From Halarcobacter sp. (GTDB taxonomy: Bacteria; Campylobacterota; Campylobacteria; Campylobacterales; Arcobacteraceae): DNA of 64,000 bases. The DNA is taken from assembly GCF_963675975.1 (NCBI RefSeq), contig NZ_OY780939.1:372001-436000 (forward strand), in the 5' to 3' direction. The notes beneath the pieces were generated by a model. The model had not been told where the DNA came from. It was given only the letters and a program-made list of their open reading frames with translations, and searched no databases. Each line of letters begins with the position of its first letter. Position 1 is the first letter of the stretch. Position numbers and translations under genes: made by a program. This document shows, one piece after another, positions 1-64,000 of this stretch.

Positions 1-150
1 ATTTTTGCAAGAATTGATAATCTATTTGATAAAAAGTACAACCAATTTGTGCATCTAACAGCTAGTAGAGTTGACAATACAATGGAAGACTCAACAATTA
101 TTGTTGGTCCATCACGATCATTTTATGCTGGTCTTAGATATAGATTTTAG
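1..150 (+). CDS. TonB-dependent receptor, C-terminal end (partial)
   Basis: Only the last 49 residues are in the window; the gene starts upstream. The frame is open from base 1 to TAG at 148-150. It contains the NLFDKKY motif common near the end of TonB-dependent outer-membrane receptors, and it ends in Phe (LRYRF), the usual terminal residue for outer-membrane beta-barrel assembly. The next genes on the same strand are a polyferredoxin (9 bp away) and exbB-exbD-tonB, so receptor and energy-transducing machinery appear to form one operon. The substrate (iron chelate, heme or another metal) cannot be told from this fragment. Confidence 0.85.
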   Translation: MFARIDNLFDKKYNQFVHLTASRVDNTMEDSTIIVGPSRSFYAGLRYRF

Positions 151-159
151 GAATATCAA

Positions 160-1686
160 ATGATAACAAATAAAAATAGAGATATAAATGATATCTATAA
201 TATTCCCGTATTAAAAATCTTTTTTAAAAATAAAGTAGTTATAAGAACAGTTCAAATATTAACTCTTGCTCTTTTTATTTATGGTATTTATTTTGGATTT
301 AAAGAACCAGAATCAGGAAATATTTTTACAAGATATTTGTTTTGGGGACTATTTTGGTCACTTTTTATGGTAGTAAGCCTTGCAACATTTGGAAGAATCT
401 TTTGTGGTATTTGTCCCCATGGTTTTGTTGGTAAATATCTTACAAAAATTGGTTTAAACAAAGAGTTTCCAAGTTTTCTAAAAAATAGATACATAGGAAT
501 ATCAATATTAATTATTGGTTGGTGGTTTGTATATTATACTTTTCCTGGATTTTGGAAAACTCCTGGTAATACTGCACTAATGTTTACAATCTTAACAATT
601 CTTGCTTTTTTACTTTTTTACCTTTATAAAGATATGAATTATTGTAAGTATATTTGTCCAATTGGAACTTTAACAAAAGCATTTCATAAAGTATCTTCTA
701 CCTTTTTAGGAACTTACAAAGAGGATTGTAAAGAGTGTAAAACTTTTGATTGTGCTAAAGCTTGTAGTTATAATCTAAAACCATTTACTTTTGTAAAAAA
801 GAACTCAATGGAAGATTGTACTTTATGTATGGATTGCAGTGCTGCATGTGAAGGTGTTAATTTTAAAATCACTAAACCCTCAAATACTTTATTTAAAAAA
901 TTTAAAACTGATTTAGCAGAAGTATGGACATATATACTTATTGTTGCAGCTATTCCTATTACTATGTCATTTCACCATGGATTAAACAGAACAAATATAG
1001 CTGAGCAATTTATTTGGAGCAAAACAGCAAACTTTTTTGAAAGAACTTTTAATATCACATCAATAGACACAGTTGGAATGTTTTCTTTTTTCTATGCCCT
1101 ACTTTTTTCAATATCAGTAGTTTATATTGGTATGCTTATTGCTTCAAAATTTTTAAACAATGATACTAAAAAAACCCTTGCTACTTTAGGTTATGCTTTT
1201 ATTCCAATCTTTATTATAGGTGGTTTAGCTCACTTATTACATAGTTTTTTTACCCACACCTATGCAGATATAGTAAATGGATTTTTATATGGGTTTGGAT
1301 TTGAAGAAATAAAAGTTTCAAATCTTGCTTCAAGACAAGATTCTTGGTTAAAAATATTTAATTTCTTCCCTTATTTAGCAGTTATTTGGGGATATTTAAT
1401 TTTAGCAAAAAGAATAAACTTTTTTGAAGTATCAAAAAGTAAAAAAGTTTTAGCATTTATATTTGCTTCATCTTTAATAACTTTTTATTTATGTTTAAAT
1501 TTTTATAGAGCTTATGTATTTAGTACGCATGGTGTGAAACGTGGTGGGCACAATCATAACACCTCTAAAAGTTCTAAAATGTTTCAAAATGTGCATAAAG
1601 AAAAAGCTGTAGATTTAAAAAAATATGAAGGAGAGATTAAAAATTTTAAAGAAGCTATAGAAGTTTCATTAAAAGATTTTAATTAA
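160..1686 (+). CDS. Membrane-bound 4Fe-4S polyferredoxin (NapH/CcoG-like)
   Basis: This 508-residue membrane protein has a NapH/FixG-like N-terminal half: hydrophobic segments with paired-cysteine motifs CGICPHG (Cys82, Cys85) and CKYICPIG (Cys162, Cys166), then two ferredoxin clusters, Cys190/193/198/202 and Cys220/223/226/230. The C-terminal half has about five more hydrophobic segments with His pairs (FHHG; HLLHSFFTH) and a His-rich tail. Proteins of this type pass electrons from the quinone pool through Fe-S clusters. Its position between a TonB receptor gene and exbB/exbD/tonB suggests a role in reducing the imported metal or metal chelate; that role is inference. It is longer than NapH (about 290 residues), mainly because of the C-terminal membrane domain. 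Confidence 0.8.
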   Translation: MITNKNRDINDIYNIPVLKIFFKNKVVIRTVQILTLALFIYGIYFGFKEPESGNIFTRYLFWGLFWSLFMVVSLATFGRIFCGICPHGFVGKYLTKIGLNKEFPSFLKNRYIGISILIIGWWFVYYTFPGFWKTPGNTALMFTILTILAFLLFYLYKDMNYCKYICPIGTLTKAFHKVSSTFLGTYKEDCKECKTFDCAKACSYNLKPFTFVKKNSMEDCTLCMDCSAACEGVNFKITKPSNTLFKKFKTDLAEVWTYILIVAAIPITMSFHHGLNRTNIAEQFIWSKTANFFERTFNITSIDTVGMFSFFYALLFSISVVYIGMLIASKFLNNDTKKTLATLGYAFIPIFIIGGLAHLLHSFFTHTYADIVNGFLYGFGFEEIKVSNLASRQDSWLKIFNFFPYLAVIWGYLILAKRINFFEVSKSKKVLAFIFASSLITFYLCLNFYRAYVFSTHGVKRGGHNHNTSKSSKMFQNVHKEKAVDLKKYEGEIKNFKEAIEVSLKDFN

Positions 1687-1693
1687 TAGATTA

Positions 1694-2137
1694 ATGAGTA
1701 TAGAATTAATAAGCAAATTAGCAGATTATGGTGTTATAGGATTTTTAGGTTTCTTAAGTTTTTTAAGCATTATGTTTTGGATTGAAAGAATGTGGTTTTA
1801 CAAAACAATAAAACTAAATAACTATAATTCAAAAGAGGAATTAGAAATTGCTTTAACAAATAATCTTGGCATAATCTCTACAACTGCATCAAATGCCCCT
1901 TATATAGGTTTATTAGGAACTGTATTTGGAATAATTATTACATTTTATATTATGGGAGAGAGTGGAGATATTGACGTAAAAAACATCATGACCTCTTTAG
2001 CTTTAGCTCTTAAAGCCACAGCTATGGGTTTGATTGTAGCAATACCGGCAATTGTATTTAATAACCATTTAGTAAGAAAAGTAGAAGTACTTCTTGCTAA
2101 ATGGGATATAAGTAAAAAGGCAAAAAGTGAAAGTTAA
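1694..2137 (+). CDS. exbB: ExbB/TolQ-family proton channel subunit
   Basis: At 147 residues this is a short ExbB/TolQ/MotA-family inner-membrane protein. It has an N-terminal hydrophobic helix (about residues 10-35) and two more helices around the conserved segment NAPYIGLLGTVFGI, which lines the proton pathway in ExbB. With ExbD it converts the proton-motive force into TonB motion. It starts 7 bp after the polyferredoxin stop, and its stop overlaps the GTG start of exbD, so translation is probably coupled. The short form without a long cytoplasmic domain is common in Campylobacterota. Confidence 0.9.
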   Translation: MSIELISKLADYGVIGFLGFLSFLSIMFWIERMWFYKTIKLNNYNSKEELEIALTNNLGIISTTASNAPYIGLLGTVFGIIITFYIMGESGDIDVKNIMTSLALALKATAMGLIVAIPAIVFNNHLVRKVEVLLAKWDISKKAKSES

Positions 2138-2516
2138 AAAGTTTGATTCGATAAATGTAATTCCATTTATTGATATTATGCTAGTTCTTTTAGTTATTAT
2201 TTTAACCACAGCTTCATTTATTGCAAAAGGAATGATTCCTGTTGATTTACCAGAAGCTACAAGTGCAAAAGATATAGAAAACAAAAAAAGTATTACTATT
2301 ACAATAAAAGAAAATGGTGAAATTTTATTTGAAAAAAATCTAATAGAAAAATTTGATTTTGAGAAAAAACTTATAACTTATGAGAAAAAAACACCTATTC
2401 AAATAAATTGCGATAAAAATGTGAAATTTGAAGATTTCATTTTTTTATTAGATATTTTAAAAAACAACAATTACGAAAATATAGGAATAATAACTAAAAA
2501 GGAAAATCAAAATTGA
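2127..2516 (+). CDS. exbD: ExbD/TolR-family protein
   Basis: This is a 129-residue single-span protein. After a short cytoplasmic N-terminus comes VIPFIDIMLVLLVI, in which Asp17 is the conserved protonatable aspartate of ExbD/TolR. The rest is a periplasmic domain containing VDLPEA, also typical of ExbD. It uses a GTG start overlapping the exbB stop by 11 bp; the tonB start overlaps its own stop. It forms the stator complex with ExbB for TonB energisation. Confidence 0.92.
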   Translation: MKVKKFDSINVIPFIDIMLVLLVIILTTASFIAKGMIPVDLPEATSAKDIENKKSITITIKENGEILFEKNLIEKFDFEKKLITYEKKTPIQINCDKNVKFEDFIFLLDILKNNNYENIGIITKKENQN

Positions 2517-3163
2517 GATACTTTGGTTCTTTTTTTATTACATTAATATTATATGCATCAACTATCACAACTGTGCTTTATAGTTTTAATAATCAGTCAA
2601 ACATTACAAAAAATGAGGAAAAAAAATCTTTAGTTAAAATATCACTTATTGAACCAAAAGTTGAATTAAAAAAAGAAAAAGAAATCATCAAAGAGCAAAA
2701 AAATGAACCTAAAAAAATTAAAAAAAAGATTAGCAAAAAAGTAAAAAAAACAAAAAAGAAAATTGAAAAAAAAGTCACAAAACCAAAACCTCAAATAAAA
2801 AAAGAGATTAAAAAAATCGAACCATTATCTTCAAAAAAAGTAGAAAAAGTAGTACCACATACCCCAAAAGTAAATATAACTAAAATAAAAAATGACTATA
2901 TAGAAAAAGTAAAAAAAACTATTAACAAAAACAAATTCTACCCAAATAGTGCTAGAAGAAGAGGAATAGAAGGATATGTAAATGTTAATTTTATAATTGG
3001 AGAAAAAGGAGAATTAAAAAATATAAAAATATTAAATGGAAAAAAAATATTTTATAACGCAGCAAAAGAAGCTATTGTAAAAAGTTTTCCAATAAATACA
3101 AAAAAAAATAACCATATTTTTCCCTTAAAAATTAATCTTTGTATCAAATATAATTTAAATTAG
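2513..3163 (+). CDS. tonB: TonB energy transducer
   Basis: This 216-residue protein has an N-terminal membrane anchor (about residues 5-25), then a very Lys-rich, Pro-containing periplasm-spanning linker (about 30-125), and a C-terminal TonB domain with YPNSARRRGIEGYV and the following G.V.V.F-type strands. The lysine-rich linker is the equivalent of the Pro-Lys spacer of classical TonB. The start is TTG at 2513, overlapping the exbD stop (TTGA), which implies translational coupling. It contacts the TonB box of the receptor whose gene ends at 150. Confidence 0.9.
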   Translation: MRYFGSFFITLILYASTITTVLYSFNNQSNITKNEEKKSLVKISLIEPKVELKKEKEIIKEQKNEPKKIKKKISKKVKKTKKKIEKKVTKPKPQIKKEIKKIEPLSSKKVEKVVPHTPKVNITKIKNDYIEKVKKTINKNKFYPNSARRRGIEGYVNVNFIIGEKGELKNIKILNGKKIFYNAAKEAIVKSFPINTKKNNHIFPLKINLCIKYNLN

Positions 3164-3236
3164 TTTTAAAAATATATTTTAATTTAAGTAACTTAGCATA
3201 TAATATATTTAATTATGTTATGTATGAAAGTTTATT

Positions 3237-5348
3237 ATGAATTACTCAATTTCAGCTAAAAAAAATGCTTATATTTTTATTATAATTGTGGGTATATTAA
3301 ATACAATTATTGCTTTTCTAATGTACAGTTATTTTAAACAATCTCTAACTGAATCTTTATATAAAAAAAATATTGAAATTGCCAAATTAGAATTTACAAA
3401 AACAGAAAAAGAGATTATAAAAAAAATAAATCATTACAAACTTATTTTACAACACATAAAAGATAGTACTCATTTCAATAAGTTATTACTTGATAACACT
3501 AATTTATCTAACAAAAATCTACTTATTCATGATTTTGAAACTTTTACACAAACTAATAAAAATATATTTCAGTTTAGATATTTAGATGAACAAGGTTTTG
3601 AAAAAATAAGAATAGATAAAGTAGAAGGAAAAACTATTATTACAAAAGAGTTGCAAAATAAAAGTGATAGATACTATTTTAAAAAAACCAAACTTTTAAA
3701 GAATAACCAATATTATATCTCTGATTTTGATTTAAATGTTGAAAATAAAAAGATAGAAATTCCATTTAAACCAACTATTAGAGTATCAACTCCAATATAT
3801 ATAAACGAAATTTTTAAAGGTATTGTAATCATAAATTATAATGCAGATGAACTTATTAACTATATTACAGATCAACGTATTTTTAATGTTTATTACATGG
3901 ACAGTAAAGAAAATTTTCTACTTCATCCTGATAAAAATAAATGTTGGAGTACACAATTAAATACTAATTTTAAAGTAAAAGATGAAATCAAAAATATTGA
4001 TACTTTACTAAAAAATAAATTTGAAGATAGAAATCATATTTACTATATAAATAAAGTTTCTATAACAGATAATGATTTTTTTATCATATATTCAATCAAA
4101 AAACAATTTTATGAAAGAGAATTAAGGGAACTAAAAAATAAAATTGTAATAATATTTTTTATCATATTTTTAGTTACACTTCCTATTGTCGTTATAGGTT
4201 CTTATTTACAAACGTTTCAAATGAAAATATTAGAAACATTAATTGATAGCTTACCTTTTCCTATTGTATTAAAAGACAATAAAGGTAATTTTATTTTATT
4301 AAATAAATCACTTGCAAGACTTTATGGACACTCAAGCAAAGAATCATTATTGGGTGAAAATTCATATAAATTTTACAAAAAAAATCTTCCATATAGTGAT
4401 AAACAAATCGATTTAGAAGTTTTGTCAAAAAAGAAAATAAAATTTGAAGATAGTTTTACTCTTCCAAACGATAAAAAACTATATTTTGATACAAGATTAA
4501 TTAAAATCTCATTTTTAGGTTTATTAAAAAAAGATTTTATCTTAGGTATTGCAATTGATATAACAGAGTTAAAACAATTAAATAAAGACTTAGAAAAAAA
4601 AGTTCAAGAAGAGGTAACAAATAGACTGTTAATGGAAGAGAAGTTATCCAAAAAACTTAAACAAGCTCAAGTTGGGAACTTAATAGATAATATAATTTTA
4701 CAATGGGAATATCCGCTAAATCTTATCTCTCTTAGTGTTCAATCCCTTGAAATTGATTCTGAAACAAATAATATAACAGCCGATAAATTAACAAAAAATC
4801 TTGATATTATAAAAGAAAATACTAATTATATTTATAACACAGCAGAAGATTTTAAAATATTTTTATCTACAGAAAAAGGTGTAGAACTTTTCAATGTAAA
4901 TAAAACAATAATCATAATAGAGAGAATCTTAAAAAATAGATTTTTAAAAGATAATATTTCAATAGAAAAGAATATTGATAAAACCATTAATATAAAAGGG
5001 CAAAAAAGTGAATTTGCTCAAGTCATATTAAATATAATAAATAACTCCTTAGATGAATTTGAACTTAGTAATAAAAAATTTGATGAAAAGAAAATAAGTA
5101 TAGAGATTTTACAAAAGAAAGATTTTTGTAATATAAAAATAAAAGATACTGCAGGTGGAATTGATTCAAAATATCTAAATAAAATATTTGAAAACAATTT
5201 TACACTAAAAGAAAAAGATTCTTCAGGGATGGGACTTAGCATATCAAAAGATATTATTCTAAAAGAATTTAAAGGTGAGATTAAAGTTTACAATGAGAAA
5301 TTAGGTGTTGTAACAGAAATAAACCTTCCATACAAACAAATTATATAA
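3237..5348 (+). CDS. Sensor histidine-kinase-like protein lacking the phospho-acceptor His
   Basis: This is a 703-residue membrane sensor. It has an N-terminal helix (about 12-32), a large extracytoplasmic Cache-like domain (about 40-295), a second membrane helix (about 300-325), a PAS domain (about 335-445), a coiled linker, and DHp and HATPase_c domains. The ATPase part has the N-box (VILNIINNSLDEFE) and G-boxes (DTAGGID; GMGLSIS). The H-box reads NIILQWEYPL where related kinases read [10 protein letters not shown], so the phospho-acceptor histidine is replaced by Leu488 (codon 4698-4700). The response regulator gene follows 85 bp later, so the pair is probably functional. Possible roles are phosphatase, ligand-gated scaffold or hetero-partner for another kinase. 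Confidence 0.85.
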   Translation: MNYSISAKKNAYIFIIIVGILNTIIAFLMYSYFKQSLTESLYKKNIEIAKLEFTKTEKEIIKKINHYKLILQHIKDSTHFNKLLLDNTNLSNKNLLIHDFETFTQTNKNIFQFRYLDEQGFEKIRIDKVEGKTIITKELQNKSDRYYFKKTKLLKNNQYYISDFDLNVENKKIEIPFKPTIRVSTPIYINEIFKGIVIINYNADELINYITDQRIFNVYYMDSKENFLLHPDKNKCWSTQLNTNFKVKDEIKNIDTLLKNKFEDRNHIYYINKVSITDNDFFIIYSIKKQFYERELRELKNKIVIIFFIIFLVTLPIVVIGSYLQTFQMKILETLIDSLPFPIVLKDNKGNFILLNKSLARLYGHSSKESLLGENSYKFYKKNLPYSDKQIDLEVLSKKKIKFEDSFTLPNDKKLYFDTRLIKISFLGLLKKDFILGIAIDITELKQLNKDLEKKVQEEVTNRLLMEEKLSKKLKQAQVGNLIDNIILQWEYPLNLISLSVQSLEIDSETNNITADKLTKNLDIIKENTNYIYNTAEDFKIFLSTEKGVELFNVNKTIIIIERILKNRFLKDNISIEKNIDKTINIKGQKSEFAQVILNIINNSLDEFELSNKKFDEKKISIEILQKKDFCNIKIKDTAGGIDSKYLNKIFENNFTLKEKDSSGMGLSISKDIILKEFKGEIKVYNEKLGVVTEINLPYKQII

Positions 5349-5433
5349 TTAATTTAGTTATTAAAATAATACTTATATAATTAGTAATATAATACTTAGT
5401 GTTAATAAAAAAGTAAGGAGATAGTACATTATA

Positions 5434-6135
5434 ATGGAGAATAACGATTTAATTCCTAATATACTAGTAGTAGAAGATCAAACTATAGTTGCTTTAGATA
5501 TAAAAAAAACATTAGAAAGTCTCGATTTTAAAGTTAGTGCTATAGCTTCAGACTATAATACTGCTTTAAACAATGTAAGAATACATAAACCTGATTTAAT
5601 TCTTATGGATATTAATTTAGGTAAGGGGAAAGATGGTATTGAAACTATTGAAAAAATTCATACTATTGAAAAAATTCCAGTTATATACATCACTGCCTTT
5701 TCAGATGAAATCACAATTCAAAGAGCAATAAAAACAGAACCTATATGCTATATGATCAAACCTTTTAAGAGAGATGAACTTAAATCAAATATATTACTTG
5801 GGTTATACAAAATTAAAAAAGAAACAAAAGATACTATTAGTCCCAAAGAGATTCATATAGGATTAGACTATTATTATAATTTCCAAGAAAATAATTTGTA
5901 TTTTAAAAACTTTCCTATATCTTTAAGTAAAAAAGAAAATTTACTACTTAGAATTTTAATTGAAGCAGAAAATAAGATTGTTCCATTTAAAGAGATTGAA
6001 GAGAGAATATGGCCTAAAACAGAAGTTTCAACAAGTACTTTAAGAACATTAGTTTATAGATTAAGAAGTAAACTAGAACATCAAATTATCGAAACAATAC
6101 AAAAAGTTGGTTGTAGACTAAGTAAAGAGTTATAA
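5434..6135 (+). CDS. Response regulator, receiver plus winged-helix domain
   Basis: This is a 233-residue OmpR-like regulator. The receiver domain (about 8-130) has acidic residues in VVEDQ, the phosphorylation site Asp59 in LILMDINLG, the Thr in YITAFSD and the Lys in YMIKPFK. The C-terminal winged helix (about 150-230) includes the recognition segment STSTLRTLVYRLRSKL. It lies just downstream of the histidine-less kinase and is the likely partner. Because that protein cannot autophosphorylate in the usual way, this regulator may receive phosphate from another kinase or be controlled mainly by dephosphorylation. An AAGGAG Shine-Dalgarno precedes the ATG. Confidence 0.92.
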   Translation: MENNDLIPNILVVEDQTIVALDIKKTLESLDFKVSAIASDYNTALNNVRIHKPDLILMDINLGKGKDGIETIEKIHTIEKIPVIYITAFSDEITIQRAIKTEPICYMIKPFKRDELKSNILLGLYKIKKETKDTISPKEIHIGLDYYYNFQENNLYFKNFPISLSKKENLLLRILIEAENKIVPFKEIEERIWPKTEVSTSTLRTLVYRLRSKLEHQIIETIQKVGCRLSKEL

Positions 6136-6242
6136 AATAATTTTTTACTAAATTTACAATAAATAATATTATATATTTTTTATAAGTTCCATTTAATATC
6201 GACTTCTATATTATAAAATATAAAGATTTGAAGGAGCTTACT

Positions 6243-8519
6243 ATGTTTAAAAATCTAAGTATAAAAAAGAAATTAATACTTTCATTTTCCGCAATATCGT
6301 TACTTGTCATAATCCTAGCAACCTACAATATAATAGGATTAAACAAATCTTCTGATGGCTTTTCAAACTATAGAGAACTTGCCAGAGATAGTCTTCTAGC
6401 TAGTAGAGTTCAAGGAAATATGTTAATGATGAGAATGCAAGGTTCAACATATTTAAGGACTCAATCAAAAACGAGTATAGAAGAGTTTGATAAATATTAT
6501 AAAACTACTTCAGAATTTTTAAAAACAGCAACTAAAGAGATTAAAAGTCCAAAAAGAGCTGAGATGCTAAATAAAATTGTAAGCGAATTGGACACATATA
6601 ATGAAGACTTTTATAATGTTATATCACTAATCAATGAACGTAATAAAATAGTAAATGAAAATCTTAATATAAATGGCAAAAATATTGAACAATTACTAAC
6701 ATCAATAATGCTCGATGCTGAAAAAGATAATAAAAACATTGAAGCTTTAGAAACTTCTCACTCTATTAGATTATTACTTTTAGCAAGACTTTATGTAGTA
6801 AAATTTTTAAACTCAAATTCAACAGATGATATAAATAGAGCTCAACAAGAGTTTTCACTTTTAAAAAATAATATTAGTAAACTATCTTCATTAATGAGTT
6901 CAGAAAAAAGAAAAAATGATATTAAGACTACTATAAATACAATTTCAGAATATCTTAATGGATTAAATAAACTAGTTGAAATAATAGAAAAAAGAAATGA
7001 TATTACTACTAAATCATTAGTTCCAATTGGTGCAAAAATAGCTTCTTTAGCTGAAGATATTAAACTATCAATTAAAAAGGAACAAGATCAAATAGGACCT
7101 ATGGTAGCAAAATTAAATAAAAACCTTATACATACATCTATAATCATTTCAGCTATTATAGTTATTGCCATTATTTTATTCTCTATTACTATACCTATGA
7201 GTATATCTTCATCATTAAAAAAACTAAATAATGGAATATTACAATTATTAAATAGTGGAGATGTTAAATCAAGAGTTGAAGTTTCATCAAAAGATGAAAT
7301 AGGTATGGTATCTGAAAACTTTAATAAATATCTTCAAACCATAGAAGATGGTATTCATAAAGATTTACTTGTTATTGATGATGTTAAAAGAATAGTAAAT
7401 GAGGCTAAAAATGGTATTCTTTACAAAAAAGTTGAACTTGATTCACAAAATGAATCACTACATGAATTAAGAAATATTTTTAATGAAATGCTTAATATTA
7501 TGGCTGATAGAGTTTGTGGAGATATGAATAAAGTTCAACTTGGCTTAGAAAAGTTCCAAGATTTAGATTTTACCCATAGAATTCCAAACCCAACAGGGAA
7601 AACTTCACAAGGTTTGAATTCATTAGCTGAAATTATTAACCATATGCTAAAAGAGAATAAAGCAAATGGTCTTACCTTACAAAACAGTGCAGATATTCTT
7701 CTTGAAAATGTTGATATTCTAAGTAATTCAACAAATGAAGCTGCTGCCTCACTTGAAGAAACTGCTGCAGCTTTAGAAGAGATTACGAGTAATATTGTAC
7801 AAAATACTGAAAATGTAGTTAGAATGTCTAATTATGCAGAAGAATTAAACTCTTCAGCAAGTGATGGACAAAAATTAGCTTCACAGACAACTTCAGCTAT
7901 GGATGAAATAAATAAACAAGTAACTGCAATAAACGAAGCTATAACAATAATTGACCAAATTGCATTTCAAACAAATATTTTATCACTTAATGCAGCGGTT
8001 GAAGCAGCAACCGCTGGTGAAGCAGGAAAAGGTTTTGCTGTTGTTGCACAAGAAGTGAGAAATCTTGCTTCAAGAAGTGCTGATGCAGCAAATGAGATTA
8101 AATCAATGGTTGAAAATGCAACAACAAAAGCGAATGATGGTAAACTTATTGCTGACAAAATGATTCATGGGTATCATGATTTAAATGAAAATATTGCAAA
8201 AACAATTGAAATTATAAAAGATATTGAAATGTCTTCAAAAGAGCAACAGTCTGGAATTGAGCAAATAAATGATGCCGTAACTGAATTAGACCAACAAACT
8301 CAAGAAAATGCAAGTGTAGCAACCCATACAAAAGAAGTTGCAGTTCAAACACAATATATAGCAACAAAAATTGTAAGTAATGCCGATGAGAAAAAATTTA
8401 TTGGTAAAGAAACTGTTACTGCAAAAGATTTAAATACATCCGAAGTAGAGACTAAAAATAAAGATTCAAAAAAACAAACTGCTGTAAAAAAAGATGATGA
8501 ACAATGGGAAAGCTTTTAG
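6243..8519 (+). CDS. Methyl-accepting chemotaxis protein
   Basis: I place the start at ATG 6243 because AAGGAG at 6231-6236 is well spaced for it; an in-frame TTG at 6228 would leave the Shine-Dalgarno inside the gene. The product has 758 residues: a membrane helix near 10-30, a long helical periplasmic sensor, a second helix near 300-320, HAMP-like segments, and the signalling hairpin with the very conserved [20 protein letters not shown] region and Glu-rich methylation-type stretches. The C-terminus ends in QWESF, matching the xWxxF tether that binds CheR/CheB in high-abundance receptors. No ligand can be predicted. Confidence 0.93.
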
Positions 8520-8644
8520 GCTTTCTCAAAAATAACAATCCTCATAATATAATAAAACTCCCATAAATTAATAACTTCTAATATTTTTTTAATAACTAAA
8601 GCTAAAACAATAATTTGTTATAATAAGAAAAATTAAGGTTGAGA

Positions 8645-9775
8645 ATGTCACAAAATGAATCATTAGATTATTTTGAAGTTTTTCCGTGGAATAAAAACTT
8701 TGAAATTGGTCATGAAGAGGTTGATAAGCAACATAAAATATTAGTAAAATTATTGAATAATCTAGCAAATACTCTGATAAACGAACAAGAAATAGAGATT
8801 GAAACTGCATTTAATGAACTTGCAAAATATGCAGATTATCATTTTGAAGCAGAAGAAAAAATTTGGGAAGAGTTCTTAGAAGATAGTTCATTACTAAAAG
8901 CTCACAAGAAAAGTCATACAAAATTTTTGCCTACAGTTATTGAATTAAGGGAAAAAAATAAAGATAAAGCTCTTGTTGATATTATTGAAGAGGTTATTAA
9001 GTTCTTAATTAGATGGTTATCATTTCATATTATTGATGAAGATAAAAGACTAGCTATAGTAATTAAAGAGATTAAAAAAGGTAAATCTAAAGAAGAAGCA
9101 AAAAGAATCTCTGATAGACTAATGAATGGTTCAATAAGAATACTTATTGAAGCTATACTTTCAATGTATGATGGAGTTTCATCACGAACATTAACCCTAA
9201 TGAGAGAAAGAAATGCCAGAATCAAAGCAGAAGAGGCTTTAAAAGAAGCAAATAAACAATTGCAAGAACTTTCAATCACCGATCAACTTACCTCTTTATA
9301 TAATAGACGACATTTTGAAAATATCTTTGATTTAGAGATGAAAAGAGCTAGAAGAGAAAAAAAATATTTTTCTGTAATTCTTTTTGATATAGATTATTTT
9401 AAACTTCTTAATGACATGTATGGCCATGCATATGGAGATGAAGCTTTAAAGAAAATTGGTGAATGTTTAAGAGAAACTTGTAAAAGACCATCAGATTTTG
9501 CATTTAGAGTTGGTGGTGAAGAGTTTGCAATAATTTTTAATTGTTATAAAAGTGACGCTTGTTACAATTTAGCTTTAAAACTACAAAAAAACATAAACGA
9601 TCTAAAAATAGAAAGTAAAGGTAGTAAAATCTCTGATTATATGACTGTTTCTATAGGTTTAGTTTCAATTGTACCAACAGATGAAGATGATTTGGAGTCA
9701 GTAATGAAAACAGTTGATAAAAGATTATATATTGCCAAAGAAAATGGTAGAAATCAAATAGTTAGAAATAGTTAA
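8645..9775 (+). CDS. Bacteriohemerythrin-GGDEF diguanylate cyclase
   Basis: The N-terminal part (about 10-135) is a bacteriohemerythrin: the ligand histidines and acids lie in GHEEVDKQHK, YHFEAEEKIWEE, HKKSH and HIIDEDK, the H...HxxxE...HxxxH...HxxxxD pattern that binds a di-iron centre and O2. The C-terminal half is a GGDEF domain with the active signature RVGGEEF and an RxxD inhibitory site (RPSD) five residues before it. It should make c-di-GMP in response to oxygen or redox state. I use ATG 8645 (AAGG at 8634-8637); TTG 8639 is too close to that site. Its stop overlaps the convergent kinase gene by 4 bp. Confidence 0.92.
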   Translation: MSQNESLDYFEVFPWNKNFEIGHEEVDKQHKILVKLLNNLANTLINEQEIEIETAFNELAKYADYHFEAEEKIWEEFLEDSSLLKAHKKSHTKFLPTVIELREKNKDKALVDIIEEVIKFLIRWLSFHIIDEDKRLAIVIKEIKKGKSKEEAKRISDRLMNGSIRILIEAILSMYDGVSSRTLTLMRERNARIKAEEALKEANKQLQELSITDQLTSLYNRRHFENIFDLEMKRARREKKYFSVILFDIDYFKLLNDMYGHAYGDEALKKIGECLRETCKRPSDFAFRVGGEEFAIIFNCYKSDACYNLALKLQKNINDLKIESKGSKISDYMTVSIGLVSIVPTDEDDLESVMKTVDKRLYIAKENGRNQIVRNS

Positions 9776-11298
9776 TCAACTAAAGGAAGTTCTATATAAA
9801 ACTTTGCACCATTTCGTGTGTTTTTTGTATATAACTTTCCTCTTAAACTTTCAACCACGATTTTATAACTCATATATAATCCTAAGCCAGTACCTATAGA
9901 TTTATGTTTAGTTGTAAAATATGGTTCAAAAATCTTATCTATAATCTCTAAAGGGATTCCCCCTGCATTATCTTCAAATGATAAAATCACTTTATTTTTT
10001 TTAGTTGTTAAATCAACTTTTACCCAAGGATTTTTGATCTCTTTTTCTATTAAAATATCTTTAGAATTACTTACAATATTTATTATAACTTGAGAAAGTT
10101 CCCCTGCTATTAATTTTACTTTTAAAGGAGTTGTATAATCCATATTATTTATAACTTTTATATGATTACCAACCAATGCCGCATCTAAAATCTCTAAAGC
10201 CTTATCAACTCTCTCTTGTAAAATCACCTCTTTATAAACTTTTTCTTCTTTTATAAAATCTCTGAAAGTATTTATAGTATTAGATAAATATTGAACTTGC
10301 ATATTAATACTGTTGTATGAGTTTTCTAAAGACTCATCGGATAGAGTACCTAAAGCTTTTTGAACTTGAACTCCAGTTGTTGCAGCAGAAATTACACTTA
10401 AAGGCTGTCTCCACTGATGGGCTATATTACCTATCATTTGCCCCATTGCTACATGTTGAGATTGTATATTTATAATTCTTTCTTGTTGTTTATTCTCTTC
10501 ACTTAATTTTTCTTCATCACTTATATCTTTTATATAATAAATAATTCTGTTTTTATCTGAATTTTTCTCTTTAAAAAAAGACATAGAAAGCATGCATGTT
10601 AATATTTTTGAGGTTTTAGTTATTAATTTTACTTTTTTATCAAAAGAATTGTTTTCAAGATTTTTTAAATCAATATTTTTAATCTCTTCATATACCTCTT
10701 CTGGGAAAATTATATTAATACTTTTTCCTAAAACTTCCTCTATTTTATAATCAAAAGTTTTTTCAGAACTTCTATTCCAAGTTATAATATTTCCAAATTT
10801 ATCACTAGTAATAATACAATCATGAATTTGTTCAATAATTTGTGCTTGTTTTGCTAACTCAAATTGAGTTAATTTTAATTGGCTTATATCTCTACCTGAA
10901 CCTACTGTTCCAATAATATTTCCCTTATCATCATAAAAAGGTGCTTTGTTTACTTCCAAATAAAGTAGTTTACCTTTTACATTTCCCCACTCTTCAAACT
11001 TCATTTGTTTATTTGCATCAATTACAACTTGGTCACTGTTAAAACACAACTCACCAAAAGTATGCCATTTTGGATTTTCTTTATGGGCTTCTCTTTCTCT
11101 CATTGCAAAAAATACATCATTTTTCCCTATAGGTTCACTAGTATCTTTTGCCATTAATAAACCTTCACAAATAGCTTTATTTGCGTAGATATAATACCCG
11201 TTAATATCCTTAATCCAAAGCATATCAGGTAAGTGTTCAGTTAATAAATGAAGAAGGTTTTTATCAAGTTTTGATAATTCTTGTAAGTTATATGACAT
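9772..11298 (-). CDS. PAS-domain histidine kinase (soluble)
   Basis: This is a 508-residue sensor kinase with no clear membrane segment. It has PAS 1 (about 15-140, ending in TVGSGRDIS), PAS 2 (about 150-265), an H-box with His294 in [10 protein letters not shown], and HATPase_c with the N-box ([13 protein letters not shown]) and G-boxes ([17 protein letters not shown]). It has intact catalytic motifs, in contrast to the kinase-like protein at 3237-5348. No response regulator lies beside it, so it is an orphan kinase. The cytoplasmic PAS domains suggest an intracellular redox or small-molecule signal. Confidence 0.9.
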
Positions 11299-11380
11299 AA
11301 AGATTTCCTGATAAGTTTAAAGATAATTTTATATTTTACTAAAATATTACTTACATTACATAGTTTATGTGAATTTTTAT

Positions 11381-12448
11381 TCAGTTCCACCATTGCTTAG
11401 ATTCAGTATATTCCAATAAAGGAATTATCTCTCCCATCATTGGATGAGTTATCTTAATTTTTCTTCTATTTGCTTCTTTTAAAACTCTGTTTAAAGGTTC
11501 ATTCCAAGGGTGGAGTGATAATTTAAAAGTACTATTATGTATAGGAAAAAGTATTTTTCCATTTAAATCAATATTCGCTTGAACAGTTTGATTAGGCATC
11601 ATATGAATTTCTTTCCATCTTTCATTATATGCCCCTGCTTCTAAAAAAGTCATATCAAAAGGACCATATTTTTCACTAATCTTTTTAAAACTTTCAAAAT
11701 ATCCAGTATCTCCACTAAAGTATACATTTGCTTTAGATGATTTTATAACCCAAGAAGCCCATAAAGTTTCATTTTTATCAAATAAACCACGTCCTGAAAA
11801 ATGTTGAGCTGGAGTTGCAGATATCTGTATTGTTTGATTTGTACAAGATTGCCACCAATCAAGCTCACAAACTTTCATTGTATCTACACCCCAGTCTAAT
11901 AATATTTGTTTAACACCTAAAGTTGTATAGAAATATCCAACTTTATCTTTTAATTTTTTAATACTGTTTTCATCTAAATGGTCATAATGATTATGGGAAA
12001 TTATTACAACATCAATAAAAGGCAAATCTTCAATACTAATAGGTAATTGATGAAACCTTTTTGGAGCAAAAATAGGAAAAGAAGTAATTGTTTCTGAAAA
12101 TACAGGATCAGTTAATATAAATTTGCCATCCATTTTAAATAGAAGTGTAGAGTGAACTATTCTTACCACAGAATTATCAGGCATATTAATTAAATCATTT
12201 TTTGTCAATTTTACTACAGGAATTTCATCTTCTGAAGGTATTTTATTTTCTGTTTTATCAGTTATAAATGTCCACACATTTGACGCAAAATCTATAAAAT
12301 CAGATTTATATTCAACTTCATGATTTTTAAATTTTCCATTATCATAATGTCCTTTTAAATCTTTATTTATTTTTTCTGTGTTTTGTGCACAACTACCCAT
12401 AAAAACTCCTGTAAAAAAAATCAAAAAAAAGAATCTAATCATCTTCAT
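11381..12448 (-). CDS. MBL-fold metallohydrolase lipoprotein (NAPE-PLD/UlaG-like)
   Basis: This is a 355-residue protein with a hydrophobic signal ending in MGSC (Cys20), so probably a lipoprotein. The metallo-beta-lactamase signature HNHYDH is at 152-157, with further metal ligands in QHFSGRG, FSGDTGYF and LFPIHNSTF. The sequence layout (WASWVIK, GDTGYF, MMPNQTVQ) matches the NAPE-hydrolysing phospholipase D-like subgroup seen in many bacteria. It is the last gene of a minus-strand operon with cyclophilin-like, adh, SDR and MFS genes (3-bp gap to the MFS gene). The substrate is unknown. Confidence 0.85.
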   Translation of the reverse strand: MKMIRFFFLIFFTGVFMGSCAQNTEKINKDLKGHYDNGKFKNHEVEYKSDFIDFASNVWTFITDKTENKIPSEDEIPVVKLTKNDLINMPDNSVVRIVHSTLLFKMDGKFILTDPVFSETITSFPIFAPKRFHQLPISIEDLPFIDVVIISHNHYDHLDENSIKKLKDKVGYFYTTLGVKQILLDWGVDTMKVCELDWWQSCTNQTIQISATPAQHFSGRGLFDKNETLWASWVIKSSKANVYFSGDTGYFESFKKISEKYGPFDMTFLEAGAYNERWKEIHMMPNQTVQANIDLNGKILFPIHNSTFKLSLHPWNEPLNRVLKEANRRKIKITHPMMGEIIPLLEYTESKQWWN

Positions 12449-12451
12449 AGA

Positions 12452-13636
12452 TTACTTGTTTTTTATTGTATAAACTGCTGTTATACTTGACATTAGTGCA
12501 CCAATTGCTAATATAATTGCACTAAAAACAAATGTAATTTCATATCCATATGCATCAAATAATAATCCACCTAATGCAGCACCTAATGTAATTGCTAATT
12601 GAACTACTGCAACCATAAGTCCTCCACCTGCTTCTGCGTCATTTGGCAATGTTTTACTAAGCCATGTCCACCAAGCAACAGGTGCTGAAGTTGCAAATAA
12701 GCCCCATAGAGCCATTAGAATAAATACAAAAACCACATTATGTCCAAAAAGGATAAATCCAATTGATAAAAACATCATTAAAAAAGGTATTACTATTAGT
12801 AGACTAAATAATCTTGTTTTTAGTAAGTGACCAATTATAAATGTTCCAATTAAACCTGTAACTCCTAAAGTTAAGAGTGCTAAAGATAACATCTCAACAT
12901 CTAAGCCTGTTTCTTTTTCCAAAAATGGTCTAAGATATGTAAAGAGTGAAAATACACCCATAAAAAACAACATTGTTGATACCATTCCTAGTGCAACTTT
13001 CCAGTTATTGAAAAGTTTAAATACACTGCTTAATTTTGGTCTGTGACCATAAGAGTGTCTTGCTGGAAGTTGTGGTAATCCCTTGTATTGCCAAATAAAT
13101 GCAATAATCGCAATAGGAACAATACAAAAAAATGCTCCTCTCCATCCAATAATACTTCCTAAAAAACTTCCAAGTGGAGCTGCAACAGTTGTTGCAAGTG
13201 CATTTCCACCATTTATAACAGCAAGTGCTTTTGGTACAGATTGTTTAGGAACTAGTCTCATAGCAGTTGCTGCTGACATTCCCCAAAAACCACCAATACA
13301 AATCCCAAGCAATACACGACCAGTCATAAATACAAATGTATTTGGTGCAAAGGCAACCATTAAGCCTGAAATACCCATTAAAAAAGTGAAGAATAACATC
13401 ACTGTTTTTCTATCAATTTTTCCTATGATAGTTGTTAAAAAAAGACTTGTTAAAAGTCCAAATAAACCTGAAGCAGTTATTGATTGTCCTGCTTGCCCTT
13501 CTGTTATATTTAAATCACTCGCAATTGGAGTTAATAAACTAACCGGCATAAACTCCGATGCAACTAGAACAAAAGCACAAAGTGCCATTGCCCATACTGA
13601 ACCCCATGAGGAGTCAAATTCTTTTTTATCTTCCAT
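12452..13636 (-). CDS. MFS efflux transporter (AraJ/DHA1-like)
   Basis: At 394 residues with about 12 hydrophobic segments, this is a major-facilitator antiporter. The N-terminal run VASEFMPVSLLTPIA and the segment GRVLLGICIGGFWG (motif C-like glycine pattern) match the AraJ/YdhP-type drug/sugar efflux group. It lies between an SDR gene (13-bp gap) and the MBL lipoprotein gene (3-bp gap) and is presumably co-transcribed with the upstream alcohol dehydrogenase. A role in exporting a toxic alcohol or aldehyde product is inferred from context only. Confidence 0.88.
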   Translation of the reverse strand: MEDKKEFDSSWGSVWAMALCAFVLVASEFMPVSLLTPIASDLNITEGQAGQSITASGLFGLLTSLFLTTIIGKIDRKTVMLFFTFLMGISGLMVAFAPNTFVFMTGRVLLGICIGGFWGMSAATAMRLVPKQSVPKALAVINGGNALATTVAAPLGSFLGSIIGWRGAFFCIVPIAIIAFIWQYKGLPQLPARHSYGHRPKLSSVFKLFNNWKVALGMVSTMLFFMGVFSLFTYLRPFLEKETGLDVEMLSLALLTLGVTGLIGTFIIGHLLKTRLFSLLIVIPFLMMFLSIGFILFGHNVVFVFILMALWGLFATSAPVAWWTWLSKTLPNDAEAGGGLMVAVVQLAITLGAALGGLLFDAYGYEITFVFSAIILAIGALMSSITAVYTIKNK

Positions 13637-13649
13637 TATTATCTTTTTA

Positions 13650-14375
13650 TTAATTATTATGAGGGAATCTAATCCCTGTTAATTCTTCATATATATTTAT
13701 TAACTTATCTTGAATTTCTACATCATCTGCTTTTTTTGAGTATATTGTTTCTTGAAGGTGATAAAAGTATTTTCCACTAAAACCTAAATCATCATTTGAA
13801 GCAAGCCATACTTGTGTAGCACTTCCATCTTCTAAACTATCAGGTGCATTGTAATTTGCCATTTTTGTTTTTACCCAACCTGGATCAACTGTGTTTACGC
13901 ATATATCTTTCCAATATCTAGCAACTGCTAAACTCATCATTAGAATTAAAAGTTTAGAGGTTGAGTAATCAACCTTTTTTATAGTAGATAGTTTTTCTAT
14001 GTCAAAACTTCCTTGAGGATGCATGTTTGAACCAATGTATATGAGTTGTTTTGGTTTTTTTATTAAAGTTGTTAAAATATATGGTGCCAAAACATTAACT
14101 GTAAAAATTGTTTCTTTATCTTCATGAAATACACCGGCATTATGAATAATAGTATCAAATGTTTCTTGCTTATTAATCTCTTCTGCTAAAGATTTTGTTT
14201 CCTCTAAATTATTTAAATTACCTATTAAAATTTTTACATTAAATTTAGATTCAAGCTCTTTCGCTTTTTTTTTATCTCTAGCATGAAGTACAACCTCATG
14301 CCCAAGATTAATAAGCCTTTTTGCCGCTTCAAGTCCAATCCCATCAGATGAACCAGTTATGAAGATTTTTGACAT
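13650..14375 (-). CDS. Short-chain dehydrogenase/reductase
   Basis: This 241-residue protein begins with the NAD(P)-binding glycine motif GSSDGIGLEAAKRL (about residues 7-20). It has the NAG motif (HNAGVF) and the catalytic YSTSK. HARDKKKAKEL after strand 2 suggests NADP preference. The C-terminal part is somewhat variable, as usual for substrate binding. It sits between the Tat-type alcohol dehydrogenase (16-bp gap) and an MFS gene, so it is probably part of a carbonyl/alcohol-handling operon. The exact substrate cannot be told. Confidence 0.87.
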   Translation of the reverse strand: MSKIFITGSSDGIGLEAAKRLINLGHEVVLHARDKKKAKELESKFNVKILIGNLNNLEETKSLAEEINKQETFDTIIHNAGVFHEDKETIFTVNVLAPYILTTLIKKPKQLIYIGSNMHPQGSFDIEKLSTIKKVDYSTSKLLILMMSLAVARYWKDICVNTVDPGWVKTKMANYNAPDSLEDGSATQVWLASNDDLGFSGKYFYHLQETIYSKKADDVEIQDKLINIYEELTGIRFPHNN

Positions 14376-14391
14376 TTTTTTCCTTTAAAAC

Positions 14392-15564
14392 TTAGATAGT
14401 TGCTGTATCAATTACGTATCTGTATCTAGCTTTTTTGTTTTCTACGTTTTTCCAAGCTTGTGTAATCTCACTAGCTTTAATCATTTGAATCTCTGGTAAT
14501 ACATTATTTGCTACACAATAATCAACCATCTCTTGTGTCTCTTTCATTCCACCAATAAGTGAAGCATTGAAGTTAACTCTGTTTGCTGCTAAACCAATAT
14601 TGCTAAGTGTAAGTTCAAATCCTATTGGCATACCTACCATTGTAAAATAACCATAAGGTTTAACTGCATTTGCATAAGCAGCTACATTAAATTGATAAGG
14701 AATTGTTGAAATCATATAATCTAATTGTCCAGCATATGGTTGTATAGCTTTTAACTCTTCATCTACAACAATAACCTCTTTTGCTCCAAAACCTTTGATA
14801 TCATCAACTTTGTCAGCACTTGTAGTAAATGCATATACTTCTGCACCTTTTGATACAGCAATTTTTACTGCCATATGACCTAATCCACCAATACCTGCAA
14901 CACCAACTTTATCACCTTTTTTAATTTCAGCTTTTATTAGTGGTGAATATGTTGTAATCCCTGCACATAAAAGTGGAGCTGCTTTTTCAAAAGATACATT
15001 TTCTGGTAAATGTACTGCAAAATGATCTCTTACAACTAAGTGAGTTGAATATCCACCTTGAGTGATTCCTGTTGGTTCTTTCTCTTCTGGGTAACCATAT
15101 GTAAATTTAGTATCTGGTAAATATTGTTCTTCATCACCGCAAGTTGTACAACCATTTACCATACAACCAACACCTGCTCTATCACCAACTTTAAATTTAG
15201 TTACATTTTTACCTACTTGTGTTACAACACCAGCTATTTCATGACCTGGCACTTGTGGGTATTGTTGTTTTCCCCAGTGACCTTTTTCTTGGTGAATGTC
15301 TGAGTGACAAATACTTGCTGCTTTGATTTCTATTAAAATATCATCATCACCAACTGGTCTTCTTTCAAATTCCCATGGTCTAATTTCACCTGACTCATCA
15401 AATGCTGCGTATCCTTTTGTTTTAACTGTATTACTCATTTTATCTCCTTTTGTATTTGCAAATATATTAACAGGTTGTGTTGAAAACACTACTCCTGCAC
15501 CAACAATAGCACTAGCTTTCATAAAATCTCTTCGCGTATGTTCTTTTCTCTTTGCATCTTTCAT
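14392..15564 (-). CDS. Tat-signal zinc alcohol dehydrogenase (YahK/CAD-like) with internal cytosolic start
   Basis: The 390-residue product starts with a twin-arginine signal (R11-R12-D-F-M, then a hydrophobic stretch to about residue 30). A medium-chain zinc dehydrogenase of the cinnamyl-alcohol/YahK type follows: catalytic zinc residues Cys86 and His108-Glu109, nucleotide motif GIGGLGHMAVK. An in-frame ATG for Met43 (15438-15436) has its own AAAGGAGA Shine-Dalgarno just upstream and would give a 348-residue enzyme, the normal family length. Both exported and cytosolic forms seem possible. The structural-zinc lobe is shortened: Cys134, Cys139 and Cys142 are visible, but the residue after EQY is Leu149 where relatives have Cys. 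The first ATG also has a good site (AAAGGA). Confidence 0.88.
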   Translation of the reverse strand: MKDAKRKEHTRRDFMKASAIVGAGVVFSTQPVNIFANTKGDKMSNTVKTKGYAAFDESGEIRPWEFERRPVGDDDILIEIKAASICHSDIHQEKGHWGKQQYPQVPGHEIAGVVTQVGKNVTKFKVGDRAGVGCMVNGCTTCGDEEQYLPDTKFTYGYPEEKEPTGITQGGYSTHLVVRDHFAVHLPENVSFEKAAPLLCAGITTYSPLIKAEIKKGDKVGVAGIGGLGHMAVKIAVSKGAEVYAFTTSADKVDDIKGFGAKEVIVVDEELKAIQPYAGQLDYMISTIPYQFNVAAYANAVKPYGYFTMVGMPIGFELTLSNIGLAANRVNFNASLIGGMKETQEMVDYCVANNVLPEIQMIKASEITQAWKNVENKKARYRYVIDTATI

Positions 15565-15628
15565 ATTAATCCTTTGTTGATTATTTTAAATCATCTTTGA
15601 AAAAAGATTCCATTTTATAAATGCTCTT

Positions 15629-16123
15629 TTATTCCACTTTTTCAATCTCTACAGTTCCAGACATATTTTTTATATATTCAGAACCTGAAATAACCTTACC
15701 TAATTCATATAAACCACTAGCACTTCCAAAATCTTTATAAAACATCACTACATCACCCCAAGGTGCATAATATGCCAATGTCCCCGTTTTTGCATTGCTA
15801 GCAAGGGGAGTATTATTTGTTGATAATTTATTTGGTGGATAAAATATCTTTTCATCATGACTATAGTTTTCAACTTTTATATCTAAAGGTAACTGCTCAT
15901 ATAATTCTTTTGAAGCTGTTGAATTATTTAATTCATAAATCGTAGTATTACCATTTGATTTAACAGAAATTTTCATTGATTCTCCTTTTTTAATTTTCAT
16001 ATCTGACAAGCTCAATTTATGTTCATTAAATTGAGTAGGAGATTGCTTGCAAAACAAGGGGGATGTGGAAAAAAGCATTATAAATAATATTAATAAGCGT
16101 CTCACAAGTTTTCTCCTATTCAA
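15629..16123 (-). CDS. Exported cyclophilin-like fold protein, with internal start
   Basis: This is a 164-residue protein. Residues 1-25 form a basic-hydrophobic signal sequence (possible cleavage before or near Cys25). The rest matches the small bacterial cyclophilin-like family: a KISVKSNGN start, then LAYYAPWGDVVMFYKDFG and GLYELGKV. Met50 (ATG 15976-15974) is preceded by AAGGAG at 15987-15982 with a 5-nt spacer and would start a 115-residue cytosolic form, close to what this family usually looks like. The gene is first in the operon with adh, SDR, MFS and MBL, behind an AraC-type promoter at 16141-16200. The biochemical role of this family is not established. Confidence 0.8.
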   Translation of the reverse strand: MNRRKLVRRLLILFIMLFSTSPLFCKQSPTQFNEHKLSLSDMKIKKGESMKISVKSNGNTTIYELNNSTASKELYEQLPLDIKVENYSHDEKIFYPPNKLSTNNTPLASNAKTGTLAYYAPWGDVVMFYKDFGSASGLYELGKVISGSEYIKNMSGTVEIEKVE

Positions 16124-16140
16124 TTTAATTTACAATAAAC

Positions 16141-16200
16141 ATTATAAATTAATCAAAAATTTTTTAGTAGAAAAATACTCTATCTTTATTGCCTAATTCT
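16141..16200 (-). promoter_or_regulatory. AraC-type operator A and -10 box for the cyclophilin-like/adh operon
   Basis: On the minus strand half-site 1 is AGAATTAGGC (16200-16191). After 11 bp, half-site 2 is AGTATTTTTC (16179-16170). A TATAAT at 16146-16141 starts 33 bp after the start of half-site 2. The hexamer after half-site 2 (TACTAA) is a poor -35, which fits an activator-dependent promoter. Six other promoters in this region share this geometry. Confidence 0.7.
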
Positions 16201-16220
16201 ATAAATATAGAAATTATAAT

Positions 16221-17417
16221 TTATAACTCTAGCTCAGCCTCTGCATGCTTTGGATTTTTAGCAAATATAAGTGTAATAAAACATGCAACAATTGCTATTA
16301 TTCCATAAAAAATTGATACATGAAATAAGTCCATATGATGTGATAACTGTCCAGAAATAAAACTAGGTACTGCTGCTCCTGTATAAGAAACTGCATATAT
16401 TAATGACAATATTCCCGCTCTTTCTTTTATATCAACATCTGCAAGTAGTGAACGAATACTTCCTGTTAAAGCTGCTCCTTGTGAAGCACCTGCTAGTGCA
16501 CTGCAAGCTAAAAACATTGTTATACTAGAAAACTTTAATGATGTAATAATTCCTATTACACCAATAGTAAACATAACCATACCTATTCTTTGAGCATTTG
16601 CTGGTGTTAATTTAGCTGTTAAAGGTCCACCTATTGCACTTGGAAGAAGATAAGATGAAAACAAAATACCTATCATAAGAGTACTATGAGTTCCAAGTTG
16701 GTCAACTGCAACAGAAGGCCCAAAAGCTTGATAAAATGCCCCCATAGCCCAAGTTGATACAAAAGTAACTGCTGCTATTGGAAACAATCTTTTATCTGCT
16801 TGTGGTAATGAAAATTTTGGTTTAAAAGAACTAATTATCCCTGGTGTTTTATCTACTGTTTCTTTACTTATTGCTATTAAAATAGTACATATTGCTAATA
16901 CAATTAATACAACAATGTAACACAATACTCTAGGATATGGTCCAAATTCAACCAAAGAACCAGATACAATAGCTCCAATAGTTAATCCAGTCATAGGAGA
17001 ATTACTAATTACTGCTGAAGGTACCCAATGGGGTAAAAAAGAAGCACTATCTGCTATATATGATGTTATTGCACTTGAAGCCAATCCACATGCAAGTCCT
17101 AATAAAAATCTTCCAATAATAAGTGGAGTAGCACTATCAACATCAAATAAAATTATAGTTGCAATAGCAGTTAATGCAAAAATCAAAAATGCTACAGGCT
17201 TTCTTCCCAGGTGATTTGAGATTCTTCCAAAAATTAAAAGTGCAGTAATTGCACCAACAAAATAAACAACCGCTGTAAGGGCTAAATCATTATATGTTAA
17301 TCCATCTTCTTGTCTATAAATATCATAAAGTGGTATTGGTGTAGCAGATGCTGCAAAGACCATTAAAAAAGAGATTGTAGAGGCAAAAAATCCAATCTTT
17401 GTATTTGTTTTTTGCAA
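16221..17417 (-). CDS. MFS transporter
   Basis: This is a 398-residue major-facilitator protein with about 12 hydrophobic helices. Typical MFS features are the cytoplasmic loop GRISNHLGRKPV (motif A, about residues 64-75) and the glycine-rich GRFLLGLACGLASSAI. It lacks long loops and looks like the efflux type found next to oxidoreductase genes. It is a single-gene unit divergent from yqhD, with its own AraC-type promoter at 17448-17507. Its stop is 97 bp from the next gene start. A link to aldehyde or drug stress is inferred from the shared operator; the substrate is unknown. Confidence 0.88.
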   Translation of the reverse strand: MQKTNTKIGFFASTISFLMVFAASATPIPLYDIYRQEDGLTYNDLALTAVVYFVGAITALLIFGRISNHLGRKPVAFLIFALTAIATIILFDVDSATPLIIGRFLLGLACGLASSAITSYIADSASFLPHWVPSAVISNSPMTGLTIGAIVSGSLVEFGPYPRVLCYIVVLIVLAICTILIAISKETVDKTPGIISSFKPKFSLPQADKRLFPIAAVTFVSTWAMGAFYQAFGPSVAVDQLGTHSTLMIGILFSSYLLPSAIGGPLTAKLTPANAQRIGMVMFTIGVIGIITSLKFSSITMFLACSALAGASQGAALTGSIRSLLADVDIKERAGILSLIYAVSYTGAAVPSFISGQLSHHMDLFHVSIFYGIIAIVACFITLIFAKNPKHAEAELEL

Positions 17418-17447
17418 TTTATTATCCTTATATATTATATAAATTCA

Positions 17448-17507
17448 ATTATAAAACAGTTTTAGAATTTTAAATAGAAAAATAATCCAAAGCTCTTGTC
17501 TGATTCT
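17448..17507 (-). promoter_or_regulatory. AraC-type operator B and -10 box for the MFS gene
   Basis: Minus-strand half-sites AGAATCAGAC (17507-17498) and ATTATTTTTC (17486-17477) are 21 bp apart start to start. TATAAT lies at 17453-17448, exactly 33 bp after the start of the second half-site. It is divergent from the yqhD promoter, so the two share a 206-bp intergenic region. Confidence 0.7.
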
Positions 17508-17524
17508 CTAAGTTTCAAATTTCA

Positions 17525-17590
17525 TTTGTAGAATTTGGTATATGATTTGTAGAATTTGGTATTCAAAACTATTAGTAATCCTTTTATAAT
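17525..17590 (+). promoter_or_regulatory. AraC-type operator D (perfect 17-bp direct repeat) and -10 box of yqhD
   Basis: The 17-mer TTTGTAGAATTTGGTAT occurs twice without mismatch, at 17525-17541 and 17546-17562, a period of 21 bp (two helical turns). This is the classic tandem arrangement for an AraC-family dimer. TATAAT is at 17585-17590, 34 bp after the start of the second AGAATTTGGT half-site, with a weak -35 (TTCAAA) touching the repeat. It probably activates yqhD; the likely regulator is the AraC protein encoded just downstream. Confidence 0.75.
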
Positions 17591-17622
17591 TCACTCACAA
17601 AAATTAATAAAGGACAAAATAA

Positions 17623-18762
17623 ATGGAATTTTCTTTTCACAATCCAACAGGTATAGAATTTGGAAAAAGTAAAATCAAAGAGATTGCAAACCTAATCCCT
17701 AAAGATAAAAAAGTATTAGTAGTTTATGGTGGTGGTTCAGTTAAAAATAACGGAGCTTATGACCAAGTTGCAGAAGCACTAAAAGGTCACGAATGGTTAG
17801 AGTTTGGTGGTGTTGAGCCAAATCCAACAGTTGAAACTATGAATAAAGCAGTAGAATTAGTAAAAGCTGAAGGTGTTAATTATATCCTTGCAGTTGGTGG
17901 TGGTTCTGTTATTGATGGTTCTAAATACCTTGCAGCAGCATCTTTATATGATGGTGATGGATGGGATTTCCTAGATGGTACAGCAGAAGTTGAAAGAGCA
18001 CTTCCTTTAGCAGTTGTATTAACTTTAGCAGCAACTGGTTCTGAATCAAATAACTTAACAGTTGTATCAAGAAAAACTACAGATGAAAAAAGAATGTATT
18101 TCTCAGACCATTCTTACCCACAATTTGCAGTATTAGACCCATCATTTATGGGAACTTTATCTGACAGACAATTAGGAAATGGTTTAGTTGATGCATTTGT
18201 TCACATCTCTGAGCAATACTTAACAAAAACAAATGACCTTTTAGTAAATGATGGTTATGCTGAAACTTTATATAAAGGTTTAGTAACTCTTGCTTCTAGA
18301 TGGGAAGAAAGAAGAACATTATGGTGGCAAGAAAACTTAATGCACATCTGTAATCAAGCACTTAACTTCCAATTAGCAAATGGTGTTTGCCAAGACTGGT
18401 CAACTCATATTATTGGACACGAATTAACTGCATTCTACGGATTAGATCACGCTAGATCTTTAGCAGTAATCTTACCTCACTTAATCAGAGAGATGATTGA
18501 TGAGAAACAAGACAAATTAGCACAATTTGGTAAAAATGTATTTGGAATTGAAAACAATAACGAAGCAATTATCGAAAAAATCGAAGAGGTATTTGAATCT
18601 GTTGGTGTTCCAACTAAATTAACTGCTTATGAGATTGATGATAAAGTTGTTGAAAATATCCATAGCGCATTTAAATCTCACGGTTACACTGAAATCGGAG
18701 AAAATGGAACTGTTACTTTAGACAAAGTTGAAAAAATTATTAACAGATCTATTGCAGCGTAA
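17623..18762 (+). CDS. yqhD: Iron/zinc-dependent alcohol dehydrogenase, YqhD-like aldehyde reductase
   Basis: At 379 residues this is a full-length group III metal-dependent alcohol dehydrogenase. It begins FHNPTGIEFGKSKI and has the nucleotide-binding GGGSV motifs (YGGGSVK; AVGGGSVIDGSK). The metal ligands fit Asp and His in VDAFVHISE and two His in HIIGHELTAFYGLDH, as in E. coli YqhD. YqhD reduces short-chain and lipid-derived aldehydes with NADPH. The codon use is smoother than that of its neighbours, suggesting high expression. It lies next to a convergent AraC regulator gene as in the E. coli yqhC-yqhD pair, and has a double-repeat operator upstream. Confidence 0.92.
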   Translation: MEFSFHNPTGIEFGKSKIKEIANLIPKDKKVLVVYGGGSVKNNGAYDQVAEALKGHEWLEFGGVEPNPTVETMNKAVELVKAEGVNYILAVGGGSVIDGSKYLAAASLYDGDGWDFLDGTAEVERALPLAVVLTLAATGSESNNLTVVSRKTTDEKRMYFSDHSYPQFAVLDPSFMGTLSDRQLGNGLVDAFVHISEQYLTKTNDLLVNDGYAETLYKGLVTLASRWEERRTLWWQENLMHICNQALNFQLANGVCQDWSTHIIGHELTAFYGLDHARSLAVILPHLIREMIDEKQDKLAQFGKNVFGIENNNEAIIEKIEEVFESVGVPTKLTAYEIDDKVVENIHSAFKSHGYTEIGENGTVTLDKVEKIINRSIAA

Positions 18763-18780
18763 GTTTCAACTTACACTACA

Positions 18781-19647
18781 CTAACAAGAGGCTTTTGCCT
18801 CTTTTGGTGAATACCCAAAATAACTTTTAAAATCCCTACTAAAATGTGAAGGGTTATCATAACCTAACTCATCTGCTACATCCACAACTTTATAATCATG
18901 TTTAACCAATAAATCTTTTGCTCTTGTTAATCTAATCTTTTTTATATATTGAAGAGGAGTATGCGAAGTTATTTTTTTAAAATGGTTATGAAAAGATGAA
19001 ACACTCATATCGCAAACTCTAGCCAATGAATCCATATCTAAAGTTTTATTATAGTTATCATGGATATGTTTTAAAGCTTTTGCTATTTTTGATTCTTTGT
19101 TTTCTTCTAAAAACATTTTATGGAGCATTTTTGCATTTTTTCCAATTGCAATTCTGTAAAACAACTCTTTTAAAACACCTTTTCCTAAAATCATTGATTC
19201 CTCTTTTGATTCTAAGATATCTAATAATTTTGCAGTTGTATCTTCTATTTGTTCAGTTACCTTATCAGCAAAAATACCAACATTGCTATTATTTTCAATT
19301 TTAAAATCCCTATGACTTAACTCTTCAATTATATCTACCATCATTTCTCTATCTAAAGATATGATAAGACTAATAAAAGGTTCCTCTTTTGTGGCATAGG
19401 TTTCACACTCTAAAGGTAGAGTAGTAGGTACAACAAGATAATTGTCACAGTCAAAGGTAAAACGATTACTAGCAAGGTTTGCAATCTTTTTACCTTGAAG
19501 AACAAGTATTAAACAAACATCATAAATCAAAGGACTTTTAGGTTCATAAACTTCTGTTTTAAAAATTTTTATATCATTTAAATGGGTATCATGAATACCA
19601 TCTTCAACTAATAATATTTCTCTATTTTCTATAATGCTTTTTTTCAT
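18781..19647 (-). CDS. AraC-family transcriptional regulator (YqhC-like)
   Basis: This is a 288-residue regulator. The N-terminal cupin-type domain (about 10-165) belongs to the AraC regulator group with YqhC; the C-terminal double helix-turn-helix (about 190-285) has recognition segments SVSSFHNHFKKIT and NPSHFSRDFKSYFG. It is encoded convergently with yqhD, 18 bp beyond its stop. In E. coli YqhC activates yqhD in response to aldehydes, and the same logic is likely here. No copy of the tandem operator was seen in front of this gene itself, so it may not be autoregulated. Confidence 0.9.
   Translation of the reverse strand: MKKSIIENREILLVEDGIHDTHLNDIKIFKTEVYEPKSPLIYDVCLILVLQGKKIANLASNRFTFDCDNYLVVPTTLPLECETYATKEEPFISLIISLDREMMVDIIEELSHRDFKIENNSNVGIFADKVTEQIEDTTAKLLDILESKEESMILGKGVLKELFYRIAIGKNAKMLHKMFLEENKESKIAKALKHIHDNYNKTLDMDSLARVCDMSVSSFHNHFKKITSHTPLQYIKKIRLTRAKDLLVKHDYKVVDVADELGYDNPSHFSRDFKSYFGYSPKEAKASC
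18786..18805 (+). terminator. Probable terminator of yqhD
   Basis: AAGAGGC and GCCTCTT form a 7-bp stem with a TTTT loop (18786-18803), followed by a short T run, 23 bp after the yqhD stop. It overlaps the last codons of the convergent AraC gene. Confidence 0.55.
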
Positions 19648-19786
19648 TTTTCTCTTTATTGGGTATTAAATCGCGCAATTTTAATATAAAAAACCCATTA
19701 TATACTTTAAATTTTATTTTTTAGATGTTTTAGAAGTAAGATTTTTCCTTTTTAATTTTTAATAAAAAGGGATAAAACCTTTTATA

Positions 19787-20527
19787 TTATAAATAAGCTC
19801 CACCACAAACTGGTAGATATGTACCTGTAAGATGAGAACTTTCATCTTTTACAAATAAACTAACTGCATTTGCAATATCCTCTGGATTTGCTACTCTTCC
19901 AGTTGGTGTTGAAGATCTAAGAAATTCTATAAACTCTTCAGGTGCACCTGCTGTTGCATCTGTTAATACTAATCCTGGAGCTACCACATTTGATGTAATA
20001 CCATAAGAACCTAATTCATATGCTAAGTATTTACTAAATGAATCTAATGAACCTTTTGCACTACCATGTGCAATAAAACTTGTAAGTGGGTCTTCAGATA
20101 AAGTACTTGAGATAAATACTAATCTTCCAAATTTTTTCTCTATCATTGATTTTGTAGCAAATTTTGCACAAACATATGCTGCATGCATTTCATCATTTAA
20201 TTTTTGTGAAAACTCATCCCAAGTTTGATCAACAAAAGGTTTTGGAGTAAAGTTCATATTTGCATTTGATACTAAAATATCCACTCCACCATGTTTAGTT
20301 TGAATCTCATCAAACATAGCTTCAATTTGTGCGTCATCTCTTACATCTGCTTGAATAGCATAAGCTTCTCCACCATCAAAACTTATCTCTTTTACTAACT
20401 CTTGCGCAACTTGAGTACTATTTACATAGTTAATAAAAACTCTGTATCCACTTTTTCCTAATAAAACTGCTGTTGCAGCACCAATACCTCTAGCACCACC
20501 TGTAATAAGTACATTTTTTTTTGACAT
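19787..20527 (-). CDS. SDR-family oxidoreductase (FabG-like)
   Basis: This 246-residue protein has the classical SDR core: cofactor motif GGARGIGAA (about 11-19), SNANMNF in place of the usual NNAG, catalytic Ser in VFISSTLSED, and a C-terminal GG-rich end typical of 3-oxoacyl-ACP-reductase-like enzymes. At the usual Tyr-x-x-x-Lys position it reads AHGSAKGSL: Lys is kept, but the catalytic Tyr appears as His (HGSAK). This may alter or remove normal activity and should be checked by alignment. It is co-oriented with the FAD protein gene 10 bp upstream, behind the MarR-type operators. Confidence 0.85.
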   Translation of the reverse strand: MSKKNVLITGGARGIGAATAVLLGKSGYRVFINYVNSTQVAQELVKEISFDGGEAYAIQADVRDDAQIEAMFDEIQTKHGGVDILVSNANMNFTPKPFVDQTWDEFSQKLNDEMHAAYVCAKFATKSMIEKKFGRLVFISSTLSEDPLTSFIAHGSAKGSLDSFSKYLAYELGSYGITSNVVAPGLVLTDATAGAPEEFIEFLRSSTPTGRVANPEDIANAVSLFVKDESSHLTGTYLPVCGGAYL

Positions 20528-20537
20528 AATTATCCTT

Positions 20538-21140
20538 TTATTTTGTATCTACATCATGAATTACTGTATATTTTCCTGCCCAAAGACTTAATATATCTGT
20601 TGCCGTTTGTGCCCCATAACCAGCTGCCGAACTAAACATTGAACTTGCACCTGCTGCACATCCTGTAACATATTTTCCATCTTCGATAATTCCATTATCG
20701 TTTTCAATCATAATCATACCTGGTCTTGGAGCTCTTATATGTTTTATAATTTGTGAGCCAATCCCTTCAATTTCTATAGTTTGCATACCAGTAGCGAAAA
20801 CTACAATTTCAGCTTTATATTTTTCACCTGATTGTGTTTCAATCAAATATTCATTATCTTCATTATTTACTTTAGTAACTGTATCTTTTTTAGTTTCTAC
20901 TATTTTATAAAGATTTGCTTTTTGATTCATTGAAACTAATAAATCTTTACCTTTAGTTCCCTCTTTTACACCTGCTACATTATATAACTCTGCTTTATTT
21001 AAGTGTGATTCACCTGAATCAAGAACTAAAATCTTTTTATTTTCAACTATATCCATTTTTGATTCTGCAGAACCTAAAGTTATAGCACACGAAAGTCCTG
21101 AAACTCCTCCACCAATAATTAAAACATCAAACTTTTCCAT
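20538..21140 (-). CDS. Short FAD-dependent oxidoreductase, thioredoxin-reductase-like
   Basis: This is a 200-residue flavoprotein with the Rossmann FAD motif IIGGGVSGLSCAI at the N-terminus, an ATG-type motif (VVFATGMQ) and a C-terminal segment like the second FAD motif (GKYVTGCAAG). It resembles thioredoxin reductase but has no separate NAD(P)H domain and no CxxC redox pair, so it is a single-domain form. It is first in a two-gene unit with the SDR gene and divergent from marR, with two inverted-repeat operators between. The redox partner is unknown. Confidence 0.8.
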   Translation of the reverse strand: MEKFDVLIIGGGVSGLSCAITLGSAESKMDIVENKKILVLDSGESHLNKAELYNVAGVKEGTKGKDLLVSMNQKANLYKIVETKKDTVTKVNNEDNEYLIETQSGEKYKAEIVVFATGMQTIEIEGIGSQIIKHIRAPRPGMIMIENDNGIIEDGKYVTGCAAGASSMFSSAAGYGAQTATDILSLWAGKYTVIHDVDTK

Positions 21141-21163
21141 TAATATCCTTTAACAATTGAAAA

Positions 21164-21186
21164 TATACTTGTCAAATGCAAGTATA
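21164..21186. promoter_or_regulatory. MarR-type operator 1
   Basis: TATACTTG and CAAGTATA form a perfect 8-bp inverted repeat with a 7-bp spacer. It lies 24 bp upstream of the FAD protein start and overlaps a TTGACA-like sequence on the minus strand. It shares TACTTG/CAAGTA with operator 2, so one regulator probably binds both. Confidence 0.65.
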
Positions 21187-21203
21187 TTTATTTGAAACTT
21201 AAA

Positions 21204-21243
21204 TACTTGTTAAAGACAAGTACTATATTTATTAAGCTATAAT
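21204..21243 (+). promoter_or_regulatory. MarR-type operator 2 and marR -10 box
   Basis: TACTTGT and ACAAGTA (21204-21222) are perfect 7-bp arms with a 5-bp spacer, centred 38 bp from operator 1. TATAAT at 21238-21243 ends 6 bp before the marR ATG. Transcription from it would start at or next to the start codon, so the marR message may be leaderless and autorepressed. Confidence 0.6.
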
Positions 21244-21249
21244 ACTTTT

Positions 21250-21690
21250 ATGAATAAATATGAATTTAACCTACAAGACTCCTTAGGATACCATTTTAAC
21301 GTGATTTTTATTAATATTAAAAAATCAATGGAAGCAAAGTTAAAACCATATAATTTAACCCATCTTCAATTTAGCATACTTATAAACCTTTATAAAAATA
21401 ATCTATCTACCCAAAAAGAATTGCTAAAATATTCATATGGAGATGAAACAAGTATAACAAGGCTTGTAGATAGGCTAGAAACAAAAGGCTACTTAAAAAG
21501 AGTTCAGTGTGAAAAAGATAAAAGAAAGAAAAAATTACTTCTTACAAAAAGTGGTATATCTTTAACCCAAGAGATTATATCTTGTGCCAGAGAAGTAAAC
21601 AATGAACTTATTAAAAACTTGGATGAAAAAGAAGCAATCCAGCTTTTAGAACTTCTTCAAAAAATGCAAATAACAATCAACGACAAATAA
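21250..21690 (+). CDS. MarR-family transcriptional regulator
   Basis: This 146-residue winged-helix regulator has the MarR pattern: N-terminal dimerisation helix (SLGYHFNVIFINIKKSMEAKL), helix-turn-helix with STQKELLKYSYGDETSITRLVDRLE, and wing KRVQCEKDKRKKKLLLTKSG. The start fits the family although there is no Shine-Dalgarno upstream, consistent with a leaderless message. It is divergent from the FAD protein/SDR unit, with two matching inverted repeats in between. It is thus most likely the local repressor of that unit and of itself, probably released by an oxidant or phenolic compound. Confidence 0.92.
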   Translation: MNKYEFNLQDSLGYHFNVIFINIKKSMEAKLKPYNLTHLQFSILINLYKNNLSTQKELLKYSYGDETSITRLVDRLETKGYLKRVQCEKDKRKKKLLLTKSGISLTQEIISCAREVNNELIKNLDEKEAIQLLELLQKMQITINDK

Positions 21691-21809
21691 ACAAATTTAC
21701 AATTTAACTTATAAAGATATTTTTCTATTACTTACCTAAAGTAAAGTAAGAATAGTTTAAGAAAGAATAGCTAAAATTCAAAATATAAATCAATTGATAA
21801 GGAAATATA

Positions 21810-22802
21810 ATGACTAATAAAAATGTACCATTATCAGTTTTAGACTTAGTTCCTATTGGCGAAGGTTTTACTATTAGTGAAGCTATTAATAACAGTACAA
21901 AACTAGCCCAAAAAGTTGAAGAGTTTGGATTTAACCGTTATTGGGTTGCAGAACATCACAATTTTTCAAGTATTGCAAGTGCAGCTACTTCTGTTATATT
22001 AAGTCATATTGGAGCTAAAACAGAAAAAATAAGAATAGGTTCAGGTGGAATAATGTTACCTAATCATCCGCCACTTGTTATTGCAGAACAATTTGGAACC
22101 TTAGAAAGTATGTATCCAAACAGAATTGATTTAGGTTTGGGAAGAGCTCCTGGGACAGATGGAAAAACAGCTTTAGCTATTAGAAGAGATATTCACAATG
22201 ATGGTTCTGATTTTCCAAATATGTTAGAAGAGTTAGAAAGTTACTTTTATGATGAGTTTAGTAAAACGGGTGTAAAAGCAGTACCAGGATTTGGTCTAGA
22301 AATACCTATTTGGTTACTTGGTTCAAGTACTTTTAGTGCAAGATTAGCAGCAATAAAAGGTTTACCTTTTGCCTTTGCTTCGCACTTTGCACCTGATTCA
22401 ATGATGGAAGCAATAAATGTTTATAAAACAAATTTTAGACCATCAAAACAATTAAAAGAACCATATATTATCATTTGTATAAATGCTGTTTGTGCAACAA
22501 CAAATGAAGAGGCTCAATACTTAGCTACAACAGAAAAACAAAAATTTCTTTATATTCAAAGAGGAGTAGATAAGCTTATCCCTAAACCAACTAATGATAT
22601 GGATAGTTTATGGGAAGATTGGGAAAAAAGATCAATTACGCATAAGTTAAGAGAATCAATCTGGGGTACACCTGAAATTGTTAAGGAAAGATTAGATGCA
22701 TTAGTTAAAAAAACAGGTGCGAATGAGATTATGATTAACTCATGGATTCATGACCCTGAAAAAAGAATTGAATCATATAAACTTATTTCAGATATCTGGT
22801 AA
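21810..22802 (+). CDS. LLM-class flavin-dependent oxidoreductase (luciferase-like)
   Basis: At 330 residues this is a luciferase-like monooxygenase of the MsnO8/YhbW subgroup. It begins PLSVLDLVPIGEG and has NRYWVAEHHN, then IRIGSGGIMLPNHPPLVIAEQFGTL in two linked stretches, then LGLGRAPG. These motifs bind FMNH2 in the TIM barrel. It is preceded by AAGGAAA and followed at once by a long hairpin. It lies between marR and DUF3737-malY. No clear AraC-type operator was found in front of it. The substrate is unknown; such enzymes often oxidise small organics with a separate flavin reductase. Confidence 0.9.
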   Translation: MTNKNVPLSVLDLVPIGEGFTISEAINNSTKLAQKVEEFGFNRYWVAEHHNFSSIASAATSVILSHIGAKTEKIRIGSGGIMLPNHPPLVIAEQFGTLESMYPNRIDLGLGRAPGTDGKTALAIRRDIHNDGSDFPNMLEELESYFYDEFSKTGVKAVPGFGLEIPIWLLGSSTFSARLAAIKGLPFAFASHFAPDSMMEAINVYKTNFRPSKQLKEPYIIICINAVCATTNEEAQYLATTEKQKFLYIQRGVDKLIPKPTNDMDSLWEDWEKRSITHKLRESIWGTPEIVKERLDALVKKTGANEIMINSWIHDPEKRIESYKLISDIW

Positions 22803-22803
22803 A

Positions 22804-22858
22804 AGAATAATCCAAATAGTATAAAATTTTGAATTTTATACTATTAGGCAATTATTCT
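22804..22858. terminator. Long hairpin after the luciferase-like gene
   Basis: Two nested stems start 2 bp after the stop: AGAATAAT (22804-22811) with ATTATTCT (22851-22858), and a perfect 14-bp stem 22815-22828/22832-22845 with a 3-nt loop. There is no T run, so it may stabilise the 3' end rather than act as an intrinsic terminator. Its right arm overlaps operator F. Confidence 0.5.
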
Positions 22859-22899
22859 GTAATATTATTCTACTGATAAATTTAAATTTTTTATATACT
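22840..22899 (+). promoter_or_regulatory. AraC-type operator F and -10 box for DUF3737-malY
   Basis: Half-sites ACTATTAGGC (22840-22849) and AATATTATTC (22861-22870) are 21 bp apart. TATACT at 22894-22899 starts exactly 33 bp after the second half-site start. Half-site 1 is buried in the right arm of the preceding hairpin, so read-through transcription could hide it in RNA but not in DNA. Confidence 0.62.
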
Positions 22900-22984
22900 A
22901 AACTTATCTTAGATAGTTACCTCATCGTACTTAACTAATTATAAAAACAATAAAACAATTTAAATATTTGTAAAGAGGAAAAAA

Positions 22985-23854
22985 ATGAATATGAAGAATT
23001 TAGATATTAATAAAAATTTTGAATTCATACAAAACAATACATTTGAAGGAGAGAGACCTTTATTTAAATCATCATATATAGATTTGTATAAATGTAAATT
23101 TACCCAAGGAGAATCTGCTGTAAAAGAGAGTAATTATATTAAATCACACAGTTGTGATTTTTCAAGTAAGTATCTTTTTTGGCATTGTGATAATCTATTA
23201 ATTGAAGAGAGTTATTTTGCAGAAGGTGGAAGAGCGAGTATTTGGTACTCTTCTAATATCTCTTTAGAAGATTCAAAAATTGATTCTCCAAAAATATTTA
23301 GAGATGCAAAAGATATCTCTATAATTAATTGCGAACTAAATACAAATGAAACACTTTGGGATTGCGAGAATGTAAAGATTACAAATACAAACTTTATTGG
23401 TGATTATATACTTTTTCATAGTAAAAATATAGAAGTTGAAAACTTTAAACTTGATGGTAATTACTCTTTCCAACATACAAAAAATGCAACATTTAGAAAT
23501 ATAGAAATCAAATCAAAAGATGCTTTTTGGAATAGTGAAGATGTTACAGTTTATGATTCAGTGATAAATGGAGAATATCTAGGTTGGTACTCAAAAAATC
23601 TAAAATTTGTTAACTGTAAGATTGCTGGAACACAACCTTTATGTTATGCCGAAAATTTAGTTTTAGAAAACTGTGAGATGATTGATACAGATTTAGCTTT
23701 TGAATATTCAACCCTAGATGCACAAATAACTACATCAATTGACAGTGTAAAAAACCCTATTAGTGGAAATATAACTGCATTAGAAATAAAAGAACTAATT
23801 TTAGATGATGAAAAGACTGATTTAGATAATTTAAAAATAATTACAAAAAAATAA
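22985..23854 (+). CDS. DUF3737-family right-handed beta-helix protein
   Basis: This is a 289-residue protein made of short repeated strands with regularly spaced Phe/Trp/Ser/Asn-rich turns (for example FWHCDNLLIEES, WYSSNISLEDS, LWDCENVKITN), the pattern of a parallel beta-helix. The start NTFEGERPLF and overall repeat layout fit DUF3737. This family is often found beside MalY/PatB genes, as here (malY starts 20 bp later). It has no signal peptide and no recognisable catalytic site. Its biochemical role is not known; co-regulation with malY through operator F is likely. The gene has a GAGG Shine-Dalgarno. Confidence 0.8.
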   Translation: MNMKNLDINKNFEFIQNNTFEGERPLFKSSYIDLYKCKFTQGESAVKESNYIKSHSCDFSSKYLFWHCDNLLIEESYFAEGGRASIWYSSNISLEDSKIDSPKIFRDAKDISIINCELNTNETLWDCENVKITNTNFIGDYILFHSKNIEVENFKLDGNYSFQHTKNATFRNIEIKSKDAFWNSEDVTVYDSVINGEYLGWYSKNLKFVNCKIAGTQPLCYAENLVLENCEMIDTDLAFEYSTLDAQITTSIDSVKNPISGNITALEIKELILDDEKTDLDNLKIITKK

Positions 23855-23873
23855 ACAAGTTTAGGATATATAG

Positions 23874-25058
23874 ATGAGATATAACTTTGACAAAGTCATA
23901 GATAGAAACAATACAAATAGCTCAAAGTGGGATACAACAGAAGAAGGTGTATTACCTATGTGGGTTGCAGACATGGATTTCAAAGCTCCTACAGAAATCA
24001 TAGATAGTATACTAATCAGAGGGATTCATGGAGTTTTTGGATATACAATGATTCCTGAAAAATTTTATGATGCTGAGATTTTCTGGTGGGAAAAGAGGCA
24101 CAACTTTTCAATAAAAAAAGAATGGATACTACCAACTGTAGGAGTTATTCCCTCTTTAAGTGCTACAGTTCAAGCTTTTTGTCAAGAAGGGGATAAAGTA
24201 CTAATCCAATCTCCAGTTTATAACTACTTTAATACCTCAATTATTAATAATAAATGTGAAGTTGTTACAAATGATTTAATATACAAAAACAATAAATATA
24301 CTATCGATTTTATAGACTTTGAAGAAAAACTAAAAGACGAAAAACTTAAACTATTTATTCTTTGCAATCCACACAACCCTGTAGGAAGAGTTTGGACAAA
24401 AGATGAGTTAACAAAAATGGCTGAATTGTGTATAAAACACAATGTAATAATCTTAAGTGATGAGATTCACAGAGATTTAGTATATAGTGATTCAAAATAT
24501 ACTCCAATTGCATCAATTAGTGAAGAGATTTTACAAAACTCAATAACTTGTACAGCTCCAAGTAAAACATTTAATCTTGCAGGTTTAAAAACTTCTAATA
24601 TAATAGTTGCAAATGAGGAGTTTAGAAAAAAAATAGATAGGTCATTAAATATAAATGAATCAATTGAACCAAATGTATTTGGAATAGAAGCTCTGATTAG
24701 TGCTTATACCTATGGAGATGAATGGCTAGACCAATTACTAATTTATCTTGAAAAAAATAGAGATTTAGCAATTGATTATATAAAAAAATATATTCCAGAA
24801 CTTGTAGTAATAAAACCTGAAGCTACATATCTTTTATGGATTGACTGTTCAAAACTAAATATTCAATCTGAACAATTAGTTAAGAAGATAAAAGAATTAG
24901 GAAAACTTAGAATCGCATCTGGAATAACTTATGGGAAAAGTGGTGAAAACTTTATAAGAATAAATATCGCTTGTCCATTAAAAACCTTAGAAGATGGATT
25001 AAATAGACTTCAAAACTCAATAAATCAAATAAAAAAAGAAGAAAAATATCTTTTTTAA
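23874..25058 (+). CDS. MalY/PatB-family PLP enzyme (cystathionine beta-lyase type)
   Basis: This is a 394-residue fold-type I PLP enzyme. It starts NFDKVIDRNNTNSSKWD and has LPMWVADMDF, both typical of MalY/PatB. Further motifs are CNPHNPVGRVW (Asn and Gly at the phosphate/substrate site), SDEIHRDLVY (Asp for the pyridine nitrogen) and APSKTFNLAGLK with the Schiff-base Lys. Such enzymes cleave cystathionine or cysteine conjugates to thiol, pyruvate and ammonia. Together with the electrophile-detoxifying neighbours, a role in handling S-conjugates is reasonable but unproven. An antisense promoter-like site faces its 3' end. Confidence 0.9.
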   Translation: MRYNFDKVIDRNNTNSSKWDTTEEGVLPMWVADMDFKAPTEIIDSILIRGIHGVFGYTMIPEKFYDAEIFWWEKRHNFSIKKEWILPTVGVIPSLSATVQAFCQEGDKVLIQSPVYNYFNTSIINNKCEVVTNDLIYKNNKYTIDFIDFEEKLKDEKLKLFILCNPHNPVGRVWTKDELTKMAELCIKHNVIILSDEIHRDLVYSDSKYTPIASISEEILQNSITCTAPSKTFNLAGLKTSNIIVANEEFRKKIDRSLNINESIEPNVFGIEALISAYTYGDEWLDQLLIYLEKNRDLAIDYIKKYIPELVVIKPEATYLLWIDCSKLNIQSEQLVKKIKELGKLRIASGITYGKSGENFIRINIACPLKTLEDGLNRLQNSINQIKKEEKYLF

Positions 25059-25076
25059 GTTGCTTGGAATAGGCAT
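25017..25076 (-). pseudogene. Vestigial 19-codon ORF behind the orphan AraC-type promoter
   Basis: On the minus strand AAAAGGA precedes ATG at 25076-25074, followed by MPIPSNLKK and then a Phe-rich run ending at TGA 25019-25017. It overlaps the 3' end of malY antisense. The normal-looking start region with a nonsense continuation suggests the 5' remnant of a gene once driven by operator C. It may equally be chance. Confidence 0.25.
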
Positions 25077-25109
25077 GATAAATAATCCTTTTAATAGTTT
25101 ATTATTATC

Positions 25110-25169
25110 ATTATAAATGAAGTTTTAAATTATCAATATAAAGATTATCCAGATACAATGCCTAATTCT
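25110..25169 (-). promoter_or_regulatory. Orphan AraC-type operator C and -10 box, antisense to malY
   Basis: Minus-strand half-sites AGAATTAGGC (25169-25160, identical to operator A) and ATAATCTTTA (25148-25139) are 21 bp apart. TATAAT at 25115-25110 lies exactly 33 bp after the second half-site start. Transcription would run into the 3' end of malY, where no minus-strand gene is seen. Confidence 0.6.
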
Positions 25170-25174
25170 CTAAA

Positions 25175-26092
25175 TTAAATACTTTCTTGGTTTCTCAAAT
25201 ATTCTGCATGGGCTTTAGGTGACATTCCATACATTCTAGAATATTCTCTACTAAACTGAGAAGGGCTTTCATATCCAACTGCAAAAGCGACCTCTGAAGC
25301 TTCAATATTTTGATTTAAAAGCATAAGTTTTGCTTCTTCTAATCTAATCTTTTTTTGAAATTGTATGGGAGACATAGATGTAATAGTTTTGAAGTTTTCA
25401 TATAAAGAAGACTCGCTCATATCAATCAATCTTGCTAACTCTTTTACATTTAATTTTTCGTTGAAATTATCTTTAATTTGAGATACAACTTTTACTATTT
25501 TATTTGAGATTGTACCTTCCATTGCGAACTTATTTAAGAAATATCCACTCTCATCTTTTATCAAAATAAATAGTATCTCTTTTATAATCATTGGAGATAA
25601 AAACTCTATCTCTTCTTTTGGTTGTTCTAAAAGTTTTACAAGTCTTACGACAGGGTCATATAATCTTTCATTTAGCTCATCAAAAAACAAACCTTTTTCT
25701 GTTTTTTTAGAAAGTTGAAATTTTTTATTGTCCAGATTTTTTATCACTTCGTAAATATCTTCAAGTCTAAATTTTATTCTTAAAGATACATATGGTTCCT
25801 CTTTTGTTGCATCAAGAATTTTTACTTTTGCAAAAAGATTTGCAGCTGAAAGAAGGTATTTTTCAATATTATAACCTAAAGGATCTTTTCCAAAATCTAT
25901 GGCTTTACTTCCTTGCAATATAATACACAAAGATGGTTCATAAGCAGTAGTATTAAACTCTGTTTCTTTATGGGAAAAATAAAAGTCTAATGCAGGTATT
26001 TCTGTTTGTAATCCTCCATCAATATCTAAAGAATATTTCTTTTCTATTATGTCAAGTAGTTTTAATCTGTTTTCATTAATAAATTCTTTCAA
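25175..26092 (-). CDS. AraC-family transcriptional regulator
   Basis: This is a 305-residue regulator of the same two-domain type as the gene at 18781-19647: an N-terminal AraC_N-like sensory domain (about 20-195, with CIILQGSKAI and YLLSAANLFAKV) and a C-terminal double HTH (about 205-300; recognition segments SESSLYENFKTIT and SPSQFSREYSRMYG). It is divergent from the cupin/CMD genes. Its own promoter (operator G) and that of the cupin gene (operator E) have the same tandem architecture. This makes it the best candidate for an autoregulated master activator of the local regulon; the actual binding is inference. Confidence 0.9.
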   Translation of the reverse strand: MKEFINENRLKLLDIIEKKYSLDIDGGLQTEIPALDFYFSHKETEFNTTAYEPSLCIILQGSKAIDFGKDPLGYNIEKYLLSAANLFAKVKILDATKEEPYVSLRIKFRLEDIYEVIKNLDNKKFQLSKKTEKGLFFDELNERLYDPVVRLVKLLEQPKEEIEFLSPMIIKEILFILIKDESGYFLNKFAMEGTISNKIVKVVSQIKDNFNEKLNVKELARLIDMSESSLYENFKTITSMSPIQFQKKIRLEEAKLMLLNQNIEASEVAFAVGYESPSQFSREYSRMYGMSPKAHAEYLRNQESI

Positions 26093-26119
26093 AAAAAACC
26101 TTTTAGTATTATCTATTTT

Positions 26120-26179
26120 ATTATAATATATTTTTTATCTATTTAATATAATAATTCTCTGTAGCACTTGCACAATACT
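26120..26179 (-). promoter_or_regulatory. AraC-type operator G and -10 box for the araC gene
   Basis: Minus-strand half-sites AGTATTGTGC (26179-26170) and AGAATTATTA (26158-26149) are 21 bp apart. TATAAT at 26125-26120 is exactly 33 bp after the second half-site start. It is the weakest sequence match of the set, but the spacing is exact. It implies autoregulation. Confidence 0.55.
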
Positions 26180-26218
26180 CCAAACAATCATAAATTTACC
26201 TATAATTAAACTATTTGT

Positions 26219-26278
26219 AGGATTTGACAATAGTTTTGTAATATTGTTCTAGCAATTAGTTCTCTTTTTTATTATAAT
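26219..26278 (+). promoter_or_regulatory. AraC-type operator E and -10 box for cupin-CMD
   Basis: Half-sites AGGATTTGAC (26219-26228) and AATATTGTTC (26240-26249) are each preceded by TTTGT/TTTTGT as in the yqhD repeat. TATAAT at 26273-26278 starts 33 bp after the second half-site start. It is divergent from operator G, with about 40 bp between the two sites. Confidence 0.65.
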
Positions 26279-26345
26279 CTATATGACAAGGGAATTTTAA
26301 ACCTATTGTTGAATTAGTAATTAACCAAAACTAAAGGACGTAGCT

Positions 26346-26843
26346 ATGAAAAAATTAGGATTAATAAGTTTGACTGTTGCTATTCTTACAATTCAGTCTA
26401 ATGCAGCAGATATAAAACAAGAACAAACTATCACAAAATTAGAAGATAGAAAATCTATTGTTGTAAATAAAACTGAATTTAAAAAATACTTTACTGGTGG
26501 TGAAGTAAGAATTGACCCTGTTTATCCAAAAGGTAATGCAAAAACTCACTCAGGAGCTTATGTTACATTTGAACCAGGTGCAAGATCAAACTGGCATACA
26601 CATCCAGCAGGTCAACATATCATTGTGACTAAAGGTGTTGGTTATACTCAAACATGGGATGGAAAAAAAGAGATTGTAAAAGAAGGTGATGTAGTTTGGT
26701 GCCCAATTGGTGTAAAACATTGGCATGGTGCTTCAAAAGATATTGCAATGACTCACTTAGTAATTACTGGTGCAGTTGAAGAAACAGGTAAAAATGTTAC
26801 TTGGAGGGAACCTGTTACAGATGAACAATATTATGGAAAATAG
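26346..26843 (+). CDS. Exported cupin-domain protein
   Basis: This is a 165-residue protein with a clear Sec signal (MKKLGLIS..., cleavage likely after SNA at about residue 20). The single cupin barrel has metal-binding motif residues in SNWHTHPAGQHIIV (two His, Gln, His) and the second motif WCPIGVKHWHGA. These cupins are often encoded next to carboxymuconolactone-decarboxylase-like proteins, as here (9-bp gap). The pair probably acts in the periplasm on a small organic compound. Expression is likely controlled by the upstream AraC-type operator E. Confidence 0.88.
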   Translation: MKKLGLISLTVAILTIQSNAADIKQEQTITKLEDRKSIVVNKTEFKKYFTGGEVRIDPVYPKGNAKTHSGAYVTFEPGARSNWHTHPAGQHIIVTKGVGYTQTWDGKKEIVKEGDVVWCPIGVKHWHGASKDIAMTHLVITGAVEETGKNVTWREPVTDEQYYGK

Positions 26844-26852
26844 GAGGGTATT

Positions 26853-27569
26853 ATGTTAAAAAAAATACTTTCTATAACTGCATTTTTTAGTTTATTATTT
26901 ACAAGCTCTTTATTAGCTAAGGAGGAAATAAAAATGTTAGATAAAAAACAACAAAATATGATTACTATCTCTGCATTTACTGCAAATGGAAATTTAGATA
27001 AATTAAAAATAGCCTTTAATGAAGGTTTAGATTCAAAACTTACAATAAATGAAATAAAAGAGGCAATTGCTCATCTGTATGCATATACAGGATTTCCAAG
27101 AAGTTTAAACTCTTTAAATCTTTTTATGAAAGTAGTTGAGGAAAGAAAAGCTGCTGGAAAAGAAGATATATTAGGAAAAGAAGCAAGCCCTAAACCAGAA
27201 AACTATGATTCAATAGAATATGGTAAAAAAATTAGAGCTAAATTAGCTGGATTAAAAGAGGATTACACAGGTGCACCTTATCAAGTTTTTGCTCCAGTTG
27301 TAGATGAATACCTTCTTGGGCATCTATTTGGTGATATTTTTGTTAGGGATGTACTAACACATGAACAAAGAGAATTAGTAACAATCTCAGCATTGGCAGC
27401 TATGACTGGTACACAAGGACAATTAAACTTCCACTTAAAAGCAGCAATGAATACAGGAATCACTAAAGATCAATTAAATGACTTCATAAAAGTAATTGAT
27501 ACGAAAGTAGATAGTACTCAAGCAAAACTATCAAAAGAGACTTTAGAAAAAGTTTTAGACAGTAAATAA
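26853..27569 (+). CDS. Carboxymuconolactone-decarboxylase family protein with signal peptide and internal start
   Basis: This is a 238-residue protein with two carboxymuconolactone-decarboxylase-like repeats (about 30-110 and 135-230; the second includes RELVTISALAAMTGTQGQLNFH). Residues 1-22 form a Sec signal (cleavage near LLA). Immediately after it AAGGAGG (26919-26925) and ATG 26934 (Met28) form a textbook internal ribosome site, so a signal-less 211-residue form could also be made. The AhpD-type CxxC is absent, so this is not an alkylhydroperoxidase of that kind. It is co-transcribed with the cupin gene and ends at a strong hairpin. Confidence 0.87.
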   Translation: MLKKILSITAFFSLLFTSSLLAKEEIKMLDKKQQNMITISAFTANGNLDKLKIAFNEGLDSKLTINEIKEAIAHLYAYTGFPRSLNSLNLFMKVVEERKAAGKEDILGKEASPKPENYDSIEYGKKIRAKLAGLKEDYTGAPYQVFAPVVDEYLLGHLFGDIFVRDVLTHEQRELVTISALAAMTGTQGQLNFHLKAAMNTGITKDQLNDFIKVIDTKVDSTQAKLSKETLEKVLDSK

Positions 27570-27589
27570 CTAAAAAAGCTATTTGCAAG

Positions 27590-27633
27590 ACCTAAAAATT
27601 AGGATAACTGAAATATCCTAATTTAGGTTTTTA
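27590..27633. terminator. Bidirectional terminator between CMD and DsrE genes
   Basis: ACCTAAAAATTAGGATA pairs with TATCCTAATTTAGGT around a 7-nt loop, with T runs on the plus strand and A runs upstream. It lies between two convergent genes. Confidence 0.75.
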
Positions 27634-27641
27634 CTATTTTA

Positions 27642-28139
27642 TTAAAAAATTGGTACTAATTTATGCCCTTGGGTTTGCCAACCAATTAAAGATATAAAAC
27701 CATCAGCTACGATATTCATCTCTTTTGGAATAGTATTATTATCAACATTAAAAACTTTTGTAGCAACTGCACAAACTTCCATTCTAACACCTAAACTTGC
27801 TAATCTTTTTATTGAATTTTGAATTGATTCCAAACTCTCTTCATTTTCCATTTCAAAAGCTTCATCTTGTTTAGTACTTAAATACTTTACAGTTTCCCCA
27901 ATAAAAACTAAAACCATATTTGGTTTAACACCTTGTGATACTAAACCTTTATGTGTACCCTCTATAATATTCAAATAAAATGCAGTTTTTTTCACATTTG
28001 TAAAATCTATTAAAAATACACTTTTTGTTTCTTTCACCCCATTTAATGCTACACTATCATTAACCTGCATTGCATGAATATTAAAAAAAATTCCTAGTGT
28101 AAAAAAAGAAACTATTAATTTAGCAAATAAACTTTTCAT
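27642..28139 (-). CDS. Periplasmic DsrE-family protein
   Basis: This 165-residue protein has a signal peptide (hydrophobic residues 7-23, cleavage near IHA). It has the DsrE/F-like alpha-beta fold pattern: VFLIDFTNVKKTAFYLNIIEGTHKGL, NMVLVFIGETVKYL, LASLGVRMEVCAVA and GFISLIGWQTQGHKLV. One Cys is kept in the VCAVA segment. Small exported DsrE proteins are common in sulfur-active Proteobacteria and Campylobacterota, but their function is generally unassigned. It is a single gene convergent with the CMD gene. Confidence 0.82.
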   Translation of the reverse strand: MKSLFAKLIVSFFTLGIFFNIHAMQVNDSVALNGVKETKSVFLIDFTNVKKTAFYLNIIEGTHKGLVSQGVKPNMVLVFIGETVKYLSTKQDEAFEMENEESLESIQNSIKRLASLGVRMEVCAVATKVFNVDNNTIPKEMNIVADGFISLIGWQTQGHKLVPIF

Positions 28140-28299
28140 TTGTTTTCCTTATATTTTTATTTTTAACTATAATATAATTTTTTATAAAAAGCCTATATTT
28201 AATCTTTTTATAGCATTTTAAATAAGAAAAGTTTATATATGAAACAAATTAATTTGAAGAATAAAATAGATTGAATACATTTTATGATAAAAGATAAAT
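28140..28299. other. AT-rich intergenic stretch upstream of the DsrE gene
   Basis: It probably holds the DsrE promoter on the minus strand. TATAAT-like sequences are frequent but none has a convincing -35. No repeat or further gene was seen. Confidence 0.4.
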
Positions 28300-28389
28300 C
28301 TATTTAGAATTATAAATAAAAAATCCTACTAGTGAGACAATAAGAACTACACCAATAAATCCAAATAGTACAAGGTCAACTATTGGCAT
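28300..28389 (-). CDS. Small 29-residue single-span membrane protein
   Basis: The ATG at 28389-28387 is preceded by AAAGGG with a 5-nt spacer, a convincing ribosome site, and the frame ends at TAG 28302-28300. The peptide starts MPIVDLV, then runs as an unbroken hydrophobic helix (Leu/Val/Ile/Phe/Gly) for about 22 residues and ends in a short polar tail (YNSK). This is the profile of small membrane subunits such as CydX/CcoQ-type accessory peptides, but I do not recognise the family. No oxidase genes are nearby. It lies just outside the integrative element. Confidence 0.5.
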   Translation of the reverse strand: MPIVDLVLFGFIGVVLIVSLVGFFIYNSK

Positions 28390-28662
28390 AAATACCCTTT
28401 ACAGAATTAAAAGCTAAGCACAAAACTTGCAATTTTAGTTTTAGCCATATTGCAATTTTGTACTTAGATTCACTTTATTAAGAACAGAAATTATAAATAT
28501 ATTATGTCAAGTTTGCAAGATGGTTTTTCTTTACTTTTTCTTGACATAATAAAAATAGTATTAATAAATTTTAAAATAAATCAGATAACTGATTTAGAAT
28601 TATATAAACTTAAAATGATTGTTAAAAAAATCTAGATAAAACAATAGTTAGAATAAATATGA

Positions 28663-28736
28663 TTGTATAAAAAGTGGAGGAGGTAGCCGGACTCGAACCG
28701 ACGCATACAGGATTTGCAATCCCGGGCATTACCAAC
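28663..28736 (-). repeat. attL: 74-bp copy of the tRNA-Cys 3' part (tRNA fragment)
   Basis: This segment is identical to 35153-35226. It contains the tRNA-Cys 3' portion from the D-loop through the anticodon GCA to CCA (28675-28736) plus 12 bp of downstream DNA. The 5' portion is missing: beyond 28736 the sequence no longer pairs with the acceptor stem. It is therefore the displaced original 3' end left by integration, not a working tRNA. Confidence 0.92.
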
Positions 28737-28809
28737 CACTGTTTTATAGGCTTCCTAGAACTTTTTAAGATTACCTAGATTATCTTAATTTTGCCTGTTT
28801 TGATTTAAA

Positions 28810-28833
28810 ATGTTGTACAAAATGTTGCACAGA
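28810..28833 (+). repeat. Left arm-type repeat pair
   Basis: ATGTTGTACAAA is followed directly by ATGTTGCACAGA, a tandem pair of related 12-mers 73 bp inside attL. It closely matches the pair at 35091-35114 in the same orientation. Placement inside both ends is that expected for integrase arm-binding sites. Confidence 0.55.
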
Positions 28834-28939
28834 TTTTGAGCGAATTTTAACCTATTTCACAGCATATGTCAATTTCACTAAGTAATCCCATTATTTATAA
28901 TACTGTACAGACCTCTTAAGCTATTCCAAAAGCTCAAGC

Positions 28940-29224
28940 CTATTTTTTACTTTGTCTATAAATATTTTTAACACAGCTATCGATAATTTTAATTTTTAAG
29001 ACCTCATCTTCAAATGGGACATTTTGTTTAACGAATTTTGATGCAAAAGTATTAGGTAATATAAAGTTTTTTAAACTCTGTGTCTCATATGAAAATTGAC
29101 ATTCAAAAACCATATCTTCAACATATTTATTCTTATAATTTTTATTGTAACTATATAAAAGAATTGTAAATGTACCAACTGCAACAATAATCCCCAAAAC
29201 TACTGATAAAAAATATTTTTTCAT
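28940..29224 (-). CDS. Hypothetical membrane-anchored protein
   Basis: This 94-residue protein has one N-terminal hydrophobic helix (about 5-24) after MKKY, then a charged extracytoplasmic part with two Cys (FECQFSY; DSCVKN), which could form a disulfide. I do not recognise the family. It lies in the left part of the integrative element, 206 bp inside attL, and is transcribed toward attL. It might be an exclusion or host-surface protein by position, but nothing in the sequence proves it. Confidence 0.6.
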   Translation of the reverse strand: MKKYFLSVVLGIIVAVGTFTILLYSYNKNYKNKYVEDMVFECQFSYETQSLKNFILPNTFASKFVKQNVPFEDEVLKIKIIDSCVKNIYRQSKK

Positions 29225-29371
29225 TCAAATACCTTTCAAAAACGACACAAAAATCTGAAAACCTTATAAATATCCATTTACTATATTATTGCCCCCCCAT
29301 AGCCCTTTTTATATAGACATGATAGAAAAACAAAGTAACTCTAATTAAGCCTCAGTTTTTTTCTAATCTAT

Positions 29372-29569
29372 TTAATCCTTCCTACTACTTATAGACTGCT
29401 TTAATTGTATCAGAGCTTCTAAATCTTCCTCAGTAATTCCATTAGCTTTACAGATAGCCCCAAGCCTTGTGATTTGAAGTAGTTCTTCATTTCTACCTTT
29501 CCAACTTTTAATAGTTGTCTCCGTTTTTCCAACCATACTTCCTATGTCTTTATATGTAGGTTTAATCAT
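29372..29569 (-). CDS. Small phage-type HTH regulator
   Basis: This is a 65-residue protein almost entirely made of a helix-turn-helix: YKDIGSMVGKTETTIKSWKGRN gives the first helices and recognition segment, followed by a C-terminal helical tail. The size and form resemble Cro-like or plasmid-type regulators. It is divergent from the 65-residue gene at 29822, whose promoter carries a perfect inverted repeat over the -10 box. It is therefore the likely repressor controlling the element's rightward genes. Confidence 0.7.
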   Translation of the reverse strand: MIKPTYKDIGSMVGKTETTIKSWKGRNEELLQITRLGAICKANGITEEDLEALIQLKQSISSRKD

Positions 29570-29774
29570 GTATTACCTTTTCTACTCTCAGAAGCTCTAT
29601 GATTGTTTTTTCTTTACATCAAACCTTTAAATAGCCTTGAGTTATTTTTAAAGCTTCTAACACTATTTATGAGCTTTCATAAAGCTTTTATTTACAAGTG
29701 TAAACTTTTAAACTGAAAAAGTATCTTATCGCATACTTTTTTAAGCTTTCTTTAAATATACATATGTAATCATT
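29570..29774. other. Divergent control region, left part
   Basis: It is AT-rich, with several AAGCTT-type repeats and an AAAAAGTAT/ATACTTTTT hairpin at 29716-29741. It presumably contains the promoter of the HTH gene. No further gene was seen. Confidence 0.4.
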
Positions 29775-29804
29775 TTGATACAAATAGTATACAGTATTAT
29801 ACTA
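29775..29804 (+). promoter_or_regulatory. Rightward promoter with operator over the -10 box
   Basis: TTGATA (29775-29780), 17 bp, then TATACT (29798-29803) is a near-consensus promoter. TAGTATA and TATACTA (29785-29791, 29798-29804) form a perfect 7-bp inverted repeat with a 6-bp spacer that covers the -10 box. A dimeric repressor bound here would block transcription. Confidence 0.65.
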
Positions 29805-29821
29805 ATTCAAAAAGGACTTAC

Positions 29822-30019
29822 ATGAACAATACAACAATAACAACTTCAAGAGGAACAGAACTAAGTTTTAATTCAGACTCTCTTTTCTTTGAATCAAAAG
29901 ACAAGGCAATCTTCTTAGAAGGTAAGGCAAAGTTTAAGCATTTAGAAAAAGACTTAATTGAACTAGAGTCTCTTATTGATAAGAAGATATCTCTAATTCA
30001 AGACAAACTAAACACATAA
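29822..30019 (+). CDS. Small hypothetical protein of the element
   Basis: This is a 65-residue protein, with a Thr-rich start (NNTTITTSRGTEL) and a charged helical C-terminus (about 38-65) with coiled-coil character. It has an AAAGGA Shine-Dalgarno, a strong operator-controlled promoter and its own terminator, so it is certainly expressed as a separate unit. I do not recognise a family. Position and control suggest an early regulator such as an antirepressor or excision factor, but that is inference. Confidence 0.65.
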   Translation: MNNTTITTSRGTELSFNSDSLFFESKDKAIFLEGKAKFKHLEKDLIELESLIDKKISLIQDKLNT

Positions 30020-30021
30020 GT

Positions 30022-30049
30022 AAAGACTGTTTTATAGGCAGTCTTTTTT
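30022..30049 (+). terminator. Intrinsic terminator
   Basis: AAAGACTG and CAGTCTTT form an 8-bp stem with a 9-nt loop followed by TTTT just after the stop of the small gene. It isolates this gene from the serine recombinase gene. Confidence 0.8.
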
Positions 30050-30127
30050 ATTTACCTTTCTTGTGTAAATAGCTTAAAGGGACAATTAACTTTTTTACAA
30101 ACTATAACAAAACCATTAGGAGACACT

Positions 30128-30796
30128 ATGAAATTCATTACTTACTACAGAGTATCTACAGTTAAACAAGGTCTATCAGGATTAGGTCTTGAAGCACAAG
30201 AAAGAGCCATCAAAGATTACTTATCGTTCAACAAAGGAGAAGTAATAGGAAGCTTTACAGAGATTGAGTCAGGTAAGAAAAACGATAGAGAAGAACTAAT
30301 GAAAGCTTTAAAAATGTGTAGACAATACAATGCAACCTTATTAATCTCAAAACTTGACAGACTATCCAGAGATGTGAGTTTTATTTCTTCTTTAATGAAA
30401 TCAGAGGTTAAATTTATTGCAACAGACAACCCGAATGTAAATGAACTTACAATTCACATCCTTTCAGCTCTAGCTCAACATGAAAGAGAGATGACCTCTA
30501 AGAGAACTAAAGAAGCTTTAGCTAGAGCAAAAGAAAGAGGAGTAAAGTTAGGCTCTCCACAAAACCTTAGAAATAGAGATAAAGGAACTAGAGTCAGTTC
30601 AGAAGTTAGGTCTGCAAAGGCTGATGTATTCGCAAAAGATACTTACGAGATTATAAAACCTCTGTTAGACAGTGGCTACTCTCTTAACAACATCGCTAAA
30701 GAGTTTAATAAGAGAGGATTACTCACAGCAAGAGGAAAGACTGGTTCATGGACTGCTAGGTCTATTAAGAATATTATTGAAAGAGTCTCTCAGTAA
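30128..30796 (+). CDS. Serine recombinase (resolvase/invertase type)
   Basis: This 222-residue protein has the resolvase catalytic domain (about 1-140): nucleophile Ser in YYRVSTVKQ, Arg residues in ISKLDRLSRD, and EREMTSKRTKEAL. A C-terminal helix-turn-helix follows (about 165-220; GYSLNNIAKEFNKRG). It is full length for a small resolvase. In a tRNA-borne element that already has a tyrosine integrase, it may resolve multimers of a circular form or invert DNA. No inverted pair of recombination sites was found beside it. Confidence 0.92.
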   Translation: MKFITYYRVSTVKQGLSGLGLEAQERAIKDYLSFNKGEVIGSFTEIESGKKNDREELMKALKMCRQYNATLLISKLDRLSRDVSFISSLMKSEVKFIATDNPNVNELTIHILSALAQHEREMTSKRTKEALARAKERGVKLGSPQNLRNRDKGTRVSSEVRSAKADVFAKDTYEIIKPLLDSGYSLNNIAKEFNKRGLLTARGKTGSWTARSIKNIIERVSQ

Positions 30797-30926
30797 ACAA
30801 AATAAACTTTTACAAAGTCCCAAGAAATGGGCTGACTCAGGAACTACCCCCCTATCAGGAGAAGAAAGTCTTTTTATTATTACAAAATAAAATAAGTTTC
30901 TTCTCAAAATATAAGGAGGATAACAA

Positions 30927-31400
30927 ATGAAAAATGAACAATTACAAGAAGTAATTATGTACACAGATGGTTCTTGTTTAGACAACGGAAATAATGGAAC
31001 TGGTGGGTATTGTGCTTTACTACAAACACCTGATAAAGCTAAACAAAAGATAATCAAAGGTAGTGAGTTAGATACTACGAACAATCGTATGGAGATAACA
31101 GCTATCATAGAAGGACTTAAGGCAATTAAAAAGCCTTCTAAAGTTACAGTCTATAGTGACTCTAACATAACTGTAAGGGCTATTAATGAATGGCTTGAAG
31201 GTTGGATAAAAAAGAACTTTAGGAGGGTTGCTAATGTAGACCTTTGGAAAGAGTATCTAGAGGTATCAAATAAACATCAAGTTAAAGCTATATGGGTTAA
31301 AGCTCATAGTGGTATCTATGAGAATGAACTTGTAGATGACATAGCAAGAGATGAGGCTATGAAATTGCATAGTAAGAGAGATGTTCTTTATGAATACTAA
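30927..31400 (+). CDS. rnhA: Ribonuclease HI encoded by the element
   Basis: At 157 residues this is a complete type-1 RNase H. The four catalytic acids are in YTDGSCLDN, TNNRMEITA, VYSDSN and ELVDDIAR, and the His loop in KAHSGIYENELVD is also present. It has a strong AAGGAGG ribosome site. It overlaps the winged-helix gene start, so the two are co-translated. RNase HI removes RNA from RNA-DNA hybrids. On a mobile element next to a replication-type protein it may process primers or R-loops during replication of the element. Confidence 0.93.
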   Translation: MKNEQLQEVIMYTDGSCLDNGNNGTGGYCALLQTPDKAKQKIIKGSELDTTNNRMEITAIIEGLKAIKKPSKVTVYSDSNITVRAINEWLEGWIKKNFRRVANVDLWKEYLEVSNKHQVKAIWVKAHSGIYENELVDDIARDEAMKLHSKRDVLYEY

Positions 31401-32178
31401 GTTTAATAACTTTAAGCCATTTGATGAGTATGCTAAAGAAACTTACTTGAGTATGCTTCATAGCAAACAGCTCAAAACTCCTCAAGCTCATATTACTGAT
31501 GAAGATAGAAATATTCTTGAAAATAAATGTCAGGCTTTTACTAAAAACAATTATGAAGTCTCGGGTGAATACCTTGAAGACATAATTATCAGTCATAAAA
31601 ATGAAGCAGAACTTGAAATACATAATACTATGCTTTTAGTTGATAAAAATACAGGAGAGGTTTTATCAGAAGATTTTCATATCATAGACAAAGAGCATAT
31701 AAAACTAAAAAGAAAAGAGTTAAATAGTCTTAACTACTACAAAAAGAAGTTTACTAAAGCAAAGGCTACTAGTAAAGTTAAAGTTGAAAACTATAAGTCT
31801 AGTCATAGATACACTAAGCTCTTCTCTAAAGTTAGACCATCATTTAAAAACCATAAATACCTTGGTATCTTTTATGACCTTACTAGAGAACTAAGTCCTT
31901 ATGAAAATATAGTATCAAAACAAAACAACGATGGTACATTTACACCACTAACAACTAAAGAAATACAAGAGAGGTTTAACATTTCTCCTGATGATATGAA
32001 GAGGTTTAAAGCTGAAGCAAAAAGACTTAAAGTTATTAGTGATGTAAAACTTAAAGGAAGAACTTTAGGTATTAGGGTAAATCCCTTTTATGCTCTAAAC
32101 GGACAAGATATAAGTGAAGACTTATATGAAGCATTTAAGGACTCTAAAGAGTTTATAGAAAACTTCAAAGAAGACTAA
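31390..32178 (+). CDS. Winged-helix replication-type protein
   Basis: I use ATG 31390 (262 residues), overlapping the RNase HI stop; ATG 31381 in the same frame is possible. The N-terminal half is charged and helical without recognised motifs. The C-terminal part (about 160-255) looks like the winged-helix domain of plasmid/phage replication proteins: LTTKEIQERFNISPDDMKRFKAEAKRL in two helices, then a wing and the NPFYALNGQDISEDLYEAF ending typical of RepL-like proteins. It is coupled to RNase HI and followed by a structured non-coding segment, a plausible origin. The replication role is inference. Confidence 0.6.
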   Translation: MNTKFNNFKPFDEYAKETYLSMLHSKQLKTPQAHITDEDRNILENKCQAFTKNNYEVSGEYLEDIIISHKNEAELEIHNTMLLVDKNTGEVLSEDFHIIDKEHIKLKRKELNSLNYYKKKFTKAKATSKVKVENYKSSHRYTKLFSKVRPSFKNHKYLGIFYDLTRELSPYENIVSKQNNDGTFTPLTTKEIQERFNISPDDMKRFKAEAKRLKVISDVKLKGRTLGIRVNPFYALNGQDISEDLYEAFKDSKEFIENFKED

Positions 32179-32610
32179 AGGTGCATATTTGCACTATTAT
32201 AAAACTCTCAATATAGCCTATGTTATAGGGGTTTATTAAAGGTTTGAGACAAGAACTGCTTCTTATATATAGTATTTAGACAATATACTACTTACACTAA
32301 ATAATATAAAATAATAGAGAGCCTTTAAGAACTAGATAGCATCTTTTTATAAAAAGCTATTATTTGAATATTTAAAGACTCTCTATAAATCTTATGTTAA
32401 CTAATGAATCTTAAATCTTGTCTTCTCAACGAAGGAGTAGCTTTAGCTACGACTGAGGCGAAACGAACGAAGTGAGTGGAGTAAATTAAAATAGTGTCTC
32501 ATCTTTCATATATCTATTTTTTTTTAGTTTATATTGACACATTATGGTTCTTTATATAAAAGAATAACACCTAACAAAGTATTAAAAGTTAATTTGAAAA
32601 AGGAAGACTA
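32179..32610. other. Structured non-coding segment (candidate origin or ncRNA)
   Basis: This 432-bp stretch has no gene. A 15-bp outer stem with one mismatch (32314-32328/32372-32386) encloses an inner stem ATAGC/GCTAT (32336-32340/32356-32360). A third hairpin, GTAGC-TTTA-GCTAC, is at 32437-32450. The part around 32425-32485 is clearly richer in G and C than its surroundings. Lying next to RNase HI and a replication-type protein, it could be an origin or regulatory RNA. Confidence 0.5.
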
Positions 32611-32946
32611 ATGAAGACTGAGGTTTTTATGATTAGAAACCTTGATGGTATTGAGGTAAGACAATCCAATCAGACAGAGATGTTTAATGTTACTGATTTG
32701 GTTAAAGGTTACAACGAAATGCGAAGAGCTAGGGGACTAGAGACAAAGAGACTAGATAACTATTGGAGACTAGATTCAACACAGGAGTTCCTCCAGGCTC
32801 TTGAAAAACAAACCCTAGAATCTGAGGGTTTACTCAAAACAACCAAAAAAGGCAAGTTAAACAAAGGAACTTGGGTACACCCCGCAATCTTTGTGGATAT
32901 TGCGATGTGGTTAAATCCTGAGTTCAAAGCAAGAGTAATGATATAA
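32611..32946 (+). CDS. KilA-N domain protein, truncated
   Basis: This 111-residue protein is a KilA-N DNA-binding domain: FNVTDLVKGYNEMRR, a middle helical part, and GTWVHPAIFVDIAMWLNPEFKARV near the end. KilA-N proteins normally continue past WLNPEF into a further helix and often a second domain; this one stops a few residues later (TAA 32944-32946), right where the convergent gene begins. It is probably cut short by a mutation or by insertion of the neighbouring gene. A GGAAG site precedes the ATG, and a TTGACA lies at 32534-32539. Such proteins are common phage regulators or antirepressors. Confidence 0.75.
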   Translation: MKTEVFMIRNLDGIEVRQSNQTEMFNVTDLVKGYNEMRRARGLETKRLDNYWRLDSTQEFLQALEKQTLESEGLLKTTKKGKLNKGTWVHPAIFVDIAMWLNPEFKARVMI

Positions 32947-32951
32947 ACGGT

Positions 32952-33590
32952 CTACTTTTTAAAAACTGTTTCAAGTTTTAAATCTGAGAACTCCCTGACA
33001 ACTGTGTCTAATTCTTTATTTTTGTTAAACTCTCCATATATGATAAGTAGTAGCACATAGTTTACTGTAGCTTCTGATAGTAAGCCTACCAAATCCTCTT
33101 CTGTAAAAGCAGGATAAATAATACCGTCTTTAAGTTGCTTATGTATTTGTTCCATCCCTCCATGTGTCAGCCCATGCAATACTTGAGAATTTTTATTATA
33201 TCTATTATGAAAAATATCAAATTGTTCTTCACCCTCATTTTCTTTTAACTCATGAAACTTCCTATCAATCTTTTTAGAAAGTTCCTGTGTAGTCATAAAC
33301 TGTTTCTCATTATTATTGATTTTTTCGACTTGATTATCTGTTGCTACCTTCATTAGCCAAATGGCTCTATATACTGCATCAATTAGAGGGCGAATCAATG
33401 CAAAAGCTGAACTATAATATGTCGATTCTTTTGTCAATAAAAATATACTTAAATAGTGTTGTCTTGATAAAGATACTAAAGCTACAACTAAAGAATCTTT
33501 GATAGAGGGTCTTGAATCTTTTAAAGCTAACGCTTTATCAATCTTATTACTATATTTGTTAATCTCTAAAAAAACATCTCCAAGTGACAT
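32952..33590 (-). CDS. Helical protein of unknown function (DUF5677/DUF6988-like), cargo gene
   Basis: This 212-residue, mostly helical protein has the central pattern YYSSAFALIRPLIDAVYRAIWL, seen in small families provisionally named DUF5677/DUF6988 and reminiscent of AbiV-like proteins. A second conserved-looking part is HNRYNKNSQVLHGLTHGGMEQI with several His/Asn. There is no signal peptide and no clear membrane span. It occupies the usual cargo position between the element's core genes and the integrase and is transcribed alone. A role in phage defence is possible from position only. Confidence 0.6.
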   Translation of the reverse strand: MSLGDVFLEINKYSNKIDKALALKDSRPSIKDSLVVALVSLSRQHYLSIFLLTKESTYYSSAFALIRPLIDAVYRAIWLMKVATDNQVEKINNNEKQFMTTQELSKKIDRKFHELKENEGEEQFDIFHNRYNKNSQVLHGLTHGGMEQIHKQLKDGIIYPAFTEEDLVGLLSEATVNYVLLLIIYGEFNKNKELDTVVREFSDLKLETVFKK

Positions 33591-33781
33591 ATTTACTCCT
33601 TATAATACTGAGTATAAACTGACTAATCTTAAAAGATACTTTTTTATATAAACTCTAACTTGTCTATAGCCTCCTTTAGTCTCTCTAAAGGATACCTACT
33701 TGCATACCTATTTTTTATTGTACTACATTTAATATGTTTTACCTTCTCTAACTTTTAAACAATTAGGAGATTTTTCAGAGT

Positions 33782-35065
33782 TTAATTCCACTTAAACTTA
33801 TCCACTACTTTTTTTAATATTTTAATATCAAAACTTTGTGTATAAACTTCTAATGTTATATCATTATTAAAACTATGTCCTACTAAAGCTTTTACTGCAT
33901 TATGATTTATCTCTCCAAGCAATGTAAGTTGCTCGAGATTAGTAATAAATGTTTTACGAAAACTATGAAAAACTTTCTTTTTATCTTTGCTAATATATTT
34001 CCTATTATATAGACTGTAATGGTGTTTTGTGTATGATGTAGCATAACCATCTTTTCCATAATTAAGATTCATCCATAATCTCTCTTCTTTTAAACTAAAA
34101 GCATAATCTAGAAAACCTAATCTAATCAACTCTTTATGGATAGGAACCAACCTTATACTAGATTTATTTTTTACTTTTTTATCAGGTGTATTTTTATTTA
34201 TATCAAAAACCCAGACCCCTTGTTCTTGTCTAATATCTTTTACGTATAACTGAGCAATCTCTGTCTGTCTCATACCACTATATAAAGCTATAAGTGGTAG
34301 CCAGTACCATTCAGGTCTTTTACTTTTCATTTTTATATCAGTCGTATATAAAGGCGAAGTAAATAATCTTTGAATATCTTCCTTACTATAAGCTTTATAT
34401 GGTTGTTTATGTATCTTACTATTAACTGTAAGATTTGTAGAAGGGTTATCTTTTATATATCCATTTTCAAATGCAAACCTAAAATATGTTACAACTTTTG
34501 AGAGTTTTTTATCCACTGTTACAATAGATAATTTTTCATCATTAGATATATCCATTTTTAATATTTGTTTTATAGTCTTGTTTCTATATTTACTCTTCTT
34601 AGAGTAATTCAGAGGTAATTTAAAAAGTATATCTCTGTAATACCATAGGTCTTCCCTATTTACTTCGTTTATTGGTCTATCTGATAAGATATTAAGAAAT
34701 TCTACTAATACAGTTTCTATCTCCTTAGCTGTTTTGTCAGTCCATTTAGATTTTACCTCAGCATCTTTAATAAATAATTTCTTTATATCAGAGAGCATTA
34801 ATACTCTTCTTTTTTGGATTTTATTCGAAGGCAATAGTTTGATATAGGAAAGTCTATCTAACACTGCCTCTGTATTAATAAGTTTATGAGAATATAAAAA
34901 AATAAGCTTATCTAATTCTAAATTTAATTCATCGTATCGAATCTTAGCCTGTGTTATTTCTTTCGTATTTAAAGATTTAACAATATGCTGATGATTAGGA
35001 TAAAACTCTTTTAAGACTTTTGGAACTCTTCTTTTGAAATAATAAACTTTATGTCTTTTAATCAT
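33782..35065 (-). CDS. Tyrosine recombinase/integrase of the tRNA-Cys element
   Basis: This is a 427-residue phage-type integrase. The N-terminus (about 1-80) is a basic arm-binding type region (YYFKRRVPKVLK), followed by a SAM-like core-binding domain (about 85-225) and a catalytic domain (about 235-425). The catalytic residues are Arg in YSGMRQTEIAQL, His-x-x-Arg in FHSFRKTF, His in LVGHSF and Tyr in EVYTQSF. It lies 100 bp from the 3' end of tRNA-Cys in the same direction. No terminator is evident between them, so read-through from the tRNA promoter can express it. Confidence 0.95.
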   Translation of the reverse strand: MIKRHKVYYFKRRVPKVLKEFYPNHQHIVKSLNTKEITQAKIRYDELNLELDKLIFLYSHKLINTEAVLDRLSYIKLLPSNKIQKRRVLMLSDIKKLFIKDAEVKSKWTDKTAKEIETVLVEFLNILSDRPINEVNREDLWYYRDILFKLPLNYSKKSKYRNKTIKQILKMDISNDEKLSIVTVDKKLSKVVTYFRFAFENGYIKDNPSTNLTVNSKIHKQPYKAYSKEDIQRLFTSPLYTTDIKMKSKRPEWYWLPLIALYSGMRQTEIAQLYVKDIRQEQGVWVFDINKNTPDKKVKNKSSIRLVPIHKELIRLGFLDYAFSLKEERLWMNLNYGKDGYATSYTKHHYSLYNRKYISKDKKKVFHSFRKTFITNLEQLTLLGEINHNAVKALVGHSFNNDITLEVYTQSFDIKILKKVVDKFKWN

Positions 35066-35090
35066 GTATTGCCTTTTTAGGCAGAACTAG

Positions 35091-35114
35091 ATGTGGTACA
35101 AAATGTGGTACAGT
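35091..35114 (+). repeat. Right arm-type repeat pair
   Basis: ATGTGGTACAAA is followed by ATGTGGTACAGT, a tandem pair of 12-mers between the integrase start and attR. It matches the left pair at 28810-28833, in the same orientation, except for a few bases. Confidence 0.55.
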
Positions 35115-35152
35115 AAATCTCAAAAAGTGTAATAATTACCATAAAAAGGATG

Positions 35153-35226
35153 TTGTATAAAAAGTGGAGGAGGTAGCCGGACTCGAACCGACGCATACAG
35201 GATTTGCAATCCCGGGCATTACCAAC
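35153..35226 (-). repeat. attR: 74-bp direct repeat inside tRNA-Cys
   Basis: It is identical to 28663-28736. It covers the tRNA-Cys sequence from the D-loop to CCA and 12 bp beyond. Integration here restored a complete tRNA gene, with the 3' part supplied by the element. Confidence 0.92.
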
Positions 35227-35240
35227 TTTGCTATACCTCC
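35165..35240 (-). tRNA. tRNA-Cys (GCA)
   Basis: Read on the minus strand, the acceptor stem GGAGGTA pairs perfectly with TACCTCC, followed by discriminator T (U73, usual for Cys) and an encoded CCA. The anticodon loop TTGCAAA gives GCA. The T-arm GGTTCGAGTCC is intact. It is third in the tRNA operon and the integration target of the element. Confidence 0.96.
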
Positions 35241-35287
35241 AAAGAATCATTTTTTGACAATAGAAAGAAAAATGATTTATTGAAAAA

Positions 35288-35376
35288 TGGCAGAGAGCAA
35301 GGGATTCGAACCCTCGGAGGCGTGAACCTCGCCGGTTTTCAAAACCGGTGCTTTCGACCAACTCAGCCAACTCTCT
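35288..35376 (-). tRNA. tRNA-Ser (TGA)
   Basis: On the minus strand the 89-nt class II tRNA has acceptor AGAGAGT/GCTCTCT, discriminator G and CCA. The anticodon stem-loop CCGGT-TTTGAAA-ACCGG gives TGA. It has a long variable arm (GAGGTTCACGCCTC). It is second in the operon. Confidence 0.95.
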
Positions 35377-35414
35377 ACGCAAAAAAAAAGATGCTCTCGC
35401 ATCAAATGATATAG

Positions 35415-35501
35415 TGGTGCGAATGGTGAGAATCGAACTCACACTCCGAAACCGGAATGGGATTTTAAGTCCCACGCGTCTACCTATTCCGCCACACTCG
35501 C
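35415..35501 (-). tRNA. tRNA-Leu (TAA)
   Basis: On the minus strand the 87-nt class II tRNA has acceptor GCGAGTG/CATTCGC, discriminator A and CCA. The anticodon stem-loop GGGA-CTTAAAA-TCCC gives TAA. A long variable arm is present. It is first in the operon. Confidence 0.95.
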
Positions 35502-35548
35502 ACTATTAACAGTAGTTTTAAGAAGCGTTCTTCTTAAATTGGAGTGGA

Positions 35549-35577
35549 ATTATAATCTAAATATTTTTATTTGTCAA
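35549..35577 (-). promoter_or_regulatory. Consensus promoter of the tRNA operon
   Basis: On the minus strand TTGACA (35577-35572), exactly 17 bp, then TATAAT (35554-35549): a perfect sigma-70-type promoter about 50 bp upstream of tRNA-Leu. It should drive tRNA-Leu, -Ser and -Cys and, by read-through, the element's integrase. Confidence 0.85.
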
Positions 35578-35787
35578 GGGTTTTTGAAAAAAATTTGAAA
35601 ATTTTTTTATTTAAAGAAAAATCAACGGCAAAAAATGTATAATGCACACCATATAAAATGCGCTAAAAAGCCTTTGTTTTAAAAGTTTTTTAGAATTTTT
35701 GTTTCTTTATTGTAAAATTAATTTTTACAGACAAAAAGAAGAAATAAATACAGTTTATTTAAATTTGAACTAATTAAAAGGATATAA

Positions 35788-37476
35788 ATGAGAAGTGATG
35801 AAGTTAAAAAAGGTTTTGACAGAACACCACATAGATCTCTATTAAGAGCAACTGGATTACAAGATGAAGATTTTGATAAACCCTTTGTAGGAGTTGCAAA
35901 CTCTTTTATTGAATTAATCCCTGGACATTTTTTCTTAGATAAAGTTTCTCAAATCATAAAAGAAGAGATAAGAGCTAATGGATGTGTTCCATTTGAGTTT
36001 AATACAATTGGTGTTGATGATGGTATTGCAATGGGTCATGATGGTATGTTATTCTCATTACCAAGTAGAGAGATTATTGCAAACTCTATAGAAACTGTAA
36101 TGAATGCACACAAACTAGATGCAATGATTGCTATTCCAAATTGTGATAAGATTGTACCTGGTATGATTATGGGTGCATTAAGAGTAAATGTTCCAACTGT
36201 ATTTGTAAGTGGTGGTCCAATGCAAAAAGGTCATACTAAAGATGGTAAACCTATTGATTTAGCAACTGCATTTGAAGCTGTTGGTAAACATGAAGCTGGT
36301 GAGATGAGTGATGAAGAGTTAAAAGATATCGAATGTAATGCATGTCCAAGTGGTGGTTCTTGTTCTGGTATGTTTACAGCGAACTCTATGAATACACTTA
36401 TGGAAGCAATGGGTATAGCTCTTCCAGGAAATGGGACAATCTTAGCTTTAACTCCCCAAAGGGAAGAGTTATATAGAAAAGCAGCTAGAAGAATTTGTGA
36501 AATCGCAAAAGATGCAAAAGCTAGAGAAACATTCAAATTAAGAAATATATTAAATGAAAATGCAGTAAGAAATGCTTTTGCAGTTGATATGGCTATGGGT
36601 GGTTCTTCAAACACTGTATTACATATGTTAGCTATTGCAAAAGAAGCAGAAGTTAACTTCAACCTTGAAGATATTAACTCTATTTCAAAAAAAGTTTCTC
36701 ATATTGCTAAAATCTCTCCATCATTATCAACAGTACATATGGAAGATATTAATAAAGCTGGTGGCGTAAATGCAGTTATGAAAGAGATGACAAAAAGAGG
36801 TGATGATATCTTAATAGATAACTTAACTATCTCTGGTGAGTCTTTATATGAAAAAATTGCAGATGCATATATCAAAGATACAAACATCATTCATACTATT
36901 GATAATCCATATTCAAAAGTTGGTGGTCTTGCTATTCTTTATGGAAACCTTGCCCAACAAGGTGCAGTTATCAAAACAGCTGGTATTACAGGAGATAGAG
37001 TATTTACAGGTAAGGCTGTATGTTTTGATGGACAACCAGAAGCAATCAATGGAATCATTGGTGGAAAAGTAAAAGCTGGTGATGTTGTTGTTATTAGATA
37101 TGAAGGTCCAAAAGGTGGTCCTGGTATGCAAGAGATGCTAGCACCTACTTCACTTATCATGGGAATGGGGCTAGGAAGTTCTGTTGCACTTATCACTGAT
37201 GGTAGATTCTCTGGGGCTACTAGAGGAGCTTCTATAGGTCACGTTTCTCCTGAAGCAGCAGAAGGTGGAATGATTGGTTTATTAAAAGATGGTGATGAGA
37301 TTCATATTGATGTTGACCAATATATTTTATCTGTTAATTTAAGTGATGAAGAGATTGCTAAAAGAAAAGCAGAATTCACTCCACTTAAAAAACCTCTTAA
37401 CTCAAAATGGTTAGGACAATATAGAGCACTTGTAACAAATGCAAGTTCAGGTGCAGTTTTAAAAACTGACCTTTAA
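35788..37476 (+). CDS. ilvD: Dihydroxy-acid dehydratase
   Basis: At 562 residues this is a full-length IlvD/Edd-family Fe-S dehydratase of branched-chain amino acid and pantothenate precursor synthesis. It converts 2,3-dihydroxy-isovalerate and -methylvalerate to the 2-oxo acids. Cluster cysteines are in [11 protein letters not shown] and [20 protein letters not shown]. The C-terminal [13 protein letters not shown] is also present. AAAAGGA precedes the ATG with good spacing. It is a single gene beyond the tRNA operon, followed by a strong hairpin. Cytosolic. Confidence 0.97.
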
Positions 37477-37482
37477 TATAAA

Positions 37483-37509
37483 AATAGTATAGCTTCAAGC
37501 TATACTATT
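37483..37509 (+). terminator. Hairpin after ilvD
   Basis: AATAGTATAGCTT and AAGCTATACTATT are perfect 13-bp arms around one base. No T run follows on the plus strand, so termination is likely but not of the classic form. Confidence 0.5.
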
Positions 37510-37630
37510 ACCCAAAACCCCACAAAAACTCCACGTTGTATTAATTTTTTATTTACGTTTTATTCAGATATAGTTTACATTTGGGTATTATAATTCTTTC
37601 TATATATATAGAAAACATAAAGGAATTATA

Positions 37631-39049
37631 ATGAAGAAAAAACTATATTTTATAGCTATCTTTATAGCAAGTAGTCTTTTTGCCAATAATATCGACTTTC
37701 AAATGGCAGAAAAAAATCCACAAAGAGTAGCCCCAAGCACTCCTAATCAAATTTTATCATTTAACAATAGTATAAATGAGCCAATGAAATCAGTTGTTAA
37801 TATTGCTGCTAAAAGAAGAGTAATATCAAACGCAGCAAATATCCCATTTCAAATGTTTAACGATCCTTTTTTAAGAAGATTCTTTGGAGATCAATTTAAT
37901 GAACAATTTAACCAAAATAGAATCCAAAGGTCTTTAGGTTCTGGTGTTATTATCTCAAAAGATGGATATATAGTAACGAATAACCATGTTATTGAAAATG
38001 CTGATGAAATCTCAGTAACTATAGGAAATAATCCAAAAGAGTATAATGCAGTTATTATAGGTAAAGATTCAGATAGTGACTTAGCAGTAATAAAAATAGA
38101 AGGTGATGATTTTGAAGCTATTAAATTTGGTTATTCAACAGATTTAAAAGTTGGTGACTTGATTTTTGCTATTGGTAACCCATTTGGTATTGGTACAACT
38201 GTAACTCAAGGTATTATCTCTGCACTAAATAAAGACCATGTAGGTATTAACAGATATGAAAATTTTATTCAAACAGATGCTTCAATTAACCCAGGAAATT
38301 CAGGTGGTGCTTTAGTTGACAGTAGAGGTGCATTGATTGGTATAAATAGTGCAATTATCTCTAAATCTGGTGGAAACAATGGAATTGGTTTTGCTATTCC
38401 TGTGGCTATGGTAAAAGATGTTGTGAAAAAACTAATCACTGATGGAAAAGTTACCAGAGGTTATTTAGGTGTAGTGATTGATGATTTAAAACCAAACATA
38501 TCAAAACTATACAAACATAGAACTGGTGCATTAATCTTAGATGTTGCAGGAGATACACCTGCCCAAAAAGCTGGATTAAAAAGAGGTGATTTAATTTATA
38601 TGATAAATAATGTACCTATCAAAGATAGAAAAGCTTTACAAAATACAATTGCTTCTTTTAAACCAAATGAGACTATCTCTATAAAACTTGAAAGAGATAA
38701 AAAAGATATGCAACTAAATATTACATTGGGAAATAGAGCTGGATTAGTAACTTCAGATGCTAACAATGGTAAGTTTCTAGGTGGTTTAAAATTAACAGAA
38801 TTAAATGCTGATATTATTAAAAGATTTAGACTAAATGCAAATGCAAGTGGTGTTTTAATTGGTTATGTTGAGCCTAATTCAGAAGCTGAAAAAGTAGGTT
38901 TTCAACCAGGGGATGTTATTATTCAAATAGAAGATATAGAAATAAAGAATTTTGCAGATATGCAACAAGCTATTAGAAAATATAACAAGCAATTAAAAAG
39001 AGTCTACGTAAACAGATACGGACAGACTATCCCTTTTGCTATAAAATAA
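37631..39049 (+). CDS. htrA: Periplasmic serine protease HtrA/DegP-type
   Basis: This is a 472-residue exported protease with signal peptide residues 1-18 (cleavage near LFA). The trypsin-like domain has the triad His119 (TNNHV), Asp150 (DSDLAV) and Ser224 (NPGNSGGAL). Two PDZ domains follow (about 255-350 and 370-470; GYLGVVIDDL; SGVLIGYVEPNSEAEK). It degrades or refolds damaged envelope proteins. It lies just upstream of a two-component system (10-bp gap to the proposed regulator start), an arrangement common in Campylobacterota, suggesting coupled envelope-stress control. Confidence 0.95.
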   Translation: MKKKLYFIAIFIASSLFANNIDFQMAEKNPQRVAPSTPNQILSFNNSINEPMKSVVNIAAKRRVISNAANIPFQMFNDPFLRRFFGDQFNEQFNQNRIQRSLGSGVIISKDGYIVTNNHVIENADEISVTIGNNPKEYNAVIIGKDSDSDLAVIKIEGDDFEAIKFGYSTDLKVGDLIFAIGNPFGIGTTVTQGIISALNKDHVGINRYENFIQTDASINPGNSGGALVDSRGALIGINSAIISKSGGNNGIGFAIPVAMVKDVVKKLITDGKVTRGYLGVVIDDLKPNISKLYKHRTGALILDVAGDTPAQKAGLKRGDLIYMINNVPIKDRKALQNTIASFKPNETISIKLERDKKDMQLNITLGNRAGLVTSDANNGKFLGGLKLTELNADIIKRFRLNANASGVLIGYVEPNSEAEKVGFQPGDVIIQIEDIEIKNFADMQQAIRKYNKQLKRVYVNRYGQTIPFAIK

Positions 39050-39059
39050 AGGATTTACC

Positions 39060-39734
39060 ATAGTTCAAGTACTAATGATAGAAGATGATTTAGAATTAGC
39101 TCAAATCATCACAGATTATTTAGCTTCATATGATATCGAAGTAACAAATACAGATAGTCCATACAATGGACTATCTATGTTAAGTTTAAAAGATTATAAA
39201 CTTCTTATTCTAGATTTAACCCTTCCTGAGATAGATGGGCTTGAACTAATTCCTAAAATTAGAGAAAAATCTGATATTCCAATTATCATTTCAAGTGCAA
39301 GAGATGATATTTTAGACAAAGTAATGGGTCTTGAAAGAGGTGCAGATGATTATCTTCCAAAACCTTACAATCCAAGAGAATTACAAGCAAGAATAAAAGC
39401 TATTTTAAAAAGAATCACGCCTGTAGAAAAAACAGCAGAAAATGTTAAAAAGTCTGACTTTATACTAAAGGAAGATGATATTCAAATCTATTTTAAAGAG
39501 CAGTTGTTAAACCTAACTTTGGCAGAATTTGATATTTTGAAACTTATGATCCAAAGAAATGGCGCAGTTATAGCAAGAGAAGATTTTATCTATGCTAGTG
39601 ACCATATAGAGGATGATAGTAGTTTAAAAAATATTGATGTAATGGTTTCAAGAATTAGATCAAAAATCTCAAAAATAGATGATAGTAAAACTTATATCAA
39701 ATCAGTTAGAGGGATAGGTTATCAACTTATATGA
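39060..39734 (+). CDS. OmpR-family response regulator with apparent AUA start
   Basis: The first ATG (39075) would cut off the first strand of the receiver (VQVLMIEDD). In frame upstream the only codon that keeps it and sits 7 nt after AAAGGA (39048-39053) is ATA at 39060; there is no ATG, GTG or TTG between the htrA stop (39049) and 39075. With that start the protein has 224 residues, the phosphorylation site is Asp52 (LILDLTLPE), Lys follows in YLPKPYN, and a winged helix (about 130-222) ends in TYIKSVRGIGYQL. It is paired with the kinase gene overlapping its stop. Confidence 0.9.
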   Translation: MVQVLMIEDDLELAQIITDYLASYDIEVTNTDSPYNGLSMLSLKDYKLLILDLTLPEIDGLELIPKIREKSDIPIIISSARDDILDKVMGLERGADDYLPKPYNPRELQARIKAILKRITPVEKTAENVKKSDFILKEDDIQIYFKEQLLNLTLAEFDILKLMIQRNGAVIAREDFIYASDHIEDDSSLKNIDVMVSRIRSKISKIDDSKTYIKSVRGIGYQLI

Positions 39735-40951
39735 TACGTAATATTTCAATCTCTGCATTTATCAACACTATTTTCATTTTAGCCTTAATTGCTATTTCAT
39801 TAACATTTACTATTTTTATCAAACTTGATAAGCAAAGATATAATATTACAATGCAAAAAAAATATGAACTTGTTGCAGAAAATCTTCTTAAGACTTTAGA
39901 TTTTGCTCCATCTAAAAGTGGCATAAAATCTATTCTTGAGCAATTTAAAATGAATCAACTAGAGGATAATGAATTTACCTTAAAACTTTTAAATGAAGCA
40001 AAACCAATCTTGATGAGACAAAACTCCAAAGGTATGTATAGAATATTTTCATTTGAAGACAATCTTTATACATATGTACAAAGAGATGGATATAATCTGA
40101 TGCTTCAAGATGCACAAAACTATACTTATAATCTATTGATTATTTCTTTAGCTATTGCTTTATCTTTAGGTATTTTATTCTCTTTATATTTTATTTTAAA
40201 AAGAAAGCTAAAACCCCTTAGAAATCTAAATAGAGAGATTAAAAAATTCTCAGAGGGTGATTTAAATGTCCGTATAAAATCTAATAGTTCTGATGAGATT
40301 GGTACTATTGCAAAAACTTTTGATGAAGCTATAACACACATAAACAATCAAACAAAATCAAAAGAACTATTTATGCGTAATATGATGCATGAGCTAAAAA
40401 CTCCTATTACAAAAGCTATGTTTATTGCTGAAACCTTAGATGATGACAAAAAAAGAGAAACGCTACAAAGAGCGTTTAAAAGAATGGATGACATTATCAA
40501 AGAGCTTGCTATGGTTGAAAAATTAACTTCAAACAATACAGCTGTATATAAAGAGCCTACTTCCTTTTTCAAAATATACAAAAGAACCATAGAGATAGCT
40601 CTTTTAAGTCCAGAAAAAATCAGTAGCAAAATAAATGATTTCAAACTAAATGCCGATACAGCTATGTTATCAGTTGCACTTAAAAACTTGATTGATAACG
40701 GTATTAAATTTTCACCAAATAAACATGTAGTATTAAAAGCTAACAAACATCGAATAGATATTATCTCTGAAGGAGAAAAACTAAAATATGATTTAGAGTA
40801 TTATACAGAAGCTTTTTCCCAAGAAGAGAAAAGAAGTGATGGTTTTGGATTAGGTTTATATATTGTAAAAACTATTGCCAATCTTCATGGATATAAACTA
40901 ATATATAAACATAATCAAGGGAAAAATATCTTTTCTATTTTGATAGATTAA
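39731..40951 (+). CDS. Membrane sensor histidine kinase (ArsS/CpxA-like)
   Basis: This is a 406-residue kinase: membrane helix about 8-32, a short periplasmic sensor (about 33-130), a second helix about 135-158, HAMP (about 160-212), DHp with His in FMRNMMHELKTPITKA, and HATPase_c with N-box (LKNLIDNGIKFS) and a G-box GFGLGLYIVK. Its start overlaps the regulator stop (ATGA), so the two are translationally coupled. It resembles the ArsS-type kinases of the group, which sense acid or envelope conditions. Placed behind htrA, envelope stress is a reasonable signal. Confidence 0.93.
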   Translation: MIRNISISAFINTIFILALIAISLTFTIFIKLDKQRYNITMQKKYELVAENLLKTLDFAPSKSGIKSILEQFKMNQLEDNEFTLKLLNEAKPILMRQNSKGMYRIFSFEDNLYTYVQRDGYNLMLQDAQNYTYNLLIISLAIALSLGILFSLYFILKRKLKPLRNLNREIKKFSEGDLNVRIKSNSSDEIGTIAKTFDEAITHINNQTKSKELFMRNMMHELKTPITKAMFIAETLDDDKKRETLQRAFKRMDDIIKELAMVEKLTSNNTAVYKEPTSFFKIYKRTIEIALLSPEKISSKINDFKLNADTAMLSVALKNLIDNGIKFSPNKHVVLKANKHRIDIISEGEKLKYDLEYYTEAFSQEEKRSDGFGLGLYIVKTIANLHGYKLIYKHNQGKNIFSILID

Positions 40952-41360
40952 CCTCTTTCATAATCCCAAACCAATCTCTTTTAAAATGTTTTTTAATATA
41001 TCTTTCTTTGTGAGGTACTATACATCCTGAGCAGTTTTGGTGAATATAATCTTCACCTTTATACTGAGACCCATCTTTTGAGTCTATACTACAGTATGAA
41101 AACAGTGTTTTATCTTCTTGTTTTTTAATCCCTGCATCATCAAACCTAAAATTGGGACAGGCACATAAATAGCAGTTTAACTCCTCATAATCGTGGCACT
41201 TTTTATTATCTTTGTATAGTGGGCAAAAATCAGGCTCTTTTTTAACCATATTATCAAATCTAAAATACTCTATCACCTCATCATCTGATAAATCTTTTAA
41301 CTTTTCTAAAATTTTTGCGTGTTTATTTCCATGTTCATTGAACCATTCATTATAAGTCAT
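40935..41360 (-). CDS. Cysteine-rich small-domain protein
   Basis: This 141-residue protein is dominated by Cys motifs: PDFCPLYKDNKKCHD, NCYLCACPNF, FSYCSID and HQNCSGCIVPH. This layout matches the bacterial 'cysteine-rich small domain' family (PF04071-like), likely zinc- or iron-binding. The N-terminal part is helical. The function is not established. Its 3' end overlaps the convergent kinase gene by 17 bp, and it precedes the SDR and dtd genes' strand neighbours without a shared operon being evident. Confidence 0.8.
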   Translation of the reverse strand: MTYNEWFNEHGNKHAKILEKLKDLSDDEVIEYFRFDNMVKKEPDFCPLYKDNKKCHDYEELNCYLCACPNFRFDDAGIKKQEDKTLFSYCSIDSKDGSQYKGEDYIHQNCSGCIVPHKERYIKKHFKRDWFGIMKEVNLSK

Positions 41361-41376
41361 ATTTTCATTTTCCTAA

Positions 41377-42069
41377 TTAAATATATATCATCTTTTTTGT
41401 CATACCACCATCTACAACAAAATCACTTCCAGTGATAAAACCTTTGTTTTTTAATAAAAATTTCACTGTATCAACTATATCTTGTGGTGTTCCAACTCTG
41501 CCACTAGGGTGTTGATAATTGTCTTGTGTTGATGGAACAAATTTTTCATCAGTATTTATCCAGCCTGGACTTATTGAGTTTACTTTTACATAAGGAGCAA
41601 GGGAAATAGATAAAGCATGGGTTAAAGAGCTTATTCCACCCTTTGATGCGCTATAACTTTCCGTTCCTGCTTCACTCATAATAGCTCTTGTAGAAGAGAT
41701 ATTTATAATATGCCCTCTTGATTCTTTTAAAAGAGCACTAAACTCTTTTGATAAAATATATGGAGCTCTTAAGTTTGTATTTAAAACCTCATCCCATTCA
41801 TCATAAGTTTGTTTATCCAAAGATTTAAATAATCCAAATCCAGCATTGTTTATAAGTGCATACAAAGAGTCTATTTCCACTTTTATTGCCTCAATCGTAT
41901 TTAATATCTCTTCTTTATTTGCCAAATCACATTTATAAAAAGATATACCTTCAATACTGTTATCTTCTTTATCTATATTTATAATATTGTATTTTTTACT
42001 AAGTTTTTTAGCAAGAGCTTTTCCAATACCATTTGAAGCCCCTGTTATAATTATATTTTTCAAAATCAA
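41377..42069 (-). CDS. Short-chain dehydrogenase/reductase
   Basis: This 230-residue SDR has the cofactor motif GASNGIGKALAKKL, the NNAG motif (ALINNAGFG), catalytic Ser in HIINISSTRA, the YSASKGG Tyr-Lys pair and the PGWINT segment. The enzyme looks complete. IINIDKED after strand 2 (acidic residue) suggests NAD preference. Its start overlaps the end of dtd by 4 bp, so the two form an operon. The substrate is unknown. Confidence 0.9.
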   Translation of the reverse strand: MILKNIIITGASNGIGKALAKKLSKKYNIINIDKEDNSIEGISFYKCDLANKEEILNTIEAIKVEIDSLYALINNAGFGLFKSLDKQTYDEWDEVLNTNLRAPYILSKEFSALLKESRGHIINISSTRAIMSEAGTESYSASKGGISSLTHALSISLAPYVKVNSISPGWINTDEKFVPSTQDNYQHPSGRVGTPQDIVDTVKFLLKNKGFITGSDFVVDGGMTKKMIYI

Positions 42070-42512
42070 ATCTCCTTAGAGTCTACAATAAAAGTCACAG
42101 GTCCATCGTTTTGAATACTAACATCCATCATAGCACCAAATACACCTGTTTGCACTTCAATGCCCTCTTTTATCACATCATCTATAAACACTTCATAAAG
42201 TTCTTTTGCTACTGTTGGAGTTTCACTAGAATCAAAGCTAGGACGACGCCCTCTTTTTATGTTTCCAGCAAGGGTAAATTGAGAGATGATAAGAGCTTGC
42301 CCTTTTATATCAAGTAAAGAAAGATTCATCTTGTCATTTTCATCTTGGAAGATTCTAAGGTTTATTATCTTTGTTACAAGTTTTTTTACATCCTCTTTTG
42401 AGTCTCCTTTTTTAACTCCTAAAAGAATATTTAAACCCTTGTCTATCTTACCAACTATTTCGCCCTTAACTCTAACACTAGAAGAATTTACTCTTTGAAT
42501 AACTGCTATCAT
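42066..42512 (-). CDS. dtd: D-aminoacyl-tRNA deacylase
   Basis: At 148 residues this is a complete DTD. It starts MIAVIQRVNSSSV and has the active-site motif SQFTLAG and the second motif NDGPVTFIVDS (Gly-cisPro in GPVT). DTD removes D-amino acids and glycine mischarged on tRNA, acting as a dimer in the cytosol. It overlaps the SDR gene by 4 bp and follows the P-loop NTPase gene by 3 bp, so it is probably expressed with them. Confidence 0.96.
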   Translation of the reverse strand: MIAVIQRVNSSSVRVKGEIVGKIDKGLNILLGVKKGDSKEDVKKLVTKIINLRIFQDENDKMNLSLLDIKGQALIISQFTLAGNIKRGRRPSFDSSETPTVAKELYEVFIDDVIKEGIEVQTGVFGAMMDVSIQNDGPVTFIVDSKEI

Positions 42513-42515
42513 TTT

Positions 42516-43730
42516 TTAATTGTTTTCCTTAATTAATATTCCTGTTTCTATAAAGTTATTTATTTTCTCAAAAATTTCTTTATCTACATTTCTTGCTATT
42601 TTAAGATTGTTTGCAATAAATTTACTTTTATAATAATTGATATTTTCATGCAAAAAATCTTTATAATGAATATACTTCTGACTACCTATAGTTCTATCTT
42701 CAAGATTTTTATAGTATTTACTAAAATTTTCAAAAAATACTATATCTCCTATAGGTTTAAAATAAGAATCAACTTGACGAATCGTAACACTATCATAATC
42801 GTCAGAATAATCAATTTTATCTTGCCAATTTTTAATTAAATATTTTTCATCTTTTATATAAAATGTTGTATGATATAAAATAAACAAGCAATTAGATAAA
42901 ATTACACATCTTCTAATTTCAGATGAACTATTTGGATATTTAGTAAGCCATTCTAATAGATTATCTAAAACTTGTACATATATTCGTGCATTTAGAATTT
43001 CAATTTCCTCAAAAAATTCATAAATATAAGTTTTACTATTTTCAAAATCTTTTTTTATTGGATGTTTTTTATAGATAGAATCAAAAAGCTCTTTAATTGA
43101 TGGATTATAGTATAAATATTTAGAAACTGTTTTCTCTTTTACATTTGAGAAAATATCTTTTTCTTTACCTTTAAAAGCATCATCATTTAAAATAATTACT
43201 ATTTTACATTTAAAGTTTAAAGAAAGTTGAGTTATAAATCCAAATAAATCATTTAAATCTATATCTTTTGATTTTCTTTCAAAATCATCAATGCAAATAA
43301 TTCCACCATTATTTAGTCTCTCTAAAGCAATTCTTTTTTTATTGTCTTTTGACTCTTCTTCTAATGCCGTTGCTAGTTCTGAGAAGTCAAAAAAAGATGA
43401 TGCTAATTTTCCATATCTTTTTGTATATTTAGTAAAAGTTGAAGTTGTTTTAGTAACTAAATTCTTGCCACCTATTGAATGAAAAAATATTTGGCTGAAA
43501 ATGTCATTTTCTATTTCTTCAATAGTACTTTTCCCATATAAACTAACATAAGAATAAGATTTGTCTTTTAAATCATTTTTTAACTCTTCCTCAATTACAT
43601 TCTGCCAAAAGTGAGTTTTCCCACTTCCCCATTTTCCTGATAGCATAATAACTTTATTATCATTGTCACTATTTTTTAAATATCCATTTTGCCCAACTAA
43701 ATACTCTTTTAACTCTTTTTGACTTGCCAT
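42516..43730 (-). CDS. KAP-like P-loop NTPase
   Basis: This is a 404-residue ATPase with Walker A GKWGSGKTH (Gly32-Thr39), Walker B IICIDDFE (Asp148-Asp149) and a sensor-like VIILNDD. The combination of 'GKWGSGKT(H/T)FW' near the N-terminus and 'ID(D/E)xER' is that of KAP-family NTPases. Unlike many KAP proteins it has no membrane helices. The C-terminal half is helical without a recognised domain. KAP-type ATPases occur in phage-defence and membrane-scaffold systems; here it stands directly upstream of dtd with no partner, so its function is open. Confidence 0.8.
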   Translation of the reverse strand: MASQKELKEYLVGQNGYLKNSDNDNKVIMLSGKWGSGKTHFWQNVIEEELKNDLKDKSYSYVSLYGKSTIEEIENDIFSQIFFHSIGGKNLVTKTTSTFTKYTKRYGKLASSFFDFSELATALEEESKDNKKRIALERLNNGGIICIDDFERKSKDIDLNDLFGFITQLSLNFKCKIVIILNDDAFKGKEKDIFSNVKEKTVSKYLYYNPSIKELFDSIYKKHPIKKDFENSKTYIYEFFEEIEILNARIYVQVLDNLLEWLTKYPNSSSEIRRCVILSNCLFILYHTTFYIKDEKYLIKNWQDKIDYSDDYDSVTIRQVDSYFKPIGDIVFFENFSKYYKNLEDRTIGSQKYIHYKDFLHENINYYKSKFIANNLKIARNVDKEIFEKINNFIETGILIKENN

Positions 43731-43771
43731 CTTTTCTTCTTTAATTTTTTATATAATATTTTACTATATTA

Positions 43772-43900
43772 AAATAAAAGAACTAGTTGTATGTAGATTC
43801 AAGGCGCTGATTGTTTTTCTTGATTGAGCTTACTAAAGTAAGTGATTGAAAGAAAAATAATTAGCAACGAAGAAGATGCGTGCAAATTGTTCTTTTATTT
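43772..43900. repeat. 129-bp imperfect palindrome
   Basis: The outer arms AAATAAAAGAAC (43772-43783) are perfectly repeated in inverted form at 43889-43900. Similarity between the arms continues inward with mismatches to the central CTTACTAAAGTAAG (43829-43842). It lies between two minus-strand genes and covers the stop of the upstream one. It resembles a REP- or MITE-like element. No second copy was seen in the window. Confidence 0.7.
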
Positions 43901-44497
43901 ATATTGTAAACTCTCTACTACTAGTTTCTTATTTTGAAACGGGTCAATAAACCCTTTAATATCATCAAATCTATACTTTAAAGGAAATCCTATCTCTGAA
44001 CCCTCTGCTGTACTTTCTAAAACATAAAAAGGTCTTCCGTTTATATATAGGGCTTTTTTATTTGGCAAAATTAGATTTAAATTTACTACTACAAAAATAT
44101 GTTTAGGTACTAGTACAAAATAAGCCTCATAACCTCTTGCTTTTAAAAGAGAAATTAGAAGATTACTTTTATCATCACAATCCCCATAATTTTGTTTTAT
44201 TACATTTTCTCCACTTCTTGCAACAGATTTATTTACCTTATAAGGTATTTCAGTTACAAGATTTAACATACTTTGTACTTCACAAACTTTTGTATCACAT
44301 CCAGAAACTAAACTTTTAGCTAATCTTTTTGTATATTCATCTTCTCTTACTTGATTTACATAGGTTAATCCATCTATATCAATAAATTGATTTTTAACTA
44401 TAAAAAAAGATTTAAATATCATCCCTACTATAAACAAAACAATAAGCACTGATACAATAATTGAACTGTAATATATAAATTTATTTTCAAATAGCAT
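43895..44497 (-). CDS. Membrane-anchored transglutaminase-like protein
   Basis: This 200-residue protein has an N-terminal membrane helix (about 9-33) and an outside domain of transglutaminase/papain type: probable nucleophile Cys107 in YGDCDDKSNLLISLLKARGY, His133 in VPKHIFVVVN, and an acid (Glu161) in YVLESTAEG. Small transglutaminase-like proteins of this form are peptidases or cross-linking enzymes; which one is unclear. Two further Cys (CDTKVCEV) may form a disulfide. It overlaps the start region of the upstream aminotransferase-like gene by 11 bp. Confidence 0.75.
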   Translation of the reverse strand: MLFENKFIYYSSIIVSVLIVLFIVGMIFKSFFIVKNQFIDIDGLTYVNQVREDEYTKRLAKSLVSGCDTKVCEVQSMLNLVTEIPYKVNKSVARSGENVIKQNYGDCDDKSNLLISLLKARGYEAYFVLVPKHIFVVVNLNLILPNKKALYINGRPFYVLESTAEGSEIGFPLKYRFDDIKGFIDPFQNKKLVVESLQYK

Positions 44498-45419
44498 ATA
44501 AAACTTCTTTTAGTTTTTGAATATAATCTTTTCCATTAACATAAATATTTATAAAATATTCATCGATAAAATCATATTTCAAACAGTTATAGGTTTTTAT
44601 ATCATTTTTTTCTAACTCTTCTCTAAATTTTTTAGAGTTTATATTTTTTAGTTTTATTAATAAAGAGTTTGAACTACTATGAAATAAAAAATCTACAAAC
44701 TTACAAGAATGGAATATCTTCTCTAGTTCTATTCTATTTTTTATATTTATACTATTTGATATAACTCTAAACTCTTTATCTTTTAAAGATTCTTCTAAAT
44801 ACTTCATATCATAAATTGATAGTTTATCTTCAGGCTCATATTTTCTTAAATTTTCGATATTCCTTTTATTTGAAAAGATAGAAGAGATACTTAAATTTTT
44901 ATTTGAATAATAGGTTGAGTAGTTTTTTATAATAAAAAGTTTGTCATATTGTTCTAAATAATTAACAGCAATATTATCTGAACAAAAGTCCAAAAGTGTT
45001 TCATCTATTATGATAGTTGCTTCTTTTGATACCCAATATTTAAATAGGTTTTCTAAATCATAAAAGGTACCATCAAGATAAGAGGGATTTGCAAAAACAA
45101 CTATGCTTTCATCTTTTATTGGTAAAAATATATTTTCAAATCTATTTATAAGTCTTACTTCATATTTCAAGTTTAGGGCAGCTTTTTTATACTCTAAACT
45201 ACAAGGGGAATATATAAAACAATATTTTTTATCCAAAAATTTAAGTATTGAGTAGATTGCTGAACTATAGCCATTAAATAACTCAACTTGTTTTTCAGAT
45301 ATTTTATATCTATTTTTTAGTAACTCTAAAAGATTTAGATAATCAGCATTTTCTATGCTGTTATAATCTATTTGAATATTTGGTTTTAAATAATTCTCTT
45401 TTATACTAAAATCTATCAT
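44487..45419 (-). CDS. Aminotransferase-like protein (class I/II fold) lacking the PLP lysine
   Basis: This 310-residue protein follows the HisC/CobD-type fold: NPSYLDG at the NPxxxxG position (Asn111), IIIDETLLDF with Asp139 for the pyridine ring, and the segment LFIIKNYSTYYSNKNLS. In HisC-like enzymes this last segment reads SK, with Lys bound to PLP; here the residue is Thr169. Missing the lysine, it is probably not a standard aminotransferase. At 310 residues it is also shorter than usual (about 350-370). It is next to a transglutaminase-like gene (11-bp overlap) and marC (3-bp gap). Confidence 0.7.
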   Translation of the reverse strand: MIDFSIKENYLKPNIQIDYNSIENADYLNLLELLKNRYKISEKQVELFNGYSSAIYSILKFLDKKYCFIYSPCSLEYKKAALNLKYEVRLINRFENIFLPIKDESIVVFANPSYLDGTFYDLENLFKYWVSKEATIIIDETLLDFCSDNIAVNYLEQYDKLFIIKNYSTYYSNKNLSISSIFSNKRNIENLRKYEPEDKLSIYDMKYLEESLKDKEFRVISNSINIKNRIELEKIFHSCKFVDFLFHSSSNSLLIKLKNINSKKFREELEKNDIKTYNCLKYDFIDEYFINIYVNGKDYIQKLKEVLYAI

Positions 45420-45422
45420 AAT

Positions 45423-46022
45423 CTAAATATTCAAAAAGTTTTTTATACCTGTAAATATAATTTGAGCAGATAAAGCTGCAAGGAAAAGACCAGTGATTTT
45501 TGATACCACAAGAAGTCCTTGTCTTCCAACAACTTTTTTTATGATATGTGAAAAATAAAGCATTAATCCTATCACAACCACTGCACATACAAGAGCGATA
45601 CTTCCTACAAAATGTTCTGCTGCATTTTTAAACCCTGCACCCATTACAAGTAAAACCCCTATTGTTCCTGGGCCAATTGTAATTGGAATAGATAAAGGAA
45701 CAACAGCTAGTTCAGAGATATCTTTTTGCTCAATTTTTTGAGTATCTTTATTTCCTTTGATTAGCTCAACTGCTGAAAGGAAAAGTAAAGCTCCAGCTCC
45801 AATTCTAAAGGCATCTAAGGTTATCCCAAAGACAGCAAAAATATATTTTCCAAAATATAGTAATACTATACTGATTACAATTACTGAAGTTGTTACTTTG
45901 ATTGCAAGTGCTCTTTTTTCTAAAAGAGTTGCATCAGTTGTAACAGTTAAAAAAACTGATAACACAAAAAATGGTGTCATAATAAAAAACATTTTTAAAA
46001 ATGTAGCAACAAAAAGTTCCAT
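45423..46022 (-). CDS. marC: MarC-family integral membrane protein
   Basis: At 199 residues with six hydrophobic helices this matches the MarC/YhcE-type family: VLSVFLTVT near the N-terminus, AFRIGAGALLFLSAVELI in the third helix region, and VPLSIPITIGPGTIGVLLV with the conserved Pro-Gly-rich stretch. The family was first linked to multiple antibiotic resistance, but its transport role has not been proven. It lies 54 bp from dsbD on the same strand and 3 bp from the aminotransferase-like gene. Confidence 0.92.
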   Translation of the reverse strand: MELFVATFLKMFFIMTPFFVLSVFLTVTTDATLLEKRALAIKVTTSVIVISIVLLYFGKYIFAVFGITLDAFRIGAGALLFLSAVELIKGNKDTQKIEQKDISELAVVPLSIPITIGPGTIGVLLVMGAGFKNAAEHFVGSIALVCAVVVIGLMLYFSHIIKKVVGRQGLLVVSKITGLFLAALSAQIIFTGIKNFLNI

Positions 46023-46076
46023 AGAAAACTTCCTAAAAATTATAATTTTAGGAAGTATATCAAAATAAAGAATAAA

Positions 46077-47822
46077 TTATTTAAAGTGTTTGTTTACAAT
46101 CTCTAAGAAATCATCAGGATTTTTATATCCTACTATTTGTGAGGCTTTGATTTCATTGTTGTCTTTATCCCAAAAAATTAGTGCTGGAGGACCAACAACT
46201 CCAAATCTTTTTTGCATAGCTTTATCATCTGCATTATTTTCAGTTACATCAGCTTTTACTAAAGTAAACTCTTTTAGTTTTGCAATAACTCTTGGGTCTT
46301 TAAAAGTGATCTCTTCTAACTCTTTACAAGAGATACACCAAGTGGCATAAAAATCAAGCATTACAGGTTTACTTGAAGCTTTAACAGCTGCATCAATCTC
46401 TGTATTGTTTTTTACATAAGCCACAGGTAACACTTCAGCTTGACTTACAGCAACTCCTGATGTAAATTTATCTAATGGTTTTAAAACATTTGTAGCTCCA
46501 CTAACAGCACCTACAAAAACAAGTACTCCATAAATAAGAATAACTATAGTTAAAACTCTTGCTAAGATATGTTCAAATATTTTTAAATACACTGCTGTAC
46601 CAATTAATAATAATGCCCATAAATACATAATAATTGTTGGGTCAAATACTCTATCTAACATCCAAATTGCAACAGCAAGCATCACTATACCAAAGATTTT
46701 AGTAACAGACTCCATCCAACCACCTGGTGTTGGCATATATTTTCCAGCACCAAGACCTATAAGTAACAATGGTGCGCCCATACCCAAACTCATCACAAAT
46801 AAAGCAGCCCCACCAAGTATGGCGTCACCTGTTTGTCCAATATATACTAAAGCTCCTGCTAAAGGTGGTGCAACACAAGGTCCAACTATAAGTGCAGACA
46901 AAAATCCCATAATAGCGATTCCCACTACGCCTTGTTTCTCTTTTCCATCAGTTGTTTTATTTATCTTATTTTGTAAGCTTTGAGGTAATTCTAGTTTAAA
47001 GTAACCAAACATAGAAAATGCAAGTGCTACAAATATTGCAGCAAAAACTACTAATACATATGGATTTTGTAAAGATACTTGTAAATTAGCTCCAAATACG
47101 CCAGCTAAAACACCTGCTATTGTATAAGCAACTGCCATAGATAAAACATAAACCAATGATAAAAAGAAACCTTTTGAAGCTGTTAGATTACCACTATCCC
47201 CTGCTTTTACAATAATAGAAGATAAAATAGGAATCATTGGGAAAACACAAGGTGTTAAAGATAATAAAAGTCCAAATCCAAAAAAAGTAGCAAGAACTAA
47301 AAGTATATTTCCATCTTTTAATGTACCTGCAATAATATCAGTCTCATTTTGTGCAGTTGCAGTTTGTTCACTAGAAGACTCTATTTTCTCAATATTTTTA
47401 ACTGCTGTATTAAAATCTACAGTTGTTGTTTCACTCATTGGTGCATAACATAAACCTTGCTTTGAACAACCTTGAAAATCAACTTGTACTTCAAAAGTAG
47501 AGCTTGAAGACTTTGATTTTAATAAATCATAGGGAATCTCAATATTTAAATCTTTTGTATGTATTTGCCAAATCTCATAAGGCTTAGCTTCGGGAACAAT
47601 TAAATCTTTTCTAATATCTATTTTTTCAGGTTTTGTTATAAAAAATTTTAATTTATCATCATATAAATAGATATCTTTCCCAAGTTTTAATTTAAAAACT
47701 AATTTATCTTCATGTTTCTCAAAACTTGTTTTAAATGCTTCTTCTGGTTCTAAAAAACTTTGTTGTTGAATCCCAAAAGCATATAAAGAACAAATTAAAA
47801 CTAATAATATTTTTCTTAACAT
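46077..47822 (-). CDS. dsbD: Thiol:disulfide interchange protein DsbD
   Basis: This is a 581-residue three-domain protein: signal peptide (1-18), N-terminal periplasmic domain with the Cys pair in FQGCSKQGLCYAP, a membrane domain of about eight helices with LTPCVFPMIP and VGPCVAPPLAG carrying the transmembrane Cys pair, and a C-terminal thioredoxin domain with WCISCKEL. It carries electrons from cytoplasmic thioredoxin to periplasmic reductants. The gene just upstream encodes a periplasmic thioredoxin-like protein (13-bp gap), a likely partner. Confidence 0.96.
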   Translation of the reverse strand: MLRKILLVLICSLYAFGIQQQSFLEPEEAFKTSFEKHEDKLVFKLKLGKDIYLYDDKLKFFITKPEKIDIRKDLIVPEAKPYEIWQIHTKDLNIEIPYDLLKSKSSSSTFEVQVDFQGCSKQGLCYAPMSETTTVDFNTAVKNIEKIESSSEQTATAQNETDIIAGTLKDGNILLVLATFFGFGLLLSLTPCVFPMIPILSSIIVKAGDSGNLTASKGFFLSLVYVLSMAVAYTIAGVLAGVFGANLQVSLQNPYVLVVFAAIFVALAFSMFGYFKLELPQSLQNKINKTTDGKEKQGVVGIAIMGFLSALIVGPCVAPPLAGALVYIGQTGDAILGGAALFVMSLGMGAPLLLIGLGAGKYMPTPGGWMESVTKIFGIVMLAVAIWMLDRVFDPTIIMYLWALLLIGTAVYLKIFEHILARVLTIVILIYGVLVFVGAVSGATNVLKPLDKFTSGVAVSQAEVLPVAYVKNNTEIDAAVKASSKPVMLDFYATWCISCKELEEITFKDPRVIAKLKEFTLVKADVTENNADDKAMQKRFGVVGPPALIFWDKDNNEIKASQIVGYKNPDDFLEIVNKHFK

Positions 47823-47835
47823 CTATTTTTATTCC

Positions 47836-48201
47836 TTATTCAAAATACTCTTTAACACTATCTTCTAAATCTTTGACACTTTTTAATCCAACTTCTGTTG
47901 TAACTAATTCTCCATCTTCAAAATATGCAAGTGTTGGTAGAGCTTTTACCCCATATGATATGGCTAAATCTCTATACTGATCTATATCTACTTTGTAAAT
48001 TGTTACATTATTTGGTTTAACTTTATCAAAATCTTCCAAAGTTCCTGCAAGAATTTTACATGGTGGACACCAAGTAGCATAAAAATCAACTATAACATTT
48101 TTACCTTTTATCTTTTCAATAAAATTATCTTTTGTTAAATGTTCAAATGCAAATAGGTTTCCAAGTGCAAAAAATAATACAAGTAATAAGATTTTTTTCA
48201 T
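47836..48201 (-). CDS. Periplasmic thioredoxin-like protein
   Basis: This is a 121-residue protein with a signal peptide (residues 1-18, ending LFA) and a thioredoxin fold with active site YATWCPPCKIL and the cis-Pro in ALPTLAYF. The CPPC motif is typical of membrane-attached or periplasmic reductases. It is transcribed with dsbD downstream and is probably kept reduced by it, for example for cytochrome c maturation or methionine sulfoxide reduction. The gene follows an AAAGGAA site. Confidence 0.92.
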   Translation of the reverse strand: MKKILLLVLFFALGNLFAFEHLTKDNFIEKIKGKNVIVDFYATWCPPCKILAGTLEDFDKVKPNNVTIYKVDIDQYRDLAISYGVKALPTLAYFEDGELVTTEVGLKSVKDLEDSVKEYFE

Positions 48202-48353
48202 AAAATTCCTTTTATATTTTTCTTATTATACAAAAACAATGTGAAGTCTTTGTTTACTTATAAGAAAATCTAAGATAAGAATTATAATAAATAATTATAA
48301 AATAATTAATATTTTTTCGATAAAATTTATTTTTTTAGAATAAAAGGTTACAT

Positions 48354-48710
48354 ATGAATACATTAACAGACCTTCCTCCAAAAAGTGTTGAGTTTATGAT
48401 AAAAGACAATATTGCTATGATTGATATAAGAAGACCTGATGAGTGGCAAGCTACAGGTGTTATTAAAAATGCTCACAAATTAACTTTTTTTGATGAATAT
48501 GGAAATCATGATATTCCAACTTGGATGAGACAATTTGAAAAAATAGTTACTTCAAAAGATGAAGCTTTTGTTTTGATTTGTGCACATGCAAATAGAACAA
48601 GAGTTGTAGGGGATTTTTTAATACAAAATCATGGATATAAAAATGTTGCCCATTTAGCAGGTGGAATGGCTTTATGGCTTGAAGAGAATAGAAAAGTAGT
48701 TTTTGATTAA
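48354..48710 (+). CDS. Rhodanese-like domain protein
   Basis: At 118 residues this is a single rhodanese domain, with IDIRRPDEWQATG near the start and active-site loop LICAHANRTR where Cys is the persulfide carrier. It has no signal peptide, so it is cytosolic. Single-domain rhodaneses of this kind move sulfane sulfur or act in redox signalling. It is divergent from the dsbD operon and ends in a terminator. Confidence 0.92.
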   Translation: MNTLTDLPPKSVEFMIKDNIAMIDIRRPDEWQATGVIKNAHKLTFFDEYGNHDIPTWMRQFEKIVTSKDEAFVLICAHANRTRVVGDFLIQNHGYKNVAHLAGGMALWLEENRKVVFD

Positions 48711-48740
48711 AGAAGAGGAGATTTTACTCTTCTTCTTTTT
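48710..48740 (+). terminator. Terminator of the rhodanese gene
   Basis: AAGAAGAG and CTCTTCTT form an 8-bp stem with a 9-nt loop, followed by CTTTTTT. It overlaps the 3' end of the convergent small gene. Confidence 0.7.
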
Positions 48741-48954
48741 TCTTTTCATTAGCTTCTTGAAGTATTGCAATTACATCATCTAAATTTTCATAAGGGATAT
48801 GAGATTTCCATTCAATATCTTTTCCATTTAGTGAAATACCAATACTAACGATATCTGGTGTACCTTTACCATAAGGCTCTGCTACATTTGAAATAAAAAT
48901 TTTACCTTTTTTTGTTCCAGCTAAAGAAAGTGTTCCTAATTCTGTTGTTGCCAT
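48724..48954 (-). CDS. Small hypothetical protein
   Basis: This is a 76-residue soluble protein: an Ala/Thr/Gly-rich N-terminus (TTELGTLSLAG), a beta-rich centre (GKIFISNVAEPYGKGTPDIV; SIGISLNGKDIEWKSHIPYE) and a charged Lys/Glu tail. An AAAGGAT ribosome site precedes the ATG. The organised beta-strands and good site make it a likely real gene, of unknown function; I do not recognise the family. It is convergent with the rhodanese gene. Confidence 0.7.
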   Translation of the reverse strand: MATTELGTLSLAGTKKGKIFISNVAEPYGKGTPDIVSIGISLNGKDIEWKSHIPYENLDDVIAILQEANEKKKEEE

Positions 48955-49026
48955 TTAATATCCTTTTATAAATTAAATTATTACTATTTTACATAAAGAA
49001 ACTTTTGAAATGTTAAAGTTACCATA

Positions 49027-49842
49027 TTAAATAGATTTTTTAGCAATCCTTTGTCCATATTTTACATTTTGACCTAATAATTTTTCTAATTGAACAAAAT
49101 CTTTTTCCCAAACCATAACTACAGTTGAGCCCATTTTAAAGTAACCTAAACATTGCCCTTTTTTAATATCTAAAGATTCATATTCATATATTTTAATCTC
49201 TTTTGCATCACTATTAGTTTCAACTTTTGGCTCAAAATTAAATACCATTTGCCCAACATTTAAAGCTCCAACAAATACCATATAGAAAAGTTTTCCTTCA
49301 TGGGTACACTCTAAAATAACCCTTTCATTTTCAACAAATAAATCTATTTGTTTATTAAGATACTTTAAATTTACTGGATATAGTTTTCCTGGCACATGAA
49401 TAAGTTTATTAATTTTGAAATCACATGGTGCATGATATCTATGATAATCTTTTGGTGATAGATAAAAATTCATATAAGAACCGTTTTTAACTTTTGCAAA
49501 ATTATTAGCACAATTGTAAGTTAACATCTCCTCAACAGAATATTCCATACCTTTTATTTGAAGTAATAAATCATCTTCTAAATTTCCACATTGAGTTATT
49601 AAACTGTCAGTTGGAGAGATAAAGCAATCTTTGTCTTTATCTATTTCTCTTGGAATTGCAAGTTCTCTTGTAAATAAATCGTTTAATGATTTATAGAATT
49701 TTGGATTTCTAAATTCACTCATATTTAAACCCAAAAATTTTACATATGCTCCATTTATAAATTTTTGAATAAATAATGGAAACTCAAATTTCGCAAACTT
49801 GCCAAAATATTGAGAAATTATATTTGTTATATGCATAAACAC
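49027..49842 (-). CDS. psd: Phosphatidylserine decarboxylase
   Basis: At 271 residues this is a proenzyme of the PSD family, which makes phosphatidylethanolamine at the inner membrane. Conserved segments are FFTRELA-type (LFTRELAIPR), SPTDSLITQCG, FYLSPKDYHRYHAP (with catalytic His) and the self-cleavage site FKMGSTVVMVW, where Ser becomes the pyruvoyl group. The usual motif LGST appears as MGST. It is a single gene preceded by a divergent small Cys-rich gene. Confidence 0.94.
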   Translation of the reverse strand: MFMHITNIISQYFGKFAKFEFPLFIQKFINGAYVKFLGLNMSEFRNPKFYKSLNDLFTRELAIPREIDKDKDCFISPTDSLITQCGNLEDDLLLQIKGMEYSVEEMLTYNCANNFAKVKNGSYMNFYLSPKDYHRYHAPCDFKINKLIHVPGKLYPVNLKYLNKQIDLFVENERVILECTHEGKLFYMVFVGALNVGQMVFNFEPKVETNSDAKEIKIYEYESLDIKKGQCLGYFKMGSTVVMVWEKDFVQLEKLLGQNVKYGQRIAKKSI

Positions 49843-49982
49843 CCTTATTAAATTTTATAATCTTTGCAAATTTTATCTAATCCCAAATTAAAATAGCTAT
49901 TTAACAAAAAAATCTAAGTATTTTTAAAAGCTATTTTGATAATCTTCCAAAATATATTTATAAATATTTAAAGGAAATAAAA

Positions 49983-50222
49983 ATGCACAAAATCATTGTA
50001 GAAAATCAATGTGGTTGCTTCAAAAGAAGTGATTTAGAAAATAATTTAGAGCTAGCTTCTAAAGATGAAGCTTTAAGCAAAGCAATACAAATGAAAAATC
50101 ATATGAATGCAGAGTTTTGTGGAAAACACGAATTTCAATTAATTGAAGATTCTGAAAATTTTGTTATCTCTTTTAGAGCACCTCAAGCATCATCATGTTG
50201 TGGTACAGGATGCTGTAGCTAG
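49983..50222 (+). CDS. Small Cys-rich protein with CCGTGCC tail
   Basis: This 79-residue protein has an N-terminal NQCGCFKRSD segment, a helical middle (LELASKDEALSKAIQMKNHMN) with FCGKHEF, and a C-terminal SSCCGTGCCS. Seven Cys in 79 residues suggest metal or Fe-S binding or a redox role. Similar short proteins with a Cys-rich tail are frequent in Campylobacterota, but I know no function. It has an AAAGGAAA site and ends at a strong bidirectional terminator. Confidence 0.75.
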   Translation: MHKIIVENQCGCFKRSDLENNLELASKDEALSKAIQMKNHMNAEFCGKHEFQLIEDSENFVISFRAPQASSCCGTGCCS

Positions 50223-50250
50223 GAATATGGTTAAAACCATATTCCTATTT
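50220..50250. terminator. Bidirectional terminator
   Basis: TAGGAATATGGTT and AACCATATTCCTA are perfect 13-bp arms around AA, with T-rich sequence after the plus-strand copy. It lies between convergent genes and overlaps both stop codons. Confidence 0.85.
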
Positions 50251-50973
50251 TAATTCTTTTTTTCTTTGTAGATATTTATCAATAGCTTTTTTTATCAACT
50301 CGTAATTTTGCCCATCACCTTGTATTCTTTGAAAACATTTTTCATAATCAACAACAGGGTCAACTTTTTCAATCTCAAACATAATATCTAAAAAAGCATG
50401 GAAAGGTACGTGATCTCCACTTCTTGTAAAATGTATTGCCCTTTGTAAAGATACAAAAGGATTTTGGTTTATTCTTGTGATATCGTTATATCTTTTTTCC
50501 ATATAATCGATAAACTCTTTTCTAACTTCCCATTGAATAACTTCTACTTTTTTTGTTTTTGTATTTAGTTTACATTTAAATCCAATTTTTGTTGAATAAA
50601 AATCAAATATATCTATTACAAATTTTAAATCTTTATCTAAAAATCTTTCTCTATAAACACATTGAAAAATATCATCTTCAAAAATAAAAGTATGTGAATT
50701 GTTTTTATATAAAAAATATTGTTCATCAATTGAACTTACCATCTCTTTTAAATCTGTATCAGTTAGAAAAAACATATCTATATCTCTAAAAGTATCTCTT
50801 TTTAAACAAGACCCAGCTAAATAAAACTCTATAGAATCCTGACTCATTGGATTAGAAATAACATTTCTAAAAAAATTTTCTATTCTATCAATTACATTTT
50901 TTAATCTTTTATCTAATTTATAAGTTAACTCTTCGTTGATAAAATCATACTCAGTCCAAAATTTGTAATTCAA
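50245..50973 (-). CDS. Nucleotidyltransferase-fold protein
   Basis: This 242-residue protein has the polymerase-beta-type signature AGSCLKRDTFRDIDMFFL (Gly-Ser followed by Asp-x-Asp) at about 48-66 and a third acid in FVIDIFDFY. The helical C-terminal part is unlike poly(A) polymerase or CCA enzymes. It has no effector or toxin gene next to it. Stand-alone proteins of this kind can be antitoxin/toxin-type or signalling nucleotidyltransferases; the role is open. It lies 45 bp downstream of mltA. Confidence 0.78.
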   Translation of the reverse strand: MNYKFWTEYDFINEELTYKLDKRLKNVIDRIENFFRNVISNPMSQDSIEFYLAGSCLKRDTFRDIDMFFLTDTDLKEMVSSIDEQYFLYKNNSHTFIFEDDIFQCVYRERFLDKDLKFVIDIFDFYSTKIGFKCKLNTKTKKVEVIQWEVRKEFIDYMEKRYNDITRINQNPFVSLQRAIHFTRSGDHVPFHAFLDIMFEIEKVDPVVDYEKCFQRIQGDGQNYELIKKAIDKYLQRKKELK

Positions 50974-51017
50974 AATAACCTCTTTAAATCAATATATTCT
51001 ATTTTATAATATTTATG

Positions 51018-52115
51018 CTAATTATTAGGTACTAAAATAGTAAGTTTTCCACTCTCTTTCATACCACCAGCATAAAGTGCTGCATTTTTTCCAAATCCAT
51101 AAAAGAAATCGGCTCTAATCTCTCCTGTAATTGCTCCACCAACATCTGCTGCTACCATAAGTCTGTCAATTTTTTCTTGTGTAACTGAATTTTTTGTATT
51201 TATAAATACTGGCATCCCTAAAGGAATATATCTTCTATCAACAGCTAGATTTCTTCCCCCAATTAAAGGTGAACCTAAAGCTCCTGTTGCCCCTACTTTT
51301 CTTTCAGAGAAGAAAATATAGCTTCTATTTTTAAATAGCACTTCATCTACACGTTGAGGATTATCTTCAAAATATGCTTTTATACCTTGCATAGAAGCCC
51401 CATAATCTTGTAAAACACCCTCTTTTAATAAAAGACCACCAATACCACTATATTTGTGTCCATTTTGGTTTGCATAGCCTATATTTATAATTTCACCAGA
51501 ATCTAGTTGAACTTTTCCTGAACCTTGAACTTGTAAGAAAAATAGTTCAATTCTGTCATCTACATAACATATTGCTTCTAAGTCATCTCTTTTTACTAAA
51601 TCTTCTCTATCATCATAAGATACTATCTTACCATCAACAAGTTTTCCCCTTAATCTATATTTTTTTAATTCTGGATATGAATCGCTTAAATCAATAATAA
51701 TCATATCATCAGGTGTTTTATAAATTGGATATTTATAAACTTCATCTTGAGTTCTACTACCTCTTAATAAAGGTTCATAGTAACCAGTAATCACACCTTT
51801 ATCATACCCTTTATTATCATATAACTGATAAGCTGTAAAATTTTCTGTAAAAAACTTTGAAGCATTTGTATACTCTTGTGCTTTTGCACATATATTTTTA
51901 AATAAATCAAATCTTTTTGCTCTAGTGCAATCTTTTTTAAATACATCAAAGGCTAAAGGAAGATTATCATCATAAAACCCTTCTATATCTTTAAAATCTA
52001 TTTGTTTTACATTTGCTTTTGATATTGGTAATTTTTCAAACTTTATTGGCTCTTTTTGAGTACATCCGGTAAGAATAAGTATAAATATAATTGTGATAGT
52101 TGATAAATAATTCAT
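51018..52115 (-). CDS. mltA: Membrane-bound lytic murein transglycosylase A
   Basis: This is a 365-residue lipoprotein: signal with lipobox LTGC (Cys17), the MltA barrel domain (GVITGYYEPLLRGSR at about 108-122; YVDDRIELFFLQVQGSGKV) and the C-terminal 3D domain, with catalytic Asp in VAADVGGAITGEIRADFFYG. It cleaves peptidoglycan between MurNAc and GlcNAc, forming 1,6-anhydro-MurNAc. It is longer than the usual bare core but complete. It is upstream of the nucleotidyltransferase gene and downstream of a small zinc-ribbon gene. Confidence 0.95.
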   Translation of the reverse strand: MNYLSTITIIFILILTGCTQKEPIKFEKLPISKANVKQIDFKDIEGFYDDNLPLAFDVFKKDCTRAKRFDLFKNICAKAQEYTNASKFFTENFTAYQLYDNKGYDKGVITGYYEPLLRGSRTQDEVYKYPIYKTPDDMIIIDLSDSYPELKKYRLRGKLVDGKIVSYDDREDLVKRDDLEAICYVDDRIELFFLQVQGSGKVQLDSGEIINIGYANQNGHKYSGIGGLLLKEGVLQDYGASMQGIKAYFEDNPQRVDEVLFKNRSYIFFSERKVGATGALGSPLIGGRNLAVDRRYIPLGMPVFINTKNSVTQEKIDRLMVAADVGGAITGEIRADFFYGFGKNAALYAGGMKESGKLTILVPNN

Positions 52116-52166
52116 TTGTTTCCTTTATAATTTAAGGAATTTTATCATTTAAAGGTTAATAAAAAA

Positions 52167-52469
52167 TTACATACCACAATTAGAAAATGAAGATTGAGAA
52201 TAAACCTCTTTTAAACCACAAACTTTACATCTGTATTCAATATCATTAACTCCAGAACAACCATGGTTTTTTAATACTCTTGTAGTAATAACATCTTGTT
52301 TAAAAGTTCTTTGGGTATTTTCATCAAAAAAGACTCTTGGTTTTGCTCCACATGAGGGACATTCGCCTGAGTTTAGTCTATCTACTCTTTTATGTTTAGT
52401 TTTATAGAAAAGTAAAATTGAGAATATTACTATTAAAAATAGTAGTAATAAGAAGATTATTGTTTGCAT
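52167..52469 (-). CDS. Small membrane zinc-ribbon protein
   Basis: This is a 100-residue protein: a hydrophobic helix (about 3-22), then a cytoplasmic part with CPSCGAK and CKVCGLKE, a four-Cys zinc ribbon, plus two more Cys (HGCSG; SNCGM). It lies directly downstream of dnaK (13-bp gap) and may be co-transcribed with it. I do not recognise a named family. It is probably a small membrane-associated regulator or assembly factor. Confidence 0.75.
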   Translation of the reverse strand: MQTIIFLLLLFLIVIFSILLFYKTKHKRVDRLNSGECPSCGAKPRVFFDENTQRTFKQDVITTRVLKNHGCSGVNDIEYRCKVCGLKEVYSQSSFSNCGM

Positions 52470-52481
52470 GAAGCAGAGTTG

Positions 52482-54374
52482 TTACTCTACTTCTGCGTCG
52501 ATAACATCGTCATCGTCTTTTTTAGCTTTTTGGTTTGGTTGACCTTGTGCCGCACCACCTGCTTGTTGCTCTTTAGCATACATAGCTTCAGCTAATTTAT
52601 GAGATTTTTCAGTTAAAGCTTTAACTTTCTCTTCAATTTGCTCTTTTGTTGCATTTTCATCTTTTAGAATCTCTTCTAATTCTGCTGCTGCATCAATAAT
52701 AGCTTTTTTCTCTTCTTCAGAAACTGCACTTTCATTTTCTTCTAAAGTTTTCTTAGTTGAGTGTAATAAAGCATCAGCTTGATTTCTTACATCAATTAAT
52801 TCTTTTTTCTTAGCATCTGCTTCTTTGTTTGACTCAGCTTCTTGAACCATTTTTTCAATCTCTTCATCACTTAATCCAGATGAACCAGAGATAGTAATTT
52901 TATTCTCTTTACCAGTACCTTTATCTTTAGCAGATACATTTAAAACACCATTTGCATCAATATCAAATGTTACTTCAATTTGAGGAACACCTCTTGGAGC
53001 TGCTGGGATATCTGAAAGTTCAAACATACCTAAAGATTTGTTATCTTTAGCAAATTCTCTTTCCCCTTGAACTACATGAATAGATACTGCTGGTTGGTTA
53101 TCTTCAGCTGTTGAGAATGTTTGAGATTTTTTAACTGGAATAGTTGTACCTTTTTCAATTAATTTAGTAGATACTCCACCTAAAGTCTCAATTCCTAACG
53201 ATAATGGTGTAACATCAAGTAATAATACATCTTTAACATCACCTCTTAATACACCAGCTTGAACTGCTGCACCTGCTGCAACAACTTCATCAGGATTAAC
53301 ACCTTTATTTAAATCTTTTCCAAAGAACTCTTTTACAACTGCATTTGCTTTTGGTAATCTTGTTGAACCACCAACCATAATAACTTCTTGAATCTCACCT
53401 TTATCTAATCCTGCATCTTTAAGTGCATTTTTGATGTGTTGTAATGTTTCAGAGATTAAATGCTCTGTCATAGACTCAAATTTTGCTCTAGTTAATGATT
53501 TAACTAAGTGAACAGGACCAGCGTTACCCATAGAGATAAATGGTAAGTTGATTTCTGTTGATTCAGCAGAAGAAAGCTCTTTTTTAGCATTTTCAGCTGC
53601 ATCTTTTAATCTTTGTAATGCCATTTTATCATTTTTGATATCGAAACCATTTTCAGATTCGAACTCTTTTGCTAACCAATCAATAATAGCGTTATCGAAG
53701 TCATCTCCACCCAAGAATGCATTACCATCTGTTGAAAGTACTTCAAATGTTCCATCACCAATTTCAAGAACAGTAACATCAAATGTACCACCACCTAAAT
53801 CGTATACTAGAACTTTTTCTTCACCTTTTTTGTCAAGTCCATATGCTAATGAAGCTGCTGTTGGCTCATTGATGATTCTTAATACATTAAGACCAGCAAT
53901 AGTACCAGCTTCTTGAGTTGCTTTTCTTTGTGCATCATTGAAGTATGCAGGAACAGTAATAACTGCATCAGTTACAGGAGCACCTAAATACTCTTCTGCA
54001 TCTGCTTTTAATTTTCCAAGAATTTTAGCTGAAATCTCTTGTGGAGTATAAACTTTATCTCCAATTTCAACTGCTGCTGCACCATTTCTATTAACGATTT
54101 TGTATCCAACTTTTTCTTGTGCTTCTTTAGCATTTTCCTCTTCCATCATAAGACCCATAATTCTTTTTACAGAATAAATAGTCTTCTCAGGGTTTGTAAT
54201 AGCTTGTCTTTTTGCTGGATCTCCAACTAGTACTTCACCTTTATCAGTGAATGCTACAATAGATGGAGTTGTGTTTTTCCCTTCTTTGTTAGGAATAACT
54301 TTTGCTTCACCACCTTCATAAACTGCCATACAAGAGTTTGTTGTACCTAAATCTATACCAATAACTTTACTCAT
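52482..54374 (-). CDS. dnaK: Chaperone DnaK (Hsp70)
   Basis: At 630 residues this is a complete Hsp70. It starts [22 protein letters not shown] and has phosphate motif [11 protein letters not shown], the adenosine motif [10 protein letters not shown], the linker [15 protein letters not shown], and a C-terminal lid ending in [10 protein letters not shown]. It folds and protects cytosolic proteins with GrpE (upstream, same strand) and DnaJ (not in this window). Codon use is smoother than the neighbours', as expected for an abundant protein. It is separated from grpE by a 178-bp structured spacer. Confidence 0.98.
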
Positions 54375-54401
54375 TTTAATTCCTTAATTTTATTTTATAA
54401 A

Positions 54402-54490
54402 ATGAAGGTAACCTTTCATATTTGATGTTCTTTAGTGTTTGAAATAAATTCAAACTAAGAACCAATTCTAAAGAACAAGCTGAAGCTTGT
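54402..54490 (-). other. Structured spacer between grpE and dnaK
   Basis: Three hairpins lie in 89 bp: ATGAAGGTAACCTTTCAT (54402-54419); GTTCTTTAG/CTAAAGAAC (54427-54435/54468-54476) enclosing GTTTGAA/TTCAAAC (54437-54443/54449-54455); and ACAAGC-TGAA-GCTTGT (54475-54490). They lie in the mRNA between two heat-shock genes and have no T run, so RNA processing or translation control is more likely than termination. Confidence 0.6.
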
Positions 54491-54552
54491 TTACCCTCAC
54501 TGTTGTTTTATTTTATATTCAATAGTTTTTTGACATTACGGTCATTTGCAAA

Positions 54553-55131
54553 TTACTTTTTACAAATAGAAACCATTGCTGGTCTAAGTAATCTATCTTT
54601 GAACTTATAACCTTTTTGCATAACTTGAACTATTTGTCCATCTTCATGCTCATCACTTTCAACTTGCATTATTGCATTATGGAAGTTTGGATCAAACTCA
54701 CCATCTGTTTCAACAAGATTAATATCATGTTTCTCAAATGCAGTATTGAAATTTTTAATTGTAAGTTCTACACCCTCTTTTAGTTTTGCCAATAACTCTT
54801 CAGCTGCCATTCCACTAGCTGCTTCTTCAGCTGCTAATGCCATCTCTAAAGTATCAATTGGAGCTAAAAGATCTTTTGCAAATTTTTCACTTGCATAATC
54901 AATTGCTTGATATTTCTCTTTTTCTAATCTTTTTTTAATATTTTCAAAATCTGCATGAACTCTAAAATATTTATCTTCACTCTCTTTTAACTTTGCTTCA
55001 AGTTCAGCAATTTTATCTTCTTCTCTTAATTCTACAGATTCCGTTGCTTCTGTATTTTCTACAGTTTCTTCTTGAACCTCTTCGTTTTGTACTATTTCTT
55101 CATTGTTTAATTCTTCTTGTTTTTCACTCAA
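54553..55131 (-). CDS. grpE: GrpE nucleotide-exchange factor
   Basis: This 192-residue protein has the GrpE layout: a long acidic N-terminal tail (Glu-rich to about residue 50), a long coiled coil ([27 protein letters not shown] in two linked stretches), and the C-terminal beta-domain with [18 protein letters not shown] and [11 protein letters not shown]. It releases ADP from DnaK. It lies 10 bp downstream of hrcA and is followed by dnaK; the three form the heat-shock operon with the CIRCE promoter. Confidence 0.97.
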
Positions 55132-55141
55132 AGTAATTCTC

Positions 55142-55933
55142 CTAAATCATACTTATCTTATTGTAAAAGAATTCATAATCTTTTGACAACTCACCTACGA
55201 CTAACATTTTTACCTCTTTTTGTCCAACTTTGCAGTTATGACATATTCCAATGTAACCCTCTGGAACTATATTGTCAAAATATAAACCTTCATCAATAGA
55301 GTCTAAAATTCTACCTTTTAAAAAAGAGTTGATACTCTCTTCATTTAGGTTATATTTAAGTGCTAAAGAGAAAAACTCTTTTGTATTGTAAATATGGAAA
55401 TTTTTATTTTGTAAATGTTGACTAACCTTTTCATAAATTTCAAAAGCTCCAACTTGTTTAGAGATATTTACAATATGAACTAACTCTAAACCTAACATAT
55501 CACTTAGAAATCTATATAAAGCATCAGTAAACTTTACTGTGATTGCAAATGATGAAAACTCTAAAATCATATATCTGTTTTCTACATTTAAAATATTTTT
55601 TAAAATGTCAGACTTTTGGTCTTGAATAAAAACAGACAAACCAACATCTTTTGAAAGATATTCTATAGCTTTTTCATCAACAAAATTGAGTCTAAAATTA
55701 AGTTTATTACTCCAATACATTTTTAAAGCTTCTGTTGTAGGTGTTCTACCTGAACTCACATGTTCTTGAGCTAGAAAACCTTCATCCCCCAACTTTTTAA
55801 AGTAACCTCTAATAGTTGCAGGAGAATATGTAATATCATACATATTTTTAAGTTGAGTAGAACCAATAGGCTCTAAATGCTCAATATAAGCTTTAATAAT
55901 TGAATGTAATAAAAACTCTTTTTTGTCAATCAT
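55142..55933 (-). CDS. hrcA: Heat-inducible transcription repressor HrcA
   Basis: This is a 263-residue HrcA-type repressor: an N-terminal winged helix (about 1-75; [21 protein letters not shown] and [19 protein letters not shown]), then a divergent GAF-like regulatory domain. The Campylobacterota form is shorter than the Bacillus protein (about 340 residues) and lacks some central parts. It binds CIRCE, found just upstream (55955-55981), so it should repress its own operon and release it on heat shock. It is first in hrcA-grpE-dnaK. Confidence 0.93.
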
Positions 55934-55954
55934 TTTATATCCACTTTCTATTTT

Positions 55955-55981
55955 TTAGCACTTAAAATCTTAAACTGCTAA
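55955..55981 (-). promoter_or_regulatory. CIRCE operator
   Basis: TTAGCACTT-N9-AACTGCTAA is a 27-bp CIRCE with the standard 9-bp arms and 9-bp spacer. The left arm has one and the right arm two mismatches to TTAGCACTC/GAGTGCTAA. It lies at the expected transcription start of the hrcA operon. Confidence 0.9.
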
Positions 55982-55985
55982 AAAT

Positions 55986-56014
55986 ATTATACTATATGAG
56001 TGAGTAAATGTCAA
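55986..56014 (-). promoter_or_regulatory. Consensus promoter of hrcA-grpE-dnaK
   Basis: On the minus strand TTGACA (56014-56009), 17 bp, then TATAAT (55991-55986): a perfect housekeeping-type promoter. CIRCE follows directly downstream. Confidence 0.88.
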
Positions 56015-56021
56015 GTTCTTT

Positions 56022-56048
56022 TTGGCAAATGATTTATAAAAGTGCTAA
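56022..56048 (-). promoter_or_regulatory. Second, degenerate CIRCE-like site
   Basis: TTGGCAAAT-N9-AAGTGCTAA has the 27-bp CIRCE size. The right arm matches the consensus in 8 of 9 positions, the left in 5. It lies just upstream of the -35 box. Confidence 0.4.
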
Positions 56049-56133
56049 ATTTTAAATTATTGCTATTTTTTATATAGATTTTTTCAATTATTTTTAACTT
56101 TTTTCAATATAATAAAATAAAAAGAGTTGTTCA

Positions 56134-57075
56134 ATGAAAAAATCTGTTTTGTTACTTTTGATGGTTAATGTATTTGCTTTTAGTTCAGAGTTTATAACAA
56201 TAGGAACTGGAAGTGTTACAGGAACTTATTACCCAACTGGTGGAGCAATATGTAAGCTTGTAAATAAATATAAAAAAGAAACAAAAATTAGATGTTCTGT
56301 TGAAGCAACTGATGCATCTGTATATAATATAAGAGCAATAGATGAAGGTGAGTTAGACTTTGGAATTGCACAATCTGATGCAGTTTATCAAGCAATTAAT
56401 GGAATAAAAAAATTTAAAAATCACCCTATAAAAGAGTTAAGATCTGTGATGTCAATATATACAGAACTATTTACTCTAGTAACAAGAAAAGATGCAAATA
56501 TAAAATCTATAGATGATATTGTAGGGAAAAGAATCAACATAGGAAATGTAGGTTCAGGAAATGAAGCAACTGCAATGACTTTATTAAATGAATTAAATAT
56601 AAAGCCTTCTGACTTTTCATATGTAGGAAGATTAAAAGCAGGAGAAGCTCCCGATGCTATAAGAGATAATTTGATAGATGGATATTTTTATATGGTGGGG
56701 CATCCAACAGCAAATATAAAAGATGCTTCAAATACTTCAGATATCTATTTAACACCAATAAGTGGTCCTAAAATTGATGAATTTTTAAAAAGAAACCCTT
56801 ATTATATAAAAGATGTAATTCCTGCTAATATTTATAAAGGTGTTAAAAAACCTGTTCCAACATTTGGAGCAAAAGCTGTATTGGTTACTAGTTCAGATGT
56901 AAGTTCAAAAGCAGTTTATACTTTGGTAAAAGCTATTTTAGAAGATTTTGAAGAGTTTAAAAAACTTCATCCTGTATATAAATATATAACAAAAAAATCT
57001 TTACTAGAAGGCTTAGGTGCACCTTTACATGAAGGTGCAGCTAAATATTTTAAAGAGAATAATTTTATAAAATAA
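56134..57075 (+). CDS. TAXI-family TRAP transporter solute-binding protein
   Basis: This is a 313-residue periplasmic binding protein: signal peptide residues 1-17 (cleavage near FAFSS), then ITIGTGSVTGTYYPTGGAICKLVN, the characteristic TAXI start, DFGIAQSDAVYQA, INIGNVGSGNEATAMTLL and a C-terminal LGAPLHEGAAKYFKE. TAXI proteins bind small carboxylates (such as glutamate or 2-oxoglutarate) for a TRAP permease. No TRAP membrane genes are nearby, so it is an orphan here; a sensing role with the neighbouring kinase gene cluster is possible. Confidence 0.92.
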   Translation: MKKSVLLLLMVNVFAFSSEFITIGTGSVTGTYYPTGGAICKLVNKYKKETKIRCSVEATDASVYNIRAIDEGELDFGIAQSDAVYQAINGIKKFKNHPIKELRSVMSIYTELFTLVTRKDANIKSIDDIVGKRINIGNVGSGNEATAMTLLNELNIKPSDFSYVGRLKAGEAPDAIRDNLIDGYFYMVGHPTANIKDASNTSDIYLTPISGPKIDEFLKRNPYYIKDVIPANIYKGVKKPVPTFGAKAVLVTSSDVSSKAVYTLVKAILEDFEEFKKLHPVYKYITKKSLLEGLGAPLHEGAAKYFKENNFIK

Positions 57076-57097
57076 ACCTCTATTTTTTTAGAGGTTT
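57074..57097. terminator. Bidirectional terminator
   Basis: AAACCTCTA and TAGAGGTTT are 9-bp arms around a T6 loop. It lies over the stops of two convergent genes. Confidence 0.7.
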
Positions 57098-57796
57098 CTC
57101 TATGATATAACCATAACCCTTATGAGAGATTATAAAGTCATCATCTTTTACTTTATCTTTTAATCTTTTCATTACAGTTCTAAATGCAGAATCATTTGTA
57201 TTAATATCATCCCATACAACTTCTTTAAATTTAGTAACAGGAACAACATCTCCAAGATTATCAATTAATACTTTTAGAATATCAAGCTCTTTTTTTGATA
57301 ATTTTACAATTGTTTCTTCATTATAAAGTTTATCATTTATAGTATTGTATGTATATCTTTTATTTAAAGTTATTAAATCTGTTTTTTCTAAACTTCCATT
57401 ATCAGCTAAAACCTCTTCTTTTGCTTTTTTAAGCATCTCCATCATATTGTCAATATTTAAAGGTTTTACAAAATATCCTAAAACTCTTAGGTTGATAAGT
57501 TTTAGTAAATCTTCCTCATTTTTATGGGCGCTTACTATTATAAATCTTTGATTAGGAACTATCTCTCTAATATCATCAATCATTGAGATACCATCTTTGT
57601 TTGGCATTTTTAAATCTGTGAGTACTAAATCAAATTTTTTATTTTCTTCAAAATCATTTTTGAAGATAGAAGCACCCTCTTCTCCATCTTTTGCAACAAC
57701 AACTTCATCAAAAATTGTATTAAGATAGAAAGAAAGAGTTTTTCTTGCAACATCCTCATCTTCTACTAATAAAACCCTTGTAGAATAGTTTTTCAT
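57080..57796 (-). CDS. OmpR-like response regulator
   Basis: This is a 238-residue regulator. Its receiver has LLVEDED, the phospho-Asp in LVLTDLKMPNKDG, Ser in FIIVSAHKNEE and Lys in GYFVKPLN. The C-terminal winged helix (about 150-235) includes LSKKELDILKVL and FRTVMKRLKDKV. It is 46 bp downstream of the large PAS kinase gene, its likely partner. It resembles the first regulator (5434-6135) in build, both having winged helices with a KKE(N/L) motif. Confidence 0.93.
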   Translation of the reverse strand: MKNYSTRVLLVEDEDVARKTLSFYLNTIFDEVVVAKDGEEGASIFKNDFEENKKFDLVLTDLKMPNKDGISMIDDIREIVPNQRFIIVSAHKNEEDLLKLINLRVLGYFVKPLNIDNMMEMLKKAKEEVLADNGSLEKTDLITLNKRYTYNTINDKLYNEETIVKLSKKELDILKVLIDNLGDVVPVTKFKEVVWDDINTNDSAFRTVMKRLKDKVKDDDFIISHKGYGYIIEKPLKK

Positions 57797-57842
57797 CTTT
57801 GTTCCTATTTCATAATTTCCCCTATTATATCAAAAAATGATT

Positions 57843-60416
57843 TTAAAGTGGTAAATTTATTGTAAATAAAACACCCTCTTCGATATTATTTACAGATATT
57901 TTTCCATTCATATTTTTTTCTATAATAGTTTTTGCCATGTATAAACCTATCCCTGTACCTTGATTTTCAAACTTTGTTGTAAAGTAAGGTTCAAAAATTC
58001 TATCTATAATATCAGAAGGGATTTCACCACAATTATTTGAAAGATTTATTTCAACATTGTTATCTTTTCTTTTTATAGTGATATTAATAACAGGACTAAA
58101 TTCCATCTCCTCTTTTTTAACTTTTGCAGCATCATTGGCATTATTTAATATATTTAGAATAACTTGTTCAAATTCATTTTTGTAATTAAAAACATTTACA
58201 CTATCCCCATCTATTTTCAATAATACCTTATATTTTTCCAATTGGGTTTCTACAATGTTTGAACACTCTATAATTGCTTCTTTTATATCAAACTCTATTT
58301 TATCTTTATTTGGTTGGTAGAAATTTCTAAAATCATCAATAGTTTGAGACATATAATCAATTTGTACTTTTGAATCTTTTATAATATCATCTAACTCCTC
58401 TTTTGAGAGAGTTCCATAGCTATCTCTAATAAAATGTATAAGAAGATTTATATTATTTAGAGGTTGTCTCCATTGGTGAGCTATATTACCAAGCATCTCA
58501 CCCATAGCAGCAAGTTTACTTTGTTGAACTAGGATTCTATCTTTTTCGATATTTTTAGCTACCTCTTCATTAATCTTTTGTTTTAATTCCTCTTCTGTTA
58601 ACTTCATCTCAGTAATATCATTTACATAACCATAAAGATGAGTTATATTTCCAAAATCATCTTTTAAGAAAATTGTTCTATTAAATACCCATCTTACATC
58701 ACCATTTTTATCTTTTACCCTATGAAATTTAGTAAAAGATTTATCATCATTTTTCATAGCAATATTTAAATCTTTTATTAAATCTTCTATATCTTCTTCA
58801 TAAACAAAATCAAAATATTTAACCTTCTTACTTTCAAAATCCTCTACAATATAACCATAAGAATTAATAGATTTAGAAAGATACTCAACTGTAAGATTTT
58901 CATCATTTTTCCATTTGAAAATCACTATTCTTCCATACTCAACTAATAAATCAACATATTGAAGCTCTTTTGTAAGTTTTTTCCTTTGTTCAATATCCAT
59001 TGACATCATAAGCATTCTTTTATGATGATTATCATCAAAAGCTTTACCTCTTACAAATATCCATTTAAATTTATTTGATTTATCTCTTATTCTATATTCA
59101 CAAATAAAGTGTTCACTTTCACCCCTTAAGTGGGTTTCAAATTTTTGTCTAACTATTGAAACATCATCTTTGTGTATTAAGTCAAACCATTCATTTAAGG
59201 TATTTATATCTCCATCTTCATAGCCAAACATATCTAACCATTTTTTTGAAAAATATATATGTTGTGTTTTTAAATCAATATCCCATAAACCATCGTTTGA
59301 AGCGATAATTGCTAGTTCATATCTCTCTTTCCATTTTTTATACATAATATTTCTGGTTTCTAATCTTTTATTATATCTATGGAAAATCTTATTTGTAAAT
59401 TTAGCAAACAAAGAAGAAGCAACAATTAAAAAAAGTGAGATTAAACCAATTATGGCAATTGCAATAGATAGTTTAGAATTATAGTCAAATTTGATTTGAG
59501 ATACTTTTGTTGGGAAAAAATTGCTTTTTACTGATACAAGATAATTGTATTTTCTAAAATCATAGGTATCAACAGAAGAACTATCATCAATATCTTTATT
59601 GTATTTTTCTAAGATTTCATTTGAACTATTCATAGTATCATTTTTTAAAATATATTTTATATCAAATTTTTTACCCTTGTTATAATAGTTAAATACATAT
59701 CCTGAATTATAATCATAAAACCAAAAATAGCTATTATTGTAATACTTACTTTTTTGAACAATTGAGTTTTCTATAACCTTTCTTGTTGTCTCTTTCATAT
59801 CATCAACTTTTGAAAAAGCACCTAAATAAAGATCCTTTTTATCTAAAAGTTTAAAATAACTTAATCTAATTTTTCTTTTTTCTTTGTCTATCCAATAAAA
59901 AAGATTGTCAACTCCAATATATGAAATATTTCTTAACATATGGTGTCTAAAATTACTTATTTCTAGACTTGAACCAGTAAGGGTTTTAAGATAATCAATA
60001 ATACTTTCCCCATACAAAATATCATCAGAGTTTTTTCTAAATAAAACAAACTCAAAATCAGTAGAGTCTTCTATATCTTTTATTTTATCTCTAATTCTAT
60101 CTATTTCTATATCTTCTTTAACATAGTTTATAAACCCATAAAGAGAGATTACCGCTTCCCTTAAAGCAATCTCTTCACTATCAAAAGAGGCACTTGCATT
60201 AAATTTGATATCATCAATAAATTGTGTTAGGATTTTATCTTTTTGATAAGTGTCTTCTTGTTTTATCAATGAAATATCATTATTCTTTTTAAACTCTAAA
60301 ACAAAAGTAGTAACAATAACAGAAACTATTGCACTTATAAATACAAATATTAAAGGTGTAAATACTAAATGTTTTTTTATATCAGAAAGATTGTAAAATT
60401 TTCTTTTTTTAAACAT
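57843..60416 (-). CDS. Large membrane sensor histidine kinase (Cache, PAS, PAS)
   Basis: This is an 857-residue kinase: membrane helix about 17-37, a large extracytoplasmic Cache-like sensor (about 45-310, with SYFKLLDKKDLYLGAFSKVDD and NNSYFWFYDYNSGYVFNYY), a second helix about 325-345, two PAS/PAC domains (about 375-490 and 500-625), and a coiled linker. DHp with His is in [14 protein letters not shown], and HATPase_c ends in GTGIGLYMAK. Its end is followed by the response regulator. Its start is adjacent to truA (1-bp overlap). The ligand is unknown; the TAXI binding protein gene next door may supply a hint. Confidence 0.93.
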   Translation of the reverse strand: MFKKRKFYNLSDIKKHLVFTPLIFVFISAIVSVIVTTFVLEFKKNNDISLIKQEDTYQKDKILTQFIDDIKFNASASFDSEEIALREAVISLYGFINYVKEDIEIDRIRDKIKDIEDSTDFEFVLFRKNSDDILYGESIIDYLKTLTGSSLEISNFRHHMLRNISYIGVDNLFYWIDKEKRKIRLSYFKLLDKKDLYLGAFSKVDDMKETTRKVIENSIVQKSKYYNNSYFWFYDYNSGYVFNYYNKGKKFDIKYILKNDTMNSSNEILEKYNKDIDDSSSVDTYDFRKYNYLVSVKSNFFPTKVSQIKFDYNSKLSIAIAIIGLISLFLIVASSLFAKFTNKIFHRYNKRLETRNIMYKKWKERYELAIIASNDGLWDIDLKTQHIYFSKKWLDMFGYEDGDINTLNEWFDLIHKDDVSIVRQKFETHLRGESEHFICEYRIRDKSNKFKWIFVRGKAFDDNHHKRMLMMSMDIEQRKKLTKELQYVDLLVEYGRIVIFKWKNDENLTVEYLSKSINSYGYIVEDFESKKVKYFDFVYEEDIEDLIKDLNIAMKNDDKSFTKFHRVKDKNGDVRWVFNRTIFLKDDFGNITHLYGYVNDITEMKLTEEELKQKINEEVAKNIEKDRILVQQSKLAAMGEMLGNIAHQWRQPLNNINLLIHFIRDSYGTLSKEELDDIIKDSKVQIDYMSQTIDDFRNFYQPNKDKIEFDIKEAIIECSNIVETQLEKYKVLLKIDGDSVNVFNYKNEFEQVILNILNNANDAAKVKKEEMEFSPVINITIKRKDNNVEINLSNNCGEIPSDIIDRIFEPYFTTKFENQGTGIGLYMAKTIIEKNMNGKISVNNIEEGVLFTINLPL

Positions 60417-61138
60417 TAGTAAAAAACCTTGGCCAAATATAAGCCATAAGGGGAAGCAGGTATTCTATGAATAAATTTTTCTCTATTTAATTGAGATTTT
60501 AAATCCTCAATTGATAGTTTTCCTTCACCTATTTTTATTAAAACTCCAACCATAAGTCTTATTTGTGAACGTAAATATGAATTTGCAGTAAATTTAAAAA
60601 CATACACATCTTTATATTTATAAAAATTTGCATCAAAAACTTCTCTAACTGTATTATCTTTATCACTACCTTTTTTGTGAAAATACTCAAAATCATGAAC
60701 CCCTATAAAATACTTTATAGCCTCTTTTATTTTATCTTCATCAAACTCTTTTATATGTGAAATATATTTTGAATTAAAAACTGTAGGTTCTTTTTTTGAA
60801 AGCAAATATCTATAAACTCTTTTTTTAGCATGAAATCTTGAATGAAACTCTTTATTTACAAACTTAATATGATTTACTTTTATAGATAAAGGAAGATGAC
60901 GATTTAAAACATCTTTTAGTTTTTTTAAATCACTCCAGTAAGAGGGAAGTATACAATTAAATACTTGCCCTGATGCATGAACATCTTTATCAGTTCTTCC
61001 ACTTAAAACAATTTTTGTATCAATATTTAAAGATTTGAAAGTTTCTTGAATACTATCTTCTACACTTGAACCATCAGGTTGAGTTTGACTCCCTTTATAA
61101 TAAGTTCCATCATAAGATATAGTAAATTTTGCATTCAT
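60416..61138 (-). CDS. truA: tRNA pseudouridine synthase A
   Basis: At 240 residues this is a complete TruA, which makes pseudouridine at positions 38-40 of the anticodon arm. The catalytic Asp is in LSGRTDKDVHASGQV; other conserved parts are FTISYDGTYYKGSQ at the start and YLRSQIRLMVGVLIKIGEG near the end. It lies between the lipid-export permease gene (1-bp gap) and the kinase gene in a tight minus-strand run with uppS and the prepilin peptidase. Confidence 0.97.
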   Translation of the reverse strand: MNAKFTISYDGTYYKGSQTQPDGSSVEDSIQETFKSLNIDTKIVLSGRTDKDVHASGQVFNCILPSYWSDLKKLKDVLNRHLPLSIKVNHIKFVNKEFHSRFHAKKRVYRYLLSKKEPTVFNSKYISHIKEFDEDKIKEAIKYFIGVHDFEYFHKKGSDKDNTVREVFDANFYKYKDVYVFKFTANSYLRSQIRLMVGVLIKIGEGKLSIEDLKSQLNREKFIHRIPASPYGLYLAKVFY

Positions 61139-61139
61139 C

Positions 61140-62162
61140 TTAATACTGCTTTTTTACACTCTTAGTATATAAATAATAAGTCCAAGATACCCAAATGATA
61201 GGTATAATATAAATAGAATGTAAATATAACTCTTTACTTAAAAAACTAATCAAAGAGTAATAAATCACTATATAAAAAGCACACCATTGAACAACTTTAC
61301 TTTTTTCATACCTAGGGTTATAATACCCATAAATAACAGTTAAAAAAAGTGATAATAAAGGGAATAAAGATAAAAGAACATAATATGCAAATTCATCACT
61401 TATAATATCACTATTTGTTAAATAAAATTTCCAATATGCGTATGAATCTGAAAACTCATATAAAGCTTCTTCATTTTTTATATTATTAAAAATAGTCATT
61501 TTAGAATAATCTATTTGGTTGAACTCTTCATCTTTTATATTAAAAGATTTACCCTCAAAAAGTTTAAAACTAAGTTCACCATCTTTATTTTCCAATACAG
61601 CTTTTTTGGCAATTATAAACTGGTCTTCATCTTCTTGTGTTTGAAAAAGCTTTACTCTGTTATATATTTTATCATCTCTTTCATCAATGAAAATTAACCA
61701 CTCACCAAAATTTTGACCAAACTCCGATGCTTTGATATTAAAATTAGCTTCACCTTTTTTCTTTTCCATAAAGGTTTCATTTTCAAATTGAGCTTTAGGA
61801 ATAAGCCCTAAAGAAACAATAAGCAATGATATGGATACCAGTAAAGTTACAGGGAAAAAAATCTTTAATATATTAACTGGATTTAAACCAAAAGAAGTTA
61901 CCACAATAAGTTCATATTCATTTGATAACTTTGATAAGGTTATTGCTATAGATATAAAAAAAGTGATTGGCAATGTATAAAAAACAATTGTTGGAACAAC
62001 ATAACCATAAAGCTTTAATAACTCAAAAAAATCAATTGTTATAACAGACGTTAAAGAAGCAATCTTAACTAAAAAAATTATTGATGTAATAAAATACAAT
62101 CCAAAAAATATTGGGAAAAGGGTATGTGCTAATTGACTAAATAAATACTCTTTTAATTTCAA
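61140..62162 (-). CDS. LptF/LptG-family permease
   Basis: This is a 340-residue inner-membrane protein with about six helices, three at each end, and a central periplasmic jelly-roll-like domain (about 120-250; ASEFGQNFGEWLIFIDERDD). The N-terminal run VVPTIVFYTLPITFFISIAITLSKL and ELIVVTSFGLNP are typical of LptF/G. LptF and LptG with LptB and LptC extract lipopolysaccharide from the inner membrane. I cannot tell F from G with certainty here. It overlaps the prepilin peptidase gene by 4 bp. Confidence 0.9.
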   Translation of the reverse strand: MKLKEYLFSQLAHTLFPIFFGLYFITSIIFLVKIASLTSVITIDFFELLKLYGYVVPTIVFYTLPITFFISIAITLSKLSNEYELIVVTSFGLNPVNILKIFFPVTLLVSISLLIVSLGLIPKAQFENETFMEKKKGEANFNIKASEFGQNFGEWLIFIDERDDKIYNRVKLFQTQEDEDQFIIAKKAVLENKDGELSFKLFEGKSFNIKDEEFNQIDYSKMTIFNNIKNEEALYEFSDSYAYWKFYLTNSDIISDEFAYYVLLSLFPLLSLFLTVIYGYYNPRYEKSKVVQWCAFYIVIYYSLISFLSKELYLHSIYIIPIIWVSWTYYLYTKSVKKQY

Positions 62163-62947
62163 CTAAAAACCTTTGATAAATTTAAAAAATACTCAGTAAC
62201 TAAACCTAAAGCTAAATAGGGAATATAAGGTATTTGAATATCTTTTTTCTTATAACTAAAATAAAGTGACGGTATTATAGCAAAAAGTGAAGATAAAAAA
62301 ATAGCTATTAATGATGCTTTTAATCCAAGTATAATACCAATTGCAGCTAATATTGGAATATCCCCTTCACCCAATGCTTCTTGTGTTTTTAAAGAATCAT
62401 CTTTTAAAACCCTAGCTTTTATATTTTGAATATAAAAACTTAATATAAAATTTAATAAAACAAAAGCTCCTGAAATCATCAATGCAGCTTTTAAAGCCTC
62501 TAATATAGGAAGAGGTGTTACTAAAAATGAAATAATAAATGCTATTAATAACAAATAATCGGGTACAGCCTTATATTTAAAATCTATAAAAGATAAAACT
62601 ATAAGATTGTAAAAAAATATCAATGCAAATAAAAGTTCAAGAGTAAATGAAAGTTTTATATATAAAAAAACTGTTATTACAGCACTTATTAACTCCACAG
62701 TAACATATTGTTTTGAAATCTCTTCTTTACAATAGGCACATTTCCCTTTTAGTAAAAAATATGAAATAATAGGAATATTGTGATACCAATATATTAAATG
62801 ATTACATTTAGGACATTGACTTCTTGGTAAAACTACAGATTTCTCTAAAGGAAGTCTTATAATTAGAACATTTAAAAAAGACCCAATTAAGCATCCAAAA
62901 ATAAAACTAAATACCTCCAAATCTTCTCTCTCTTTGATTAAAATCAC
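62159..62947 (-). CDS. Prepilin peptidase (type IV leader peptidase)
   Basis: This is a 262-residue A24-family aspartic membrane peptidase: N-terminal GCLIGSFLNVLIIRLP, a zinc motif CPKC...CAYC in the cytoplasmic loop, and the two catalytic Asp in LSFIDFKYKAVPD and GEGDIPILAAIG. It removes the leader from type IV pilin-like or pseudopilin proteins and methylates them. The start is uncertain: GTG 62947 gives a 41-bp overlap with uppS, and TTG 62920 gives 14 bp; family members start near EVFSF, so TTG 62920 is likely. Confidence 0.92.
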   Translation of the reverse strand: MILIKEREDLEVFSFIFGCLIGSFLNVLIIRLPLEKSVVLPRSQCPKCNHLIYWYHNIPIISYFLLKGKCAYCKEEISKQYVTVELISAVITVFLYIKLSFTLELLFALIFFYNLIVLSFIDFKYKAVPDYLLLIAFIISFLVTPLPILEALKAALMISGAFVLLNFILSFYIQNIKARVLKDDSLKTQEALGEGDIPILAAIGIILGLKASLIAIFLSSLFAIIPSLYFSYKKKDIQIPYIPYLALGLVTEYFLNLSKVFS

Positions 62948-63593
62948 TTATTAAATCATCTAAATCATTTGCTGAAAATTCTGGCCAATAAGTATTTGTA
63001 AAGAACAACTCAGCATAGGCATTTTGCCACAACAAATAATTAGATAATCGTATCTCACCACTAGTTCTTATTAGCATATCTACATTTGGAATTCCTGCTG
63101 TATCAAGGCATAATTCAAAATTTTCTTTTGTTATCTCAAGATTTTTTTCATTTAGCTTTTTTATTGCTCTTAAAATCTCATCTTGTGAACCATAATTTAA
63201 TGCTAACACTTGTGTTAAATTTTTACCATTTTTAGTTTTTTCTTCAACATCTAAAATAGTTTTTTGTAAGGGCTTAGAAAACTTAGAGATATCTCCAATT
63301 GATTTAAATCTAATTCCATTTTCTAAATAAGTTGAAAGTTCACTTTTTAAATATTTATCTAAAAGCTTCATTAGATATTCCACTTCAAGTTTCGGTCTAC
63401 TCCAATTTTCTGTAGAAAAAGCATATAAAGTTAAATACTTGATACCCAATTTTGCACAATGTTTTGTTATCTCTCTTACTGCTTTTGCACCCTCTTCATG
63501 TCCGGCAGTTCTTTTTAGACCTCTCTCTTTTGCCCATCTTCCATTACCATCCATTATAATGGCTATATGTTCAGGATTTCTTTGTTCAATCAT
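62907..63593 (-). CDS. uppS: Undecaprenyl diphosphate synthase
   Basis: At 228 residues this is a complete cis-prenyltransferase. It has HIAIIMDGNGRWAKERGL with the catalytic Asp, AGHEEGAKAVREI, LTLYAFSTENW, and IRTSGEIRLSNYLLWQ. It builds undecaprenyl diphosphate, the lipid carrier for peptidoglycan and other wall polymers. It overlaps coaBC by 8 bp and the prepilin peptidase gene, so several are co-transcribed. Confidence 0.97.
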   Translation of the reverse strand: MIEQRNPEHIAIIMDGNGRWAKERGLKRTAGHEEGAKAVREITKHCAKLGIKYLTLYAFSTENWSRPKLEVEYLMKLLDKYLKSELSTYLENGIRFKSIGDISKFSKPLQKTILDVEEKTKNGKNLTQVLALNYGSQDEILRAIKKLNEKNLEITKENFELCLDTAGIPNVDMLIRTSGEIRLSNYLLWQNAYAELFFTNTYWPEFSANDLDDLISDFNQRERRFGGI

Positions 63594-64000
63594 CTAAGTT
63601 AAACTCTATTTGTAGTTTGTCTAAAATATCAAGTGAAATATCAAGTTTTTCACCCTTTAAACTATAATCATTATTTTCTAAAATAAGTTCAATCTCATTT
63701 GTGTTTGAACCAAAAGAGGAAGAATCATTTAAAATATTTAAACAAACTGCATCAATATTTTTTTTCTCAATCATATTTTTTGCATTATCAAAAGCTACTG
63801 TATCATCCATCTCTGCTTTAAAACCCACAGTATAAATGCCATCTTTTGGTAAAGCTGCCAAAATATCCATATTTTGAATTAGTTCAAGATTCCACGAAGA
63901 GCCTAAAACCTCTTTTTTAAGTTTGCCCTCTTGGGGAAAATTAGGAAGATAATCACTTACAGCAGCAACCATAAATAAAAATGGTTTTTTCTCAATCAAA
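63586..64000 (-). CDS. coaBC: CoaBC (phosphopantothenate-cysteine ligase part), partial
   Basis: Only the last 138 codons are in the window; the frame is open to the edge, so the N-terminal (decarboxylase) part and the true start lie beyond 64000. Visible are MVAAVSDYLP, GFKAEMDD and NMIEKKNIDAVCLNILND, the ligase-domain segments that bind CTP and 4'-phosphopantothenate. The full enzyme makes phosphopantetheine, a coenzyme A precursor. Its stop overlaps uppS by 8 bp. Confidence 0.9.
   Translation of the reverse strand, partial: LIEKKPFLFMVAAVSDYLPNFPQEGKLKKEVLGSSWNLELIQNMDILAALPKDGIYTVGFKAEMDDTVAFDNAKNMIEKKNIDAVCLNILNDSSSFGSNTNEIELILENNDYSLKGEKLDISLDILDKLQIEFNLDD

Follow-up and report, generated by a model that had tools for sequence, protein, structure and literature searches.

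Two AraC-type regulator genes lie among seven promoter-like sites in a contig of Halarcobacter sp., raising the question of whether these sites form one regulon and which regulator each site belongs to. The window, by which we mean the whole 64,000-nucleotide stretch analyzed, has an A+T content of 72%. The original prediction described a local AraC-type regulon of seven sites with one exact architecture. We confirmed all seven sites at the predicted coordinates and strands (Table 1), with half-site starts 21 bp apart, a TATAAT or TATACT box, and the predicted distance from half-site 2 to the -10 box (33 bp in A, B, C, E, F, and G, 34 bp in D). An AraC-type regulon of class II-like fixed geometry is strongly supported, but the single set is not: the sites separate into two paralogous regulons with distinguishable operators. 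We consider it very likely that two AraC_N regulators each have their own, parallel regulon at this locus, with AraC1 predicted to act on yqhD through class 1 and AraC2 on the class 2 set.

Table 1. Sites and genes of the locus (window coordinates).
Feature	Class	Position	Strand	Description
Site A	2	16200-16141	-	half-sites 16200-16191 and 16179-16170, -10 TATAAT 16146-16141; upstream of the cyclophilin-like/Ahr/SDR/MFS/MBL-fold unit
Site B	2	17448-17507	-	upstream of MFS transporter gene
Site D	1	17524-17590	+	repeat and -10 TATAAT 17585-17590; upstream of yqhD
Site F	2	22840-22899	+	-10 TATACT; upstream of DUF3737-malY
Site C	2	25110-25169	-	directly 3' of araC2, antisense into malY
Site G	2	26120-26179	-	upstream of araC2, putative autoregulation
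Site E	2	26219-26278	+	upstream of cupin-CMD
Site-A target unit		11381-16123	-	cyclophilin-like, Ahr-like aldehyde reductase, SDR, MFS, MBL-fold
SDR of site-A unit		13650-14375		named from a first look at the sequence rather than a profile scan
MFS transporter		16221-17417	-	putative class 2 target (site B)
yqhD-like Fe-dependent alcohol/aldehyde dehydrogenase		17623-18762	+	putative class 1 target
araC1		18781-19647	-	AraC_N (PF06719) and two-HTH (PF12833); YqhC-like; tail-to-tail with yqhD; assigned to class 1 by co-occurrence
DUF3737 and aminotransferase class I/II		22985-25058	+	putative class 2 target (site F); malY-like is the name used in the original prediction
araC2		25175-26092	-	AraC_N (PF06719) and two-HTH (PF12833); assigned to class 2 by co-occurrence
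Cupin and carboxymuconolactone-decarboxylase-family gene		26346-27569	+	putative class 2 target (site E)

Two classes of site in the window

Site D, the sole class 1 site in the window, is an exact 18-bp direct repeat of ATTTGTAGAATTTGGTAT (copies 17524-17541 and 17545-17562, 21-bp period). The six class 2 sites are asymmetric half-site pairs, distal AGAATTAGGCAA and proximal ATTATTNTTCTA, in which half-site 1 carries information from about -4 to +12 and half-site 2 from about -3 to +13. The 10-bp half-sites originally proposed were thus too short for both classes, and the 34-bp distance of D, first taken as an exception within one architecture, marks a different class and a different regulator. 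A matrix built from the six class 2 sites gives them scores of 30.6 to 37.7, against 12.1 for D and at most 13.2 anywhere else in the window; in a leave-one-out analysis of all seven sites, each omitted site ranked fourth to eighth among 127,922 window positions. The motif GAATTNGGC-N9-13-TTATT, which matched a single place, outside the window, owing to the asymmetry of the proximal half-site, was discarded.

The targets originally proposed hold for six of the seven sites, the exception being site C, which has no co-directional gene. No gene is listed on its strand within 4 kb, and a search for a remnant gene yielded just a 19-codon open reading frame downstream, whose first residues have no homolog among the loci compared. 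Class 2 sites also stand upstream of the cyclophilin-like gene in five other family loci (L033, L034, L036, L043, L044), of the site-B MFS gene in four (L034, L036, L043, L093), and of DUF3737 in three (L033, L093, L097). From its close spacing, we infer that the site-A unit is one operon; the start listed for its cyclophilin-like gene, 16123 (TTG), is near the -10 box, so the real start may be further in.

Both window AraC proteins match PF12833 (78.6 and 73.5 bits, above the cut-off) and AraC_N PF06719 (106.5 and 118.6 bits, cut-off 24.2), and the AF2 model of AraC2 (pLDDT 92.5) contains the helices of the two HTHs. The yqhD product matches NF011717 (E=3.7e-120) at 401.5 bits, below the NCBIfam equivalog cut-off of 645 (PRK15138), and we therefore call it YqhD-like only. 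A MarR gene lies at 21250-21690 of the window, and a third AraC_N gene elsewhere in the genome (G000:C1:160370) has its own 21-bp pair at its locus.

Co-occurrence of sites and regulators across Arcobacteraceae

We searched 104 family genomes for both classes, using whole-genome patterns designed on sites near these regulators. The genomes are related, and because of the pattern design the positive half of each co-occurrence is partly by construction; the informative half is the near-absence of matches in genomes without the regulator. The class 1 pattern was found in 21 of 36 genomes with AraC1 (15 had no match) and in none of the 68 without it (p=1e-12), and the reversed pattern matched none of the 104. 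One genome (G013) revealed its class 1 site by matrix only. In the AraC1 loci themselves, yqhD was called in 29 of 31 (our own included), with a candidate class 1 site upstream in 28 of these 29 and the -10 box at exactly 34 bp in all 28, six of which had trained the matrix. The exceptions are L117, without a site, L110, without a good distal half-site, and the two loci without a called yqhD.

For class 2, we scanned 391 kb in 23 AraC2 loci of 20 further genomes that carry AraC2, having removed a near-copy locus (L108), using the matrix trained on the window's six class 2 sites at a score of at least 20. All 23 loci have sites, 61 altogether, all of them intergenic and 59 followed at 30-180 bp by a gene start; the best -10 distance is 33 in 51 and 34 in eight. 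The commonest target is araC2 itself (16/61), and cupin genes account for nine. Across 18 loci without araC2 (172 kb), the same matrix had no matches.

The class 2 whole-genome pattern occurred in 19 of 22 genomes with AraC2 versus two of 82 without (Fisher p=1e-15), with 59 of 69 matches no more than 20 kb from an AraC2 gene and a match to the reversed control in one genome of 104. Three AraC2 genomes (G022, G027, G075) lack the pattern at two mismatches, yet their loci contain sites that the matrix recognizes. G082 has two intergenic class 2-like matches and no AraC2 at the E-value used, and the match in G007 falls within a gene. A short class 2 pattern, allowing three mismatches and lacking the -10 box, was unspecific (11 matches in our own genome versus seven for its reversed control).

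Genomes that have one of the two regulators keep one of the two classes: G006, G012, and G014 (AraC1, no AraC2) have class 1 and lack class 2, while G002 and G004 (AraC2, no AraC1) have class 2 and lack class 1. In relatives, half-sites, spacing, and -10 distance are kept together; the pattern set in advance as a refutation, -10 boxes conserved beside lost half-sites, did not appear.

Distal class 2 sites

A sequence search for the class 2 operator recovered two further sites far from the window in the same genome (at 1599113 and 2444077, about 1.2 and 2.05 Mb away). A purely local regulon is rejected by these two sites. They precede a 2Fe-2S/molybdenum oxidoreductase operon and a cupin gene with relatives in AraC2 clusters elsewhere. 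Of the 11 relatives of the 2Fe-2S subunit (64-78%) present in the stretches searched, 10 have a class 2 site 84-97 bp upstream; the relative in L034 has no site directly upstream, and its gene lies behind cupin-CMD. The distal operon is accompanied by a class 2 operator in four other genomes as well. A further candidate at 2793259 (three mismatches, -10-like TATTAT) was set aside as probably a chance match.

The operator beyond the family

Upstream of AraC2 relatives from other groups, the Arcobacteraceae-trained matrix preferred 21-bp spacing in 48 of 79 regions (3.7 expected), which are not 79 independent cases because many are near relatives (Paenibacillus, Pseudomonas); one of 80 original rows, L166 (Aliarcobacter), had been dropped as belonging to the same family. 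Another spacing was best in the other 31; among the 48, 22 score above the 99% level of shuffles. The motif persists in G+C-rich groups too. In a separate set of regions, 21 bp was best in 12 of 17, one of the 17 (V. campbellii) being in the training set. AraC_N PF06719 was present in all 47 proteins tested (45 of the 79 relatives and the two window proteins).

We think it likely that the AraC_N (PF06719) family has one ancestral operator code across bacteria, namely a pair of AGRATTAGGCAA-like half-sites spaced by 21 bp, the -10 box lying 34 bp after the proximal half-site begins (33 in the Arcobacteraceae AraC2 branch), recognizable in Campylobacterota, Bacillota, Pseudomonadota, and some members of other phyla, and that paralogs diverge by an altered proximal half-site and a -10 box moved by one base. 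If so, the targets of a great many uncharacterized regulators could be read from DNA.

Proposed mechanism and alternatives

AraC1, the YqhC-like regulator, would bind the 21-bp-period direct repeat at site D and activate yqhD. AraC2 would bind the asymmetric pair at A, B, E, F, G, and the two distal loci, activating its own gene together with oxidoreductase, efflux, cupin, and related genes. A poor -35 box adjoins the proximal half-site and the -10 box lies at 33 or 34 bp, so that the bound protein would touch RNA polymerase in class II style. Gene content and the YqhC precedent suggest aldehydes or other electrophiles as inducers, and the regulators probably turn on aldehyde-detoxifying genes. 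Sites, geometry, conservation, and co-occurrence with each regulator are observed; binding, activation, and inducer are predicted for both proteins from these data. The half-sites of the two classes are similar, and some cross-binding may therefore occur.

That similarity is also what a single AraC regulator acting on all seven sites would draw on, since the half-sites of D resemble the others and D reaches 12.1 on the matrix of the other six. We regard this as very improbable: the two classes part with the two regulators across the 104 genomes, those with one regulator keeping one class, and the -10 box sits at 34 bp in 28/28 class 1 sites versus 33 bp in 51/61 class 2 sites. The same partition and the differing distances led us to reject one regulon of seven sites. 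Ownership by a third regulator, for which the genome offers the MarR gene and the third AraC_N gene, seems highly implausible given that the sites co-occur with AraC1 and AraC2 orthologs, that class 2 sites precede araC2 itself in 16/61 cases, and that AraC2 relatives in other groups are preceded by the same 21-bp design. MarR dimers do not usually bind direct repeats spaced by two helical turns, and the third AraC_N locus already has its own pair.

The sign of regulation is a separate matter. Some AraC proteins repress without ligand, and the proximal half-site abuts the promoter, as would suit AraC2 being a repressor, or a dual regulator repressing its own gene at G, rather than a simple activator. 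Against this stand the fixed -10 distance and the poor -35 boxes, as well as the description of YqhC as an activator in the accessible part of PMC5297802, and we judge it unlikely. We give almost no credence to a general promoter or composition feature of A+T-rich genomes: the window does have 72% A+T, and TATAAT boxes occur commonly, but the 172 kb of control loci contained no class 2 matches, the reversed patterns matched 1/104 (class 2) and 0/104 (class 1) genomes, and the motif is kept in other groups, including G+C-rich ones, where it precedes AraC2 relatives. With the operator defined and its -10 distance fixed, regulators can be assigned to targets by sequence search, and the paralog pair offers a clean case of operator divergence, with similar half-sites, a one-base difference in promoter spacing, and two regulators in one cluster.

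Comparison with known systems

In class II activation by AraC proteins (araI1-araI2, XylS at Pm), two direct half-sites lie about two helical turns apart with the proximal one at -35. The window sites share this arrangement, overlapping or abutting the -35 box at a fixed -10 distance, but differ in half-site sequence and in the sensor-domain family, which here is AraC_N. The nearest full-length folds to the AraC2 model (Foldseek) are ToxT, Rns, and CsvR (best E 1.1e-10), which likewise have an N-terminal beta-rich sensor domain, a helical linker, and two HTH subdomains, but are 11-17% identical and have other sensors and other targets. CmrA of Pseudomonas aeruginosa is an electrophile-responsive AraC regulator and may respond to the same kind of stimulus as the window regulators.

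A P. aeruginosa SELEX atlas contains AraC-family motifs (PMC8041468), a ChIP-exo study places sequence-specific patterns at YqhC sites in a supplementary figure (PMC8464067), and a modelling study has annotated activator sites near yqhC (PMC13052891), each as far as the accessible text goes. A literature search with the operator letters gave no title of visible bearing among the matches listed, and an earlier printing of the repeat is thus possible.

The closest parallel is YqhC, an AraC_N regulator with a studied target whose site is vaguely described in the accessible literature. Where a figure legend in PMC6115493 gives the E. coli site, it is as a SoxS-like sequence with a 24-bp palindrome rather than a 21-bp direct repeat. 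The accessible text of PMC8249747 reports a single target for E. coli YqhC, whereas AraC2 has many predicted targets; on this ground, and because it lacks Cys81 and the window yqhD site D scores only 12.1 with the class 2 matrix, we rejected YqhC as a name for AraC2. AraC1 has Cys81 in common with the three YqhC proteins compared and is 31% identical to the Salmonella and 34% to the E. coli protein. It forms a clade (SH-aLRT 99) whose join with YqhC a tree with long branches leaves unsettled. Like the YqhC system, it pairs an AraC_N regulator (in Salmonella YqhC by our scan) with a yqhD-like target beside it (window 17623-19647), though regulator and yqhD are divergent in Salmonella and Vibrio and tail-to-tail here.

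The operators correspond in both directions. The Arcobacteraceae-trained matrix found 21 bp to be the best spacing in all five yqhC-yqhD regions from enterobacteria and Vibrio (scores 22-26.5), and in none of four yqhD regions without a known AraC neighbor (2.8-9.9; Pseudoalteromonas, Salinivibrio, and Acinetobacter, with no AraC annotated directly beside yqhD, and Aeromonas, which has no annotation). Conversely, a matrix from the yqhD operators of E. coli, Salmonella, and two Vibrio ranked E, A, G, and C 7th, 10th, 18th, and 19th in the window, with B and F outside the top 25 positions, and placed D first of 127,928 positions (17.2; next 9.8). The E. coli yqhD promoter, as given in the accessible part of PMC6115493, has -35 TTGAGA and -10 CACAAT, and this -10 falls at 34 bp when mapped on the yqhD sequence. 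The E. coli system resembles site D: its two AGAAAT-type half-sites are likewise spaced by 21 bp, with the -10 box at 34 bp.

Seven sites of common geometry in two classes

The seven AraC-type promoter sites of the original prediction are all present in the window at the positions predicted, with half-site starts 21 bp apart in each and the -10 box starting 33 bp after the start of half-site 2 in six sites and 34 bp in site D. With leave-one-out matrices, every omitted site ranked 4th to 8th among 127,922 window positions. The prediction of one architecture holds for the 21-bp geometry, but the sites form two classes with D apart, and these kinds also separate in relatives. Class 1 is site D alone, the yqhD promoter, an exact 18-bp direct repeat of ATTTGTAGAATTTGGTAT with copies at 17524 and 17545. 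The six class-2 sites (A, B, C, E, F and G) have in common a distal half-site, AGAATTAGGCAA, and a proximal half-site of different sequence, ATTATTNTTCTA; a matrix trained on them scores them at 30.6-37.7 and the top other window position at 13.2.

Two regulators are encoded in the window, AraC1 (18781-19647, minus), which is YqhC-like and lies beside yqhD, and AraC2 (25175-26092, minus), each with AraC_N and two HTHs. They form separate clades in a tree of 136 rows (SH-aLRT 99 and 96), in which the AraC2 clade plus one Thiomicrorhabdus row has SH-aLRT 100 and the joining of AraC1 with YqhC is without resolution. AraC2 has a confident AF2 model (mean pLDDT 92.5), whose nearest full-length folds are ToxT, Rns and CsvR. 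Cys81 of AraC1 occurs in 31/31 AraC1 and 3/3 YqhC rows, in 0/24 AraC2 rows and in 2/78 others, and this distribution hints at thiol-based sensing within the YqhC-like branch, Cys81 being a candidate residue for the sensing of electrophiles. In addition, all AraC1 rows share Cys45 and all AraC2 rows share Cys56.

Each class accompanies its proposed regulator

We used the matrix from the six window sites to scan 23 loci of 20 further genomes that encode AraC2, dropping L108 (a near-copy of L107) and including L036, another contig of an AraC2-bearing genome that holds targets without araC2 itself. All 23 loci contained class-2 sites at a score of at least 20, 61 sites altogether, and 18 control loci without araC2 contained none at that score. 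The 61 sites are all intergenic, and for 59 of them a gene begins 30-180 bp downstream; the best -10 lies at 33 in 51 and at 34 in 8, and in the other two a -10-like hexamer can be seen by eye at 33. By label, the predicted targets are araC2 itself (16), cupin (9), cyclophilin-like (5), MFS, Ahr, LLM, YqhD-like paralogs and a 150-codon ORF (4 each), DUF3737 (3) and others. In four relatives (L033, L034, L037, L044) a class-2 site accompanies the gene for a luciferase-like monooxygenase; in the window, none scoring at least 10 lies upstream of this gene at 21810.

AraC1 genes mostly adjoin a yqhD-like gene, called in 29 of the 31 AraC1 loci, our own included. A class-1 candidate lies 10-200 bp upstream of yqhD in 28 of these 29, scoring at least 12 in 27 by a matrix trained on 6 of those 28, and the -10 is at 34 bp in all 28. 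No class-1 site was found upstream of yqhD in L117, and L110 is without a good distal half-site. Two loci from genomes of one genus (g19) have a class-1-like site near AraC1 upstream of a DJ-1/PfpI-family gene, an assignment from a Pfam run on L127 only; DJ-1 homologs have been tied to glyoxal in bacteria (PMC5297802).

Among 104 family genomes, the class-2 pattern (at most 2 mismatches) matched 21: 19/22 with AraC2 (E 1e-60 or better) and 2/82 without. The class-1 pattern (at most 3 mismatches) matched 21/36 genomes with AraC1 and 0/68 without. Reversed control patterns matched 1/104 and 0/104, respectively. The Fisher p values (1e-15 for class 2, 1e-12 for class 1) exaggerate the association, since related genomes were compared and the patterns had been built from sites close to the two regulators; what counts is the near-absence of the patterns where the regulator is lacking.

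Predicted targets away from the regulator

The putative regulon, predicted to be local, is not only local, as two class-2 sites lie elsewhere in the Halarcobacter genome. Scanning its 3.27 Mb for the class-2 pattern with the -10 added gave nine places, and the reversed control none. The cupin at one distal site is 74-81% identical to AraC2-cluster cupins of six relatives (L033, L034, L037, L043, L044, L093). The 2Fe-2S protein at the other has 11 relatives (64-78%) in the stretches searched, 10 of them preceded by a class-2 site at 84-97 bp. Six of the ten are in AraC2 clusters (L035, L097, L099, L107, its near-copy L108, and L109); the four others are distant from such clusters and were picked because the pattern had matched there. 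The operator has therefore found predicted targets away from the regulator. Across the family genomes, 59 of 69 class-2 matches have an AraC2 gene no more than 20 kb away. Of the ten beyond, two are on a separate contig of G008, whose assembly is fragmented; four (G002, G004, G026, G045) precede the 2Fe-2S subunit gene just described; one (G025) precedes an SDR-like gene; two are in G082, one of these upstream of a Gfo/Idh-like ORF; and one (G007) is inside a gene.

Site C points into malY from the opposite strand and is followed only by a 19-codon ORF; over 4 kb no listed gene begins on its strand, and its surroundings showed no terminator-like hairpin. Since it has no co-directional gene, though in six relatives (L095, L097, L099, L103, L105, L106) a site in this position has one downstream that it is predicted to drive, site C may be an orphan, a relict or an antisense promoter.

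Sites and loci in the window, the same genome and relatives (L, locus stretch; G, genome; C1, contig)
Feature	Position	Strand	Setting
Site C	window 25110-25169	-	near-consensus class-2 geometry, directly 3' of araC2
Distal class-2 site	genome 2444077-2444140		upstream of cupin
Distal class-2 site	genome 1599113-1599176		upstream of 2Fe-2S subunit, then molybdopterin-binding subunit
Weak class-2 candidate	genome 2793259		ninth place besides six window and two distal sites
Third AraC_N pair	L045 10053 (~genome 162052)	-	outside window; TATAAT at 33 bp by eye
Class-1-like site	L127 647	+	DJ-1/PfpI-family gene
Class-1-like site	L128 3209	-	DJ-1/PfpI-family gene
yqhD-like gene	L114 2395-3533	-	called as two ORFs; may be broken or sequencing error
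Short araC1-like stretch	G004:C1:1921336-1921518 (L024)		two in-frame stops; genome retains AraC2 and class-2 sites only
Three same-operator sites	G245:C1:9891-21083		within ~11 kb; another family of order
Two same-operator sites	G216:C1:40067-46574		within ~6.5 kb; another family of order

The operator in other groups

We applied the Arcobacteraceae-trained matrix to the 320-bp upstream regions of 79 AraC2 relatives in other groups, chiefly Bacillota and Pseudomonadota with a few Cyanobacteriota and others, many of the rows being close relatives; PF06719 was present in 45/45 of those scanned. The best pair was at spacing 21 in 48/79 regions, versus 3.7 expected from local shuffles and 4/79 reversed regions. 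Of the 48, 22 scored above the 99% level of shuffles and 27 had the best -10-like hexamer at 34 (1.8 expected), including 13 of 16 Bacillota. A pan-group consensus, allowing one mismatch, matched 11/199 genomes of the order, our own among them (reversed control, 0), and an AraC2-like gene (31-47%) lay near the site in 4 of the 7 stretches then fetched. For the third AraC_N gene of the Halarcobacter genome, the best 21-bp half-site pair in a 19-kb stretch lies upstream of a neighbouring SDR-like gene.

Comparison with YqhC and other AraC activators

If a protein occupied the two half-sites, one of its subunits would lie against the -35 region, which has a poor hexamer, and would stand at a fixed distance from the -10. 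Class II activation, as established in other AraC proteins, has this layout. The window encodes YqhD-like, Ahr-like, SDR and efflux proteins and cupins, and the predicted targets found in relatives or distally include an aldo/keto reductase and a molybdenum oxidoreductase. Given this gene content and the analogy to YqhC, we would expect aldehydes or other electrophiles to be the inducers. YqhC is described as an activator whose target is induced by glyoxal and furfural, with direct action of these compounds on it called unclear (PMC5297802).

AraC activation via direct repeats and the YqhC-YqhD pair are already known kinds; our literature search, which lay outside the primary YqhC papers and a ChIP-exo supplement, did not find the operator, the Arcobacteraceae paralog pair or its conservation in other phyla. 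Between yqhC and yqhD, E. coli, Salmonella, V. alginolyticus and V. campbellii each have a pair of AGAAAT-type half-sites with 21-bp spacing, and a matrix from the E. coli, Salmonella and Vibrio operators ranks D first in the window. Conversely, with the Arcobacteraceae-trained half-site matrix the best pair had spacing 21 in 5/5 yqhC-yqhD regions (the four above plus V. fluvialis, scoring 22-26.5) and in 0/4 yqhD regions that lack a known AraC neighbour (scoring 2.8-9.9). A figure legend describes the E. coli YqhC site as a SoxS-like sequence and a 24-bp palindrome (PMC6115493); by eye, E. coli has a palindrome overlapping the distal half-site and the Vibrio sequences show none, whereas both contain the direct repeat. 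In the E. coli yqhD promoter, the published -35 (TTGAGA) and -10 (CACAAT) (PMC6115493) lie, by our own count on the sequence, 11 and 34 bp after the proximal half-site start. The YqhC system of E. coli, Salmonella and Vibrio has a direct repeat of 21-bp period at yqhD, with the -10 at 34 in E. coli, as in site D.
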